Shown one piece after another: positions 1 to 64,000 of a stretch of DNA of 64,000 nucleotides. Position 1 is the first letter of the stretch, and the number at the start of each line of letters is the position of its first letter. The DNA lies in NCBI GenBank assembly GCA_026770025.1, contig JAMXDE010000030.1, positions 220,001 through 284,000 of the forward strand, written 5' to 3'. This stretch comes from Craspedostauros australis. Lineage: Eukaryota; Bacillariophyta; Bacillariophyceae; Mastogloiales; Achnanthaceae. The position numbers were made by a program, and so were the translations under genes. Below the pieces are notes generated by a model. That model ran no database searches. It was given only the letters and a program-made list of their open reading frames with translations, and was not told the DNA's origin.

Positions 1-1
1 G

Positions 2-1289
2 AAGTACAAGAATGCAACAGATGACCCTGTTGGCAAGCCTGCCTTCAGGAGTATCCTGACACTGCTCACGCGACGTGGTAAGTGTCAAACGGGCCTGTCC
101 TCCTTCTACACAGACACTCTGACTGTATTCATGCACTTCCAAAACATGATCAAGAGAGTCATGGAACTGCTTTGGATTCAGAACAAGAAAGATCAAGACA
201 AAGAGCTCATGTCTGATCTTCTTGATGAGGCACAGGCCATGATCACAGATAACGATTCGGTTCTGTCATTTGCGAAATTGGAATATGCCAACAAGCACAT
301 CAAGGTGAAGTCAACCACGGATAATCTACATTCCGCAGAGCTCACACTGACGAATGGCTACCTTCCGTTTGTGGATCAGGCATGCAAGCAATGCGCAGAT
401 ATCATTGCGTTCTTCCTGATTCACGTTCGTGACTTTGTGCAAACTGCCACCAACAACATCACTGGCAACACGTTCGAATTGGATCGCATGGCTGCAGCAA
501 TTAACCTGTGTGATGACGCGCTGCGCCAGTACATGGCCCACCAAGTGAGACGAAAGGTACAAGTGCAGAAGATCAAGGAGGAAAAGGAGCACCTCAAGGA
601 CCATCCAGATCGCATCATTGCCGTCCTTGAACACAAACAACACGTTCTTCCAACCGAGAATCAGGAAGCACAGAATGAGATCTTCAGAAAGAATGGAATG
701 TCTCTCCTTGGTGCCATAACAATCCAATACAAGAACGGCAAGTTCGAGTATCAATTCATTGACATGGTGATGCATGGGCGGAACAAGCAGGATCAAATCC
801 AAGTTGTTGGCACAATCAAGACTCTCCATTCCACCGTTCTTCCGAAGCTCCACAAGGGGGTCAAAGAGGTCGTTTTCCAGAGCGACAACGCCAGTTGCTT
901 CGCAAGTCCAGCACTGATGAGGCACATGCAAGGACTGAACCAAGGAGAGGTTGAAGTTGAGTACAAGATGCCAGAGTAGGAGAAAAGACGGAAGACGATG
1001 GGTAAGAACACGGACAAGGCTAAATCTCCACCTGCAGCAAAAATCGACACAGAAAAGCCATGTTCTCATGACGCAAAGACTGCATCATCCGCGAAGGCCA
1101 AATCACAACAAGACGCCAAAACTCGCCTTCCCAAACCACGACTCCAAATCATCCAATGGTTGTACACCAAGGCGCAAGCTCACAGGAGTGCTTTGGATGG
1201 ACACTTTGGTTTTCGTCTCGTGTCAACTCAGATGTATGTGGATAGCGCCAGGGATGCAAAGATCGCCCCCAAAGGCGATATTTTCAGAG
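2..1289 (+). pseudogene. Transposase-like gene (QSDNASC family), 5' part, copy 1a
   Basis: The frame is open from the left window edge to a TAG at 977-979 and then continues in the same frame to 1289, where an LTR begins. The readable part holds a region rich in charged helical sequence, then a conserved block with GMSLLGAITI, a downstream FIDMV and QSDNASCFAS near 880-905. After the TAG, the segment IQWLYTKAQ with ALDGHFGF follows at about 1150-1220. From memory, similar blocks (QDNAGCYHS, then a segment with an Asp-x-His-Phe) occur in uncharacterised, repeat-like proteins of many invertebrates and protists. I infer a DDE-type transposase core, with the Asp of SDNAS and the Asp of LDGHF as candidate catalytic residues. 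The gene is broken by the stop and by the LTR insertion. Family identity is moderately sure, function is inference. Confidence 0.55.
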
Positions 1290-2473
1290 TGCTAACATCT
1301 AGATCGAAATTAGGCTAACATCTCACATGACTGGAACGTGATTCGACTTGATTGATAGTACAGTCGGATGAGGCTTTGATGATGCGATCATTCCCTGATA
1401 CTACTGTCATTGGAACTGATGCAGGGAATGGCATCAGAGGGTGGCATCAGAGGGTGGCATCAGAGGGTGGCATCAGAGGGTGGCATCAGAGGGTGGCATC
1501 AGAGGGTGGCATCAGAGGGTGGCATCAGAGGGTGGCATCAGAGGGTGGCATCAGAGGGTGGCATCAGAGGGTGGCATCAGAGGGTGGCATCAGAGGGTGG
1601 CATCAGAGGGTGGCATCAGAGGGTGGCATCAGAGGGTGGCATCAGAGGGTGGCATCAGAGGGTGGCATCAGAGGGTGGCATCAGAGGGTGGCATCAGAGG
1701 GTGGCATCAGAGGGTGGCATCAGAGGGTGGCATCAGAGGGTGGCATCAGAGGGTGGCATCAGAGGGTGGCATCAGAGGGTGGCATCAGAGGGTGGCATCA
1801 GAGGGTGGCATCAGAGGGTGGCATCAGAGGGTGGCATCAGAGGGTGGCATCAGAGGGTGGCATCAGAGGGTGGCATCAGAGGGTGGCATCAGAGGGTGGC
1901 ATCAGAGGGTGGCATCAGAGGGTGGCATCAGAGGGTGGCATCAGAGGGTGGCATCAGAGGAATCCAGACTATGTGATAGTCATGTTATGCTGACATGTCT
2001 AGTGACGCCAAGTGCATCAGTGCACATGTGGCAGCAACATTTAGAAAGTAGAGCAGTGATGTCAGTGATGATGTATGCAGAATCCTGACATTCACAAGCA
2101 AGATAAATGGACAAGAATGAATATGGAACAAGGTCCATGACCAGACAGATTAAGAGATGTGGAAACACCCAGGAAGGGCAACTTTAGAGAAAATGCACAA
2201 TGGACTATATTGGCATCGAGCAATGAAGTAGGCAGACCCGATGATGAACCACAACGGAATTGGGCAGAACAGTAGGAAGAGTGCAGAATGCACCAACTGA
2301 GGATGGATGAGATATTGTTCTCACAATTCTCAACAATCATCAATTGACATACAAGCTAAGTTGGCAACCAACAACCAAACACAAACCAACTTCTCTTGAT
2401 GGATTGATCACCCTGAGGGTGTAGTATGTGCCAGTGTTTGGTTTTCTGACCTGTGTGTATTTGACGATTCTCA
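1290..2473 (+). mobile_element. Copia-family LTR expanded by a 13-bp minisatellite
   Basis: The segment starts TGCTAACATCTAGATCG and ends GACGATTCTCA. It matches the start and end of the solo LTR at 3483-4189 (starts TATCAACATCTAG, ends TGCTGATTATCA), and the GGATTGATCACCCTGAGG block near its end is shared. Without the minisatellite it would be about 650 bp, close to the 707-708 bp of the other LTRs. It is clearly more diverged from them than they are from each other. An RNase H fragment follows directly at 2474, so most of the internal region has been deleted. Confidence 0.75.
1429..1960. repeat. 13-bp minisatellite inside the LTR
   Basis: About 41 essentially perfect tandem copies of GTGGCATCAGAGG. 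As 13 is not a multiple of three and the unit has no stop in any forward frame, all three forward frames are open across it. The long ORFs here are therefore artefacts of the repeat. The other LTRs of this family lack the array. Confidence 0.97.
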
Positions 2474-3110
2474 ATGGAGCCATTCGCTTTCGTACAGCCA
2501 TACCACAACACGAGGAACACTTTGAGATACCACAGCAGGATTGGCTGTACTCCGTGTATGGTAACACATCGGAGGAAATCGCGAAGGACGCTCCTGTGCC
2601 AAGAGGCAAGACCGTCAGGACCACTTCATTTGTCGATGCCAACCTCATGCATTGCAAGGAAACTGGTCGATCGGCCACTGGAGTTCTCCATTTCGTGAAC
2701 CAAACACCCATCGAATGCTTCTGCAAACGACAGGCCACCGTCGAGACCGCAACCTACGGATCTGAATTCGTTGCAGCACGTCAAGCCACTGAACAAATCA
2801 TATCCCTTTGTCTTCCTCTGAGGGAGATGGGCATCCCTTTCAATGGTCCCAGTTGGCTGTTTGGTGACAACCAATCAGTCATAACTTCATCCACCATGCC
2901 CATGAGCATGCTGACCAAGGACACAACGCACTTGCATACCATCGCGTCCGTTCCGCCATCGCATCAGGAACTATCCACTTCATCAAGATCCCTGAAACAC
3001 AGAATGTGGCTGCCGTCTTGACGAAGTTCCTACTGTGGGCAGCATCCTGGCCTCTCATCCAACCAATCCTATCCTTGAGAGGTGACACCATCCGCTCACA
3101 CAACAAGTGA
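2474..3110 (+). pseudogene. Copia RNase H fragment
   Basis: This is the end of a Ty1/copia pol. It shows a linker with WLYSVYG, then FVDANLMHC, ATVETATYGSEFVAARQA and FGDNQSVITSS, the typical copia RNase H order. The frame is lost near 2928; the continuation in the next frame (LAYHRVRSAIASG, then VAAVLTKFL) runs to about 3108. GAG, protease, integrase and reverse transcriptase are missing. The coding sequence begins immediately after the LTR at 1290-2473, so the internal deletion joined LTR to RNase H. A purine-rich stretch (CGGGGAG) near 3130 could be the old polypurine tract. A dead copy. Confidence 0.8.
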
Positions 3111-3482
3111 TATCATCGACATGCGCTTCGGGGAGTAATAACGCATTGAACACTCCAACTACACTCGTCATTGGTACCATGTGAATGAGTCGTGTGGTAT
3201 TCGTGTACCATAGGACAAATACTGATGCAGTCATGAGACTCTTCGTGTGTGATGAATCGTAATGTCTTGATATCCGCAATTGCCGCAACCCCCATGTGGG
3301 ATCGCTTTCTCGTCTCACAGACTGACTTGCAATTCAGATATATTGACTCCTCAATTCCACACCATCTTGTTGACACCTTGCAATTCAGATATATTGGTTC
3401 ATCCAATAGATCTGAATAAGAAGTCCTCAATTGCACAGCTTCAGAATTATGGCAGTGCTGGTCATTGTGGACCGGAACGTGC
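3111..3482. other. Non-coding stretch left of the solo LTR
   Basis: No supportable gene. It contains two copies of a short phrase, TTGCAATTCAGATATATTG, at about 3329 and 3380. The last five bases before the LTR (3478-3482) are CGTGC, the left target-site duplication of the solo LTR. Confidence 0.5.
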
Positions 3483-4189
3483 TATCAACATCTAGAGCGA
3501 AATTAGGTACCCATCTCCCATGACTGAAACGTGATTCATTATTTTTGATTCGACTCGATTTGAGAGTATTGTCGAGTGAGTCTTGATTACACGATTGATA
3601 TTCAGTCACTACTGTCATCGAACATGACGTAGGCACTGACATCATCGTATGACGTCAGAGGATCGGTCATTGTGATCCTCGGAATCGAGATTATATTTTA
3701 GTCATGGTATGCTGACCTGTCTAGCCTAGCCGAATGCATCATCGAGCACGTGGCAACAACATTTAGGATCCAGAATAACATCGTCAGAGGTGATGCATGC
3801 ACCTTGTCGACGTAGACGGATCGATCCATATGTGATCAAACAGAGATCAGGACTGGCTATGACCAGGAGAGGTGAAGAAACACCCAAGGGTGAGAATAAC
3901 ACGAGATATCGTGTAAATCAACATGCCATCTTGGGCAATGTTTTAGGAAAGACTGCGAGATAAACCACGAGGTAATCGAGCAGCATGTTAGCAACCGTGC
4001 AATAGGCACCATCATTAGAAATAGGAGATCATCATCTCGTAATCCAAACTCAATCATCAATTGACTACAACTAACTTAGAACACAACAAACACCAAACAT
4101 TCCAACTCCACCTGACGGATTGATCACCCTGGCGGCGTAGTAAGTGCAGTGTTTGGTGCCCTTGACTTGTATTGAATTGCTGATTATCA
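3483..4189 (+). mobile_element. Solo LTR of the copia family, 707 bp, TSD CGTGC
   Basis: Starts TATCAACATCTAGAGCG and ends GAATTGCTGATTATCA. It is bounded by an identical 5-bp direct repeat, CGTGC, at 3478-3482 and 4190-4194. A perfect 5-bp duplication around a single LTR is the mark of a solo LTR left by recombination between the two LTRs of a full element. The reverse complement of 18510-19217 is nearly identical over the whole length, roughly 95% by eye. It carries no gene. Confidence 0.9.
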
Positions 4190-4194
4190 CGTGC

Positions 4195-4515
4195 CATCTG
4201 TTCTTGCTTTCACCTCTGCACTTGAAAACATGCATTCCCCACACATGTGGATCCAAACATTGTCAGGACGTCATTTCACAGCAGTATCGTTGCGAGCAAC
4301 TTGTGCAATCTCGTTTCTTCCATCATCATCTTGAATTGCACTCTTCATGCTCACAGTTCTGACTTCAACAGATCAGAATTGGGCCAGCTTTCTTCACTAT
4401 CATAACAATCACTTACTTGAGCCCAACACAATACACAACAATCTACATACTTCATTGTCGATTCTGGTCTTTATTTATTTGGTTCAAGTACCCTGTACCA
4501 TATTCTTTTCTATCA
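4195..4515. other. No gene recognised between solo LTR and copy 1b
   Basis: About 320 bp of AT-rich, pyrimidine-rich sequence. Short open frames here show no family features. It may be leftover internal or flanking DNA of the disrupted transposase-like gene. Confidence 0.4.
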
Positions 4516-5291
4516 CACCACATCAAATGGTTTCCCAATCATGTAGAACCATGAATTCATCCGGTGTGACTCCACCATATCACATCCCAAAGGAACAGCT
4601 GGACATCTACAAAGCAGCAGTGCCAACCATCAGTTTACAGTTTGGCAAGGAATACATCACAAGAGAGTCAGCCATTGTCATGCCTCTCAAAGGGAAGCCT
4701 GTACACGAGAAAATCGTTGATGTCCCAGCAGTTGCATGTGATGCCATCGCCAACGCCATCAGGCAAGTGCTTGCACAGGAGGGAATCGATCCCATCGATG
4801 CAGCAAAAGAAGCTGGCAGCAACAGCACACACAATGCCAACACCAATGGGACACAAGAGATGGCTGGTCATCCAATCCATCTAGAGGAAGGACAAGCCAT
4901 TAAATCGTCCACCTTGACCACTGCGCTCTCCCTCAAGGCAGCAGAGAAGTTGGAAGAATGGTATACGGTGGGCAAGAAATGCCCAGCACAAAAGAAAACG
5001 GCTGTTGCCATCCACAGGGAGCTGATAGAACAGTATTTGCAACATGATTGGGTTCTTCAGCCAGATTCCAACAGCGTTGAGCACGATAGGTTGTCTTTTC
5101 TTGAGCTTGATGAAGATGCAGTAGTCACATTTGAAGGGAATGAGCAGGTGATCACCATCGTGGGCTCAGCTATACGCCGTGCAATCGATACTTTTGGTGC
5201 CCCAGATGGTCATCATCCTTTTGTCTGGCTTACTTGCGTCTGCTTTGTCTTCCTGGAGATGGAAGTAACAGAAGCCAAGGTGGTTGCCTGA
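4516..5291 (+). pseudogene. Transposase-like gene (QSDNASC family), 3' part, copy 1b
   Basis: From about 4516 the DNA is similar to 17640-18140, sharing CACATCAAATGGTTT and, at protein level, a KEQLD block (IPKEQLDIYKAA here, VHKEQLDEHLKED there). Further on is a helical block EKLEEWYTVGKK...AVAIHRELIEQYLQHDW near 4950-5050, which parallels VKVFLDDYNNLND...VMEFVQHD in the other copy. The frame is open from 4347 to 5291, but its start is not convincing. I infer that it is the C-terminal half of the gene whose 5' part ends at 1289, separated from it by copia debris. No enzymatic motif is visible in this half. Confidence 0.5.
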
Positions 5292-5479
5292 AGTAAAACA
5301 CCTGCTGCCACATGTTTTGGCATGCTTGAACAGAAACAGAGATAGCAAGGCATACAATACCTCCATTCTTCTCCATGCCCAGAGCTTTCCAAGACACCTT
5401 CCACAGCGCACCAGCTGCTAAAATTTGGCTTCCGTTGTTCTTACCTTGGGACTACAAGACTTGTCTTGAGAACGAAGGA

Positions 5480-6250
5480 AAGGTGCTAACGTCTTTGGCA
5501 TTTGTGATGCGAGAATCCGGCGACTGGATGCAAAAATGTCATTCACGTTGTTCGAATTGCGTTGTGAGGAACGCTAGTAGCGTCATATCTCGGTGGGGAC
5601 CGCCTCCGTGCATTTGATATCGCACAACCACCTCCTTGCCTGTTTCCGAACCAATGGTCATGCAGAGACTTTCGAGGTTAGGGATCTCGAGGTAACAGAA
5701 GAAACCCACAAGGTTGTACTTTGGTTTCTTCTTGTGCTCCTTCTTGCTCCCAGTTATCCCCATGGCCTCGAAGTAGAATTGACCCTTCACTCACAAAATG
5801 TTCTCTGGGATGTGAGGATAGCGACGTTTCCCATTCTCGTTGATGACTTGTTTGTAGGTGCTCACAAGTGCCTCCTCCATGCGTCCACATGTTCAATAGG
5901 TACGAGATAGGCTTTGCCCCTGGCCCCTATGAAAGAACAAGTCATCAATCAGTGCAACCACATTAGTTGCAATAACCATGGTCTTGTCCAGATGATTCCT
6001 TTTCTGGGGGTGATGGGCTACTGAGACGACACTATACTCAAGAACTTCTTGAATATTGTCGCAAGTAAACAGGACCCAAAATCACTTCTCCTCCATGAGG
6101 GCAATCAGCACTTGGGTATGGTTGAACTGTTTGGCCAACACCCAAAATACACAAACCTCATTTGCCCAAGCCGCACCATTGAGGTTCGTCACCTTCGCAA
6201 GGGGCGGCAATATTAGGTTCATTTCAAAGTAGGTCGTATCCACCGCAAAG
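5480..6250 (-). pseudogene. Decayed coding sequence, family unknown
   Basis: On the minus strand three frames together give protein-like text with a normal composition: a block with AVDTTYFEMNLILPPLAKV at about 6240-6180, a block with VIATNVVALIDDLFF near 5960, and YNLVGFFCYLEIPNLESL near 5720-5670. Stops and frame changes separate the blocks. I do not recognise the family. Location among transposon remnants suggests another dead mobile-element protein, but that is inference. Confidence 0.35.
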
Positions 6251-6331
6251 CCTCTATTAAGTCATCAGTTCTGAGAAAGGTATGAGGAGAGAGTGGATAT
6301 TCTGGCAAATTCTGGTGTGACTGTAAGATTT

Positions 6332-6475
6332 CTTGATGTGGTTGGATCATTGATGTGAGTTGGATCATTGATGTGAGTTGGATCATTGATGTGGTTGGAT
6401 CATTGATGTGGTTGGATCATTGATGTGGTTGGATCATTGATGTGGTTGGATCATTGATGTGGCTGGATCATTTGG
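6332..6475. repeat. 16-18 bp tandem repeat GATGTGGTTGGATCATT
   Basis: About eight copies of a unit of 16-18 bp, with GTTGGATCATTGATGTG as the common form and small length changes in the first copies. Less uniform than the neighbouring 16-bp array. Confidence 0.9.
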
Positions 6476-6617
6476 ATAGTTGTATTATTGTGTGCTGTTG
6501 CAACACGATCCGGAAGGGAAGACCTTCCTGACTGCCAGTTTCAGTGAAACTGTTGATTCAGTTAGGAGGGAAAGACTGTCTGGGAAGTAGTAGGATTGAC
6601 AATGAGTAGATTAGTAT

Positions 6618-7473
6618 GGTTGTGCTGATCTTGGGTTGTGCTGATCTTGGGTTGTGCTGATCTTGGGTTGTGCTGATCTTGGGTTGTGCTGATCTTGGGT
6701 TGTGCTGATCTTGGGTTGTGCTGATCTTGGGTTGTGCTGATCTTGGGTTGTGCTGATCTTGGGTTGTGCTGATCTTGGGTTGTGCTGATCTTGGGTTGTG
6801 CTGATCTTGGGTTGTGCTGATCTTGGGTTGTGCTGATCTTGGGTTGTGCTGATCTTGGGTTGTGCTGATCTTGGGTTGTGCTGATCTTGGGTTGTGCTGA
6901 TCTTGGGTTGTGCTGATCTTGGGTTGTGCTGATCTTGGGTTGTGCTGATCTTGGGTTGTGCTGATCTTGGGTTGTGCTGATCTTGGGTTGTGCTGATCTT
7001 GGGTTGTGCTGATCTTGGGTTGTGCTGATCTTGGGTTGTGCTGATCTTGGGTTGTGCTGATCTTGGGTTGTGCTGATCTTGGGTTGTGCTGATCTTGGGT
7101 TGTGCTGATCTTGGGTTGTGCTGATCTTGGGTTGTGCTGATCTTGGGTTGTGCTGATCTTGGGTTGTGCTGATCTTGGGTTGTGCTGATCTTGGGTTGTG
7201 CTGATCTTGGGTTGTGCTGATCTTGGGTTGTGCTGATCTTGGGTTGTGCTGATCTTGGGTTGTGCTGATCTTGGGTTGTGCTGATCTTGGGTTGTGCTGA
7301 TCTTGGGTTGTGCTGATCTTGGGTTGTGCTGATCTTGGGTTGTGCTGATCTTGGGTTGTGCTGATCTTGGGTTGTGCTGATCTTGGGTTGTGCTGATCTT
7401 GGGTTGTGCTGATCTTGGGTTGTGCTGATCTTGGGTTGTGCTGATCTTGGGTTGTGCTGATCTTGGGTTGTGC
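6618..7473. repeat. 16-bp minisatellite, about 53 copies
   Basis: Essentially perfect tandem copies of GGTTGTGCTGATCTTG over 856 bp. The minus strand has no stop within the array, so a 320-residue reading frame of repeated 16-residue units crosses it. That frame has no start context or conserved domain and is treated as an artefact. Confidence 0.97.
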
Positions 7474-8130
7474 TATTTGATATTTTGAATAGGCTGCATT
7501 GTGAGTTGATCAGATGATGCATGTAGGATGAAGAAACGATGTTCACATGAGTGGTGCAGCTCTGCACTGACACTCAGAGGTTCAGTGTTGAGGACAGACA
7601 GGGATCCTTTCTCTTTCCTGCTCTCTATTGTCTGTATTAGTCTTCCTACGTCCAAGTACAAGAGCTTGACATCTTGATTGAGGTTGCGCGTGAGAACACA
7701 GGATGGAAAGTGAGTGGAATTGCAGTTGGATTCCCTGCTTGTGTTGAAGCAGGACAAATCTCTTTGTTACTGTCATGTAGAGGTGGCAGGTGACATAGCT
7801 GACATGGGAATCGAGGCAAGTGGTAATACAAGGATTCTGGGGAGCATATTGTTCCCAGAACAACTTGGATCAAGTTGATCATGCAATTTGAGTCAGGAAT
7901 GATCCGTGAATAGAAAAGGAGGAAAAGAGAAAGGAGGATTTTTCTGTTGTTGTAGTTGGAAGATGTTGTGCCAAAATGAATTTCAAGGCATGACATGGGA
8001 CACGCTAGAGTGAAACGTAGTCAGTTCTGAAGTGGACTTCAACTCTCCCTCTCAGTGTTGAGTCACGGTGAAATTGTGATATCGGTGAAAACTTCATCTT
8101 TCGTTGATTGTTGATGACGAGGAACGCCTA
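7474..8130 (-). mobile_element. Probable 3' end and LTR start of a copia element
   Basis: Just after the pol stop on the minus strand comes GAGAGGGAGAGT (about 8058-8047), a purine-rich tract also found after the pol ends near 22,470 and 29,700. I read it as the polypurine tract. The LTR would then begin TGAAGTCCACTTCAG at about 8046 and run to lower coordinates. The inner edge of this LTR was not located, and it may extend beyond the 16-bp array. No gene is seen. Confidence 0.45.
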
Positions 8131-10170
8131 CTAACCCATGATTTGGAATCGTAGGTATTGGAAGGTGACAACAATCACTCCCTTGGTGAAGACATCGGCC
8201 AGCTGCTCGCCTGTTGGAATGTGTTGCACACAAATGAACCCAGCCTTGACCCAATACCAGAAGAAGTGCCACTTGGTGAGGAAGTGTTTAGTTCGAGCAG
8301 TGGGTTGGTGATTGGTGGCAAGTGAGATGCATGCTTCGTTGTCTTCGAAAACGGTGCACTGGAGGTTTGTGTGTAAGGGCATGTCTGTGCCAGCGTTGTC
8401 GATGACCTGGCGGATGAGTTGTTGGATCGGAATGAGGGGACGCATTGCGAGGGAAAGCGCAGCATACTCAGCCTCCGTTGTTGAGAGTGCGATCTCCGTT
8501 TGAAGCTTGGACTTCCAGATGAGCGGACATCCTCCCAGTTTGATGAGGTATCCGGTGCGTGACTTGACCGCTGTGCGGTCCTGGTCGGGTTCCTGTCTGT
8601 AGAGTCCTGCGAAGTCGGAGTCAACGAAGCATGTGAGGTCCAATTGTCCAGTGGGGCGTATGATGGTACCCTTGTCCTGCGTGGTCTCCAAGTATCGCAT
8701 GATCCTCTTGATCGCTTTTGCGTGCGAGCGACGAGGGTCGCTTCCGAAGCGAGCGACCTGGGAGACAGCGAATGCGAGGTCTGGACGAGTGTTAGTAGTG
8801 AGGTAGAGTAGCATGCCCACCACAGAGCGGTAGTTCCAGGTTTCGTCCATGGGTGGTTCATGCTCGTTCCTGCCGAGTGCGGTTTGGGCCGCGGGTGTGT
8901 CAGCTCTGCCGCAGTCCGTCATGCCCGTTGCCACGAGTACCTTTTGGATAAGTCCTGGCTGCCGCAAGTGGATGTAGTCGGCTTGTGGGTCGCGGTTGAC
9001 TTCGATACCAAGGAACTCGTTGAAGCTTCCTTCATGAGTGAGTTCGAATCCTCGGTGTCTCATGGACCGAATGAAGTTGTCTGCAAATTTCTTGGTCTTG
9101 GTTGCGATGCCGGCGTCATCGACGTAGAGGACTATCATGTTGCCTTCACGGATGAAGAGGCACTGCTCCAGATCGCAGGCAGTGAATCCTTTGGCGAGGA
9201 GGGATCGGATGAGGTGTTCGTACCACAGGCGAGGGGCGATGGTGAGGCCGTATAGACTCTTCCTGAGGACGAGACATGTGTTTGATCCTTTGCTTGACTT
9301 GAATCCTCGTGGTAGATGGAGAAATACCGGTTTGTGAATCTCAGCTTGGACGAAGGCGTTGGTAAAGTCGATGGATGTCGTGACCCATCCCAAGACGATA
9401 GACGTAATCAGGAAGATGCGGACGGAGGACCATGCCACAGCTGGCGCGTAGGTGAAGGAGTCTTCTGGTATGAGGTCACCTTGGCAACACCATCGACCCT
9501 TGTACTTTTTGATAGTACCGTCAGGGAGGCGCTTGCGGCGGAAGACCCACGTTCCTGGGTAGATCTTCTCTCCATAAGGCACGGTGTTCTTGTCGACTTC
9601 CTCCCATGTACCCTTCTCAGTGAGATCTTGGATCTCTTTGTTCGCTGCTTGCATCCAAGCGTCTCTATTGTCATCACAGATGGCCTCGTCGAAGGAGAGT
9701 GTGTCTGGGTCAGAGGTTGAAGCCTTGTACGCTGCTGTTTGCTCAGAGGTGTCGAGGTTGGCACCTGTAGCGAAGTAGCTCATGAGCTGCCAGTCAACAT
9801 AAGCTGGGAAGTTGGTTGCGTCTGGTTGTGGCTCGATGATGTTCACGGAGTATGCGTGTTGTTCGATGTTGACCCAATCCTTCTGTGGGATGCAGTTGTT
9901 GGTGTCGAGAATGTGGCTGGGGTCAACTGTTAGGGTGCTTTGGAGGATGGCTTGATAGTCAGTCTCGTGCGTGTTGGGTACCTGCTGCACCTCAGTTGTG
10001 CTGGGGAGTGGCCATGGTCCTGGGCGAATGGTGCTTGTTTCCCATTGCAGGGACTCGAAGGCCGGGTGATAATCGTGTCTTTGGCCATCTGCGTCACAGA
10101 TGGATAGGTGTTTGGCCTTGAACATCGTTGCGCCGAGTCCTCCTTCTGGTAGAGTGTGTCCCTCGCTCAT
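8131..10170 (-). CDS. Ty1/copia polyprotein fragment (reverse transcriptase and RNase H)
   Basis: A 679-residue open frame covering the C-terminal half of a copia pol. It shows the pre-RT block TWVFRRKRLPDG, IDFTNAFVQAEI, SLYGLTIAPRLWYEHL and the catalytic YVDDAG, followed by TRPDLAFAVSQVARF and an RNase H with IALSTTEAEYAALS and VFEDNEACISLA. GAG, protease and integrase are missing. The upstream side is cut off by a 19-bp minisatellite that supplies the first residues. The last residues (KGVIVVTFQYLRFQIMG) look altered compared with the KGL...LMGW ends of the two related copies. No internal stop is present, so the loss of the N-terminal half is the main damage. Confidence 0.85.
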   Translation of the reverse strand: MSEGHTLPEGGLGATMFKAKHLSICDADGQRHDYHPAFESLQWETSTIRPGPWPLPSTTEVQQVPNTHETDYQAILQSTLTVDPSHILDTNNCIPQKDWVNIEQHAYSVNIIEPQPDATNFPAYVDWQLMSYFATGANLDTSEQTAAYKASTSDPDTLSFDEAICDDNRDAWMQAANKEIQDLTEKGTWEEVDKNTVPYGEKIYPGTWVFRRKRLPDGTIKKYKGRWCCQGDLIPEDSFTYAPAVAWSSVRIFLITSIVLGWVTTSIDFTNAFVQAEIHKPVFLHLPRGFKSSKGSNTCLVLRKSLYGLTIAPRLWYEHLIRSLLAKGFTACDLEQCLFIREGNMIVLYVDDAGIATKTKKFADNFIRSMRHRGFELTHEGSFNEFLGIEVNRDPQADYIHLRQPGLIQKVLVATGMTDCGRADTPAAQTALGRNEHEPPMDETWNYRSVVGMLLYLTTNTRPDLAFAVSQVARFGSDPRRSHAKAIKRIMRYLETTQDKGTIIRPTGQLDLTCFVDSDFAGLYRQEPDQDRTAVKSRTGYLIKLGGCPLIWKSKLQTEIALSTTEAEYAALSLAMRPLIPIQQLIRQVIDNAGTDMPLHTNLQCTVFEDNEACISLATNHQPTARTKHFLTKWHFFWYWVKAGFICVQHIPTGEQLADVFTKGVIVVTFQYLRFQIMG

Positions 10171-10671
10171 GAGTGTGTCCCTCGCTCATGAGTGTGTCCC
10201 TTGCTCATGAGTGTGTCCCTTGCTCATGAGTGTGTCCCTTGCTCATGAGTGTGTCCCTTGCTCATGAGTGTGTCCCTTGCTCATGAGTGTGTCCCTTGCT
10301 CATGAGTGTGTCCCTTGCTCATGAGTGTGTCCCTTGCTCATGAGTGTGTCCCTTGCTCATGAGTGTGTCCCTTGCTCATGAGTGTGTCCCTTGCTCACGA
10401 GTGTGTCCCTTGCTCATGAGTGTGTCCCTTGCTCATGAGTGTGTCCCTTGCTCATGAGTGTGTCCCTTGCTCATGAGTGTGTCCCTTGCTCATGAGTGTG
10501 TCCCTTGCTCACGAGTGTGTCCCTTGCTCACGAGTGTGTCCCTTGCTCACGAGTGTGTCCCTTGCTCACGAGTGTGTCCCTTGCTCACGAGTGTGTCCCT
10601 TGCTCATGAGTGTGTCCCTTGCTCATGAGTGTGTCCCTTGCTCATGAGTGTGTCCCTTGCTCATGAGTGTG
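10152..10671. repeat. 19-bp minisatellite at the truncated end of pol
   Basis: About 27 copies of TGAGTGTGTCCCTTGCTCA. Variants are grouped: CTCGCTCA in the first two copies, CACGAG instead of CATGAG in a run near 10510-10590. Such grouping fits local expansion by unequal exchange or slippage. It sits exactly at the broken 5' side of the pol fragment. Confidence 0.95.
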
Positions 10672-11437
10672 TCACGGTCATCAGACTTCGATGGTCGCGG
10701 AGAGCAGTGGCACGGAAGGCGAGCACGTCGAAGTGGGGAGCCATGGTTCCGGTGAGAATGAAGCTGCTCATCGTACCCTAGAACTTGTGCATAGGCAATT
10801 GCGACTGAATTCTGATGGAACACAGACAAGAATGAGTACTTACCTCAAAATTGGGAGTGATCAAGTCCGTCAATGAAGTCGAGTGAAGCTGTGTGATAGT
10901 GTTCTTGGGCTATGCATGGTTAATCAATTTAGATGATGTATAGCTCACCCAATTCAGATCTGTTGAAGTCTGAAATTGTGAAAAGATGGGGATGCAATGA
11001 TGTGAACCGATGCTGCGGCAACATGTGTTGCAACACAGCAGTGCATGAAGTGCAGAGCATGAAGTTGTTGTCAAGTTTGCAAGAATGAAGGAGGTTCATG
11101 GCGCCACCAATACCAATCTTGCTTCTTGGAACAACATTGATGCTTGCAACAAATCCGATCATTGCAGAAATGCAATCTTGCCAAATTTGATGGGATTGAT
11201 GAGCTTGTATCTGAGCCAAGATGCTTAAATACATTCACTCATCAAGCCAGTAGGCATGCCCTGTGAAGGTGGATTCGCAGGGATTCAGACATACATGTTC
11301 ATGTGCACATAAGGAGGATGATAGGTAGGACCTGACGCCCATCCTTCAACTCATTATCATCTTCAGGCACCAAGAAAGGTATCTGAGGGCCGTCGGGAGT
11401 TGCGGGAAATGAGGCCAACAGAGAAAGAGAAAACGGT
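10672..11437. other. Intergenic, no gene supported
   Basis: Only short open frames without family features. It lies between two copia pol fragments on the same strand and may be old LTR or internal sequence of either. Confidence 0.4.
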
Positions 11438-13557
11438 TCAAAACAAAAGTCTCATGCGTGACCTGACGTAATCTATGGAGAACAAGATTAGACATAGACT
11501 AAGGTGAATATAAGCTATTGATATGATAGCCAAAGTCGATGAGAAATTGATACTCGAGAGTGTGCTGAATTCGTCGGTGAGGGCTGATGGTGGTGTGTCA
11601 CCACGCCGGATCAGGAAATTGTCGGTTGGCGCACCGGCTGGCTCGTGGTTTTGATTCGTGGCGCGGGTGTCGGTCATGTCGTATGTGACACTGGAATTTC
11701 GTGTCTGTTGGCGGTTGGGCGAGGCTGGTGTACTCTTGGTGCGCCTGATGGGTCTGGGTGTTCTCCTTTGTGCCGTTTCGAGGGGGTTCGGTTCTCGTTG
11801 GGTTCTGGTTAGCCGAAGGGTTTTCGATGTCGGGCTGTATTTCATGGAGGTCTGTTGATACCTCGCCATGTTCACGCTCATAGTGTGTTCTTCCTTCGGC
11901 GGTGGTGGTTCTTGCGTTTCCGTGGCCATTATATCGGGATCATCGTCTGCTCTGGTCGTCCTGCTCTTTGTTATGGCTTGTGATATGGCTTCGCTGTGGT
12001 ATCCGGACTCATGGATTGAGTTCCAGAATATCGTTCTCGACGTGATGTGGTGGAATGGTGTTTTGGAAAGAGGCTTGGTTAGTATGTCGGCGATGTTGTC
12101 AACTGACGCAATGTGGGCGAACACGATGATTCCAGCGGCGATGCATTCCCGGATTTGGTGGAAAGCCAATGAGCAGTGTTTCTTCTTTAGCGTTGAGGAT
12201 GGGACCGTAGTATTGAGTACCACCGCTTTGTTGTCTCCGAGCATGATTGCGGGTCCGTCGATGGAGACTCCGAGGTCTCTCAGCATGTATCGCAGACCTG
12301 TGACCGCCTCGGTAGCTATCCTGGCTGCCACTAATTCTGATCCGTATGTGGATGTTTCCACCGTGTTCTGCCATTTGCAGATGGTCTTAACGATGGTGTT
12401 GTTGATCAATAGTACCACACCCGTCATGGATTTCCGTGTGACCTGGTCATGGCCATGGTCGGCGTCCACGTAACACGTGATTTGAACCGGCTTCCCTTTT
12501 GGTGTTGGTACTGGTACAGGGGTGACTTCTGCTTCGGTAGGGTAGAATTCTCTCCAATGGCTTGAGAGGGTAGTGTCGATGTTCGTGTGGTCCACTGGGT
12601 TGGGGTCGCAGAGGATGGCTCCCCTTTCTCGACCTTTGAGGTACCCGATGATACGTTGGATGGTCAGGAGATGTCCTTCCCTTGGTGCCATAGCGAACCG
12701 TGCCATCGTCGTCGTGGCGTATTGGATGTCCAACCTTCCGAGGGTCACGACCCAATTGAGGCAACCCAGTATTGATCGGTAGGTCCTGGCGTCTTCAGTG
12801 CTTGTGAAGTCCGAGGTGTCGCTTTCTGGGTGGCAGGCCTCTACCATGGGGGTGGATGCCTTCGGGATTGTCTTCCCTACTAGTTGCTCCACTCGTTTGA
12901 TGACGTTTCCGATATATGTCTGGGCTGAGAGTCCGATGCTGACTCCCCTGTCCTTCCAGTTCTTGGGAAGGTCGACGATGTTTCCGCCAAGGTAGTACTC
13001 TGGGTCACCGCATTGCTTCATGGTGTACTGTTTCTTGAGGTCGTCGATGATTGGGATGGGATCCTTGCTGAAGATCAGTACGTCGTCCACGTACGTGGTG
13101 ATCATCTCGTAGTGGTCGTCGGCTTCTCTGGTGTAGATGTCGTTGTCGGCTTTGGAGGGTAGGAATCCCATGGTTCGGAGGGTGTCGGCGAAGTGTTCAT
13201 GGAACCTCGCACTTGATGTCCTCAGGCCATAGAGTCCCTTTTGGATGATGAGGGGTTTGCCTTCGAGGTCGCCAAATTCAGGTCCTGCTCGGATGTAACA
13301 CTTCTCGAGGGTGTCTGCGTATAGAAACGCGTTCCCTACGTCGCCGGCGTATGCTCTCAGCCTGTTGGCTGCTGCGATGGCGAAGGCGATTCGGATGGTG
13401 TCTGATGCTACCACTCCTGAGTAGACGTCTTCTGTTGGTGGGGATGTCTTGTTCCCGTTTGCCACCAGTCTTGCCTTTCGACGTAGGTCGAACTTCACGT
13501 CGTATACGATGTGGTATGGGATCTTGTTGTCATCTCCAATTGTGTCAACATGTACTT
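11438..13557 (-). CDS. Ty1/copia polyprotein fragment with C-terminal extension
   Basis: A second, clearly different copia lineage. The frame is open from a TAA near 13557; the reverse transcriptase starts with IPYHIVYDVKFDLRRKARLV, so the integrase side is missing. Visible motifs are AYAGDVGNAFLYADT, GLYGLRTSSARFHEHF, TTYVDDVLIF, LGRLDIQYATTT and CYVDADHGHDQVTRKSMTG, then RNase H blocks TVETSTYGSELVAAR, LGDNKAVVLN and IADILTKPLSKTPF. About 190 residues follow the usual end of RNase H: a Pro/Thr/Arg-rich stretch and a hydrophobic segment, LAIISIAYIHLSLCLILFSI, near the C-terminus. The start is not a natural ATG. Family call is firm, the role of the extension is unknown. Confidence 0.85.
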
Positions 13558-14130
13558 AAGTTTTCCCTTCATCCTCTCTATCATCTACATGCATTTGAGT
13601 GCAGTCAGTTGGATGAAAAGGTGAAGCAACATGCCATGTGAACACCCATGTCAGGAATGAAGGGTACGATTAAGCCGTTTACTCTGTGATCGCCACATCT
13701 TCCAAAGTACAAATCAGTCTCCAATTGATGTATCAAAGACGGACACACTTCTGATTGTCTAGAAGCCTGTCCTTCCTGTATGTCAAGAGTTTGATAGATG
13801 ACGAACACATATGGCAAACTATGGGTAATGAAGAAAGACTTGGATGCTGAAGTGTTCTGAACATGACCGTTGACCAGTGAGCCAACATGTATGCACATGC
13901 GCTATCACTTTTTTATCATTCACAACTCAGAACATGAGGCTGTATGTGAATGGATCATGAAGGAGAACAAAATGTTGATGGGAGCATCTCACGAGGGAAC
14001 AAGTCAAGCGCACCAATAGATCGCACGCGATTGAGACCGTTCAACTTCTGCAATACAATTGTGCACAATCCACACATGGATCTCACACACAAAGAAAAGC
14101 AAGAGCTGAACATAATGGCAAAGCTGGTGG
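13558..14130. other. Spacer before the 5-bp array
   Basis: No gene is supported. Open frames running from here into the pentanucleotide array are products of the array. Confidence 0.4.
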
Positions 14131-16080
14131 ATGACTTCTTCCAGCACAGCACAGCACAGCACAGCACAGCACAGCACAGCACAGCACAGCACAGCACAGC
14201 ACAGCACAGCACAGCACAGCACAGCACAGCACAGCACAGCACAGCACAGCACAGCACAGCACAGCACAGCACAGCACAGCACAGCACAGCACAGCACAGC
14301 ACAGCACAGCACAGCACAGCACAGCACAGCACAGCACAGCACAGCACAGCACAGCACAGCACAGCACAGCACAGCACAGCACAGCACAGCACAGCACAGC
14401 ACAGCACAGCACAGCACAGCACAGCACAGAACAGAGGAGGATGAAGACCTGCCAGATCAACAGCCAGATGAGGACCCAGACATGGACTACATGGACTTCA
14501 CTGTCAAGGAGACATGGGAGACAATGTTCCCTGGCAATTGCATGGGATTTTGCCTTGCACCCTACATCACATGGGCTGTACTCTACAGGATGCCCACCAT
14601 CAGTCTCCACACCACAGTGGCAAGGGATGCAAGGAGGGCCTTGAATGAGATCAACAAGAGATTTCCAACCTGGAGCAACATCTACAATCCAGCTGCAGGG
14701 AGAAAGGCACTATCCCACAGCTCTGCCAACTTCTCAATCATCTGCCACAACTTGAAGAGGATCAACATCAGGCCAGCTCATAGTGTGCAGAGGTAGGAGC
14801 CCCTCACATTTCCAGATATCAGGAGGCTGCACCAAGCTGCCCCACCTGACCCAGCTGGATAGAGGGACATCTCTTTTCTCTACTTCCTTATGAGACTGGA
14901 ACAAGAGGCAAGGCAGCAGTGGGAAAGGTCATGAAGTGGACTTCCTTCAACAATGAGACCAAGAGATATGTCATCTACTTCAAATTCCAGAAGAGAGAGC
15001 AGACATGCACATGACTCCAAGCAAGGCAGTACTGAATGTGGAAGCATCCAGAATATCTGTTTGGCATTGCCAACCCATAGCAGATTTGTATCAACTTGAC
15101 TAAGCTTTGCTACTATACAGGCTCCCCTTTGAGATACTTCTCTGCTCACTCAGCCAGGACAGGCAAGATCAATGACATCATCTGCAGCTCCAAGCTGAAG
15201 GAAGATCCCATCTCAGTGGGCCCTGCCAATGAAAGGATCATTGGGGACTGCACAACAACGTCCGATGCAATCAGGCTCTACTTCAGAAGCCTTTCAGACA
15301 GGGCAGGCATGTATGTAGGGCAGATTGACTCAATGGATGAGCTCACAGTGGAGCAACTGCATCCAGAGCTCAAGGGCAAGATGCAGCCAATTGTGTGGCC
15401 TTACATGCCACTGAGCTCAAATGCAGTTGCTGATGACTTGAGAGAGGAGATCATCAATGTAGTGAACTGGTTGGACTCACAGCATCCCACCAGTACTACT
15501 TCGAAGGGCTGAAAGAGGATACCTTCCGTCACTGTTTGAACAAATCAGCAACATATCGGATGAGAAAGATGTTTCTTCTTGGGGGGCAGCCTCCTTGAGA
15601 TTGGGAGAGCAATGTCTTCACCAAACACAAGTATTGGGCGCAAGCTTTGGATCTTGTTTGTGACTGGTGAGATCTCCATCAAGAAACTCTTCAAGCTTGC
15701 AGAAAGTGAAAAGGTTAAAGCAAGTGAGCACATGTGCAACTACTTCAAGTTGCCAAGGCTTCAATGCCAGGAGAGGAGGCAGCTTCCACCAAAGCCCAAG
15801 AAGAGGTTTGATGTCTTGGAGTCTAGGAATGTCAGGCTGCTTGCCCATGCAGCCAAGAACAGGCTCGGGTTTCTGCTGAGGGCAATGCAATGATTGGAGC
15901 CACACAGTATGATGCAATCAAGCTGTCAGATGCTCAGGTGGCAATGATTGATCTGGCCAATTAGGATGGAAAGGATGTGGATGAGAGAGCATTTTACCAA
16001 GCAGGGCCAGATGTCAAGCTAGACAACCAGACCCAGCAGCCTGTGTATGAGTCTTCTGATGAAGAAGAGATGTGTTGGGG
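14131..16080 (+). pseudogene. Degenerate tyrosine-recombinase-like gene (possible Crypton remnant)
   Basis: Three successive open pieces (14131-14796, 15096-15512, 15579-15893) plus short frames between them read as one broken protein. After an acidic N-terminal stretch comes a helical segment, then REPLTFPDIRRLHQA near 14800 and FLMRLETGTRGKAAV (read across a stop) near 14880-14930, which resembles the start of a tyrosine recombinase catalytic domain with the first catalytic Arg in TGTRG. At about 15140 the text RYFSAHSARTGKI gives an H-x-x-R box. I could not place the catalytic Tyr. Crypton elements encode such recombinases and are known from stramenopiles; that link is inference. Several stops and frameshifts make it inactive. 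Confidence 0.45.
14142..14428. repeat. Pentanucleotide array (CAGCA)n, about 57 copies
   Basis: Perfect 5-bp repeat, open in several frames on both strands. It lies at the start of the recombinase-like remnant and joins different reading frames, so the long Ser-Thr-Ala-Gln-His and Leu-Cys-Cys-Ala-Val peptides are artefacts. Confidence 0.97.
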
Positions 16081-17104
16081 CTCTGGGGTTATAGTGTTAA
16101 TAGTATTCTAATCTGTGATTTGATCGTAATGTTTTAGAACTGTGTTAGAACGAAATCAAAGAGGGGATTCCACACTGAAACGTAGAGTGATCAGATCGTT
16201 GTTGTTGGTGAGGAGATTGTTTGATATTGTGAATTATTCATATGAAGACTGATGAGTCCCAAAGATTGAGATCTTCGAACTGTGAGCATGAGGGAGGGCT
16301 TGCAAGTCTCGTGCTATTCTGGTGGAAGATAACATGGAGATAACACTTCAATTTTGCGTGTTACTGAGTGCATTCAAATTTGCAAAAGTCAGACAACAAA
16401 CACTATGATGCGCCATGTTGTAGAATGCAATTCCTCATGATGTTGCTAGTAAAATGGTCACACGATTGATCGACCTTGTTTTGCGAAGGTCTGGTATCCA
16501 TTCGGAGTTATTCGATCGAAGACTGGACCCTGTCATGATTGGGTGGCAGTGCCTTCTCAGAATTCAGGGAGGCAAGAAATTTGATTCATGTCCTCCCAAT
16601 TCTGTGCATGGAGGGAAAACAATTCATGTGATGCAAAATGTGATGCGCGAATGATATGACATTGTGTCGCACCAAGATTCCCGTTCAGCAGTGGAGAAAA
16701 GGGGACATAGAATCTTTTTTGATTGGTCAACAGTTGTCACTTATTTTGGAAATATTACGTTGCACTAATAGACTTGCAGCATTGGAGGTCTGCTCTTTTG
16801 CATTGAAGCAGTAGGAAGCACAATTCTTGGCCATCTGGACAGGATAGATGTGCAGTGCATCTTGGCAACAGGCGAACGTGTCCCTTCAGTCGATGGGAGC
16901 AACTTGATGCGAGAGCGGAGTTTTTGAGGCAAAGTCATGAATTTCCATTTGGGTGCCATGGTAGATGCTCCAGGTGACAAAATGTTGTAGAAACAAGGGA
17001 ACTTACTGGACTCCAAAGCATGGTCAATCTGTTGATGTGCAGTAGGTGAACGTGGTTGGTGTGTGTGCACATGCGTAGCTGTGCATAGTTAGTCTTAATG
17101 CTGT
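16081..17104. other. Intergenic with a repeated LTR-end-like block on the minus strand
   Basis: No intact gene. On the minus strand near 17070-16990 there is a block reading QPRSPTA...IDHA, matching QPRSPTA...IDHP near 28470-28510 on the plus strand, where it directly precedes a copia pol fragment. I infer that it is the end of a copia LTR plus the start of a leader. A short open frame downstream begins MAPKWKFMTLPQKL and may be a GAG start. Everything else appears non-coding. Confidence 0.35.
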
Positions 17105-18240
17105 AACAAAACCGTTACCTCGGTGGCCGAAGAAAGCTCAGACGCAGGACATCGGAAAGACGGGTATGTTGCTACTTGGCGCAATGATTGTGACCTGCAA
17201 GAACGGCCTCTTCAAGTTCGAGTTTATGGATTTTGTCATTGCTGGCTACTCTACCCAAGACCATAACCAGGTTGCAGGCATGTTGAAGCTCCTGATGAAG
17301 CGGATTCATGTTGAATACCCAAATGTAATGGAGGTCATCATGCAAAGTGACAGCGCAAGTTGCTTCGCAAGCCAAGAATTGATTCCATACATCTTCCACC
17401 TGAACACCAATGCAGACTGTTAAGTGTCGGCTTGATACCCATTTCAGCTTCATTACTTGTGTGCTGGACTCATATCTGAAGGAGGGCTTCAAGGTGACAA
17501 CAGAATCGTAAATCTTCGAGGCAGTGAATCATGCAAAGATAGCAGGAACAATCGTGGTACTTGTTGACTGGTCCAAGTTGAAAAGTCAATCAAGTCAACG
17601 AAAAAGTTCAAGGTGAACTCCATTTTGGTGAGAGCTACACATCACATCAAATGGTTTGATGTTCATGTGGATGTGAATGCATCTTCAGGGGTTTCAGAAC
17701 CTGTCATGGTTCACAAGGAACAGTTGGATGAGCATCTGAAGGAGGACCTTGTAATCAGCTGCAAGTTTGGTGAGAAGTCCAATAAACCCGCTCTGACAAC
17801 CAAATTGCTGACATCAAAGCACGGGGGGAAGATGATCTTGTGCCAGAAGATGAAGAGGCGCAAATTATTACCACTGCATGTGCTAAATCTGTGAAAGAGA
17901 GTGGGATTGGAGATGTTGTAATGAAGCACAAATTGGCAGAACCCACCAGAAATGCCTTGTATCCACCAAAAATGAGCGCTGGGTGGGCTATGACCAAGCC
18001 AAGGAAACGAGTTCCTCTGGCACCACACGTCAAGGTGTTTCTCGATGACTACAACAACCTGAATGATCCAAAGGCCAGGAAGGCTGCATTGAAACATGAA
18101 GCACACAAAAAGGTGATGGAGTTTGTGCAGCACGATTGACTGCTGTGATGGCAAACAACACCAGACCGTGTACAAGCTCATCTCAACAAGACAATGCCAA
18201 ACCCAAGAAAGAGAAAATTGGCTCCAAACGACACAGAACA
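17105..18240 (+). pseudogene. Transposase-like gene (QSDNASC family), copy 2
   Basis: This copy keeps the order of blocks seen in copies 1a and 1b, which links those two to one gene. GMLLLGAMIV and QSDSASCFAS lie at 17166-17373. RLDTHFSFITCVLDSY follows at about 17430-17475 after a frameshift and stops, then AKIAGTIVVLVDWSKL near 17540-17580. Next is a KEQLDEHLKED block near 17720, and finally GWAMTKPRKRV and VKVFLDDYNNLNDPKARKAA at 17990-18085. At least three stops or frame changes are present. The final block resembles the conserved GWAL-containing C-terminal part of the invertebrate and protist family mentioned for copy 1a, from memory. A 10-bp minisatellite and a copia LTR follow at the 3' end. 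Confidence 0.6.
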
Positions 18241-18508
18241 ACCACCAACAATCACCAACAATCACCAACAACCACCAACAACCACCAACAACCACCAACA
18301 ACCACCAACAACCACCAACAACCACCAACAACCACCAACAACCACCAACAACCACCAACAACCACCAACAACCACCAACAACCACCAACAACCACCAACA
18401 ACCACCAACAACCACCAACAACCACCAACAACCACCAACAACCACCAACAACCACCAACAACCACCAACAACCACCAACAACCACCAACAACCACCAACA
18501 ACCACCAA
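18237..18508. repeat. 10-bp minisatellite ACCACCAACA, about 27 copies
   Basis: Nearly perfect decamer array; only two early copies carry ATCACC. It is open in three forward and several reverse frames, giving Thr/Asn/Pro/Gln and Trp/Leu/Val/Gly repeat peptides that have no other support as genes. It ends exactly where the copia LTR begins. Confidence 0.96.
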
Positions 18509-18509
18509 C

Positions 18510-19217
18510 TGAAAATCAGCAATTACACACAGGAAAAGGGGCACCAAACACTGCACTTACTACACCGCCTGGGTGATCAATCTGATAGGTGAAGTTGGAG
18601 ATGTTTGGTGATTGTTGTTGTTCTAAGTTAGTTGTGTTCAATTGATGAGTGAGGTTTGGATTATGAGAACATGATCTCATCATTCTAAAGATGGTGCCTA
18701 TTGCACGGTTGCTAACGTGCTGCTCGATTACCTCGTGGTTTATCTCGCAGTCTTTCCTAGAACATTGCCCAAGATGGCATGTTGATTTACACGATATCTC
18801 GTGTTATTCTCACCCTTGGGTCTTTCTTCACCTCTCCTGGTCATAGCTAATCTTGATCTCTGTTTGATCACATATGGATTGATCCGTCTACGTCGACAAG
18901 GTGCATGCATCACCTCTGACGATGTTATTCTGGATCCTAAATGTTGTTGCCACGTACTTGATGATGCATTCGGCTAGGCTAGACAGGTCAGCATATCATG
19001 ACTAAATATAATCTCGATTCCGAGGATCACAATGACCGATCCTCTGACGTCATACGATGATGTCAGTGCCTACGTCAGATTCGATGACAGTAGTGACTGA
19101 ATATCAATCGTGTATCAAGACTCACTCGACAATACTCTCAAATCGAGTCGAGTCAAAAATAGTGAATCACGTTTCAGTCTTGAGAGATGGGTACCTAATT
19201 TCGCTCTAGATGTTGAT
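18510..19217 (-). mobile_element. Copia-family LTR, 708 bp, minus orientation (3' LTR)
   Basis: On the minus strand it starts TATCAACATCTAGAGCG at 19217 and ends GCTGATTTTCA at 18510. It is nearly identical to the solo LTR at 3483-4189, with an almost equal length (708 against 707 bp). A purine tract, ATAGGGGAG, directly precedes it (19226-19218), which identifies it as the 3' LTR of the truncated element at 19243-21231. Confidence 0.9.
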
Positions 19218-19242
19218 ACTCCCCTATAGTCGGGAGTCTTGT

Positions 19243-19480
19243 TCATCCGCCCAGAGTCTCTCCTTTCCAGAATAGAAGCGGCCTCACTAACGGCCAGTAC
19301 TTCGCCCATGGAAAGAACTTGGTCATGACGTCGGCTACGTTTTCTGTTCCGTCTATCTTGCAGAAATGCAGGATCTTCGCAGCTACTGCGGCACGCACGC
19401 AGTGGTACGCCAATGCGTTGTGTCGTTTGGACAACACACTGTTGGGAATGGTGGAGGATGTGATCACGCTCTGGTCCTGA
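19243..19480 (-). pseudogene. Copia RNase H tail after an internal pol deletion
   Basis: The last part of copia RNase H: DQSVITSSTIPNSVLSKRHN, AYHCVRAAVAAKILHF, NVADVMTKFFPW. The first block matches GDNQSVITSSTMPMSML in the fragment at 2474-3110, so both belong to one lineage. Upstream, the text switches abruptly near 19480 to GAG-protease sequence; integrase, reverse transcriptase and most of RNase H are gone. The result is a non-autonomous copy. Confidence 0.8.
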
Positions 19481-20104
19481 GGTGGTCTGGATGACGGCGG
19501 TGGCCGTGACCAGCGCCAGATCCTTGATTTCTGCGTCACCGATTCCAGAAACATCAGCACGGTTGGACGTGGATTCCATCACCAGCATGTCATCACCAAC
19601 GAGACCGCCGTTCGCACCTCCATCCACCAATGCGCCTTGCACACTCATGTTCGTGTTGTTGAACTTGTACGATACGTTCGTGTGAGACAGGGTGTAGGTG
19701 CGACCGTCAATGACGAGGGAAGCCGGCGGGCTAACGGACGCACTAGACATGGCATTGGAAAGAAGAAGGTTGATTGCTGTGCCAGTGGTAGAACTAGATT
19801 CGTTATTGTTACTACCTTTGTCGTTGGTCTGGATGTCCTGTTGGTTGTTCTGGTTGGATGTGGAGCCATTACGGTTGGTGTTGTTGGCGGAACGCTGCGA
19901 GTTGTCACTCTTGCCGCGTCCTGAGTTGGCACGTCGAGCTTGGAGGAAGTCTTTGCGCTGCTTGTGTGTCAGCTTCTTGAACTCCTCACGTGGCAGTCGC
20001 TCTCGCGTTTCCTTGCTGTAGTCCTTGTTGGGCTTCCAGAGGTTGGGTCCATCGTCCTCGCCTTTTTGCGTTGCTTCTGCTGTTTGGAGTTGTTGGCCTG
20101 GCAC
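19481..20104 (-). CDS. Copia protease region of the truncated element
   Basis: A frame carrying the C-terminal part of GAG and the start of pol. It has a basic stretch, EFKKLTHKQRKDFLQARR, an Asn/Thr/Ser-rich linker and then VQGALVDGGANGGLVG near 19645-19600. The DGGANG motif fits the active-site loop (D-S/T/G-G) of a retropepsin-like aspartic protease. It lies in the -1 frame relative to the GAG ORF; the two overlap near a run CGCAAAAAGGCG at 20070-20059. Whether this is a programmed shift or an indel cannot be decided here. Confidence 0.6.
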
Positions 20105-21231
20105 TGTGGCTTCAGTTTGTTGGCGTCATGGCCGTCAAGTTGCACAGCGTATGGCCGAACGAGCTCAACGAGGGTATCGAACTCCATGGTGGTCGCAGGC
20201 TGGCCGGGTTTGTAGGCCAGGATCGCGGTCTGCAGGTAGTCAGTCTGGAAGATAGACTGATACAGCGCCTTGTCGCTCTCGATGGCGTTCGTCAACCACT
20301 CTGTCTTTGTCACGTCGTCGATCGGATCATCACGCAATGCCCCAAGTTCGTGTACCTTGTGTTGCCACAGGTCCAGGAACTGCTCATGAGTCTTGCGGCA
20401 CTGCTTGTCCAGCTTGAACTTGATGATGTCGTCACGGATGCGTCGGATAGTGTTGACAGCAGTAGCACCGGTGGTGTACTCGCGAACCAGCATGCAGTAG
20501 ACAGCTTGACCGTCACAGATCGACTCGTACAGGGTTGCACACTTCCTACTCTTCGTGGTCTGCAGGTTGGATACAAACATGTTGAAGAGGAAGGTGGACT
20601 GCACTTTGAAGAGCTCGGCTTGTTCATCAGGAGGGACGTAGTCAGCATCAAGGACATTGGTGATGTCATGAGCAGCAGCGGTGGCACGCAGATGACGATG
20701 GAATGTAGCAAAGTACTTGTCATCAGACAACTTGGGGTAGTTGCTATTGTTACGTTTGATGCTACGCGTGAATTCGGCTGCCAAAGAGTGTCCTGTCTTC
20801 TCGAACGACGTGTCCGTGTGTTCATGCTTGGTGTCGAAGGAAAACGCGCTGCCAGTTCCATCAGGCGGGCCCGCTGATGACATGGGCGATGGTGTGTGTG
20901 TCCTGGCAATGTACTCCATGTATGAATCCTCCGTGAGGTCTAGCCATGTCTCTGCAGTAGGATTAGGTTGAGCACTGAACCAGCCAATGGCGTTGGAGAT
21001 TGTACGAATTGCTATCTTTGACAGTTGGACTACGAGGTTAGGTTCTGGATCCGGTTGACGGACGGTCGCATTCATGTCAAGCATATCCTCACGGTTGAGC
21101 GAAGCAAAATCCATGATGGTTCGGATCTCTTCAGTGTGCAAGATAAGCCATTCAGGGGACAAGTCATCATATCCGAGAACGCCGAGGACATGTGCCAGGA
21201 TGCTGTTGTTGATTGGGATTGGTTCGGACAT
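19969..21231 (-). CDS. Copia GAG protein
   Basis: A 420-residue open frame beginning MSEPIPINNSILAHVL. The middle resembles copia GAG helical cores: QAVYCMLVREYTTGATAVNTI, DDIIKFKLDKQCRKTHEQFLDLW, DPIDDVTKTEWLTNAI and FDTLVELVRPYAVQLDG. I see no zinc knuckle; the frame ends in a basic stretch just after the overlap with the protease frame. GAG would form the particle that packages element RNA. Located downstream on the same strand are the protease frame, the RNase H tail and the 3' LTR. I did not find the matching 5' LTR beyond 21231. It could be a GAG donor for related copies, which is inference. Confidence 0.7.
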   Translation of the reverse strand: MSEPIPINNSILAHVLGVLGYDDLSPEWLILHTEEIRTIMDFASLNREDMLDMNATVRQPDPEPNLVVQLSKIAIRTISNAIGWFSAQPNPTAETWLDLTEDSYMEYIARTHTPSPMSSAGPPDGTGSAFSFDTKHEHTDTSFEKTGHSLAAEFTRSIKRNNSNYPKLSDDKYFATFHRHLRATAAAHDITNVLDADYVPPDEQAELFKVQSTFLFNMFVSNLQTTKSRKCATLYESICDGQAVYCMLVREYTTGATAVNTIRRIRDDIIKFKLDKQCRKTHEQFLDLWQHKVHELGALRDDPIDDVTKTEWLTNAIESDKALYQSIFQTDYLQTAILAYKPGQPATTMEFDTLVELVRPYAVQLDGHDANKLKPQCQANNSKQQKQRKKARTMDPTSGSPTRTTARKRESDCHVRSSRS

Positions 21232-22537
21232 CGTGTTGTTGGGTGTTGCGAGGATGTGGTTGTTGGTCCAGTTTGTTGCTATTATTACCGGACGAGTATA
21301 TTCCCGCAGCTCCCAGGAAAGTGGTCACACTTGGAAATGACTGTGCCGTCCGCTGTGATGTCGAAGCGTTCGCCAGGATGTGACGGTGAATTTCTGCGCT
21401 TGTCGGAATTCGTCGGGAATGGAAGTGGTGCCGGATGCAAAGTGCCAGTGATGGCGAAGGCGTCAGCGGTAGCATGTTGTCACGAGTGGACTGTGGTTGG
21501 GTTGGTCTTGGATGACTGGTTGATAAAACCAAAGCAACGGGACCAAGTGAATTCCCCGATTGACAAAATGCGAAGATGACCGTGCTTAATCCGAGGCGAA
21601 GGATGACCGATGGATAAAATGCCAACCAGGACCGTGTGGATTTCCCGTTTGGACGATGTGTTGGCGCGCGACCCGAAGTCGGATGAATGACTGGAACGGC
21701 GAAGGAGTTGTGAGCCGGTGATGGCGCGCCAGTGATGGTACGAACCGAAGGAATTCGTAGCCAATCAGAAGGTGGACTGAGCGCAAATGGCTGTTGTTGA
21801 TGGAACGAGTGAATGTTTCGCGCCTTTCGGGGACACGTTCCCTGAGATGGCCTGTTCTCAACCGGCTTGAGGCCGCTTGTTGTTGAGAGCCAGGCAGGGC
21901 AAAGTAAATTTAGTAGATGTGAACTGTAAGGTAATTGCAATAGGTTGTGAATTACAATCGATTTGGATTATGATGACAGGTTGTCCAACTTGAGGCGTCA
22001 TAGAAAAGTCAAGCATGCAGAGCCATGGGATAAGCCGTCCTTTAGCAGAACCAAACAGGACAGCACCTGCTCCTGTGGAGCAGCTGATGCATATCCTTTC
22101 TCTGGAGAGGTCTGACCTGAATCTTCCGATCCAGAACAAAGAAGAGCCAATTCGGTCTTCTTAAAAGCTACAATCTGATTGGTTGCAGCAACAAATGACA
22201 GAAGGAAGCAATGCACTTGCAGATGGAGTGTTGCTTGCGTCAGAGCAGATGGTGACAGGCGGGATGCGAGATCAGATCGTCATGAGAGCATGGCGAGTGT
22301 CTGATTTTGCGCCCCGTCTTGCTTGGTTATCTACTGTGTCCTTGTTGCACGCTTTGTGCATGTTAGTGGGTCCTGGGTCGAATAAGCGAAGTATTTCGCT
22401 CACACAAGGACGCACTTGCTTGGACTCGCGGCTCTAACGCGGTGGTGGAGCTAGTGTGTCCCAACTCTCCCTCTCGGCGTTGTTCATGGTGAAGCACAAT
22501 ATAGAAAAACTGCGACTCCTCAATGGTTGGCATATCC
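21232..22537. other. Leader and LTR-like DNA, no gene supported
   Basis: About 1.3 kb upstream of the GAG start and downstream of the next copia element. On the minus strand GAGAGGGAGAGT at about 22480-22469 is the probable polypurine tract of the element at 22538-27947, so its 3' LTR should start near 22468 with TGGGACACACTAG. Long minus-strand frames near 21167-21940 have no domain-like features. Confidence 0.4.
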
Positions 22538-25500
22538 CTACCATCCCATGAGCTTGGATCGAAGACGCTCGAACGCGTCTCGGGCAAGCCCCTTTGTGAA
22601 GATGTCCGCGATCTGAACCGGTGTTGGAACGTGGAGAATGCGGATGAAGCCTTCCTTGACCCAGTACCAAAAGAAGTGCCACTTCGTCAAGAAGTGTTTG
22701 GTTCTTGATGTCACCTTGTGCTGCGTGGCCAGTGCGATGCATGCCTCATTGTCCTCAAACACGGTGCATTGGATGTCTGTTTTGAGACGCTCCTCCATTT
22801 GCGTGGCGGCTGCCACTTCGCGAATCAGCTGTTGGATCGGAATGAGAGCTCGCATGGCGAGTGATAGAGCTGCGTACTCAGACTCCATGGTTGATAACGC
22901 AATTTCTGTTTGCAGCTTGGATTTCCAAACGAGCGGGCAACCTCCCAGCACCACGACGTAACCAGTTCGGGACCGCACTGCATTGGGTGACTCGTGCCTC
23001 CCTCTTATATAGCCCAGCGAAGTCGGCATCCACATAGCATTGGAGGTCGAGCTTCCCAGTTGGCTGTACGATGGTTCCTTGTGTTCTGGTTTGCTTGAGA
23101 TAGCGAACGATCATCTTCATGGCCTTTGCGTGGGGTTGTCGTGGATCGTTGCTGAAGCGAGCAACTTGAGACACCGCATAGGCCAGATCTGGTCGAGTGT
23201 TGGTAGTCAGATAAAGCAACATGCCAACGATGGACTGGTAGTTCCAGCTCTCTTTCATGGGTGGTGAATCAAGACAAGCTCCCAAGGCGAGTTGTGTTGT
23301 TGGTACAACATTCGGATTGCAGCTTTCCATTCCAGTTGCCGCGATGATCTTGTCGATGAGCCCTGTTTGTCGCAGATGAATGGTTCTGTCCTTTGGATTC
23401 CTCGTGAGCTGGATCCCAAGGAAGTCCGAGAAGGTACCTTCTTGGGTCAGTTCGAACCCTCGTCGTCGCATGGAAGCAATGACCTGGTCGGTTTCTGCTT
23501 GTGTGCGGGAGGCGATTCCGGCATCATCCACATATAGCACTACCATCATGCCTGGACGAGTGAACAAGCATTTCTCGTGATCACACGCCTTGAAACCTTC
23601 CGCTGTGAGTGCTTTGATGAGATGCTCATACCACAGCCGAGGTGCAATGGTCAGTCCGTAGAGGCTCTTCTCCAGCTTCAAGCATGTGTTCGGTCCTTTG
23701 GACGAGCGAAATTCCCGTGGTGGATGAAGGAAGACTGGCTTGTGGATTCGAGCTTGGACGAAGGCGTTCGTGAAATCGATGGAGGAGGTCACCCAGCCGA
23801 GAAGCACAGAGACCATGAGGAATACTCGGACGGAAGGCCAAGCTACCACGGGTGCGTAGGTGCTGGCATCCTCGGACATGAGGTCACCTCTACAGCACCA
23901 TCTCCCTTTGTACTTCTTAACGGATCCGTCTGGTAGGCGCTTGCGGCGGAAGACCCAGGTGCCTGGATAAATACGGTCGGTGGCTTGTTCTTTTGGTATC
24001 TCTACCCAGGTTCCCTTGCTGGTGAGATCGTTGATCTCCTTCTGTGCAGCTTCCATCCATCTTCCTTTGTTGTCGTCGCGCATAGCTTCGTCAAATGTGA
24101 GGGTGTCTGGATCCGATTTGGATGCTTTGAAGGCACCAAGGTGTTCAGAGATCGTCCAGTGTCCATTCACAGCAAAGAAAGCCATGATGTCGCTGTCCAC
24201 ATATGTGGATGCAGGAAGAGAAAGACGGTTGGTGTAAGAAGTGTGTGAAGCAGCTACATTAGCATGATGTTGCTCATCCTCGTCGCTATCATTTTGGTAG
24301 TTGTTTCCTTTGTGCTCGCCTGTGGATGCTTTGTCATTTGCATCCTCCTCGTGTTCGTTGTCATGGAACATACCAAGCTCCCACATAATAGCGTGTAGAG
24401 CGTCGGCAGCCTCCTCATGAGTACGAACAATGGCTTGGATGCTGGCGAGGCGTTGGTCGATTTGTGCCATGGTGAAGCAAGGTGGTGGCGGCCAGTAGTC
24501 GCTCGCCATTGCAGCTTCTGCATTCACCAATCCATCAGGTCCTCTTGGGTATGCCGACAGGAAGTGTAGGTATTCCATCGGTAACTGAAGACGTTCTCCT
24601 GCGATCACATTGTCCATTGTGATCACAATCAATTCCAGGGCATGGCAAAGAGTGCGTTGCTGGTACTCTTCGGACGGAAATGGAATCTGGAGCGTCTGTG
24701 TGAAGAACTCGTATAGAGCATGTTGGATGAGTGTGCGGAAGGCCTCAGTTGGCATAGAAGGGCGATCCTTGTTGTCGTTGCTGTCTTCGTTTTCCAAAAT
24801 CTGAGCGAAGTGTTGTTGTTCGTTGTTTTCCGCTTGTTCCGTTTCGTGCTCAACTGCCGCTCGAATTTCCAGCTGTTGCACGCGCAGAAATCGCTCCATT
24901 TCCAGATCACCAAGGGCCCATGCTCTGTCTTGAGCACTGATGGTGTGAGTTGGTTCGTTGAGAGCGGGGATGGAAGCGCGCATATCGCGTAGGGTGTGGA
25001 GCGAAGAAGCGACGAACCCATTGAAGCGAGGGGTGCCACGGTCGCGCTGTTGCTCGAACGTCTCGATGCACGTGCCCAAAGCGTCATCCAGCTGGGATGA
25101 TGGGTCCGTATTGGCTGGGGCATCGTGATCGGTGTGTTGGGTTACGACGGCAGGAAAGGCGTGCTCGGTAACGAGTGCACCGTCGTCTTCGTCCGTCCAT
25201 GCAACACGTCCTCCCAATTCGTCGTAGTTGAGACGTTGCGGGGCCTTTCGTTCTCTTTTGCCTTGCGCACGAATACGAGCAGATCGTCGAGTAGGAGCGG
25301 CGTCTTGCTTGCGTCTTGGCTGGCGAAGAGATGATGGAGGTGGCTGTGACGGCGAGGATGTATGAGATGGCGAATGTGGCGGCGATGGCAAGGGTGGCGA
25401 ACGCTTGGATGGCGTTGGTTGCAGATCGCTTCCTTCTTGTGGCGTGACGAAGCCATCTTCGACGGTATCGTCGTCAGGATGCATGGCCACATCTTCGTTG

Positions 25501-27947
25501 TTGGACTGGAGCGATGGATCTCGCGTCGGTGGCAATGGCGATGATGGCGGAGGGCTGCGAGCGACTGCTGGTGTTGTGGACGGGCGTGGAGGAGCGGACA
25601 TGTCTCCCTCTGTCGAGGGCATGCCAGGCTCCTCTCCCTCTGTCGATGGTAACGGCAACGACATCACCGATGGTGTTGGGTTGCTAGCCACTGGTGGTGG
25701 CTGTGACCGTGGCAGCGATGTGTAAGTTGGTCGCCGTGAGCTTCCTTGCTGTTGACTGATTCTTGTGGTTGTGTGCTCCGTGCTGGATGGAGCACGCTGC
25801 ATTCGGTGTGAGGAGGGAACATGGTCACTGCGGACGTCATTTCGACGCAAGTGATCGTGCTCCTGTTGTTCGGCTTCGGCGCTCTCTTGTTGTTCCAACT
25901 CGATGAGGTCGTCCTCATCGAACGGATATTGGTATGTGGTGTCACCGAACATCCGTGTCCATTGTTCTGTGTTATAGTCCGGTAATTGGTTGGAGCTGGT
26001 TGCAATGGTGGCAAACCAGTCATCGAACACCACATGAAACTGCAGTGTAATGGAGCCGGTTCGTGGAGAGAGAACGAGTGGTACCGTTGATGCGTGTCTG
26101 GGTGACAGTCCCATGTTGACGTACCGCTCTCCTCGCGGCTCCCATCGCGGGATTTTTCGTCCGTCGGCCAGCGCCTTGTTAAGAACATACACAGGACAGC
26201 CCCAAACATGCAAGTTGTGCAATTGCTTGAGAGGAATGCGCAAACGAGAGAGGATGTCAAGTGGAGTGAGACCGGTTGTGTGATTTGGTACACGATTGTA
26301 CATATATGCGGCGTGCACAACCGCCATTGGCCACAACTGAGCATCGAACATCTCAGGCCAGTGGATGCTCTGATGCATCATCATGATCCTTGCCATGGAG
26401 ACAATAGTTCGGATGCTTCGTTCTGCGATGCCGTTGTGATGGTGAGCTCCCACTCCCGCAAACCGATGGATCTGGTTGAATTGTTCGAGATGCTTGGTGT
26501 ATTTGGGTGATGTGAAGGTTGTTGCATTGTCAGACAGATACGATCTGACAGGCACACCGACATCATGGCACACGACTTCGAACCTCTGCTTTGCCTCCAG
26601 TGTTGCATGGGTTGTCAATGATGCGACAGGTTCCACATGAATGTATCCAGACGCATGGTCAACAAACATCGCACCCCCTTTGTACATTTCGGATGCATCA
26701 GCTTTTCCTCGTCCAGAGAAGAGACGACCGGGTGTTCGCCCAACGAAGTGATCGACAGAAACCTGTTGACCTGGGAAGAGGTGGTCAGTTTTAAGGACGC
26801 CTTGACGATCGCGAATGATGTGTTGGGTTGTACCTGGTGTAGCACGTCTGTGTTGCTTTCCGAATTGGCAGGCTGCACACATAGGTAGGTGCTGTAGTCT
26901 TGCAGCAGCGGTGTGGAGCTTGCGGGTGGATTCGGAGTTAGACAGAGTACCTGAGCGAAGGAGGAACTGTACTCGTCGAAAGGAGAGATGGGCGAGTCGG
27001 TAATGCCAGCGTAGGAGCTCCTTTTGTGGCTCCGAGAGGTTGGTGTTGTGAGTGGCGACTTGTGTGACGACGGATGTTAGCACTGAGGGTAGGTCTTGGA
27101 TGTCCTGAAGTCTATATGTGATGGATGTAGGAAGGTTGCTTGACGGCTTGTGGTGCACTAAGATCGATCCCCTTTTAGGGTCACCTTGGATTCCGCTTAG
27201 CTTGCAGGAGTCTTCCATGAGCGTGAAGGTCTCTCCTGGGTAGGTCTTGAGCAAGCTGGTGGTGCTGAGAAGTCGGGTGGAGGATCCGGGTACGTAGAAG
27301 GCTGGAAGGCAGAGCGTGCGAGGTTGTCCTGTCGTGTCCAGGATGGTCCAGTTGACGGTACCCAAGATGTTGACCTTGGTGCGGTTGAGAAAACCGCTCA
27401 AGAACGTCGTACGAGCTGGTGCCTTGGTCTTGCCCACAAAGTCGCATTTGTCGTTGGTGATGCTAATGGAAGCTCCACTATCCCACACGACCTCAAAAGG
27501 AGCGTCATTGGCCAGGGATTGCTCTGCTTTGGTTGGTGAGGCAAAGACGTTGTGAAGTCCGAAGGTGGTTGTGATTAGTTTGTACGCGTAGTTGAGTTTT
27601 CCCGGTATGTGAGACGTGGTCTGATTCGCTCCTGTGGTTGAGGTAGAATTAATTTTCGGTTCAGACCCGTTGACATTTTCGTCGGCGTATTCGTGGGCTG
27701 GAGCAATTAAATCCCATGGATGTTCGTGACGATTGGGACGCGAAGGTGGGCGATGCTGGCTCGAGTGATATTTGTGTTTGGTGGCGAACTTTGACTCACA
27801 TCCATCTCGCTGATTAACACAACCGTACACTTGGTTTCGTGTGAATGATTTTGTGTTTCGCTTGCAACGACGGTTGTTCTTGAGGAATCGCTTGAAGTCA
27901 CCGTTGCCGAACAGTTGATCGTAGAGACTGTCTTTTGGCTTATTAGC
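22538..27947 (-). pseudogene. Near-complete Ty1/copia polyprotein with one frameshift
   Basis: The main frame (27830-22878, 1650 residues) holds almost the whole pol in standard order. A Cys-rich stretch and the protease motif WDSGASISITND come first. A GAG-pre-integrase and H-C zinc region (LLRWHYRLAHLS, MCAACQFGKQHR) follows, then integrase core blocks DHLFPGQQVSVDHFVG, YLSDNATTFTS and GVGAHHHNGIAERSIRT. After a long variable linker come the reverse transcriptase (WVFRRKRLPDGSVKKY, IDFTNAFVQARI, YVDDAG) and RNase H. Near 23000 the frame breaks after the AGLYKRE block; the rest of RNase H (SRTGYVVVLGG, STMESEYAALS, VFEDNEACIALA, IFTKGLARDAFERLRSKLMGW) runs on to 22538 one base out. A gain of one base there explains it. 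A GAG tail continues upstream to a stop near 27945. It is the most complete copia here but not intact. Confidence 0.9.
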
Positions 27948-28374
27948 TCAAACTAGTATTCCTATTAGTCGTGTTAAGATTTAGTCGAGTTAATCAAATG
28001 ACCGACTGCTCAGAGTTTGAGCGGGATTGAAGCGTGACTCGATGTCGGTGGGATGGGGTCCCACCCTCGAATCGTGCTCTACTTAAGACGATGTCGCGTG
28101 TCCGCTGAATTTGGGTTTGGGCGATCTGGCCATCCCACGCCACTTATGGGCGTGACATGACCTGTCCTGAACGGACAATCGGGTCAAACCGTTGGATGAA
28201 CCTTGTTCCCCCAAATTGATCGGAAGAGAGTGAACAACAAACTCTCTTTCCGACCGTCACGAAATTGATGTCTCCTCTCGGAAATGGCAACATCGACACC
28301 GCGATGATTGCACGTACGGAGACTCAACGCTCCACTATGTTACTACTAATAGAGATGTTGCAGATCCAACTATA
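27948..28374. other. LTR-like spacer between two copia fragments
   Basis: No gene. It contains a short perfect inverted repeat, GGGTGGGACC-type (GGGATGGGGTCCCACCC near 28050). It lies between a minus-strand element and a plus-strand element and probably holds LTR sequence of one or both. Confidence 0.35.
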
Positions 28375-29652
28375 ATGGATGCCGCACATCACATGCTCAC
28401 AATCCTTTTGACAGTCTCATTTGGATTCGTTACAGCTCTAAAGACTAAGATACACAATCATCAACAACCTCGTTCACCTACTGCACTACCACGGATTGAT
28501 CACCCTTCGGCGTTCAGTAAGTTCACCTCGTTTTCATTATCGTTTTATCACCTCTGGTACGAGCACCTGCTCAAAGCATTGCACGCCGAAGGATTCCGTG
28601 CATGTGATCAAGAGCAGTGCCTCTTCATGCGAGAAGGCATGATGATCGTTCTCTACGTGGATGATGCCGGCATCGCTTCCAAGACCGAAGCAGAGGCCGA
28701 CACATTCATCGAATCCATGCGTGCCCGCGGCTTCGAGCTCAAGAAGGAAGGATCATTCACCGAATTCCTGGGTATCCAACTCATCCAAGATCCCAAGGCT
28801 GGAACAGTGCACATGCGCCAGAGCGGACTCATCCAGAAGATCATCGACACCACCAAGATGCAGAAGTGCAAACCAAATGCAACTCCAACCATCCTACAGC
28901 CTCTGGGTGCCGACGAACATGAACCACCCATGGATGAGAAATGGAACTACTGTTCCGTTGTTGGCATGCTGCTTTACTTGGCTACTAACACACGCCCTGA
29001 TATCGCATTTGCCGTCTCTCAACTTGCACACTTCAGCAACGATCCTCGACGCACCCATGCCAAGGCAATGAAGACACTGGTCCGATACCTAGCTGGCACT
29101 CACAACAAGGGAACCATCATCAAGCCTACCGGCAAGCTCCATCTGACCTGCTATGTGGACGCCGACTTTGGTGGCCTCTATCGCAGCGAAGACCATCGAT
29201 CCATCAACGCCGCACGCTCCCGCTCTGGATACGTCATCGAACTTGGTGGCTGCCCTCTCGTGTGGAAGTCCAAGCTGCAGACTGAGATCGCGCTCTCGAC
29301 AATGGAAGCTGAATATGCTGCGCTCTCACAAGCCATGCGTGTTCTGATTCCATTGCGAGAACTGATCAGTGAAGTCTCGCATACAATGAAACTTCCACAA
29401 GACCTTGAGGCTGGCATCAAGTGCACGGTGTTTGAAGGCAACAACGCCTGCATCTCCCTTGCTACGAAGCATCAAGTGACCTCCCGCACCAAGCACTACC
29501 TCATCAAGTTCCACTTCTTCTGGTACTGGGTCAAGAAGGCATTCATCAGCATCTTCTACATCCCCACCAAGGAACAGATTGCGGGCATCTTCACCAAGGG
29601 TTTGCCTTACGATACCTTCACCAAACTCCGTAAGGCGCTCATGGGTTGGTGA
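28375..29652 (+). pseudogene. Ty1/copia fragment: second half of reverse transcriptase and RNase H
   Basis: The frame opens in LTR or leader-like sequence (QPRSPTA...IDHP) and passes directly into LWYEHLLKALHAEGFRACD, the middle of reverse transcriptase, so everything before that was deleted. The remaining part is complete: MMIVLYVDDAGIA, TRPDIAFAVSQLAHF, SRSGYVIELGGCPLVWKSKL, STMEAEYAALSQAM, VFEGNNACISLATKHQ and IAGIFTKGLPYDTF, with a normal LMGW end. It is related to the pol sequences at 8131-10170 and 22538-27947. One conserved acidic pair is changed (EGNNA instead of EDNEA), so RNase H activity is doubtful. Confidence 0.85.
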
Positions 29653-31777
29653 TGGTGCGTTGGGCCATCTGACTCTCTCTCTTTCAAACAACACATCGAG
29701 AGGGAGAGTTAGAGTTCATGGCTCCAAGAGTATGGTATCGGGATACTTTTGTGACTCAAATCACAAACGGGAAACAAACCATTCCCGTGCCCGTTTCCTG
29801 CGAATCTCTTCGTCTCACGGTATCAATCAATATATATGCTGGAGGCGCATCTCAACCAAGACTGCTACCTGCCACCGCCAACTCTTGTGCAGGAAGGCCA
29901 AGAACCTCTTTCTGCATGCATTCACAGATCCTTTGTTATGTCATCATGAGTGAAGCATGCCATGGAATGCAAACATGTGCCTGTGCCAACATCTGCTTTC
30001 TCACCCAAGATCCATTGTGTCACATGAAGCTCAAACCGAGATCTCCCGACACTTCTGATCTTAAATTGAGGGCTCAGATGTTCACAGACGCGTTTGCTGA
30101 CGATGTGTTGCTCGAAACAACATGTCAAACTGGCATAATTCTTCATGCAGACATCTCTGAAGAATGTGGGACTTGCAACCAGCGAACAAGCGTGTTCATC
30201 GCCGCTTGTCACACTGTATGTTCGCCCCCATTCTGTCACATGTGCAAAGGTGAACTTGCTAGCGACGTATTGTACAAAACAGCGCGTCAAATTGGCTCAT
30301 CTGATCATCTGAACATCACAAAGTTGGATGGAGCTTGCATCGCGATAAGCGCGTACATTACCGCTATTCACCCTGCTTATTCTCATCCCATTTCATTCAG
30401 ATGCTCATCAAGTAGTCATAAAACGCACAAAGCAATAGCCCAAAAGCCTACAGCCTTAACACACTACAAAGCAAGCACATCTTCCTTTCAGCCAACGTTT
30501 TCCTTGTCAACCCCGACTCTAAACGGCCTCTTCTTGAAGTCGGTCCGGGTGGCAACATTGAACCTCTGTACAACAAGACAGGCAGAATCCACATCACACG
30601 AATCCATCACAAAACACAAGTCCAACACAGAACACTTTCGTCCGTCTACTTCGATCGCGTAAGTCCGCGGGCTTGACCCAAAACTCACACAACACTTCGC
30701 TTGGACTTCTGGGATCCGCGTGAAACTACCCAAACTTTATCTTGTCCCAACTGAACGATTGTTTGTTTTGTTGGTCTTGAAACGATGAAACGTCGCGGAT
30801 GGATTGCGCGTTGGATGGCCCTGCCCGTTCGGATTTCGTCTCCCCGAACGCCGTGTTCTTGCGCTTGTTCAGCTGTGCTCCACCAGGATGTGGTGCACCT
30901 TTGGTTTCACCCAGTTGGACCTTCGATCCAATCCGTGCCTCCTTTGAGTGCCACGAATCAGCTTGCCATACGTGTTTTAGATCTGGCAGCAGCTTGCATG
31001 ATGGACCTGATGCTAACAGGATTTTGCACGCTAATGAGCGCAGTGCCCCCCAGGTGCCAGCAGTCGCTTCAATTCACCTGGTTCCACCACTCGCGTTTTC
31101 GTCCAGCGTATACCTGCCTTCCGGTGTCGTTAGACTCACTTGTGTGATATTGCTATCAACACAATGCTAGCTTTACAGGTTGCTTCCACAGTATCTCTAC
31201 CGATCACGTTTCTTCCCCAGTCAAGGGCAGACACTAGTCTGGTTAGCAGTTATCTCTGCATCCCGTAGGACGTTAACCACTCGCAGGTGTGGCTTAGACC
31301 TAGTGTTAACGACTGACATGGTCGCGACACCTCATAATGAGTACTGCCGATAGGCTTAGAAGGGCCCTTAAGCTCCAAGTTTTTACGTGTGTCTTGCTTC
31401 ACAGGCTTTCACCTTTGTCGATGCTGACCAGGCCAAGTGTGTACGTGTGACTTGCTTCACAGGCTTTTACACCTTTGTCTTTTAGCTGATCAGCTATCGT
31501 AAGTAACGCAGTGGTGCGGAACTTGGTTTGTTGGGAAGAACTACTCCACCTGCGATATTCGCAACAGTGGGTGAGCCTTTCTGCACTCTGGCAGGGCGAA
31601 GCGGGTGTGGCGGCACGTAACAATCTGCACACACGAGCAATATGGTCTGTCGTCACGAACGTGTTGGGCCTTCTTCAGCCGAAATCAAAAGGAAGGGGAC
31701 ATTGTGATGTCACCAGGCAGCACGGCACTTCAGTGTTCGTTCATTCACTCACTTGATAGAGGCTGCGACTGTTAATC
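29653..31777. other. 3' LTR-like region with internal duplications, no gene established
   Basis: Right after the pol stop comes CGAGAGGGAGAGT near 29697-29709, the probable polypurine tract, so the following DNA should include a 3' LTR. A 314-codon open frame (29718-30662, starting MAPRVWYRDTF) crosses it, but the protein has no recognisable domain and probably is chance. Two diverged copies of about 60 bp, spaced roughly 160-170 bp, lie near 30090-30140 and 30255-30300. Another short duplication (TTGCTTCACAGGCTTT) lies at about 31397 and 31454. Confidence 0.35.
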
Positions 31778-32045
31778 TGAGAATCAGCAATTCAACACAG
31801 GACAGGCACCAAACACTACACTTACTATGCCGCCAGGGTGATCAATCCGTCAGGTGAAGTTGGAATGTTTGGTGATTATTGTTGCTAAGTTATTGTTGTA
31901 TTCAATTGATGATTGGTTGAGGTTTGTGAGCACAAGATCTCACTCATCCTAATCTGATGCATTCATGCACCATTTCTACGATCTTGCCTGATTCATCATC
32001 AGGTCTTCCTACTGATCTGCTCGATGTCTTCGTGTTACATCGTGC
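31778..32045 (-). mobile_element. Interrupted copia LTR, segment 1 (3' end of the LTR)
   Basis: On the minus strand this is the end of the LTR family described at 3483-4189: it ends GAATTGCTGATTCTCA at 31778 and shares the TGATCACCCTGGCGGC block. Similarity stops at 32045, where element Y begins, and resumes at 41151. Confidence 0.8.
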
Positions 32046-32085
32046 ATATCCATAATGATTTTGGCCTGGTACTGGCCTACGTGGC

Positions 32086-32161
32086 TTGTCTCCCCAGGCA
32101 AATTGGAGGTGCAATTTGTCTCCACAGGCAAATTGGGGTGCATTTGTCTCCACAGACAAAC
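32086..32161 (+). repeat. Subterminal repeats at the left end of element Y
   Basis: Three copies of a motif close to TTGTCTCCACAGGCAAATTG in 76 bp, with CCCC for CCAC in the first and ACAAAC at the end of the third. Confidence 0.85.
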
Positions 32162-32664
32162 TGCGACTCAACGGACTAGCCCAAATACGCTTTACGAGAA
32201 GCCGTTTTTTTTTTTCAAACCCTTTTTCGCTGGCCAGGTCGACTCACGACATGCCTCATGTCTTAAATTTATAATAATCGTTGCAGTTGTGGGAATTGAA
32301 CAAACAATGATCATGCGTCATGCGTCACCCTCCTTGTCGTGTCGCACCGTTGCTGTGATTTTGCATTTGCTGTCATCGTGGGTTGATGTTTTCCATGCAC
32401 TCGCACACACCTGTTCCGCAATTTCGGTTGCGTTCACCGTTGCCGGTGGACACTCGCCAACGACATCCACAACCCCGTCGTTTCTCCATCGCACACATCA
32501 CTTCCCCATCTTCCTCCACATCAACACATGTTCAACATGCACTTGCAATCTGTCCATCCCACACGTCGACATGCCAACATTGCAATGACACTGGCTTCTT
32601 CTGCTGTTGCAAAACAGAATTGAAGCATGCCTTCTTTCCAGTTCTCACAAAAATCAACAGCAGC

Positions 32665-35095
32665 GCGCTCAATCACCTTCCGCCCCAGTGATGGAGAGCA
32701 TCATCAATGCGAACAACCCATCACACCAACAGCAGCGTGCTCCATCAACTTCCACCCCAGTGACGGACAGCATCATCAATGCAAACAACTCACAAAACCA
32801 ACAGCAGCGCACTCGATCAACTTCCACTTCAGTGATGGGGAGCATCATCAATGCTAACAACTCACCAAACCAACAGCACCGTGCTCGATCAACTTCCACT
32901 CCAGCGATTGAGAACATCAGCAATGCGCGCAACTCACCAAACCAACAGCAGCATGCCCGATCAACTTCCACTCCAGTGATGGAGAGCATCATCAATGCGC
33001 GCAACCCATCAAACCAACGGCAGCATGCTCAATCAACTTCCACCCCAGCAATGGAGAGCATCAGCAATGCGCACAACTCACCAAACCAACAGCAGCATGC
33101 TCGATCAACTTCCACCCCAGTGACGGGCAGCATCATCAATGCGCGCAACTCACCAAACCAACGGCACCGTGCTCGATCAACTTCCACCCCAGTGGACAGC
33201 ATCATCAACGCAAACAACTCACCAAACCAACATCAGCACACTCGATCAACTTCCACCCCAGCAATGGAGAGCATCAGCAATGCGAACAACTCACCAAACC
33301 AACAGCTGCACACTCGATCAACTTCCACCCCAGTGACGGACAGCATCATCAATGCAAACAACTCACAAAACCAACAGCAGCATGCTCGATCAACTTCCAC
33401 CCCAGCAATGGAGAGCATCATCAATGCAAACAACTCACCAAACCAATGACAGCGTGCTCAATCAACTTCCACTCCAGTAATGGACAGCATCAGCAATGCG
33501 CGCAACTCACCAAACCAACGGCAGCGTGCTCGATCAACTTCCACTCCAGTGACAGACAGCATCAGCAATGCGAGCAACTCAACAAACCAACGGCAGCGTA
33601 CTCGATCAACTTCCACCCCAGTGACGGACAGCATCAGCAATGCGCGCAACTCACCAAACCAACAGCAGCGTGCTCGATCAACTTCCACTCCAGTGACAGA
33701 CAGCATCAGCAATGTGAGCAACTCACCAAACCAACGGCAGCGTGCTCGATCAACTTCCACTCCAGTGACAGACAGCATCAGCAATGCGAGCAACTCAACA
33801 AACCAACGGCAGCGTGCTCGATCAACTTCCACTCCAGTGACAGACAGCATCAGCAATGTGAGCAACTCACCAAACCAATGGCAGCGTGCTCGATCAACTT
33901 CCACTCCAGTGACAGACAGCATCAGCAATGCGAGCAACTCAACAAACCAACGGCAGCGTGCTCGATCAACTTCCACTCCAGTGACGGACAGCATCAGCAA
34001 TGCAAACAACTCACCAAACCAACAGCAGCATGCTCGATTAACTTCCACCTCAGTGACGGACAGCATCAGCAATGCGCGCAACTCACCAAACCAACGGCAG
34101 CACATTCGATCAACTTCCACCCCAGTGACGGAGAACATCATCGATGCGCGCAACTCACCAAACCAACAGCAGCATGCTCGATCAACTTCCACTCCAGTTA
34201 CGGGCAGCATCATCAATGCGCGCAACTCACAAAACCAACGGCACCGTGCTCGATCAACTTCCACCCCAGTGACAGAGAGCATCATCAATGCAAACAACTC
34301 ACAAAACCAACAGCAGCGCAATCGATCAACTTCCACCCCAGTGATGGACAGCATCAGCAATGCAAACAACTCACCAAACCAACAGCAGCATGCTCGATCA
34401 ACTTCCACCCCAGTGATGGAGAGCATCATCAATGCGAACAACTCGCCAAACCAACAGCAGCATGCTCGATCAACTTCCACTCCAGTAATGGACAGCATCA
34501 GCAATGCGCGCAACTCAACAAACCAACGGCAGCGTACTCGATCAACTTCCACCCCAGTGACGGACAGCATCAGCAATGCAAACAACTCACAAAACCAACG
34601 GCAGCGTACTCGATCAACTTCCACTCCAGTGATGGACAGCATCAGCAATGCGCGCAACTCACAAAACCAACAGCAGCGTACTCGATCAACTTCCACTCCA
34701 GTGACGGACAGCATCATCAATGCGAACAACTCAACAAAGCAACGGCACCATGCTCGATCAACTTCCACTCCAGTGACGGACAGCATCAGCAATGCAAACA
34801 ACTCACAAAACCAACGGCACCGTGCTCGATCAACTTCCACTCCAGCAATGGAGAGCATCATCAATGCGAACAGCTCACCAAACCAACAGCAGCATGCTCG
34901 ATCAACTTCCACTCCAGTGACGGACAGTATCATCAATGCGAACAACTCAACAAAGCAACGGCACCATGCTCGATCAACTTCCACCCCAGTGATGGAGAGC
35001 ATCATCAATGCAAACAACTCACCAAACCAACAGCAGCATGCTCGATCAACTTCCACCCCAGTGACGGACAGCATCAGCAATGCGAGCAACAATGG
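32665..35095 (+). repeat. 72-bp coding repeat, about 33 copies
   Basis: Tandem units of 72 bp encode a 24-residue repeat of the type RSTSTPVTDSISNANNSPNQ plus four residues. One unit near 33190 lacks a codon (69 bp). Units differ mostly by substitutions that keep the frame, unlike the non-coding minisatellites in this window. The array forms the N-terminal part of the element Y protein and is rich in Ser, Thr, Asn and Gln, so it is likely disordered. Confidence 0.95.
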
Positions 35096-38000
35096 GCAGG
35101 GTGTCAGCACTGGCGCATTCAGCATGCATAATGCAACACAGGACCCAAATCCACAGTCAGCCACCGCACCTGTTGATGGTGACATCCATCAAGTGTCCCA
35201 GAGTCCACCTCAACATATTTCAGTTGCGCCAAACCAATCCTTGATTGGTGTTGCCACTGGCCTCGGTGTATGCCTCAACAGTGGCGACGACAACACCAGC
35301 AACAACAATGTCAACCACAACAATGTCAACGACAACAATGCCAACACCAACTCCGACAATGATAACAATGGCAATGTTGGCTGCAATATTGACAGCATAA
35401 GCAATGGAGATGACAACGGTAATGGAGATGAAAATGGCAATGATGGCTACCTTGTCACTTTGCCTTCGCAGACTCTCCATGACATCAATGCCTCTGGAAT
35501 CAAAACTATGCCGATGAAGTGGGACCTTCTGCCTTGGCGTACATGCAAATTCTCTGTCTCCGTCAGCGCTGCACAGCGGCTTTGCCACAAGCTCATGGTG
35601 GCTGAGGTTCTTCAGATTCGTGCTCGTGCAGTACTCAACACCAAGAAACACAACCCAACCACAGACGACTTCACAAAGTTTGTCTTCGGAGACCACTCCA
35701 TCATCTTCTCTTCAGCCTTTGGTCCAGCAGGGTTGGGCATGGGGTTCAAGAACTTTGTACAGTTCATGGTTGGCTTCACAACTCAGGCATGCTTCAATCT
35801 GTCGGTGAAGGAGATGTACTCCACCAAAATTCTGCAAACTGGCAGTGGATTTCCAACCAGGGAGGAGTACATGCAGGCATGGGACCTCATTTCAGATGAT
35901 GGTGAAGTACCAGAAAGTGACCGACCAACTTACCTATGGTTCACTCTGGAGAAATGCTGCAATGAAGTCCTCGATCACATGGTGCTACAAAACATGACAT
36001 CCGAGAGGTACATCACCCTTGACGATGACAAAGTCCAATGCGGAAGTCGTGGCAGCAAGAGCAACCTTCGCAGAGTACGACACATCCAAAAAAATCGGTT
36101 TGGGTACGTGTGCGATCATCACAATGGTTGAGTTGGCCGTGTGATTTTGTTTCTCTGTGAAGTTCCAGTCAATTGTATCCATACTCTCAACCTATTTTCT
36201 TTTCTTGCATTCCACTCTCCTTCTATTCTTTCTCAGCCTTGTTGCCAACACAATGGCATTCACCTGTTCGGGTATGCCATGTGGTCTGTTCTGGCTCAGG
36301 AAATCTCAAGGTGGAGACACGAAGTTGACGCTGGATGCCATCAAGCAGCAGCTCGGGAAGGGAATGATGTGGCTGGAGGATGTAACCGTCTTATTCGATC
36401 GAGGCTACAGCTGCGAAGACATAGTCAAGAACCTCATCGAAGTTGGAGCTGATATCCTCAGCACCCACAAGCGTGACGGATACCTCCCATTTGATTTTGG
36501 CCAACGTGAACGGAGACCAAAAGGTCAAATGGATCTTCGGATGAAAGGGATACCGTACGTTTGGATTGCTTCCACTGACAAGATACCAAACAAGGTATTG
36601 ACATTCCATGCCATGAGGGACAACGGAAAGATGGTGGTTGGGGTTGAGACCAAGAGGGGTGGCTTTGAGTGGGACCTGACTCTTGTCAACTTTGCGGACG
36701 AGAAGCTGTACAACAACCTTGTCAACGCTCCTCCTGATGCAGACTTGAGGACGTCTTCCTTTCCCCAATACTTCGTGCCATTTGCCTACAACTATGGTAC
36801 ATCCCATGCAGTGCAAGAAGGAGAGAGGAATTTGGCGCATGCTGATCATCTCTTCCTTGCAGCTGAAGGTGGAGACGAAAGACGAGATGCCATGACCCAG
36901 GTCCACGTTGCCACAGAGGAATTAAGGCACCGACGGGAAGCGACCAAGGCAAGATGGTCGTCACACATCCATGACCTTCAGGTTGAGGGACTGACATGTG
37001 CCCAACGTGACCCACTCTGGTTCATGCTACGGAAGTTCGCACTCACAAGCTCATCAACATACAAGCTCATTTCGACTATTCTTCAATCAGAGGAGTGGGT
37101 TGACAGAGCCAACGTGAGCACCTTCGATATTGCAGCATGGAAGACAGTCGCAGAGTATCTTGGGATCGACCATGACGCAAAATTGGGAGACCTTGATCGA
37201 ACAAAGAAAATGCGGAAGATCAAGGACAGGGCCCATTCGGTGTACAAGGCGCTGACAGAGACCAGCATCGACTCGGCTGCTTTGGAAGAGAAGATGCTCG
37301 ACGCGTTGAGCAAACGTGCAGAATCGGTTCCTGACTCGGACAGTGCCACCAGTGCCTCTCATGAGGATGATTCTGCTCCAGGCAACACACTGTCGGATGA
37401 GCAGATACTGCTACATGCATTACTCTGTGACCACAGTGTGTTGTCTCAAGCAGCAGCTGAGGAAGAAATCCGAGCATTGGTCGGGCTCTTCTATGGTGAC
37501 AACAACTCTCGTGGACTGGGCACGTTGCTATCAAAACTGAAGAAGATCCTACAAATGAAGTGCAAGTTTCATCGACGATACTGCCTCATGACTACAACAA
37601 TGCTGAAATCAATCCACACCAAAAGATATCCAGCATCCAGGAGGGACAAGATCGCTGCTGCAGACCTCCGGAGAATGCTGGTCAAACAAGACCAAGCACA
37701 GCCGTCCGCACCTGCAGACACTTCTCAACCGTGCAACAACAGGAAGGAGTCGGAGGATGCAGGTACCAACAAATACCTGCAGGAGCTGCAGATGCGCCTC
37801 ATGCAACAGGTACTGTCCTCCTGGTATATGAAGCCCCGCAAGGGTGAAGAGGGAGAACCAATCCAGCTCGGGTTGGACAACGAAGACCCTTTGATGGAAG
37901 AGGTGATGACACAAGCCAACATTTGTGGGCCCAACACTCGACTGAAAGCTGCATTCAGTGCTGGGCTGGTGAGGCATCCTGACCAGCCTTATGCTCGAGC

Positions 38001-40520
38001 ATCAGTGGACTTTCTTGCAGTTGTGGGAGAATCTGCCAGTGAACTACAAGAAAAGGTGTTCGTGGTCGAAATGAAAACTCGAGCATCACCAAAGACAGAA
38101 CTGGACGAAAAGGAGTGGCATGCAATGGCAAAACAACGACCTGGTCACCCAATCAACAACAATGCGTTCTTCCCACTGCAGGATGATGAGTTCAGAGCGG
38201 CTTTTTCGAGACCAGAGGAAATGATACAGTTGTTGCATCATTCCTTTGTCTTTGGTGTTCCAAACGCCCTCCTTTGCATTGGTACGTATCTGAGGTGATA
38301 TCATCATTTCCCGTCTTTGCATGAGAATCCACATCACTAACCTCCATCCACTATCTTCACTTGTCATGAAAATCACCTCACAACATTGGATTGCAACGGG
38401 ACGAACTGTGTCACCACATCACAGGCGACACGGCAGCAAAACCAATTCGCACCATTGCAACCAGCTTCAGACCATCACTTCTTGTAGCCTACAGCAGGGT
38501 GCTGAAGGACCTCCACAAAATGGTTCTGGAATTCGCATACTCGGAAACTCCTGTGAGGGGGATGACAGCATCACCATCCTATGCATTGTTGACAAGATTT
38601 CTTGCTTCCATGTCGACACAAGCACCATTTCGAGGGTGTAACGAGGTCCTCGCATCGCTCACAGAGGACGACCTCATGCAGGAGGTACGGAAATGGCAAG
38701 CCTGTCACAAACACCTGAAGTTTCCAGTACCCAAGGTGAAAACCTTCCTGCCCAAGATCTACTCCGTATGGAATTCGTTGAAGGGAGGCTCAGACATAAT
38801 GACCAGGATGATGGAATCACACTCTCCGGACCTGCCCATCCCAACCATGGGCTGCACTGCCGTCTCACGACAGCTGCAAGTCATGTTCATGGTCATTCAC
38901 AAGGTCAGCCAACATGTGGATCCGAATCGGCCAGCAGACAACACTGACGTTATCGAAAGTGACACGCTCGGCCACTACAGGAACAGGGTAAATCAGCGTC
39001 GCAGTTTCCAGCAGACCATGGTGGAAATCAACACGTGCTTCCGGCACATGTTGCAGCGCCTATGCGATGACGACGAGGTCCAACAGGCTGAGGCTGATGG
39101 CAACTATTCTGGCACTATATCAATCCATTGCAAAAGGATCCCACACGGTATACCAAGGCTCTTCGAAGGCAATCCTCCAACAAATTCGAGTCCGGTACAA
39201 CCAGCGGAGCTACGAGGTATCCTTTGCATGAAGGCCACCGCAGATACCCCAAGGCAACACTTGATACGCACCAACATGAAGCAAAGAGAGCACATCCCCA
39301 GGAAGTGCGTCGCCAAACGAGGAACCTGCGTCGTTTGTGCGAATGTGACTACCTGGGTGTGCGCTGGATGCCACATGTTCGTGTGCGCACAGTCGAATGA
39401 GGAAAAGAGGGCATGGATGGAGACACAGGGGGTATCACCTACCCTGGCACTTTGCAATTTCCCTGTGAAGAGTGTGGCAGCAGTGGTCGAGAACACATGT
39501 CATCATCTTCTCCACAGCAACCCAACATTATGGTGTTCTGAAACCAACCTGAACTACACGCAGCGCAATACCAACGAGGAGGTCCGGCAGAAGAAGGCAG
39601 ATGCCCGGGCAAAGCGCGCTACCGCAAGGATCGCCCAACAAGCAGCAAGGCTTGCTACGGAAATGGCTGCAACCGCAGAAGCTGATGCCGAAGATGCATT
39701 GCTTGCCCAGGCCTCTGCTGTTCCTGCATATGGATTGAACACGACTGGTGCAAACATGTCAGATTCTACCGATGGACCAGATGGAGGCAGGGGCGCCATG
39801 GCGCCAGATGCAACCATTCGGATCATGGAGAGGGGAGATCCGGACGTGAACAAGGCAGGGGCAAGGAGAGAGCCCCCCTCTGCGGCCTCCACGCAGAATG
39901 CGCATGCGCTGGGCAGTGACTACCGCAGAAGTGCAACAACCATGGCACAGCAAACGGACAATGAGATACCACCATCAATGACAAACATGTTGGTGCAACA
40001 TACATCGGTCAGAGATAGAAACAGACGGAATGTACTGGAAGGAGACACCGATTGCCAGTCAGTATCGACCAATTCAGCAGCCGGAGATGTACATGTTGGA
40101 GCAACTGTGGTGCAACGATCTGGTTCAAGAATTCGGAAGAGACGAAGAGGAGAACGAAGGATCATCCCAGCAACTCTGGGTCAGACAACATGCAATGCCT
40201 CTTCTTCGCCATTGTCTGTTAGCATCGATCCTCGCTTTGGAAACGGCAACGGTCATCCTGCCACAGCGGAAGGAACTTCAGGAGGAGGACGAACCGAGTA
40301 TGGAGCATGTGACAAAGATGTGATTTTCGTGGATATGAGAAGGGAAGCCCCTGCCTCCATCCATGTTGCTGCCAAGAATTCGACACCAAGTCCAAGCAGA
40401 GGTGCCAATGCAAGAGATGGAAGTCCGAACAGACTATCACACACAATAAAGAAGGAACTCGCGGCAGCCAGGCAGCGTACGAGGAAACGGATGCGAACAA
40501 GAAATGCTAACTGTATGTAA
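33480..40520 (+). CDS. Element Y protein: repeat region, DDE-like core, YqaJ nuclease, zinc-binding tail
   Basis: I read three exons: 33480-36103, 36237-38281 and 38425-40520. Both introns begin GTACGT and end CAG or ACAG, and the phases fit, giving 2254 residues. Exon 1 has the 24-residue repeats, an Asn/Asp-rich linker and a transposase-like region ending YITLDDDKV (about 36010). Exon 2 continues with GMPCGLFWLRKSQGGDT and VLFDRGYSCEDIV (about 36388), giving two candidate catalytic Asp; the third acidic residue is not certain. It then carries a nuclease of the YqaJ/lambda exonuclease type: QRDPLWFMLRKFALTSS (37000), an acidic helix EDPLMEEVM, ASVDFLAVVG (38007) and VFVVEMKTR (38060), that is the D...ExK pattern. 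Exon 3 has a Cys-rich segment with TCVVC and VCAGC (39325-39375). The frame is also open upstream to 32607 except for one TGA at 33447-33449. Confidence 0.7.
36104..36236 (+). other. Predicted intron 1 of the element Y gene
   Basis: 133 bp, GTACGTGTGC at the 5' end, a pyrimidine-rich tract and TTTCTCAG at the 3' end. Removal joins a phase-2 codon and keeps the frame into the DRGY region. Confidence 0.7.
38282..38424 (+). other. Predicted intron 2 of the element Y gene
   Basis: 143 bp, GTACGTATCT to CATCACAG. Removal makes a phase-1 junction and joins NALLCIG to DTAAKPIRTIATSF, the expected continuation of a nuclease-like domain. Confidence 0.7.
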
Positions 40521-41137
40521 GGATCCAGGAATAATGAAACGATGATAAGAATTGATTTGCAAGGAACTCATGTGCCATCAGGAGGAGAGAGAGGATGCAC
40601 TGTTGTCGCCAAGTATTTGTGAAAAGGTGCACCAAAAGCACCAGAATCCGGTGCCGGGATTGTGAAGGAGACAGTGCCAAAAAACTGATGCATGATGAGA
40701 AGCACGACAAGCATGTTGGTGGATGCAGGTACCAGACATGGAAATAGCAAGGTAGAATATGATTACCCCAGATCCCATGACGTCGAGAAAGCAAGTCAGG
40801 CGCACGGAAAGGAACCCCTGAGACATGACCAATGACGCCGTGCTGCATCGCGACGTTTTTTTTTTTTAAATCGCCAAATAAATGAGTTACTCGAAGGAGT
40901 CAGAAAAAAAAAACAACCCACTTTCGGGTTTCGGACCGAAATCGGGTTTTTTTTTTTCTGCAACACGGGACATCGTGGAGGAATGTGGGACTTAAGTAGT
41001 ACGTTGCCATTTTCGGCGACCTTCCGTTTGTCTCCACAGGCAAATGGGGGTCGATTTGCCTGTGGAGGCAAATTGAGACTTCAATTTGCCTGTGGAGACA
41101 AGCTACGTAGAGTTTGTCTCCACAGACATGAAAACCC
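40521..41137. other. 3' non-coding region of element Y with subterminal repeats
   Basis: No gene. It has three A or T runs of at least nine bases near 40856, 40903 and 40948. From 41026 to 41128 there are copies of GTCTCCACAGGCAAATTG in both orientations, matching the left-end repeats at 32086-32161. Confidence 0.75.
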
Positions 41138-41150
41138 TCATTATGGATAT

Positions 41151-41509
41151 TTTCTACTTTGTTGCCCAAGGATGTTGTCTGCTTTGCACAGTAATTCGTG
41201 TTACTTCTCCTCTTGGGTCTTTCTACATCTCTGTCTGATTTTGTCTATTCTTGTCTGGTCTTGTCGGGTCTTGTCTGGTCTTGGAATCTTGTAGGATTCA
41301 TATATCCCAACCGTCGACGTCAGTAGATTGCTTGCATCATCCCTGACGTCACAAGACTATTTCCTAATTGTTGTTACCACGTGCTCACTGATGCACCTGG
41401 CATCACTAGACAAGTCAGCATACCATGACTATCACTTATTCTTGATTCCTCGGATTTCAGCGACGATCCTCTGACGTCATTCTCTGATGTCAGTGCCTAC
41501 GTCATATCT
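41151..41509 (-). mobile_element. Interrupted copia LTR, segment 2 (middle)
   Basis: The text GTTGCCCAAGGATG, then TTCGTGTTAC and CTTGGGTCTTTCT, is colinear with 18768-18835 of the intact LTR. GTCAGTGCCTACGTCA ends the match at about 41505. Element H begins at 41510, and the LTR resumes at 47008. Confidence 0.8.
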
Positions 41510-41656
41510 GGGACACTCGGCAGAAAGTCGGGATTCCATTCAACCTATCATACGTTAAGTAATTTAGTATCATGACATTATCCTTCAGTCATTAAAAGTT
41601 GCTGCGTTTGGCGTCAATTACTCCCTTTACAAAACCTTGAGTCGCAACAGAGAAAC

Positions 41657-41757
41657 TCCCGACATTCCCGACAAAGCACCCGACATTCCCGACAACGCAC
41701 CCGACATTCCCGACAAGACACCCGACATTCCCGACATTCCCGACATTACCGACAAAA
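41657..41757. repeat. Left CCCGACATT repeat array of element H
   Basis: About five units of the form CCCGACATTCCCGACAAAGCA (21 bases, written here without spacing variants), with shortened units at the right. The same unit, in the same orientation, forms the array near the other end at 46737-46876. Confidence 0.9.
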
Positions 41758-42009
41758 CGCTCAATACTCGTCACAAGGCAGTCGGCGTGTTTGAGTACCT
41801 TTGCCCATCTGCTCGTGCTCGCTTGTTGGATAACGTTGATAGAGTGTGTCCCAGTGCGATCCATCAGTTGTACCCAGAACACACACCAGACACCACTCAA
41901 AGCGCTGAGGCTATTTGGATCGTTGCAGTGCGTTCATTGGTTCTACCGTGGGGATTCGGACAATCAAGGGACAACCTTTTCCATTTGATGACACAACAAC
42001 ACCCCATTT

Positions 42010-42115
42010 CGCCTCGTGCCATTTTGCCTCACATCATTTCGCCTCACATCACATCACATCACATCACATCACACCACACCACACCACATCACACAACATC
42101 ACACAACATCGCACG
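42010..42115. repeat. Low-complexity CATCA/CACCA tract
   Basis: Imperfect 5-bp repeats (CATCA, CACCA) over about 100 bp in the 3' flank of the first element H gene. Open frames through it are not supported. Confidence 0.85.
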
Positions 42116-42211
42116 AAAAAAGACAACTGATTGAGCCTGTTCTTTGTTTTGCTGATTGGTATTGAACTATAATAGGTTAATCTGGAGAGTGTTGCTTGAT
42201 GGTCATTCGAC

Positions 42212-42736
42212 TCACTTGGAGCTCTTCTTCTTCGATGCTTGCTGGATCGCGAGGTAATGAATAAACTTCTGATGGCGGACCTCCTGATAAATTCGATGGC
42301 GAAACACGTCCTTGTTAAACTGCATGTACTCCTTGCGTGTCTTTTGGAACTCGGAAGGTGGCAGTTGAGTGTGTCGGTTGTTCTTGACATCATCAGCAAG
42401 CAGTGCCTTTGCCTCAGACATGTCGAATACTGGCTGTCCCATGTTGTTGGTTGATGCTCTTGGATGCATTGCACGATCACGTTCAAGCGCTCTGCGTTCC
42501 AAGCACGATCTTACATGCCGCTCGCTGGCTTTCTTCTTGTAGTCATTGTATCGTGCTTTGAATTGACCAAACACCACACCAGCAAATTCAGGCGTGTCGC
42601 GATAGACCTCGAATGCAACCTCAGCAGGATACTCTTTGTTGTACAATACTCCACCGGGTTCCAAATCCTCCATTAGGATTGCCCGCGCTGGGCTCTTCCT
42701 CCAATCGATCCAACCAGGTTGAGTTGACTTTGGCAT
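42212..42736 (-). CDS. Element H accessory protein 1, 174 aa
   Basis: Intact frame from an ATG (MPKSTQPGWIDWRKSPAR). Features are an N-terminal WIDWRKSPARAILMEDL block, EFAGVVFGQFKARYNDYKKK, a central GQPVFDMSEAKALLADDV and a C-terminal RHRIYQEVRHQKF with a Lys/Ser-rich tail. I recall proteins with this order (W-x-KS-x-A, EFxGV, RxxIYQE) as a very abundant family in diatom genomes, without an assigned function. The blocks are helical and basic, so DNA binding like that of the Myb/SANT partner of Harbinger transposases is possible. That is inference from the neighbourhood. It is divergent from the next gene. Confidence 0.75.
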   Translation of the reverse strand: MPKSTQPGWIDWRKSPARAILMEDLEPGGVLYNKEYPAEVAFEVYRDTPEFAGVVFGQFKARYNDYKKKASERHVRSCLERRALERDRAMHPRASTNNMGQPVFDMSEAKALLADDVKNNRHTQLPPSEFQKTRKEYMQFNKDVFRHRIYQEVRHQKFIHYLAIQQASKKKSSK

Positions 42737-43159
42737 TGTTGGATTTATGACTCATTTGCAGTGGTCCAGACAGGAGGATGTGAGTGGGGCAGATTCGAGC
42801 TCTTGTTTCAATCAGCATTGTGTGGAAACCTCGTCCTGTTCTTCTACTGTTGAACAGAGTGTAGAATACGAAACGCGAGCTATCGATGCATGGGGGGCAA
42901 TCACCATGACGTCCATCATGAACCACGAAGTTTCTTGAATTGTCATTGTCCATAGTGCCGATCCAATGCTATGTGGTTTGTTGTTGTCTTGTCTATGTAA
43001 GAAAGTTCTATGGAGCAATGCTGAGGCGGGTCTTGAAGCAATGCTATGTCGTAGCTTTTGCGAAAGCAATGACGATGTCACGGAGGTGATGAGCGTCAAC
43101 TTTGACATGCATCTAGGCTGCAGCTCGACCATTTTGCAACTAGACATCGCACAAATTGC

Positions 43160-44407
43160 ATGTTGCATCTAGTAATACATGTAGCGCCAAACATGACACT
43201 CCCTGTTGTCGAAGATGCTGTGCTCAAACTTTTGCTTCAGGAGATCCAGAACTCCCCGATCCCTCTCAACCTGATCAACCTACGAGAAGTTTGCAACTCC
43301 AACCCAACCGTGTACGGGCTGTCTGGGACAATCAAGCGCAGAGCAGTTCAGAAACGCTTCTCCGACATCCAGAGGCTCACACCGAAAGGATACAAAAAGC
43401 TGTTGGCAAGGCTTGGAATTGATCCGACCAGCAAGACCAAGATCCACACTCCGGTGACAGCGACTACTGCAACACCAGCGACAACCTCCTCAGCCGCTAC
43501 CGCCACCGCTGTTGCCGCCGCTGCTGCCATCATACAAAACACAGACGAAGACGACCTTACCTCCGCATTTAGCCGTCTACGGGTAACTTCGCCACCATCC
43601 ACAAGGGCGACTCCCAGCTTCTCTCGCCCCCAACAATCTTGCGACAATTCTCTTCAATCACCTCTACTTCGCCCATACACTACAATGACCGCAAGAGCTC
43701 TGTTCATGCCACCTGGTGCTGTGGACACTGCCAGCATCTCCCCATCCGCGGCAAGTCTCGAATCGCTCGAAACGCTCGTCCAAGAGCAGCAAGGAACACG
43801 CAATCGCCCATTCATCACGATGGTCAGTGTGGACCATCCTGAGCGCAACCGTGAGTTCAACGTGCAACACGTGTCTGGCATCAACCACAATGATCACACG
43901 TTGAACGCTTTCCATATTTCCAAATCCATCCCGCCACCAGACTTCAATGAATGGAAAGCAACAATCCCAGCAACCAAAGCAGAGTTGGCAGGCCGTGTCA
44001 TCCAAATTGAGGGCCCTTCTGTTGACTTCTGGACCCGTGATCGTGAACGGTACCACGAAGACCTGGAGTGCGGTGCCACCAAGCTCGCCCACCAGTCCAC
44101 ACAAGTCGCAATCGACGAAGCGCAGGGACGCAGCACTTGTTTCTATTGGTTGGTTTTTCCAGATGTTGTCCGTCTTGACAACACTGTGTTCTCCAACAAC
44201 AACGCGACGCTCAAAGAAGACCACATCCCACTCGAAGCAGACGCGAACGAGTTCGGATTTGATGACGGCAGTGTGCTGACTGGGTTGATCATTTATTGGA
44301 GAATTGGTTTGGATGGTGGCGTTCGCAACACCAAGGACAAGACTAAAACGACCGCTGGTGGGCTCTTCAAGAAGAAGAAGAGCAAGAAGAAGAAGACGGG
44401 CGCTTGA
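43160..44407 (+). CDS. Element H accessory protein 2, 415 aa
   Basis: Open frame with two possible starts, 43160 and 43193 (MTLPVVEDAVLKLLLQEI). The N-terminal 80 residues look like a small helical domain (EVCNSNPTVYGLSGTIKRRA, FSDIQRLTPKGYKKLLARLG). An Ala/Thr-rich linker follows. The C-terminal half holds FITMVSVDHPERNREF, a block with VIQIEGPSVDFWTRD, and FYWLVFPDVVRLDNTVFS. It ends in a Lys-rich tail (KKKKSKKKK) that may be a nuclear signal. I do not recognise a characterised domain. Its place inside a transposon suggests a role in element function, which is inference. Confidence 0.65.
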   Translation: MLHLVIHVAPNMTLPVVEDAVLKLLLQEIQNSPIPLNLINLREVCNSNPTVYGLSGTIKRRAVQKRFSDIQRLTPKGYKKLLARLGIDPTSKTKIHTPVTATTATPATTSSAATATAVAAAAAIIQNTDEDDLTSAFSRLRVTSPPSTRATPSFSRPQQSCDNSLQSPLLRPYTTMTARALFMPPGAVDTASISPSAASLESLETLVQEQQGTRNRPFITMVSVDHPERNREFNVQHVSGINHNDHTLNAFHISKSIPPPDFNEWKATIPATKAELAGRVIQIEGPSVDFWTRDRERYHEDLECGATKLAHQSTQVAIDEAQGRSTCFYWLVFPDVVRLDNTVFSNNNATLKEDHIPLEADANEFGFDDGSVLTGLIIYWRIGLDGGVRNTKDKTKTTAGGLFKKKKSKKKKTGA

Positions 44408-44541
44408 TTGCATTCTATTTGTTGTGGTTAATTGATAATAAGACTAATTGAGGTTACTTGTGCCTTGTTGAGTGTTGCTGGTTGTCTTTCCATCTGTTTG
44501 TTGATTCGCAACGATCGCACAAGTTCGTTGTGTTCTCTGAT

Positions 44542-44958
44542 TCACTTCTCAAAGTGGACCTTTCTCCATTTCGCCTTGCTGCCGAGACTCTCTTGACGAC
44601 TGTGAGCAGCCGTCATCTTGGCGGTCAGGATGGTGCCGACGTCTTCGGTAAATCCACTGATCGAACACTCTGCAAGCATTTTCACCAAGTGGTCAGCTGC
44701 TCTCTCGATGTCCTCGTGCTGTTGGAAAATTGCCTCGCCGTATGTTTCAGGCTTGGTGTGGCGTGGTGCGACGCTCGTCTGGCTGACAATGGTGTGCTTG
44801 TGTTTTCCTTGGCCCAAGTCCACAAACACGTACACTTTCTTCGGTGTTGGCTCTTTGGATGCGTCGAGCCATCCAACCTTCCCTTGGTACTTTCCTGCGC
44901 AGAAGCGCACCTCCCTGCCAAGCTTGGTCTCCGTTTTTGCTGCTGTCACCTTGCTCAT
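44542..44958 (-). CDS. Element H accessory protein 3, KOW-like, 138 aa
   Basis: The frame could start at 45111, but the ATG at 44958 (MSKVTAAKTETKLGREVRF) gives the compact protein and I prefer it. The segment VRFCAGKYQGKVGWLDASK has the Gly/Lys pattern of a KOW motif, a small beta structure that binds RNA or proteins. It is followed by KVYVFVDLGQGKHKHT and a helical C-terminal half. I recall similar short proteins in diatoms. The gene lies tail to tail with accessory gene 2. No biochemical role can be read from sequence. Confidence 0.6.
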   Translation of the reverse strand: MSKVTAAKTETKLGREVRFCAGKYQGKVGWLDASKEPTPKKVYVFVDLGQGKHKHTIVSQTSVAPRHTKPETYGEAIFQQHEDIERAADHLVKMLAECSISGFTEDVGTILTAKMTAAHSRQESLGSKAKWRKVHFEK

Positions 44959-45560
44959 GGTCGGGTATGTGATACTATGGGGAAGCAATACCAGTATAGA
45001 GTGACTCGCGGTTGTTGGATGAGAGTACCAGCTGTGGTCTGCTGCATTTCGTCGAGCTGAGTCGCGTCGCTGCGAGCTCTTGTTCTTGTCAAGACGGATC
45101 AGTCCTGGCAACGTGATTGGCGATACTCACATACTAGCAATCGATAGCAGCAACACATGACCTTGTGTGTGGACTTGCGTGTGATGACTAAATCGTCGCC
45201 AACTAACGGCCAAGCGGGTCTACTGTAGAACAAGAAGAACTCAACAACTATGACAACGACTACTACTCTTGTTGTTACTACGACTGCCATCGTGATGGTT
45301 CCAACTGCAATTCTGAATACGGTTGCAAGGACTGGTACTATGTCGCTAGTCCGACTGTGGCTACTGTTTCTATCGCTGCAACAGCTACTGCTGTTGCTAC
45401 TGTTACTGATGGTACTGTTGCTACTGCCGGTGTCATTCGAATGGCGACTGCTGCTGCACTACTGCGACCAGTTCCAAGAACAAGCAAGCGATGGAACACA
45501 ACAGGAACTGGCTTGATTTGCTGCAGCCGATGTTGATCAACCACACTCACAAATCAACAG
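44959..45560. other. Spacer between accessory gene 3 and the transposase gene
   Basis: Divergent intergenic region that should hold both promoters. An open frame at 45250-45516 (Thr-rich start, Leu-rich centre) arises from a low-complexity CTG/CTA tract and I do not call it. Confidence 0.4.
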
Positions 45561-46490
45561 TTGAGAAGCAACACTCACATCATGTTACTGACCACCACCG
45601 ACGTCATGACCATTGGTCTCCAGTACACTGGCCAACAATTTCAGAGCGCCGCATCCATCGACCAACGCACAAAAGCATTCCGTCAACACTACGGGTCTTC
45701 ACCACTGGACCTGTCAGAAATGTGGTTTGACATGAATTCAGACTCATTCGATGGTGCCAAGCTCTCAGCCAAAGAGAAGTCACCCTCAGGATTCAAGCTC
45801 TTCATGATGGCACACCACTTCCTTTGGACATACCCAAAGAACGCGAGCATCCTGGCATCGCGTTTTGGTGTGTGTGAACGATACTGCCGTGGAGAGCCAT
45901 TGTGGAAATGGATTCGCCGCATCGCCTCGCTGAAGTCCAAAAAAATTGTCTGGGACCCAGCACTCGACGCGGACAATTCGCCAGTGTTCGCCATCACTGT
46001 GGATGGAACAGATTTTCGCACTTGGGAGAAAAAGCACCCGACGCTCCCCATCGACCGCAAGTACTGTTCCCAAAAATTCAACCACGGAGCAGTGAAGTAC
46101 GAACTCGCGATGTCGGTTTTTGGAGCAAAGTGCGTGTGGATCAGTGGGCCACACCGAGGCGGCGAACACGACATGACGATTTTCCGGAGTGGTCTGATGC
46201 ACAAGCTGAAGCCAGGCAAACTCGCGATTGCCGACAGAGGGTATGCCACCAGCAGACCACAAGAACGCAAGCTCCTTTCTCTCCCGGACAAAATGGACTG
46301 CAAAGAGCTTGCCAAATTCAAGAGCAGAGCTCGTTGTCGTCATGAGACGTTCAATGGACGGTTGAAGTTCTTCAACAGTCTTGGCCATACATTCCGACAC
46401 GGAAGCGAGCTGCATGAACATGTGATGGTCGCGGTTTGTGTGATTGTTCAATATCAGATGGACAACGGGTCTGCAATATTCAATGTATAG
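45561..46490 (+). CDS. PIF/Harbinger-type DDE transposase, 309 aa
   Basis: Intact frame with the layout of the DDE_4 (PIF/Harbinger) nuclease. It has an N-terminal helical region (SGFKLFMMAHHFLWTYP, ILASRFGVCERYCRGE), then AITVDGTDFRTW with the first Asp, KYELAMSVFGAKCVWISGPH, LAIADRGYATS with the second Asp, and ARCRHETFNGRLKFF with the catalytic Glu, ending with an FRHGSELHEH block and a short hydrophobic tail. All three catalytic residues are present. The start could also be the ATG at 45582. It should cut and join element H at its GGGACAC ends. The neighbouring genes probably supply DNA-binding partner functions. Confidence 0.88.
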   Translation: MRSNTHIMLLTTTDVMTIGLQYTGQQFQSAASIDQRTKAFRQHYGSSPLDLSEMWFDMNSDSFDGAKLSAKEKSPSGFKLFMMAHHFLWTYPKNASILASRFGVCERYCRGEPLWKWIRRIASLKSKKIVWDPALDADNSPVFAITVDGTDFRTWEKKHPTLPIDRKYCSQKFNHGAVKYELAMSVFGAKCVWISGPHRGGEHDMTIFRSGLMHKLKPGKLAIADRGYATSRPQERKLLSLPDKMDCKELAKFKSRARCRHETFNGRLKFFNSLGHTFRHGSELHEHVMVAVCVIVQYQMDNGSAIFNV

Positions 46491-46736
46491 TTGATCAGCA
46501 GTAGTAGTTGTGAATTAAATGGATAGCACCATTACTTATTAATGTTATCAACCCTACTCTACTCTCTCTCATTGAGTCAAGTGCACATCCACAAAATGAG
46601 CGCAAGCGTGTCGGTTTCGCACTCTGTGTGACTGTGTCTGTTGTTACCACGACGCACGTTTTTGTTTTCTTCATTCTTTCGTCTGTCCGTCGCCAGGGGC
46701 TGTGCTGAATCAGCTGCGGGTGTGTGTCGGAGAGAA

Positions 46737-46876
46737 TCCTGACATTCCCGACATTCCCGACAACGCACCCGACATTCCCGACAACACACCCGACATTCCC
46801 GACAAAGCACCCGACATTCCCGACAAGACACCCCACATTCCCGACAAAACTCCCGACATTCCCGACATTCCCGACA
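46737..46876. repeat. Right CCCGACATT repeat array of element H
   Basis: About seven units of the 21-bp CCCGACATT-type repeat, in the same orientation as the left array at 41657-41757. Open frames through it (repeats of Pro-Asp-Ile or Ser-Gly-Met) are artefacts. Confidence 0.9.
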
Positions 46877-47007
46877 ATGACACATGACAGCATGATACTA
46901 TCAATTTAGACGTGATGACCAAATAAATATCAAACGTCACTGAAACTGTCGTTCGTATTTAAGCCATGAGGTTTTGGGGTCATACTCGACATTTTGCCGC
47001 GTGTCCC

Positions 47008-47131
47008 TGATGACAATAGAACCCGAACACCATTTGCATCATCAAGACTCATTCGACTATACTATCAATCGAGTCTAATCACGTTCCAGTCATGTTTGAT
47101 GTTAGACTAAATTTCTATCTAGATGTTGACA
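47008..47131 (-). mobile_element. Interrupted copia LTR, segment 3 (5' start of the LTR)
   Basis: On the minus strand the LTR starts TGTCAACATCTAG at 47131, keeping the canonical TG that the other copies have changed to TA. It continues colinear with the intact LTRs to GATGACAATAG at 47008. With segments 1 and 2 the LTR totals about 751 bp. The outer flanks (31773-31777 TAATC, 47132-47136 CCTTG) show no target duplication. Confidence 0.8.
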
Positions 47132-47661
47132 CCTTGGCAACCGCAATCACGCAAGTTAAATCGAGCAAATCCAAGCACGATTCTGTCACGAATGAGTCCT
47201 GTGAAGCTTGTTTCAGTTTGACAAATGTCCCTTGCGTCACACATTTTTCTTGAGGCAGCAGAGGTCATTGGCTGCGTCGGGTGACCTCGATGCTGATGTC
47301 CTGTTGCTCGCCGCGATCCCGACGAACCACCAAGGCGACTGCCTGTTGCCTACCCCTCCTCACGTGCGCACAACGGCAGAAAGGAATTCTGCGCCTCCGA
47401 ATTCTGCTGGGATGAATGCGCTGCCTGCCGTCGTCTGTTTGTGCTCATACAGCTCAACGTCGACACGCCTGTACTCGTACGAGCTGTGAGCGACACTTGC
47501 GCACCGGAGTACTGGAGGACCGCCGCGATAAGGATACAGGCTGTCCATCCGCCATTTTTCTGCGGTCATCGTCATTCGTTCCAACCAGCTGAGTGTGTCG
47601 CGCCGTCCAAGCACAAACAACTCGGTCACCACCAACAGGAGCAGCAACAATAACAACAAAA
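47132..47661 (+). promoter_or_regulatory. Upstream region of the EamA transporter gene
   Basis: About 530 bp without a supported gene, between the LTR start and the ATG at 47662. It should hold promoter and 5' UTR, but no specific element can be named. The LTR edge lies 530 bp from the start codon. Confidence 0.35.
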
Positions 47662-49691
47662 ATGCCATCATCAGCACCTTCATCGGCTGCACCTCACAGC
47701 GGATCGAGCATCACCCAGAGATTCGGAAAGAAACGAGGGACAGGCGCATCCAACAATGGCAACATTCCAAGCGGTGGCGTTGGGACGGTCACCAGCATGC
47801 AAGGCGGTGTGCAAGGCGGTGTGCAAGGCGGTGTGCAAGGCACCATTCACGGCAACACGAATAGCAGCAGCAACAGCAACAGTGCTTCACCGCGCATTGG
47901 TGCACGATCCGCTCTTGCATCCGGTCGGGTAGCATCAAGCTCAGCGGCAACGGCAACGGCAACATCAGCACCAATAGCAACGCCATCGCATGTTGCCAAA
48001 TCCGACAATGCAAACAAACCAGCCGGTGACTATCCACGGCCAGATTCTTCCGCATCGCTGAACATGTCTTCCGTGGCGATCGGCCATCAGAACAAGCCGC
48101 ATCCTGATCACATTGCTTTGCTTGCATCCGACTACTCGTCTTCGCCTGGAAAGGACGACGAAGCCATCGCGAGGTACGATGAAGAGAATGCGCAGAGAGA
48201 CACTTCGGTTTTGCTCACGCCATCATCAGTCGAGTTGGTGCCAACCAACAAGGCCATGATACGTCGCAATCGATCTTCATCCCATGACTCGCACGAGTTT
48301 GATTCCAAGAATGCGAATTTCGCATCGAGAGGCCCTACACCAGCCGTTGCCGAACTTTGGAGAACGGTGCTTGTCGCCGTCGCTTCCTGCCTTTCTGTTC
48401 TTGACAAGCCATCGTTGCGCATCGGTCGCCTCATTGTCGTCGTTGCCTCCGCCATCTACGGGACCAACTTTGCCACCGTCAAGATGTTGGATGTCGCGAT
48501 GCCGATGGAAATATCGGCGGCGCTGCGATTCAGCCTGGCAGCAGCAGCCGTTTCCATCGCTACTTTTGGCAGAGAAGCTTCTGAGGACTCGAGGAATGCA
48601 TCCGGCAGAACAGTTGCTGAACAGCAGCACTTGCTGCGAGAACGCCATGCCGGGCTGATGGCGGGCGCCGAAATTGGATTCTGGTACTTTTTGGGATACA
48701 CGTGCCAATCGCTGGGGTTGGAGACTGTCGCAGCAGGCAAAGTAAGTTGGAATTGATTTTGAATGTCTTCAGTGTTGGATGACGGATAAACAGCTGTGTC
48801 TCTGTGATCTGCATGTTATCGGCATGTGATCGACGGAATGTGTTATTGATTGCTCGTTGGTGCTTCCTCGCTGGCCCTGCGCTCACTAATATCACCATCC
48901 GAACTTGTGTTTCATTCCACCCAACTGAACTCAATTCAATGCAATTCAACTGCGCAACCAATGGCTATTGCCATGAACACCGATTCAATTTCGTCACTTT
49001 TCACAATGATCAGAGCGCCTTCTTCAATTCGCTCGCAGTTGTTGTTGTCCCTCTGTTGGATGCAACATTCAAGAACAAGCTGCTGAAGAAGCATGACGTT
49101 ATGGCCGTCGGGCTGTCAACCCTGGGTGTCGGTCTTCTGGAACTGGGCCCAGCTGGTTTGAGCATTTCGATCGGAGATCTGTTTGCCTTCGGGCAAACCG
49201 TATTCTTTGGCGTGGGTTATTGGCGTCTTGAAGACGCGTCGCAGAGCCACCCGACGCAATCGGGGCGGATAACTGTCGGCCAAGTCGGTGGTGTGGCGGT
49301 GGGATCGACTGTGTACGCCATGATCGGGGCGCTGTTGGAGCACAACAACCTGCAGGACATCATTTTCTCCTACTACCAGTGGGTCGAGTGGTTCACGGAC
49401 CCATTCATCGTGGCATGCCTGCTGTGGACGGGGTTGATATCAACGGCCATGGCTCTGTACCTGGAGACGGTGTCACTGAAGGTCGTGTCCGCATCAGAGC
49501 TCACGCTCATTATGACAAGCGTCTCCCTGTGGGGAGCGGCGTTCGCGTACGTGACGATGGGCGAGATGTTGTCGAAGTCCGGCATGGTCGGTGGGTTGAT
49601 GATCCTCATGGGATGCGTGATGGGGAACGCGACGCCAAAGGTGAAGAAGGAAGACGAATACAACGCGGATGTTGTCGATGAGGAGTTCTGA
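47662..49691 (+). CDS. EamA-type drug/metabolite transporter, two exons
   Basis: Exons 47662-48741 and 49014-49691 give 585 residues. The intron starts GTAAGT, ends ATCAG and joins AAGK to SAFFNSL in frame; that junction is the conserved SAF(F/I) segment of EamA proteins. I chose the first in-frame ATG (MPSSAPSSAAPHSG). About 250 N-terminal residues are low-complexity Ser/Ala/Thr/Gly, with a short GGVQ repeat. Ten hydrophobic segments follow, from LIVVVASAIYGTNFATVKML through DPFIVACLLWTGLISTAMAL to GMVGGLMILMGCVMG, in the pattern of two five-helix EamA repeats. Proteins of this superfamily export or exchange small metabolites; plant and algal members include plastid and vacuolar types. The substrate cannot be told. 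Confidence 0.88.
48742..49013 (+). other. Intron of the EamA transporter gene
   Basis: 272 bp, GTAAGTTGGA at the donor, ACAATGATCAG at the acceptor. Confidence 0.85.
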
Positions 49692-49889
49692 ATTGTTGTC
49701 GGGAGGAGGCAATTCTGAAGTCGAGACGATGGAGACTTAGCCCAGATAGATACAGAAAGGATCATAATCGTGCATACTAGTAGTGTGGTGCTCGTCCTAG
49801 AGGGTGTGGTGTCAATGGAGGACGGTACGTGCATGCCATTGCACCATGTCATGATACGGATACTCGTAGTACGAATGTTCTGTCGGTAA

Positions 49890-52800
49890 TTACAGGTACC
49901 GGCCACGCCCATAACGCTGCGCGAATGCCAGATGGTCCATGTCAAAATACGATGTCCCATCTTCATCGTCTTCTTGGTCGAAACCCAGCAGGGTTGCCAT
50001 GTCCTCCAATCCCACGTATCGTATGTTATCCTCCAAACCGTGATCCGGTGCATCGTGGAACGGCATTTCTTCCCACAATTCGATCTCGGTCGGTGGGGGT
50101 GGACTCTTCTGCGGGTTGAGATTCCAGGTCGTGTTCAGTGGCCTTGGGCCGAAATGATTCCTCCGCAGTCCTCGTCGGAACGGGAGGGGTCTGATGCGAA
50201 CGGAGATCAGGGATCGATCGTCATCATCGTCGCCATCGTTACCGTCCGCGATGTCTTCCGACACCTTGGCACCGCCAGCCATGTTTTTCTCTGCGCGTCT
50301 GCGACGGCGGAGGGCCGTCTTCAGACCTTCTCGGATCTTGCTCATGTTGATGGGCGGCGGCTTTTCGCCGCGGGTGTTGTCGTTGAGTTCCCGAGCGATC
50401 TTGAGGTCGCGTGCCCAGAACGGGCTCTTCTCCGTGGTCGGTGCCACCTCCTTGATTTCGAACATGATGATCCCGGCAGCCCAAATACAGACAATGTTGA
50501 GAACCGTCAAGGAGAATGAGATGGCGCCGATTTCGGCAAAGTCTCTGGCATCTTTGCCGCTGTTGGACGTGGTTGCGCCAGTTTCGAGCATGATGGCGTA
50601 GACCCAGCAGATTCCGGAGTTGACTGCCGGCGGCAGCAGAGAGGCTGAGATGGCGACGCCCACGAGACTGCTGGTGTTGCCACCCAGAATACCCAAGCAA
50701 ACTCCCATGCCGGAAGGAATGGCGATGGCGATACCAGTCAGCAACCCGGTCGTCTCCCCTCGAATCTCCATTTCGTTGGTCGGCCAGTCATCGTCTGCCA
50801 GTTTGGTGAAGGCAGATGATGCACCGACCAGCGCACCCACCACGACGCACCCCAGCAGGGCGAGGCATTCGTTGAACAAGGATGCCCTCACAAGCGGCCA
50901 GTCTTTGATCCGGCTTCCGAAGGTCAACCCCAGCACCGGCCCCATGATCGGCGACACCAGCATACTCGCAACGATCACCACCGTGTTGTCCGTAATCAGT
51001 CCAACTCCAGCCAGGATGCTGGCGATGGTCAGAAGGCTGATGAAATCAAAGGAGAATGCTGCCTGCTCCACGATCTGTTCCCGCACCTGTTCGATGCGCA
51101 ATCGTGTCGCGGCATTCTTCCACTCGGATCTGGCCGCCTCGATCATGCGTTCATTCCGGATCCGCTCGGCTTCCTCGGCCTTTTCACGATCCTCAGCTTC
51201 ATCGATGGCCTTGTCGGTCGCCACCTTCAGGGAAACACCACCGAGAGACATGTCGTCAGCTTGCGTGAGGCTGCCGATGGTGGACATGTCTTCTGCTTCG
51301 CGTTGTTGCTGGAGCTGCTGTTCATCTTGCTCCTTGATGTGCGCGTAAGGAGAAGCGGTCTTGCAAAGCTCCATCTTGAATATGGAGACCGTGCCGCACA
51401 TGATACCAACCCCGATACGCTCCAATCGTTCGAGAACGATGCCGAGGGAGCTGTTGCGGACCATCACCTGAAGGGACATCCAATTGCCTTCGTCTTGTCG
51501 CTGATCCTCGCTGCTGTAGGTGTATGGGTTCACCAGGTCCGTGGGGAGCTTCTGATGATCGACGAAGGCGACGGTGGGGACGTTGAGCAAGTGCCATTCT
51601 CGAAGGAGGGTGTCGAAGGTGATGCGCAACAGCTCTTCCATGTTAATCTCGTTCTCGTCCGGGTGTTCGCCGGGCGTGACAGCGGCCGCCTCTTCGGGAG
51701 TGACCTTGCGATCTTCAATGCTGTTGCCCACCAGGTCGCCTTGGTCTTCGTCTTCTCCTTCTCCGTTTCCTTGAGTTTGGTTTTGACCTTGGTCATTATG
51801 GGCAATGCCGCCTAAATCATCACTGTAGGGTGGGAAATGGATCTGTTCGACTTCTTCGTTGACAGAAACCTTGGCGTTTGATTTGGTTTCTTCCTCTTGC
51901 GCTGATGGGGGTTGAATGGATATTGCTTCGCCGTTGCTGTCGCTGCCACGTTCGCCACCAGTTTGATTTGGTGGATTGAGAGCCGTTTGCTGCTGAGTTG
52001 GCAGAGTGTCAGATTGGACGGGCGTGCTGGGTTCATGTTGGGACTTGAGGTTGGTTGGATCATCGGGTGCTTGCAGAGTATTGGGCGTGGCTTCGATGAT
52101 GGTCTTCATGCGTGTCATTGCCGCAACATTGTTGGATGGCAGTTGAAGGTCAGGGGCAGGCAAGGGTGGCATCATGAGGTCTGTGGAATCGTCGCCAACA
52201 TCGAGCACCTGTTTCTTCGTTTTGTTTCCAACGCGTGGGGTTGCTTCCGTTTCGGAAGTTATCGTGATGGAATCTTGACTGGTCTCCTTGACGATGGTCT
52301 TGCGTTGTGCAATGGCTGGAGGTGTCTGAGGTTCATGAAATGGGACTGCGTCGGTTGCGGCTCCAACAGAGATATTTGCAGCTGCCGTCGAAGAGGCCAA
52401 AGCAGCAGAAGTAGCGTCGGTGGATCTGTAAGAGACATGGTTCGCGGCATCCAACTTGAGAGGAACGATTTCGGATGGTTGATCGTCCATATCTGCGGTC
52501 GTTCCAGCTGCTGCAGCAGCTCCCGTTAGTGTACGAGTAGGTTCCGACGTTGCAGAGTTGGGATCATCGGAGGGAATGGATGCTGCGGCATCCGCCATGC
52601 CAACATCGCTGTAGGTGGACTTTCTCAGAATTCCCTTGACTTCGGACTTCGGCTTTGGGTTGGTTGCTGTTGCTGTTACCGATTCCGTTGCTGCCAATTC
52701 CAATCCCAATGCCAAGTCTGCAGGTTGCGATGGTGGCGGTGGCGGTGGCTGCTTCGTTGCTTTATTTGTCTCATGGGCTTCGTTGGCACCATCTGCACCT

Positions 52801-53276
52801 GGTGTGGGCTGATCGCTATTGACCATGCTAGTCTGAGGAGGGTCGTCGGGGGCTTCGATCGTCACTGTGTGACCAATGCGCCGTGGGCAGATGACAGATA
52901 CCATGAGCGCCTTTGTCGTGGAGGTAGGCCCTTCGATGTTGGGCATCGCGGCCGCAAGGAGCATAGCACTGGACTCTTTGCGTTTGTGCCTGGAGCCTGG
53001 ATTGGATAGAGTTTGCGGTGGCGTGGAAGACACGCCGGAGTACTGCTTCTGCAACTTGTGGTTGCTTGCCCCGATCATCCTGCCACCCATGCCCAATCCG
53101 ATGCTCACTATCGGATCAGGCTTCGATGCCACCGCGCCGGTAGAAGCAGCTGTCGACGCAGCTATGGACGCGGCTGTGGACGCATTGGCAAGAGGGTTCT
53201 CCGCCGTGTTGCTCCGGGAACGAGGCATGGTGGTTGTGTTCTGGTGTCTGCGAATGTTATCCGAGCTTCCATGCAT
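49890..53276 (-). CDS. DUF389 membrane protein with long disordered N-terminus, 1128 aa
   Basis: Single open frame from ATG at 53276 (a second ATG lies at 53228). Residues 1-500 are low complexity, rich in Ser, Thr, Ala, Pro and Gln. Around residues 560-670 a folded part appears (FDTLLREWHLLNVPTVAFVD, VMVRNSSLGIVLERLERIGVG). The DUF389 membrane domain follows at about 770-960: FDFISLLTIASILAGVGLIT, VVIVASMLVSPIMGPVLGLT, NECLALLGCVVVGALVGASS, ASLLPPAVNSGICW and a final helix with LNIVCIWAAGIIMFEI. The central PIMGP and LLPPAVNSG blocks are typical. The family is found in bacteria and algae, and its biochemical function is not established. The gene is convergent with the EamA gene, 198 bp apart. 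Confidence 0.88.
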   Translation of the reverse strand: MHGSSDNIRRHQNTTTMPRSRSNTAENPLANASTAASIAASTAASTGAVASKPDPIVSIGLGMGGRMIGASNHKLQKQYSGVSSTPPQTLSNPGSRHKRKESSAMLLAAAMPNIEGPTSTTKALMVSVICPRRIGHTVTIEAPDDPPQTSMVNSDQPTPGADGANEAHETNKATKQPPPPPPSQPADLALGLELAATESVTATATNPKPKSEVKGILRKSTYSDVGMADAAASIPSDDPNSATSEPTRTLTGAAAAAGTTADMDDQPSEIVPLKLDAANHVSYRSTDATSAALASSTAAANISVGAATDAVPFHEPQTPPAIAQRKTIVKETSQDSITITSETEATPRVGNKTKKQVLDVGDDSTDLMMPPLPAPDLQLPSNNVAAMTRMKTIIEATPNTLQAPDDPTNLKSQHEPSTPVQSDTLPTQQQTALNPPNQTGGERGSDSNGEAISIQPPSAQEEETKSNAKVSVNEEVEQIHFPPYSDDLGGIAHNDQGQNQTQGNGEGEDEDQGDLVGNSIEDRKVTPEEAAAVTPGEHPDENEINMEELLRITFDTLLREWHLLNVPTVAFVDHQKLPTDLVNPYTYSSEDQRQDEGNWMSLQVMVRNSSLGIVLERLERIGVGIMCGTVSIFKMELCKTASPYAHIKEQDEQQLQQQREAEDMSTIGSLTQADDMSLGGVSLKVATDKAIDEAEDREKAEEAERIRNERMIEAARSEWKNAATRLRIEQVREQIVEQAAFSFDFISLLTIASILAGVGLITDNTVVIVASMLVSPIMGPVLGLTFGSRIKDWPLVRASLFNECLALLGCVVVGALVGASSAFTKLADDDWPTNEMEIRGETTGLLTGIAIAIPSGMGVCLGILGGNTSSLVGVAISASLLPPAVNSGICWVYAIMLETGATTSNSGKDARDFAEIGAISFSLTVLNIVCIWAAGIIMFEIKEVAPTTEKSPFWARDLKIARELNDNTRGEKPPPINMSKIREGLKTALRRRRRAEKNMAGGAKVSEDIADGNDGDDDDDRSLISVRIRPLPFRRGLRRNHFGPRPLNTTWNLNPQKSPPPPTEIELWEEMPFHDAPDHGLEDNIRYVGLEDMATLLGFDQEDDEDGTSYFDMDHLAFAQRYGRGRYL

Positions 53277-54130
53277 ACAACTGGTGCTCGGACTCGAAGT
53301 ATGGTATTAGTCGTATACGTTCCTACTCCAAATCGGCAGACAAGGAAGACAGGCTCCTCGAAAAGGCGTTGCGGTAGGTGTGCTGCCGTCCCTGGCGCTC
53401 TTGCTCCTGTGTCGCGGTGTTCGTGTCAGTAGCGTAGCTCTTTCGGGGTTGCAGCAGCATTGCGTTTGCCACTGGTGATCTTCGTCGTACTAATATAGAA
53501 TAGTATTCTATTCTATAATATTATATGTAATACGTGTGAGGTGACTCTTTCATCAACCAATGTCGTCGAGGCTGTCGATGATGATGATGTTGTTGATGTT
53601 GTTGTTGTTGATGTTGCGATTGTCATTTGGTCCGCTCGCTGCGTAGTCGTACATGCTTGTCTCTTCCTTCGCCATTTGCCGTTTCGTTGGTCCCACCCAT
53701 GATCTCCCAAAGCAACGCGCACTTCCATGGTCGCGAACCCGAAATTCCGATCTGCCGAATCCAAAAAGCGATCTTTTGCCACCCAATCGCAATTCTGGCC
53801 TCTTGTTTGGACTTGGCCAAACGTGCCACTGTTCTGTCCGTCCAAATGCGCGGTTCCGCGGATACTGAGCGTTTCGTCATTCGCAGAGTATCCAGACTTG
53901 TGTTGGTGTTTGTGTTCGTTCTCGCACCCATGATGTACAATCCAATCGACACCAACTACAACGGCTACTACACCAATATCAACAATACAGGCAATACAGG
54001 CAATACAGGCAATACAGGCAATACAGGCAATACAGGCAATACAAACAAAACAAACAACACAAGCGCGACGAGCAATACCAACAGCACGAGAAGTCCTCTG
54101 GAGTCCGAGCGACAACAGCACTGACCCAAC
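53277..54130. other. Divergent intergenic region between DUF389 and sulfotransferase genes
   Basis: The region should contain both promoters. A plus-strand frame (53627-54124) is in frame with the sulfotransferase but ends in TGA seven bases before its ATG; it has a hydrophobic stretch, LVLVFVFVLAPMM, and Asn/Thr repeats. I treat it as leader or as an upstream ORF of unknown value. A TAT/ATA-rich stretch lies near 53495-53530. Confidence 0.4.
53989..54042. repeat. 9-bp repeat AATACAGGC in the sulfotransferase leader
   Basis: Six tandem copies of a 9-bp unit, ending about 90 bp before the start codon. Confidence 0.9.
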
Positions 54131-55072
54131 ATGACGAGCGACGGTGACAACAAGGATCTGAAGCCGACTTACACCAGCCACGATGGTCTCCTCATGCCAA
54201 AAGGATTCCCTGTCGATGGGTTCATCAGCGGTCTGACGTACGAAGCACAACCGGAGGATCTCTTCATCGCCACCTACGCCAAAAGTGGCACCACGTTGAC
54301 TCAGCACATCGTGTACGTGATGCTCAACGAAGGAGTTCCAATCCAGCCTGACGAACGGTTGGATCACATCTTCCCGCATCTCGAAGAAGTCGGCGCCGAC
54401 TTTGTCACCAATCTGCCATGCATCCAGAACCCCGCCAGCAACGGAAAAGCACCGGCTCCTTTCCGCCTCATCAAAACCCATCTCCCACGTTCCATGACGC
54501 CGCTCAGCGCCAAAGCAAAGTACGTCATCGTGACCCGGAACCCCAAAGACGTCGTTGTATCTTTCTTCCATCACACGCGGGGTTTCGAAAAGCACTACAA
54601 CTTCGCGGATGGTTCATTCGATGTGTTCTTCGACCTCTTCCTGAAGGGTGAGGTGGACTTTGGAAGCTACTTTGACTTTTTGAAGGCATGGATGGCCCAC
54701 CGCGACGACGATAACGTCCTAGTGGTCAAGTACGAAGATCTGAGGCGTGACCAGGAGGCAGTCGTACGTGATATCGCGAAGTTCTTGGACAGCGCGACTC
54801 TTCCAGCCATGCTGGATGTTGACGACGGCAAGCTGATGACAGACATCCTGGAGCACACGTCGCTGTCGAGCATGAAGAAGGATCCACTGCGATGGTCCAG
54901 CGAGCGCAAGGTGGGACATGCGCCATTCATCCGCAAGGGGAGCATAGGCGGATGGAAGGAGCTCATGTCCGATGATCAGGCAGAGGCGTTGGTGCGCAAG
55001 ATGAAGGAGACGTTCACCCAGGAAGAGCTGGAGTGGCTTGGAGATGACTACCACACCATCTCAGCGGATTGA
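54131..55072 (+). CDS. Cytosolic-type sulfotransferase, 313 aa
   Basis: A single-exon Sulfotransfer_1 protein of the usual length. Near the N-terminus FIATYAKSGTTLTQHIVY is the 5'-phosphosulfate loop (normally TYPKSGTTW). RNPKDVVVSFFHH in the middle is the 3'-phosphate binding segment. Near the C-terminus RKGSIGGWKELMS matches the RKGxxGDWKN signature, with Gly for Asp. KTHLPRS before the RNPKD segment fits the region of the catalytic His. The protein should transfer sulfonate from PAPS to a hydroxyl or amine of a small molecule; the acceptor cannot be told, but algal sterol sulfation is a known role of such enzymes. No signal peptide is seen, so a cytosolic place is likely. Confidence 0.92.
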   Translation: MTSDGDNKDLKPTYTSHDGLLMPKGFPVDGFISGLTYEAQPEDLFIATYAKSGTTLTQHIVYVMLNEGVPIQPDERLDHIFPHLEEVGADFVTNLPCIQNPASNGKAPAPFRLIKTHLPRSMTPLSAKAKYVIVTRNPKDVVVSFFHHTRGFEKHYNFADGSFDVFFDLFLKGEVDFGSYFDFLKAWMAHRDDDNVLVVKYEDLRRDQEAVVRDIAKFLDSATLPAMLDVDDGKLMTDILEHTSLSSMKKDPLRWSSERKVGHAPFIRKGSIGGWKELMSDDQAEALVRKMKETFTQEELEWLGDDYHTISAD

Positions 55073-55394
55073 AGGAATCAGCGGTGACGCGTTACCGCGC
55101 AGTGCAGTGCAGTGCAGTGGAGAGTCGTGAAACCTGCGATGAACCAATGGACAAAGCGAGATGCTTCCAGTACCATGCGGTCAGATCGCTCTGGAATGAA
55201 CATAATACGACAATACTATTCTTACTGGTGTGATGCCTGTATGGTGCTTGTATGGTGCTCGTCCAACATGATATGATACTGATCATACTGCCTTTGTTTT
55301 TCTTTCCCTTGTGTGCTGCTGTTCGACTTTGCCATTGGTGGTGGTGAGCCGTCGTCGTACGATTGTTCATGAGCATGGATGCAGATGCGCCAGC
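55073..55394. other. Convergent 3' region between sulfotransferase and PCNA
   Basis: No gene. A short GCAGT repeat (four copies) lies near 55099-55118. The two genes end 322 bp apart, on opposite strands. Confidence 0.5.
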
Positions 55395-56438
55395 TTATCC
55401 CTCTTCGATCTTTGGAGCCAAGAAGAACTTGACGTGGCCGATCTCGTCAATGGGGTACTCCACCACGACGGGCACCTCCGGGCTCATGCTGATGATGACG
55501 CTGTCGGAAAGGTTGGTCGCCTTCGTGAAGAAGTTCAGGTACCGCAAGGCGAAGTTCAATTCCACAGGCTCCTCCATCTCGATCATCACGCGGTCCTTCT
55601 CCTTTTCCGCGTTGGCATTCGCCCGAGTTAATATGTTGCCTGTTCCCAGGTTGCCGCTGACGCTGAACCGAATCCCCTCCTTGCTGCAGCTGATGGTGCA
55701 GGTCTCTCCAAGGACTTGCAGATCACGCACGATGCGCTCGAATTCCTTCGCTGGCATCTTGACAGTGCACTTGTACGGTGTGTCTGGAATGCCGAGCTGG
55801 TCATTCTCAATGTCCATCAGTTTGAGCTCTGCGAACGTTTCGTGGTTGGATGGTCGTTTTTGGAAACGGTTTCACAAGGTGCAACCAGAGCATGCAGCAA
55901 CGTCATGCAATGCAATTGATCGTTGTGAGGGACGTAATTGCGAAGCGAGTCTAGTTGAAATGATGCGAAGTGATCCAAGAGCTGGGCATTGCGATGGCGG
56001 GTGTTTCATCTATTGCATGCAAGGTACACGGTACACAGCGCACTGCACACGGTACACATGTGCACAGTCCACGGTGCACATATGTCATAACTTACCGAAA
56101 TCGGCGATCGTGTCGTTGGTCTGGCCTTCGAAGACCATGGCGAGGCTGTCACCTTCGTCCTCTGCCTTCAGCGTCAGTCTGTCGTCATTGTTCATCATTT
56201 TGAAGATCTTGGCGAGGTTGACCGTGCTGATGCCTAGCGCATTGGGGCGGTCACATCGGTAGTGATCGAACGCCTCTGCGGAGAGACGCACAGCCACGAG
56301 GGAGACATGGGAAGAGTCCATGCACTGGATGGAGATCTCTTCCTCCGTGATGTCCAGGTTGCAGTCGGTCAGCAGATCCTTCACAGAATCGATGATCTGC
56401 TTCATGATGCGTCCTTGATTCAGCGTGGCCTCGAACAT
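55395..56438 (-). CDS. PCNA: Proliferating cell nuclear antigen (sliding clamp), two exons
   Basis: Exons 56438-56096 and 55828-55395 give 258 residues, near the usual 260. The splice (donor GTAAGT, acceptor CGCAG) restores a Glu codon and joins TIADF to ELKLMDIENDQLGIPDT, matching the conserved K-L-M-D...QLGIP linker of PCNA. The N-terminus, MFEATLNQGRIMKQIIDSVK, and SIQCMDSSHVSLVAVRL are the DNA-facing and core strands of domain 1. The C-terminal domain holds KMPAKEFERIVRDLQVLGE, YLNFFTKATNLSDSV and HVKFFLAPKIEE. PCNA forms the trimeric ring that holds replicative polymerases and binds PIP-box partners in the nucleus. The interdomain linker LGIP and the C-terminal APKIE are present. Confidence 0.97.
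55829..56095 (-). other. Intron of PCNA
   Basis: 267 bp, GTAAGTTATG at the donor and ACGTTCGCAG at the acceptor on the minus strand, phase 1. Confidence 0.92.
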
Positions 56439-56489
56439 GGTGGATCGTTTCTTCGTTGGGACTGGTGGGTATGGATATGCTTGTGGGTG

Positions 56490-56547
56490 TGTGCTTGTGC
56501 TTGTGCTTGTGCTTGTGCTTGTGCTTGTGCTTGTGCTTGTGCTTGTG
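56490..56547. repeat. Hexanucleotide repeat in the PCNA 5' leader
   Basis: About nine copies of GTGCTT upstream of the PCNA start (reads CAAGCA repeats on the transcript strand). Open frames of alternating His and Lys through it are not supported. Confidence 0.9.
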
Positions 56548-57159
56548 TGGATGTTGACGAATGAAGTGTTTTATTGCAGTCTGCAACCTCGCTTTGCAAC
56601 AGATGTGGTGATGTTGTGGGAGGATGCGAGGATCAGAACGAATAGTCACACGAGTTCGATTGTGGTGCAATTGTGGGTTGACGCGGCGTGGTGGCGGTGT
56701 CGATGATTTGGCGATTTGGCCGTTGTTGTTTGTTTGTGGCGAGGTTTGTGCGCGTCGTTGTTGTTGTTCCTTGTTTTGGTTTCGTGTTCCGTCACCAACT
56801 TTTGGCGGCAAATTCTTCCATTTTTTATCGAATGACGGAGTTCGTGACTGTGTACGTACGATCAGTATTAGTTGTACATGTATGACACGAGCTCCACAAG
56901 CCGCTAAATATCTTTCACCTTTTGGCGCGAACCCAAAACGATGTTGATTCAGACGATCAAACCAGGCAACAAACAAAGACAAAAGGAACATGTGAAAGTC
57001 CACGCCGACAGAAATCGCCAAAACGAGTGAACCCATTCGGTAGTCGAACGAGTCGATATCGGAAACGCTACACGGAGGAAAATAGGATCGCACACATGCG
57101 CGCACCATTGGTGTGGGTGAGTACTGTCAGCCATGCCATTCTCACAGAGCACATATTAT
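56548..57159. other. PCNA upstream region
   Basis: No gene. It should contain the PCNA promoter. TTTTGGCG and TTTGGCGGC-like words (near 56800-56810 and 56920-56930) resemble E2F-type binding sites, which commonly control PCNA. That is inference from short words only. Confidence 0.3.
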
Positions 57160-60100
57160 CCCTTAACGACCCGGGTCCAACGCGTTCATTATATCCTTTT
57201 TTTTCGGCCCGTGTTAAATTTTGAACGAGGTTTCCCTACCAGGAGCTACGACAGAAAGCTTTCTTTTTTAATCTAGTTCGGAACCATTCTTCTTATTCAC
57301 ACGGTTTTACTAGTAAAAAAAATTCGTCAGCCCTGATCCTGACCATGGTATGTAGCCCAGTGTTGCTTGCAGATGTAGACATCACAGATGTTGCACATCC
57401 TTCTCACTCTTTTCGGTTTCACCCCTGCCTTTCCGTCTTTCTTTGCTTTCGCCTTCAAGAACGCACAGTATGTGCAGGTCCGCTGGCACCCTTCTCTCAC
57501 GATGAGCTCCTTGTGGTCGCGATACTCTCCTGTCAGTCTCTTCAAACTCAGCCTTGGTGACTTTCTGCTCATTCTCGATGCTGTTCGGATCGATCTTGGC
57601 ACTGGCCTTGATGGTGTGGTTGCCTGTGCCCTTGCCCTTGTTAACCTCGATTCATACATGACACCTTTCGCAACAAGCCGTTCAATCATCTGCAAACCAA
57701 ATGCCTTGTGCTCCAATTGATGCTCCTTTTCGACCAGCATGTTGTGGGCGATCCAGGCATTCACCCTCAGGATGTCCAGCAGGTGAAACATCAGGGGCAT
57801 CCACACTCGTCGGCATCGGAGATTCGGTCTGTAGTAGGCGATGAACTGATCGCACTTGTCCACGCCTCCCATCCAGTGATTGTAGTCGTCAATCATCTTC
57901 GGTATGTGAATCCTCGCGTTCCAATTGCTCCCCCACACTTGTTTGAGGTGAGACTTGTTCGTCTGGGTCTCCCTTGGCTTGTGGCGATCCTTCTGCACTG
58001 TCTCATTTCCGTAGTGGATGGTGCTGACCATCAAGACAACATTGTTGTCGACCCATCTTGTGATGACATGATCATCAGATTGTGTCCACAGATACAGCGA
58101 ATTGAAGCGTCCATCCTCAATATCTTTCATCACCTTCGGAGGGAAGCCACGACGATTCCGAGCAGTGCCAACGATTCCCAGCCCCATTCTCCTGGAGTTC
58201 TCAATCACAGTCTTTGTTGTGAAAAGATTATCCATCGCCACGACGTGCCCCAAATTTGGATCAAGAACAGCCATCAACTCTTGCACTGTGTTGTTGATCT
58301 TTGTTGTCTTATCCAGTCTTCCAGCAGGAAGTATATGGTACATGAACCCAGATGCAGAGCAGCACAGCGCGAAGAACTTGTATCCTTCTTTGATGGGCTT
58401 TTGCTTCATGCGATGGGTTTGGCTTGATCGGCCTTTGAAGCGTACCATCATCTCGTCAATGGAGCAGGCAAATCCTGGCTTTGTGCACACCTTCTGAGAG
58501 ACCTGGTTGGTATGGTCCAGCAGAAGTTGGACCTTGGCATACCATGAGCGATCGGAAATGATCACAGGGGGTATCGAAGGTGGTGGTGGTGCAGGTTTGC
58601 AGGCTGCTCTGCTCTCGGACCCATGTGGGGCAACATTGTCAGAGAGGTCGGATAGCGTTGATGAAGATGTTGACGCATCAGCTGACGTTCCAGAAGTTGT
58701 GGCCGTCTGCGATGATGATCTGGTGCCGCGGCTCTGATCTGTTGGAGAGACATCATCATCCATATCGTCTGCAGATGTATCGCTGCTGTCAATTGAAGAA
58801 TCTGACTGGCCATCCGAGTGTTCAGCCATTGCAGTGAGATGGATGTGATTCCAAATGACTTGGTATCGTGCTCTTGTCATGTATGTCATGAGCTCGTGAG
58901 AAGGAATGGAAATGGAAGCAGCTCTCCAGTAGTCCCTCTTTGCAGGGGCGCCAAAGAAGCCCATGTAGAAGTACATTGCAAGGAATATGTACAGTTCACA
59001 TACTGTCACCAGTTCAGCCTTGGATCGACTGTTTCGAATATGATTGTTGGTGTGAAGCTGGATTCTCTCCACAAGAGTCTCAGGGAAGAAGATTTCCAAG
59101 ATGCTCTCGATTGTGGTGGCAATATTTGGTAGTCCACGGAACTTGGGCTTGTGATTGCCCACAGGGAGTGGTGTGTAGTTGCTTCGATGGTTGCTGTTGA
59201 TGTTGATGGTGTACTGACTGCCATCAACTGTTGCACGGGTGCCGATGCTTTCCTGGTTCCCAATGCTTCCTTCAGATGGGTCAGCTGTGATTGCAAAGTC
59301 AGTTGTGATGGTTTCATTCGATGGGCTGGCATCAGTTTTGATGCATGCAGTGTTGCTCTGATTGGATGTCGTGTCCATCTGTGTGGCCATACGCGTTGAC
59401 ATGCGTGTGGCCATGCGCCCAGCAATGCCAGATGGATTGCTGACGATGCTCGTTCCATCCACTGCAGGTAGCGTGACGATGCCAGCATCAATTTTGCAAT
59501 CCACTGCAGGTGGAATGATGATGCTGGCATCGATTTTGCCATCCACCGCAGGTGGAACGATGATGCTGCTCTTGCCATTGGTGTGCATGGTGGTTGATGA
59601 ATGATTGGTTGTTGGCGGGTTGTCGTCGAGGCCCCTGAGGGTGGTTGAATCCAGAGGCAGCCATTTGCATGGAGGAGACCGATTCAACTTTGGAGAATCG
59701 TTGAGGAAAACCACATGCGGACGAGAGCTGGTGTAGGGGAGATCAGGCTCTGCGAAGAAGGACGGCTGGCTGCTGGTTGGTGTGGAAGGTGGCTCCTTGC
59801 GCTTGGCACGGGTGAACTTGACCATGATGGATGATCAGTGTGGTGATGTGATGATGTGATGTTGTGATGTTGTGATCTTTTGATTTTATGATGTGATGGG
59901 AAGGGGAGATGTGACGACAAAAATAGGATGGAGAGACCAAAATTGGGAGGGACGGGCTCGCCGAATCAATTTTTGCGACAGTCCCGCTGGCCAAAAAACG
60001 ATTCACGAGTAGTTCAGGCTCTGATTGCGACACAAGCATCCTAACAACCCTATCGAAAGCGACACATGGCTGGATCGCCCATCTCTCAAGCTTTCTTCAG

Positions 60101-60205
60101 GTATGAAGAAAATGATATGTTACACGTAAACGTCGACGTCAAAATGGAGAATCCGTGAAATTTTTTTGCTATTTGGATTCACTATAGGCCCTGGGTCATG
60201 AAGGG
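57160..60205 (-). mobile_element. piggyBac transposon with inverted ends, about 3.05 kb
   Basis: The ends are CCCTTAACGACCCGGGTCC at 57160-57178 and, on the minus strand from 60205, CCCTTCATGACCCAGGGCC, 15 of 19 bases equal. The CCCT start is typical of piggyBac ends. The flanking four bases are TTAT and ATAG, so a clean TTAA target duplication is not present. A full-length transposase ORF lies inside. Confidence 0.7.
57327..59825 (-). CDS. piggyBac-type transposase, 832 aa
   Basis: An uninterrupted frame from MVKFTRAKRKEPPSTP. The first 230 residues are variable and low complexity. The DDE_Tnp_1_7 region then starts with an N-terminal helical part (VTVCELYIFLAMYFYMGFFG, and later YWRAASISIPSHELM). 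Catalytic blocks follow: FACSIDEMMVRFKGRSSQ (first Asp), GHVVAMDNLFTTKTVIE (second Asp) and YNHWMGGVDKCDQFIAYYRP (third Asp). The C-terminal Cys-rich domain reads RTCTYCAFLKAK...RMCNICDVYICKQHW, a cross-brace type zinc region used to bind the transposon ends. All catalytic residues are present, so it could be active or recently so. An unusual Ser/Asp-rich insertion lies between the N-terminal part and the first Asp. Confidence 0.92.
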   Translation of the reverse strand: MVKFTRAKRKEPPSTPTSSQPSFFAEPDLPYTSSRPHVVFLNDSPKLNRSPPCKWLPLDSTTLRGLDDNPPTTNHSSTTMHTNGKSSIIVPPAVDGKIDASIIIPPAVDCKIDAGIVTLPAVDGTSIVSNPSGIAGRMATRMSTRMATQMDTTSNQSNTACIKTDASPSNETITTDFAITADPSEGSIGNQESIGTRATVDGSQYTININSNHRSNYTPLPVGNHKPKFRGLPNIATTIESILEIFFPETLVERIQLHTNNHIRNSRSKAELVTVCELYIFLAMYFYMGFFGAPAKRDYWRAASISIPSHELMTYMTRARYQVIWNHIHLTAMAEHSDGQSDSSIDSSDTSADDMDDDVSPTDQSRGTRSSSQTATTSGTSADASTSSSTLSDLSDNVAPHGSESRAACKPAPPPPSIPPVIISDRSWYAKVQLLLDHTNQVSQKVCTKPGFACSIDEMMVRFKGRSSQTHRMKQKPIKEGYKFFALCCSASGFMYHILPAGRLDKTTKINNTVQELMAVLDPNLGHVVAMDNLFTTKTVIENSRRMGLGIVGTARNRRGFPPKVMKDIEDGRFNSLYLWTQSDDHVITRWVDNNVVLMVSTIHYGNETVQKDRHKPRETQTNKSHLKQVWGSNWNARIHIPKMIDDYNHWMGGVDKCDQFIAYYRPNLRCRRVWMPLMFHLLDILRVNAWIAHNMLVEKEHQLEHKAFGLQMIERLVAKGVMYESRLTRARAQATTPSRPVPRSIRTASRMSRKSPRLSLKRLTGEYRDHKELIVREGCQRTCTYCAFLKAKAKKDGKAGVKPKRVRRMCNICDVYICKQHWATYHGQDQG

Positions 60206-60579
60206 ATAGAATCCTCGCAACTCTTCTGACCAGTATTGTATCATAGAATATCATATTGTGGTATATTATGGTATACAATATTGCACAATACAACTGAAAC
60301 TGAATCAACAAACAGGGAAAAGCAGCAAACAGGCATCCGAGTGCTCAAGAGTATTGGGAGAGTCTGGTCTCACCCATCAAGTCCGTACCAGCGCAACAAC
60401 ATGTCTGCCTACATTCACGTCAACACCAAAATGTAACAAATGCGCTGCTTGCAATAATGCAAGGAGAGTGGGATATGATATGATCGAAGATAGAATAATA
60501 CAGGACTTGCCAATACTACTCTTGCGTTGGAGTGACATGCTCGCACAATCCCTCGCTCAATATTATTGCGTTGTTGTCC
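60206..60579. other. Spacer between the piggyBac element and RsfS
   Basis: No gene. AT-rich with several GATA-like and TATT words, and the 3' flank of RsfS. Confidence 0.45.
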
Positions 60580-61194
60580 TTAACTCCAGAATGGGTCATC
60601 CTCAGGCTGTTGGAAGTCCGTGCCAGCGGCAGCGCCGCCAACGACATCCTCTGGTGCGTTTGGCAGGATGACGGAGGAGAGGTCCATGTATTCGCCTCCC
60701 TCGTCTCTGAATTTACCTTCCACGTTGTAAAACAGCCTGGACTTTGGCGTCATGACGTGGGCGATGATGCTGCCATAATCCAGCACCATCCATCCGGACT
60801 CTGCCGAACCTTCTGGGACGCCCGTGCTGCCTGGTAGGAGGTCGTAGGTCTCGCTCATGGCGTTCTGGATGGCAGCTGTGATGGCGCTGTTCTGCGGACG
60901 AGAGTTACCTGACAAGATGACGATAAAGCTGGTGAGCGTGCTAATTGCGGAAACTCGCATGGCGATGATGTCTTCTGCCTTTCGCAAATCCCCAGCCTCG
61001 ACGATGCAACGGACCATGTCTGCCAATTCATCCTGTTCCGGGGGGACTCCTGCTTGCTCATCGCCAACGGAGTTTTCTGTTGTGGTGTCACACATCAGAG
61101 CAGTTAATATGATCGTCACGGTCACAGTAACAGCAACAGTCACAGGAACAACGCAGAGTGGACGTGTGAGACGCGGTGAGACGAGTTGATGCAT
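60580..61194 (-). CDS. rsfS: RsfS/Iojap ribosome silencing factor with N-terminal leader, 204 aa
   Basis: I start at the ATG at 61194 (MHQLVSPRLTRPLCVVPVTV), which gives a leader with a long hydrophobic stretch that could be a signal or targeting sequence. The frame is open further upstream to 61299. The RsfS domain runs from about residue 60: MVRCIVEAGDLRKAEDIIAM, VSAISTLTSFIVILSGNSRP, NSAITAAIQNAM and SGWMVLDYGSIIAHVMTP with KSRLFYNVEGKF. These match the K-A-x-D-I, SGNS and GWVLLDYGDVVVHV signatures. RsfS binds ribosomal protein uL14 and keeps subunits apart; in algae it acts in plastids or mitochondria. The organelle cannot be decided, though the hydrophobic leader favours a secretory-type presequence of a complex plastid. 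About 25 acidic residues end the protein. Confidence 0.85.
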   Translation of the reverse strand: MHQLVSPRLTRPLCVVPVTVAVTVTVTIILTALMCDTTTENSVGDEQAGVPPEQDELADMVRCIVEAGDLRKAEDIIAMRVSAISTLTSFIVILSGNSRPQNSAITAAIQNAMSETYDLLPGSTGVPEGSAESGWMVLDYGSIIAHVMTPKSRLFYNVEGKFRDEGGEYMDLSSVILPNAPEDVVGGAAAGTDFQQPEDDPFWS

Positions 61195-61301
61195 GATGTA
61201 GACGCAACAGGATTGTCCGGCCCAGCACCTCCAACTCTCCATGATGTCACATGCTTGTTGATTTGTCATATCTCTATCCACAGCCATAACTGTAACCACG
61301 C

Positions 61302-62102
61302 CTATGTAAACTGGATGGAACCAAAGAAATCCACCATGATGGCCACAGCCAATGCGAAAACTGAAAACTTACGAGGAATTCGTTCAATGAACTCCAGCAT
61401 GTCATCATCCTTGCCACGCATAGCAACTGTGTTGGAGCGGATCTGACCAAAGAGAGAACTGCAAGGGCGTCAACCAGACGTGGACACGGGCATGGAGTGA
61501 GAAATGCGATGTTCATAATGTGTTGTGAAATTCGCCATGGACATGTGATGGAATACAATGATATGCAATTCGTAGTGGCAGAGAAGAAAGGATGGAGCAG
61601 TATTGTGAGAAAAGGGTCATGGGGAACATGATGCAAGGATATAATACTTTGCAGCAAGAGTCGGTGCTTGGACTTGCGCCACTCGTAAGATGATGCTCCA
61701 ATCCTCTACATATCGGAGCACAACAGCAGATTTAGGAGGGTTCCGTTGCACATCGTCACGATGAGGCACATCATGCCGTGTTCCTCAAAGATGTGACGAT
61801 CGCATTCAATCATCTGGAGGTTGTCCTTGGTTCGTTGGATGTCAGCAACCTCTTCGTTCCCAATGTTGTTGCTGTTGTTGCTGTTGTTCTCGCTGCCGCT
61901 GCTGCGAAGCAGAATTTGTTTTTGCGAAATCGCGTACGCACCATCGTTCCCTCTGAATTTGGATCCCAGAGCTGCCGCTGTTGGCGCGGGCATCGACACT
62001 CGTACGAATGCTTGTGCCGCCGTTCACCCAACCTGCGCAGGAATGCGTTGTGGAGAACGCGATTGTGATGGTAAGGAGGAAGAAGAGCTTGTACTCGATC
62101 AT
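61302..62102 (-). CDS. Possible small membrane protein gene, exon structure uncertain
   Basis: The best-supported piece is an exon at 61442-61302. It follows a TTGGTCAG acceptor and encodes VAMRGKDDDMLEFIERIP, a transmembrane-like segment (FSVFALAVAIMVDFFGSIQF) and a TAG stop. A possible first exon starts at ATG 62102, where MIEYKLFFLLTITIAFST looks like a signal peptide. Between them a second frame (ALGSKFRGNDGAYAISQ, then DNLQMIECDRHIFEEHG) is also protein-like, but I could not connect the three pieces with confident splice sites. I do not recognise the family. A CGT AAG at 61371 resembles a donor, but the frame continues openly into the hydrophobic segment, so I did not use it. Confidence 0.35.
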
Positions 62103-62912
62103 CTCATTTCTGTCTTGTGTGGTTCAATTTATGGAATTGTGATTGTGGATGTGGATGCAAGCGTCTTTGGTTGAGTATCCTACGAGTACGAGTATCTCTA
62201 GTCGTACATGCATTGATCGTATGGCGGGAGTTTGATGTTCTGGAGATGCTTCTCTCTTGGTGGTGTTTGTCTCAACAGAACGAGAGAGGGAGAGAGAGAG
62301 AGACAAGGTGTGTGATTGTGTTCTTGTCCGATTGACCAACCGATGGATCCTTTCCCTTCCTTTGTTGGCTCCTCTCTTGCGTCACGCGTCGGGATGTGAT
62401 GAGGGATGTGACATGCAGCACGCAACGTGCAACATGCAACATCCATGATCTGATGTGGAGGTTGTACTGGACAGAATTTCTGTTTTTTCGACGATTCTGT
62501 GAGAAGGTTGATGGGTGGTGTGCTCCGTCTGGCCGCATGGCCGGTACCAACGGTCGCTTCGAGAACCCCAGATTCCACGTGAAAGATCCACGACATCTCC
62601 ATCATGTTCGCGATGGATCATTCCGCTCTCTGTCTCTGTTGTCATGATGGGTGCGAGAAGTGAGGGTTGGCACGGACAACCCGACAGATCCAGCAATCGC
62701 TGGCACCGACAATCGTTGGCACCGACATCGCACCAATTTGCAACAACCCACCTCCATCTTGATCACAATAACACACATCATCGTGCTTTCCGCGCATCAC
62801 ATCCTGATACACAACCAGACAACCACATAGTGAAGCAGCGAAGCAGTCGCACGGCCACATCGCAAGACAGACACATACAAGCAACCACGCAACCACGCAA
62901 CCACGCAACACA
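62103..62912. other. Intergenic region before the ankyrin gene
   Basis: No gene supported. It holds a (GAGA)-type purine run near 62281-62303 and a CAACG/CATGCAACAT low-complexity stretch at 62412-62440. A CCACGCAACCACGCAAC repeat lies directly before the start codon at 62884-62908. Confidence 0.45.
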
Positions 62913-64000
62913 ATGAAGTTCGGCTGCATTGCCACTGCCGCTCTGGCAGCCGTGACAACATCGACGACGATGGCAGCGGTCGCTGCAAAAGCAGAAGACA
63001 GCAACGGTCCGCCATTCTTCTTGATCGACACAACTGACCAACAATGCTTGGGCGGCGAAGCCTTTCAGCGTTGCTCCATCGACACTCTCTTCTACGTCTC
63101 GGGAACACCAGGTACGGCGCACAGCGCAATTCAGCATGACGCAGTCTGACAAGATTCCATGTCGTGCCATGCCATGTCGTGCCATACCATGTCGTGCCAT
63201 ACCATGTCGTGCCATACCATGTCGTGCCATACCATGTCGTGCCATAACACAATGTTCGCACTCGTCCTTGCACTCGAATTCGAACTCGAACTCCGATCCA
63301 ATGCCCTTTGATGCTGTACACTCATCTCTGCATCTGATGATTTCATTTCATCACACAACACTTCACACAACACATTATATTCAACCCTCCGACGCCCGCT
63401 GACCTGCGGCACAGGCAGCTACCAAATCCGGAAACGAGTGGAAGGCGAAGGCACGGAGGACGACAGCGGAACCGATGGCGACGGCCTCTGCATCTCCAAA
63501 AAGTCGTGCACCGATTCCACCACGGAAGCCAAGCTCGCCAAGTGCTCGCATTGCGGCGCCAAAAACTGGAACATCCTGGGTGACAATGAACAGGGCTACG
63601 TCCTCACGGAGGGAGATGGAAAGTTCTGTCTCGCACGCGAGAAAGACTCCACCAAGGCCATCGTCGTGCCATGCGACAGCACGGAAGTGGGCTACACAGC
63701 GCTGCAGCTCCAATTCGCCTCCGCCGCTGATATCGAAACCATGAACTCGGACGGCGCGAAACTGATCGGTGCCGCCAGCGACGGAGACCAGTCCGCAGTT
63801 GCGCAGCTCCTCAAGGATGGTATTGATGTCAACGTGCGTGACTGGGATGATCTGACTGCATTGATCCCGGCCGCGTCATCTGGCGACCTGGACATTTGCA
63901 AGATCCTTGTCGAAGCCGGGATCGATGTCAACGCCAAGGACAAGGATGGCATCACGGCGCTCATGGAAGCGAGTATCATGGGACATACAAAGATAGTGGA
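62913..64000 (+). CDS. Secreted lectin-like protein with ankyrin repeats, 5' part, two exons
   Basis: Exon 1 is 62913-63111 and exon 2 runs from 63415 beyond the window edge. The N-terminus, MKFGCIATAALAAVTTSTTM with AAVAAKA, is a good signal peptide. A Cys-rich region of about 150 residues follows: FFLIDTTDQQCLGG, RCSIDTLFYV, then LCISKKSC, CSHCGAKNWNILG and FCLAREKD. That order resembles ricin-B-like repeats (Q/D-x-C-L ... W). Next come ankyrin units: GAASDGDQSAVAQLLKDG, IDVNVRDWDDLTALIPAA and VNAKDKDGITALMEASIMGH. Exons join in frame through a split Gly codon. Secretion of a protein with ankyrin repeats is unusual. The C-terminal end is outside the window. Confidence 0.8.
63112..63414 (+). 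other. Intron of the ankyrin gene, with a 15-bp repeat
   Basis: 303 bp, GTACGGCGCA at the donor and CTGCGGCACAG at the acceptor. It contains about five tandem copies of the 15-bp unit CCATACCATGTCGTG at 63160-63246. The unit has no stop on either strand, which produces minus-strand open frames of Met-Ala-Arg-His-Gly repeats that are not genes. Confidence 0.85.

What the first reader, a model, noticed from the sequence alone, without database searches (positions are those of the whole stretch)
32046..41150. 9.1-kb transposon encoding one giant protein with DDE-like and YqaJ-like nuclease domains
Seen: inverted ends ATATCCATAATGA, one three-exon frame of about 2254 residues, two candidate DDE aspartates (LDDDK, FDRGY), a separate D...ExK nuclease with the QRDPLWFMLRKFALTSS entry block, and a Cys-rich tail. 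Known: YqaJ/lambda-exonuclease domains recombine DNA in phages; from memory, ISL2EU-type eukaryotic transposons carry a YqaJ-type protein next to a transposase. Inference: here both nucleases and the zinc tail are fused in one polypeptide, which could couple cutting to end resection or repair. I know no described element with exactly this architecture.
Basis: partly seen in the sequence, partly recalled or inferred. Interest (0 to 1): 0.85.

Follow-up and report, generated by a model that had tools for sequence, protein, structure and literature searches.

The report
Transposase with built-in exonuclease-like domain
This is a recently mobile DNA transposon of an unidentified eukaryote whose single very long transposase appears to carry a second, phage-exonuclease-like DNA-cutting domain lodged inside its own cutting domain, which could change how the gap left by a jump is repaired.

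Summary
The element is real: 32050-41146, flanked by duplicated ATAT. Its empty insertion site occurs elsewhere, exact 4 times, with one ATAT. Nine copies hold the coding region; exon 2 is 2045 nt and open in 9 of 9, under purifying selection. Families 27-35% identical share both introns, same phase, in 8 of 8 loci each: one protein. DDE nature shows after splicing (Pfam DDE_Tnp_1 above cut-off in 2 of 7 segments). A four-sequence piggyBac profile supports this (0 of 300 shuffles); a single one does not clearly, and bacterial IS4 matches around D2. The nuclease matches lambda-type exonucleases at its entry block (0 of 300); its catalytic residues are invariant, but the core match is weak. ISL2EU membership fails; piggyBac membership is not met (ATAT not TTAA; PF13843 below cut-off). 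No relatives in the protein and viral searches run. Verdict: new variant, an IS4/piggyBac-type transposase with a nested YqaJ-like nuclease.

The parts
32046..32049 (.). target site duplication, left copy (ATAT)
   Evidence: single ATAT in 4 exact empty sites of this insertion; ATAT at 30 of 30 left ends read
41147..41150 (.). target site duplication, right copy (ATAT)
   Evidence: empty site
32050..32058 (+). left terminal inverted repeat CCATAATGA
   Evidence: 64 left ends with up to 2 mismatches
41138..41146 (-). right terminal inverted repeat TCATTATGG
32086..32158 (.). left subterminal repeats, type S (TTGTCTCCACAGGCA and variants; starts 32086, 32116, 32144)
41028..41128 (.). right subterminal repeats, type S (starts 41028, 41057, 41087, 41114)
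32651..35090 (+). 72-bp tandem array (33.9 units, 24-residue unit) encoding a repetitive N-terminal region; in-frame TGA at 33447-33449 in this copy
33480..36103 (+). exon 1 as far as open in this copy; carries D1 (T-L-D-D-D-K, first D codon 36021-36023)
36104..36236 (+). intron 1 (GTACGT...CAG), between D1 and D2
   Evidence: same place and phase with GT/AG in 8 of 8 loci where both sides were held
36237..38281 (+). exon 2, 2045 nt in 9 of 9 copies; D2 (F-D-R-G-Y, codon 36397-36399), then the nuclease
36982..38281 (+). YqaJ/lambda-exonuclease-like nuclease: entry block QRDPLWFMLRKFALTSS (from about 37002), E 37882-37884, D 38008-38010, E-x-K 38068-38076; may run on into early exon 3 (inference)
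38282..38424 (+). intron 2 (GTACGT...CAG), directly after the nuclease core
   Evidence: 8 of 8 loci
38425..40517 (+). exon 3 (stop 40518-40520)
38793..38795 (+). proposed D3 (K-G-G-S-D), aligned with the GGVD motif of piggyBac
   Evidence: W, N, K, G, G, S, D invariant in 7 of 7 families
39291..39515 (+). C-terminal zinc motif H...CxxC(x7)CxxC(x4)C...C(x4)H
   Evidence: (first H and four C in 7 of 7 rows; last C, C, H in the 6 rows that reach that far)

Best explanation
A cut-and-paste DNA transposon with a single transposase of about 2.2-2.4 thousand residues. An IS4/piggyBac-type DDD catalytic domain (D1 exon 1, D2 exon 2, D3 exon 3) is interrupted between D2 and D3 by a lambda-exonuclease/YqaJ-type nuclease. 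A C-terminal zinc domain, as in piggyBac, would bind palindromic subterminal repeats at both ends; the DDD domain would cut at the CC...GG ends and join them to ATAT, duplicating it. Shown: boundaries, ATAT duplication, copies, open frames, intron conservation, selection. Well supported: DDE fold, single polypeptide. Inferred: closer kinship with piggyBac than with other IS4-type transposases, D3, nesting, binding of the repeats by the zinc domain. What the nuclease does is inference: most likely it processes DNA at the excision site, for instance resecting the flanks so that the gap is repaired from a sister copy.
For: Nine copies with open exon 2 and exon 3. dN/dS in exon 2 is 0.15-0.38 in 33 of 36 pairs. 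Same two introns, same phase, GT/AG, in 8 of 8 loci each. DDE_Tnp_1 above its Pfam cut-off in 2 of 7 spliced segments (26.4 and 24.1 bits, cut-off 23); in L025 DDE_Tnp_1 (17.9) and DDE_Tnp_1_7 (16.4) match well across the exon 1-2 junction. hhalign against a four-sequence piggyBac profile: the full protein gives D1-D2 and D3 as top two hits, collinear; with the nuclease excised, one 263-column alignment, 0 of 300 shuffles as good. D1-D2 spacing 77-81 residues in 6 of 6 families measured against 78 in piggyBac (D268, D346, PMC7351741). Nuclease segment against 10 phage exonucleases: score 33.6, 0 of 300 shuffles; mismatched pairs score 14. E, S-x-D, E-x-K invariant in 9 of 9 rows, 8 families. 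Zinc spacing CxxC(x4)C as in the piggyBac at 57327-59825. Type-G repeats TGCGTCCGGACGCA hold the TGCGT/ACGCA site bound by the piggyBac zinc domain (PMC8086355); similar palindromes (TGCGTCAGGACGCA) occur in family L026.
Against: No YqaJ (PF09588) hit in the 6 members of A1 at E<=1, and PF13843 stays below its cut-off. Excising the nuclease did not bring PF13843 up in hmmscan. Specificity control (run on rechecking): against single sequences the excised alignment scores 26.4 with E. coli IS4 (46 columns around D2, 0 of 60 shuffles) but only 18.6 with the window's piggyBac (265 columns; 10 of 60 shuffles as good) and 19.2 with piggyBat (1 of 60); IS186 20.0 (2 of 60), IS5 19.1 (6 of 60). So DDE of IS4 type is firm, piggyBac as nearest kin is not. 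Exon 3 alone against piggyBac: 5 of 300 shuffles as good. Nuclease core alone: 8 of 40. D1-D2 piece alone: 1 of 40, in another register than expected. hhalign probabilities are low throughout (36% at best). AlphaFold models are poor (mean pLDDT 50.6 and 41.2) and Foldseek lists no nuclease among the 50 best matches shown. A rival third acid (invariant FxWD in exon 2) exists. No RNA data.
Confidence: 0.6

Rival explanations
1. The DDE domain is complete in exons 1-2, with FxWD of exon 2 as third acid, and the nuclease and zinc tail are simply appended downstream (IS4-type transposase fused to YqaJ, no nesting).
For: F-x-W-D is invariant in the 6 rows of A1 and 7 of A7, 92 residues after D2 in the window copy; best Pfam hit is DDE_Tnp_1; the best single-sequence match is IS4, around D2.
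Against: FxWD is not matched to the third aspartate in any piggyBac alignment, lies at predicted strands rather than a helix (low confidence), and would leave the GGSD block without a role although it is invariant and aligns with GGVD.
Confidence: 0.25
2. An ISL2EU-type element (PHIS superfamily) whose two ORFs have fused.
For: ISL2EU is the described eukaryotic DNA transposon group with a YqaJ protein (PMC4482050, PMC9179366).
Against: Target ATAT, not A|AT|T; ends CC, not GG; no THAP or Harbinger-type Pfam hit at E<=1; the bacterial IS5 transposase, taken as a stand-in for this superfamily, scores at chance level (6 of 60 shuffles).
Confidence: 0.06
3. The inserted domain is a catalytically dead, structural or DNA-binding insertion domain, not a working nuclease.
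For: DDE transposases often carry insertion domains at this place (PMC7351741); no activity data.
Against: E, D, E-x-K are invariant in 9 of 9 rows and the W...R...TS entry block in 6 of 6 families that are 29-35% identical over exon 2; selection acts on exon 2.
Confidence: 0.2
4. The three exons belong to two or three separate genes of one element.
For: No RNA data; exons 2 and 3 are each long open frames.
Against: Intron 1 splits D1 from D2; splice sites at the same places and phases in 8 of 8 loci; in L025 the DDE matches run across the exon 1-2 junction, though in the two segments above the cut-off they begin only 3-6 residues before it.
Confidence: 0.07

Closest known systems
piggyBac superfamily (T. 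ni piggyBac, piggyBat; also the piggyBac at window 57327-59825)
   Same: Order D1-D2-D3-zinc domain, D1-D2 spacing, 4-bp palindromic AT-only target, ends beginning CC, TGCGT/ACGCA subterminal sites in type G
   Different: Target ATAT, not TTAA; PF13843 below cut-off; about 750 residues from D2 to proposed D3 against 101; protein of 2.2-2.4 thousand residues against 594 or 832
IS4-type bacterial transposases (Pfam DDE_Tnp_1)
   Same: Best Pfam hit and best single-sequence match, around D2
   Different: Prokaryotic, short, no nuclease or zinc tail; third acid is E (recalled)
ISL2EU (PHIS superfamily)
   Same: DDE transposase together with a YqaJ-type protein
   Different: There two ORFs, AT duplication in AATT, GG ends, found in animals (PMC4482050); here one protein, ATAT, CC ends
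Lambda exonuclease / YqaJ phage recombination nucleases
   Same: Entry block W...R...T, then E, S-x-D, E-x-K in the same order
   Different: Joined to a transposase; long predicted-helical stretch between entry block and core
KolobokP and KolobokD
   Same: DDD/E transposon with an added nuclease (His-Me finger; DEDDh)
   Different: Other nuclease folds and another transposase superfamily; KolobokP is described as encoding a transposase and a small nuclease (abstract of PMC9587614)

Membership tests
piggyBac superfamily | DDE_Tnp_1_7 (PF13843) above gathering score | tested here: not met
   best 16.4 bits against 22.4; not listed
piggyBac superfamily | TTAA target site duplication | tested here: not met
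   ATAT
piggyBac superfamily | terminal motif CC[C/T]T | tested here: inconclusive
   CCCT in copies C7 and C13b, CCAT in the window copy; motif as given in PMC2872659
piggyBac superfamily | DDD triad with D1-D2 of about 78 residues and D3 in YN..MGGVD | tested here: inconclusive
   spacing 77-81; WN..KGGSD aligns but exon 3 alone is weak (5 of 300) and single piggyBac sequences do not stand out
piggyBac superfamily | C-terminal cross-brace zinc domain | tested here: inconclusive
   ligand pattern and spacing fit; no Pfam zinc hit near a cut-off; no structure
IS4-type (DDE_Tnp_1) transposases | PF01609 above gathering score | tested here: met
   2 of 7 spliced segments, 1 clearly and 1 at the cut-off; not the window copy itself
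ISL2EU | AT duplication within AATT | tested here: not met
ISL2EU | separate transposase and YqaJ ORFs | tested here: not met
   (no RNA data)
ISL2EU | terminal repeats usually starting GG | tested here: not met
   CC
YqaJ / lambda exonuclease nucleases | YqaJ Pfam profile match | tested here: not met
   no hit at E<=1
YqaJ / lambda exonuclease nucleases | entry block with invariant W, R, T | tested here: met
   (0 of 300 shuffles)
YqaJ / lambda exonuclease nucleases | E, S-x-D, E-x-K catalytic core | tested here: inconclusive
   invariant 9 of 9 and in register but profile score not beyond shuffles (8 of 40)
YqaJ / lambda exonuclease nucleases | exonuclease activity | not testable with these tools
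   needs bench work

The most novel reading that the evidence does not exclude
A new transposon lineage in which a working 5'-3' exonuclease is folded into the DDD catalytic domain, so that excision and resection are one machine: donor gaps are pushed into homology-directed repair and restored from the sister copy, turning cut-and-paste into copy gain.
Probability: 0.2. Interest if true: 0.87.

Novelty: new variant of a known kind. Interest (0 to 1): 0.68.

Why it matters
PMC4482050 states that the function of the extra ORFs of PHIS transposons, ISL2EU's YqaJ protein among them, is unknown. Here a nuclease of the same type appears to have been joined independently to a different transposase, within one chain and with conserved active-site residues, so its role in transposition could be tested by changing single residues of one protein. 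It would also extend a piggyBac-like mode to an ATAT target, and the two natural repeat types in one genome offer a way to test which residues of the zinc domain read the ends.

Tried and rejected
Relatives elsewhere: three protein searches and one scan of viral contigs with the family alignment gave none. I take these collections to hold few spliced eukaryotic proteins, so absence there is not absence in nature. The bacterial/archaeal genome collection was not scanned. A scan of viral contigs for piggyBac relatives of P0001 also found none. Folding: exon 2 and nuclease core are too poor to use; I draw nothing from the Foldseek search. ISL2EU membership was rejected on target site and ends. 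I first took FxWD of exon 2 as the third acid and preferred GGSD after comparing with the piggyBac in the same window.

Zinc tail as reader of the subterminal repeats: repeat type and tail type agree in 9 of 9 copies (for C13a only the right end was held) and left and right repeat types agree in 22 of 22 short elements with both ends held. But the mosaic (window copy against C16, exon 1 end to about 39100 1-4% apart, tail and both ends mostly 5-27%) can be one conversion tract in the middle, so this is one event, not nine. In one search the 5' row for C2 used a neighbouring short element and is void; C13a is missing from the 5' comparison. Host identification failed: the rRNA search got no answer and was not repeated.
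Full report
Boundaries. The element spans 32050-41146 (9,097 bp). ATAT flanks it on both sides (32046-32049, 41147-41150). The joined flanks GTTACATCGTGC-ATAT-TTTCTACTTTGTTGC occur elsewhere in the 74.8-Mb genome 4 times exactly and 8 more times with 1-3 mismatches. So this copy inserted into a repeated sequence and duplicated ATAT. A second copy (C2) sits in another repeat; its joined site, with two ATAT words whose starts are 9 bp apart and of which it used the second, is found in 15 places with 1 mismatch and 17 more with 2-3. ATAT stands at all 30 left ends that I read, out of 64 found. A 2-bp TA duplication inside an obligatory ATAT cannot be told from a 4-bp duplication. Immediately adjoining copies share a single ATAT (GGATATCC), which speaks against an AT duplication with ATCC ends.

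Copies. The stretch 37000-38090 has 9 matches of 96-100% identity plus 8 weaker ones. The left end has 64 matches with at most 2 mismatches, the backward control none. Of the 30 left ends read, 22 belong to short elements of 634-753 bp with both ends. Exon 2 is 2045 nt in 9 of 9 copies, exon 3 2090 or 2093 nt, and the spliced frame is open from exon 1 to the same stop in all 9; the N-terminal part differs, with predicted proteins of 1483-2426 residues. C2 and C13b are cut short within exon 1; C13a could be read only from near the end of exon 1 and has a large insertion in intron 1. dN/dS in exon 2 is 0.15-0.38 for 33 of 36 pairs; the other three (C62-C2 0.58, C62-C24 0.58, C2-C24 0.72) have few changes. 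In the first 1200 nt of exon 3 the ratio is 0.22-0.39 between subfamilies and 0.18-1.75 between very close copies, on few changes.

One protein. A protein search of the own genome lists 119 matching stretches, many of them in other families. I read seven families besides a degenerate locus (L028): the window's, L025/L027, L026, L059/L062, L060, L061 and L064 (L061 has a stop in exon 1 and one in exon 2; L062 lacks exon 3; L064 is cut by the end of the fetched stretch). They are 27-35% identical to the window's exons. Intron 1, between D1 and D2, and intron 2, directly after the nuclease core, lie at the same places and in the same phase with GT donors (GTAAGT, GTACGT, GTGAGT, GTAAGA, GTAAGC) and AG acceptors in 8 of 8 loci each for which both sides were held.

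The transposase part. Single exons give weak Pfam hits: DDE_Tnp_1 in 3 of 6 members, best E 1.3e-4. Spliced segments give DDE_Tnp_1 at 26.4 and 24.1 bits (cut-off 23) in 2 of 7, 17.9 in a third, and DDE_Tnp_1_7 at 16.4 (cut-off 22.4) in that third; the window's own segment gives none. With the longer constructs the values are 25.1, 23.0 and 16.5 in three and none in the other three. The same window holds an ordinary piggyBac (57327-59825, minus strand, PF13843 171 bits) that matches solved piggyBac and piggyBat. In hhalign against a profile of four sequences (this one, its near copy in L015, piggyBat, piggyBac) the whole family alignment gives as its top two hits, in the right order, residues 152-340 on the D1-D2 part (score 29.3) and 986-1014 on the D3 part (21.1); a third hit (14.8) is at chance level. 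With the nuclease stretch left out they merge into one 263-column alignment (30.5), which 0 of 300 column shuffles reach (maximum 24.6). The gain from merging is small, and exon 3 alone is matched by 5 of 300 shuffles, so D3 rests on collinearity, on the motif WN..KGGSD against YN..MGGVD, and on its invariance in 7 of 7 families. D1-D2 is 77-81 residues (6 families) against 78 for D268-D346 of piggyBac (PMC7351741, passages read). That paper places the insertion domain of piggyBac at residues 372-433, between D346 and D447, the same topological place as in other DDE transposases with one; the nuclease lies in the corresponding interval.

Specificity control. Against single transposases the excised alignment scores 26.4 with E. 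coli IS4 (46 columns around D2, 0 of 60 shuffles as good), 20.0 with IS186 (2 of 60), 19.1 with IS5 (6 of 60), 18.6 with the window's piggyBac (265 columns, end to end; 10 of 60) and 19.2 with piggyBat (118 columns, 1 of 60). So the DDE domain is of the broad IS4/piggyBac kind; that piggyBac is its nearest kin rests on layout (D3 motif, zinc tail, ends, target), not on score.

The nuclease part. The entry block QRDPLWFMLRKFALTSS aligns with lambda exonuclease (E 0.0014, probability 17%) and with ten phage exonucleases (E 3.8e-4, probability 36%); exons 3 and 1 as controls give E 0.5 and 0.55, probability 0.1%; 0 of 300 shuffles reach the score. The core aligns in register at G..E, S-x-D and E-x-K, invariant in 9 of 9 rows from 8 families, but its score is reached by 8 of 40 shuffles. 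TIGR03033 and the RecE-like phrog_434 each hit 2 of 6 members, Viral_alk_exo 2 of 6, none above a curated cut-off where one exists; YqaJ itself is not hit. I hold a lambda-exonuclease/YqaJ-type nuclease to be likely, not proven.

Ends and zinc tail. The tail has one His followed by seven Cys/His ligand candidates, as described for piggyMac- and piggyBat-type zinc domains (PMC8086355, passages read), with the CxxC(x4)C spacing of the window's piggyBac. Six copies carry type G repeats (TTGCGTCCGGACGCAA and close variants), three carry type S (TTGTCTCCACAGGCAA); the zinc loop reads CNIVTPW in the six and CANVTTW in the three. TGCGT/ACGCA is the site bound by the piggyBac zinc domain (PMC8086355). 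Family L026 has the end ATATCCATAGTGA followed by TGCGTCAGGACGCA-type repeats; in the other families held (L025, L027, L059-L062, L064) I found neither such ends nor such repeats in the stretches fetched (one stray match in L062). The link between repeat type and tail is suggestive only, for the reason given under Tried and rejected.

Mechanism. Shown: insertion at ATAT with duplication, mobility of long and short forms, selection on one long protein. Inferred from piggyBac: zinc domain on repeats, DDD cutting, possibly seamless excision since ATAT is self-complementary like TTAA. Inferred without direct evidence: the nuclease acts on donor or target DNA; resection towards homologous repair is my first choice, hairpin or end processing second.

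Known or not. ISL2EU (passages of PMC4482050 and PMC9179366) carries YqaJ in a separate ORF and differs in target and ends. KolobokP and KolobokD (abstract and outline of PMC9587614) carry other nucleases. Searches of the open paper library for YqaJ or ISL2EU (40 of 109 papers listed), YqaJ with piggyBac or transposon (15 of 4,450 listed), exonuclease domain fusions (none), ATAT duplications with piggyBac, YqaJ with transposase (15 of 18 listed), protist piggyBac (10 of 46 listed) and inserted nuclease domains (8 of 19 listed) showed no paper whose title or abstract start describes this architecture. Apart from the papers named I saw listings only; subscription journals and Repbase reports are not held. 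PMC2872659 (passages) describes ordinary TTAA piggyBac relatives.

Limits. The host is an unidentified eukaryote. No expression data. Structure prediction failed, I think for want of relatives.

Noticed in passing
57327-59825 (minus): Ordinary piggyBac transposase ORF of 832 residues (PF13843, 171 bits) with zinc tail; the genome search with PF13843 reports 160 matches.
   Followed up: partly
C2 copy (L013, L014) and its empty sites: The repeat into which copy C2 inserted seems to belong to a piggyBac family: 6 of its 15 one-mismatch empty sites lie about 1.18 kb from a PF13843 match listed (that list is cut).
   Followed up: no
22881-27830 (minus); also 8134-10170, 11441-13498 (minus), 28375-29649 (plus): Copia-type reverse transcriptases (RVT_2), one in a 1650-residue open frame with gag_pre-integrs.
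   Followed up: no
1429-1960, 6618-7474, 10152-10673, 14142-14434, 18237-18509: Long, nearly perfect tandem arrays (99-100% matches, units 5-19 bp); that at 6618-7474 lies within the span of an open frame of the minus strand, 6611-7573.
   Followed up: no
49893-53276 (minus): 1128-residue frame with a DUF389 domain, a possible host gene.
   Followed up: no
L041, L042, L046, L047, L051, L052; copies C62, C16: Elements sit end to end sharing one ATAT, as if ATAT at the end of one copy is a favoured target for the next; some neighbours have ends of another kind, CCCTAATGAG.
   Followed up: partly
C13a copy (L009, L010): Intron 1 is 7359 nt instead of 133-136, holding a large insertion, while exons 2 and 3 stay open.
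   Followed up: no
intron 2, 38282-38424: Intron 2 differs by only 3% between the window copy and C7, against 9% at synonymous sites of exon 2, its 3' half being almost unchanged; it may have a function beyond splicing.
   Followed up: no
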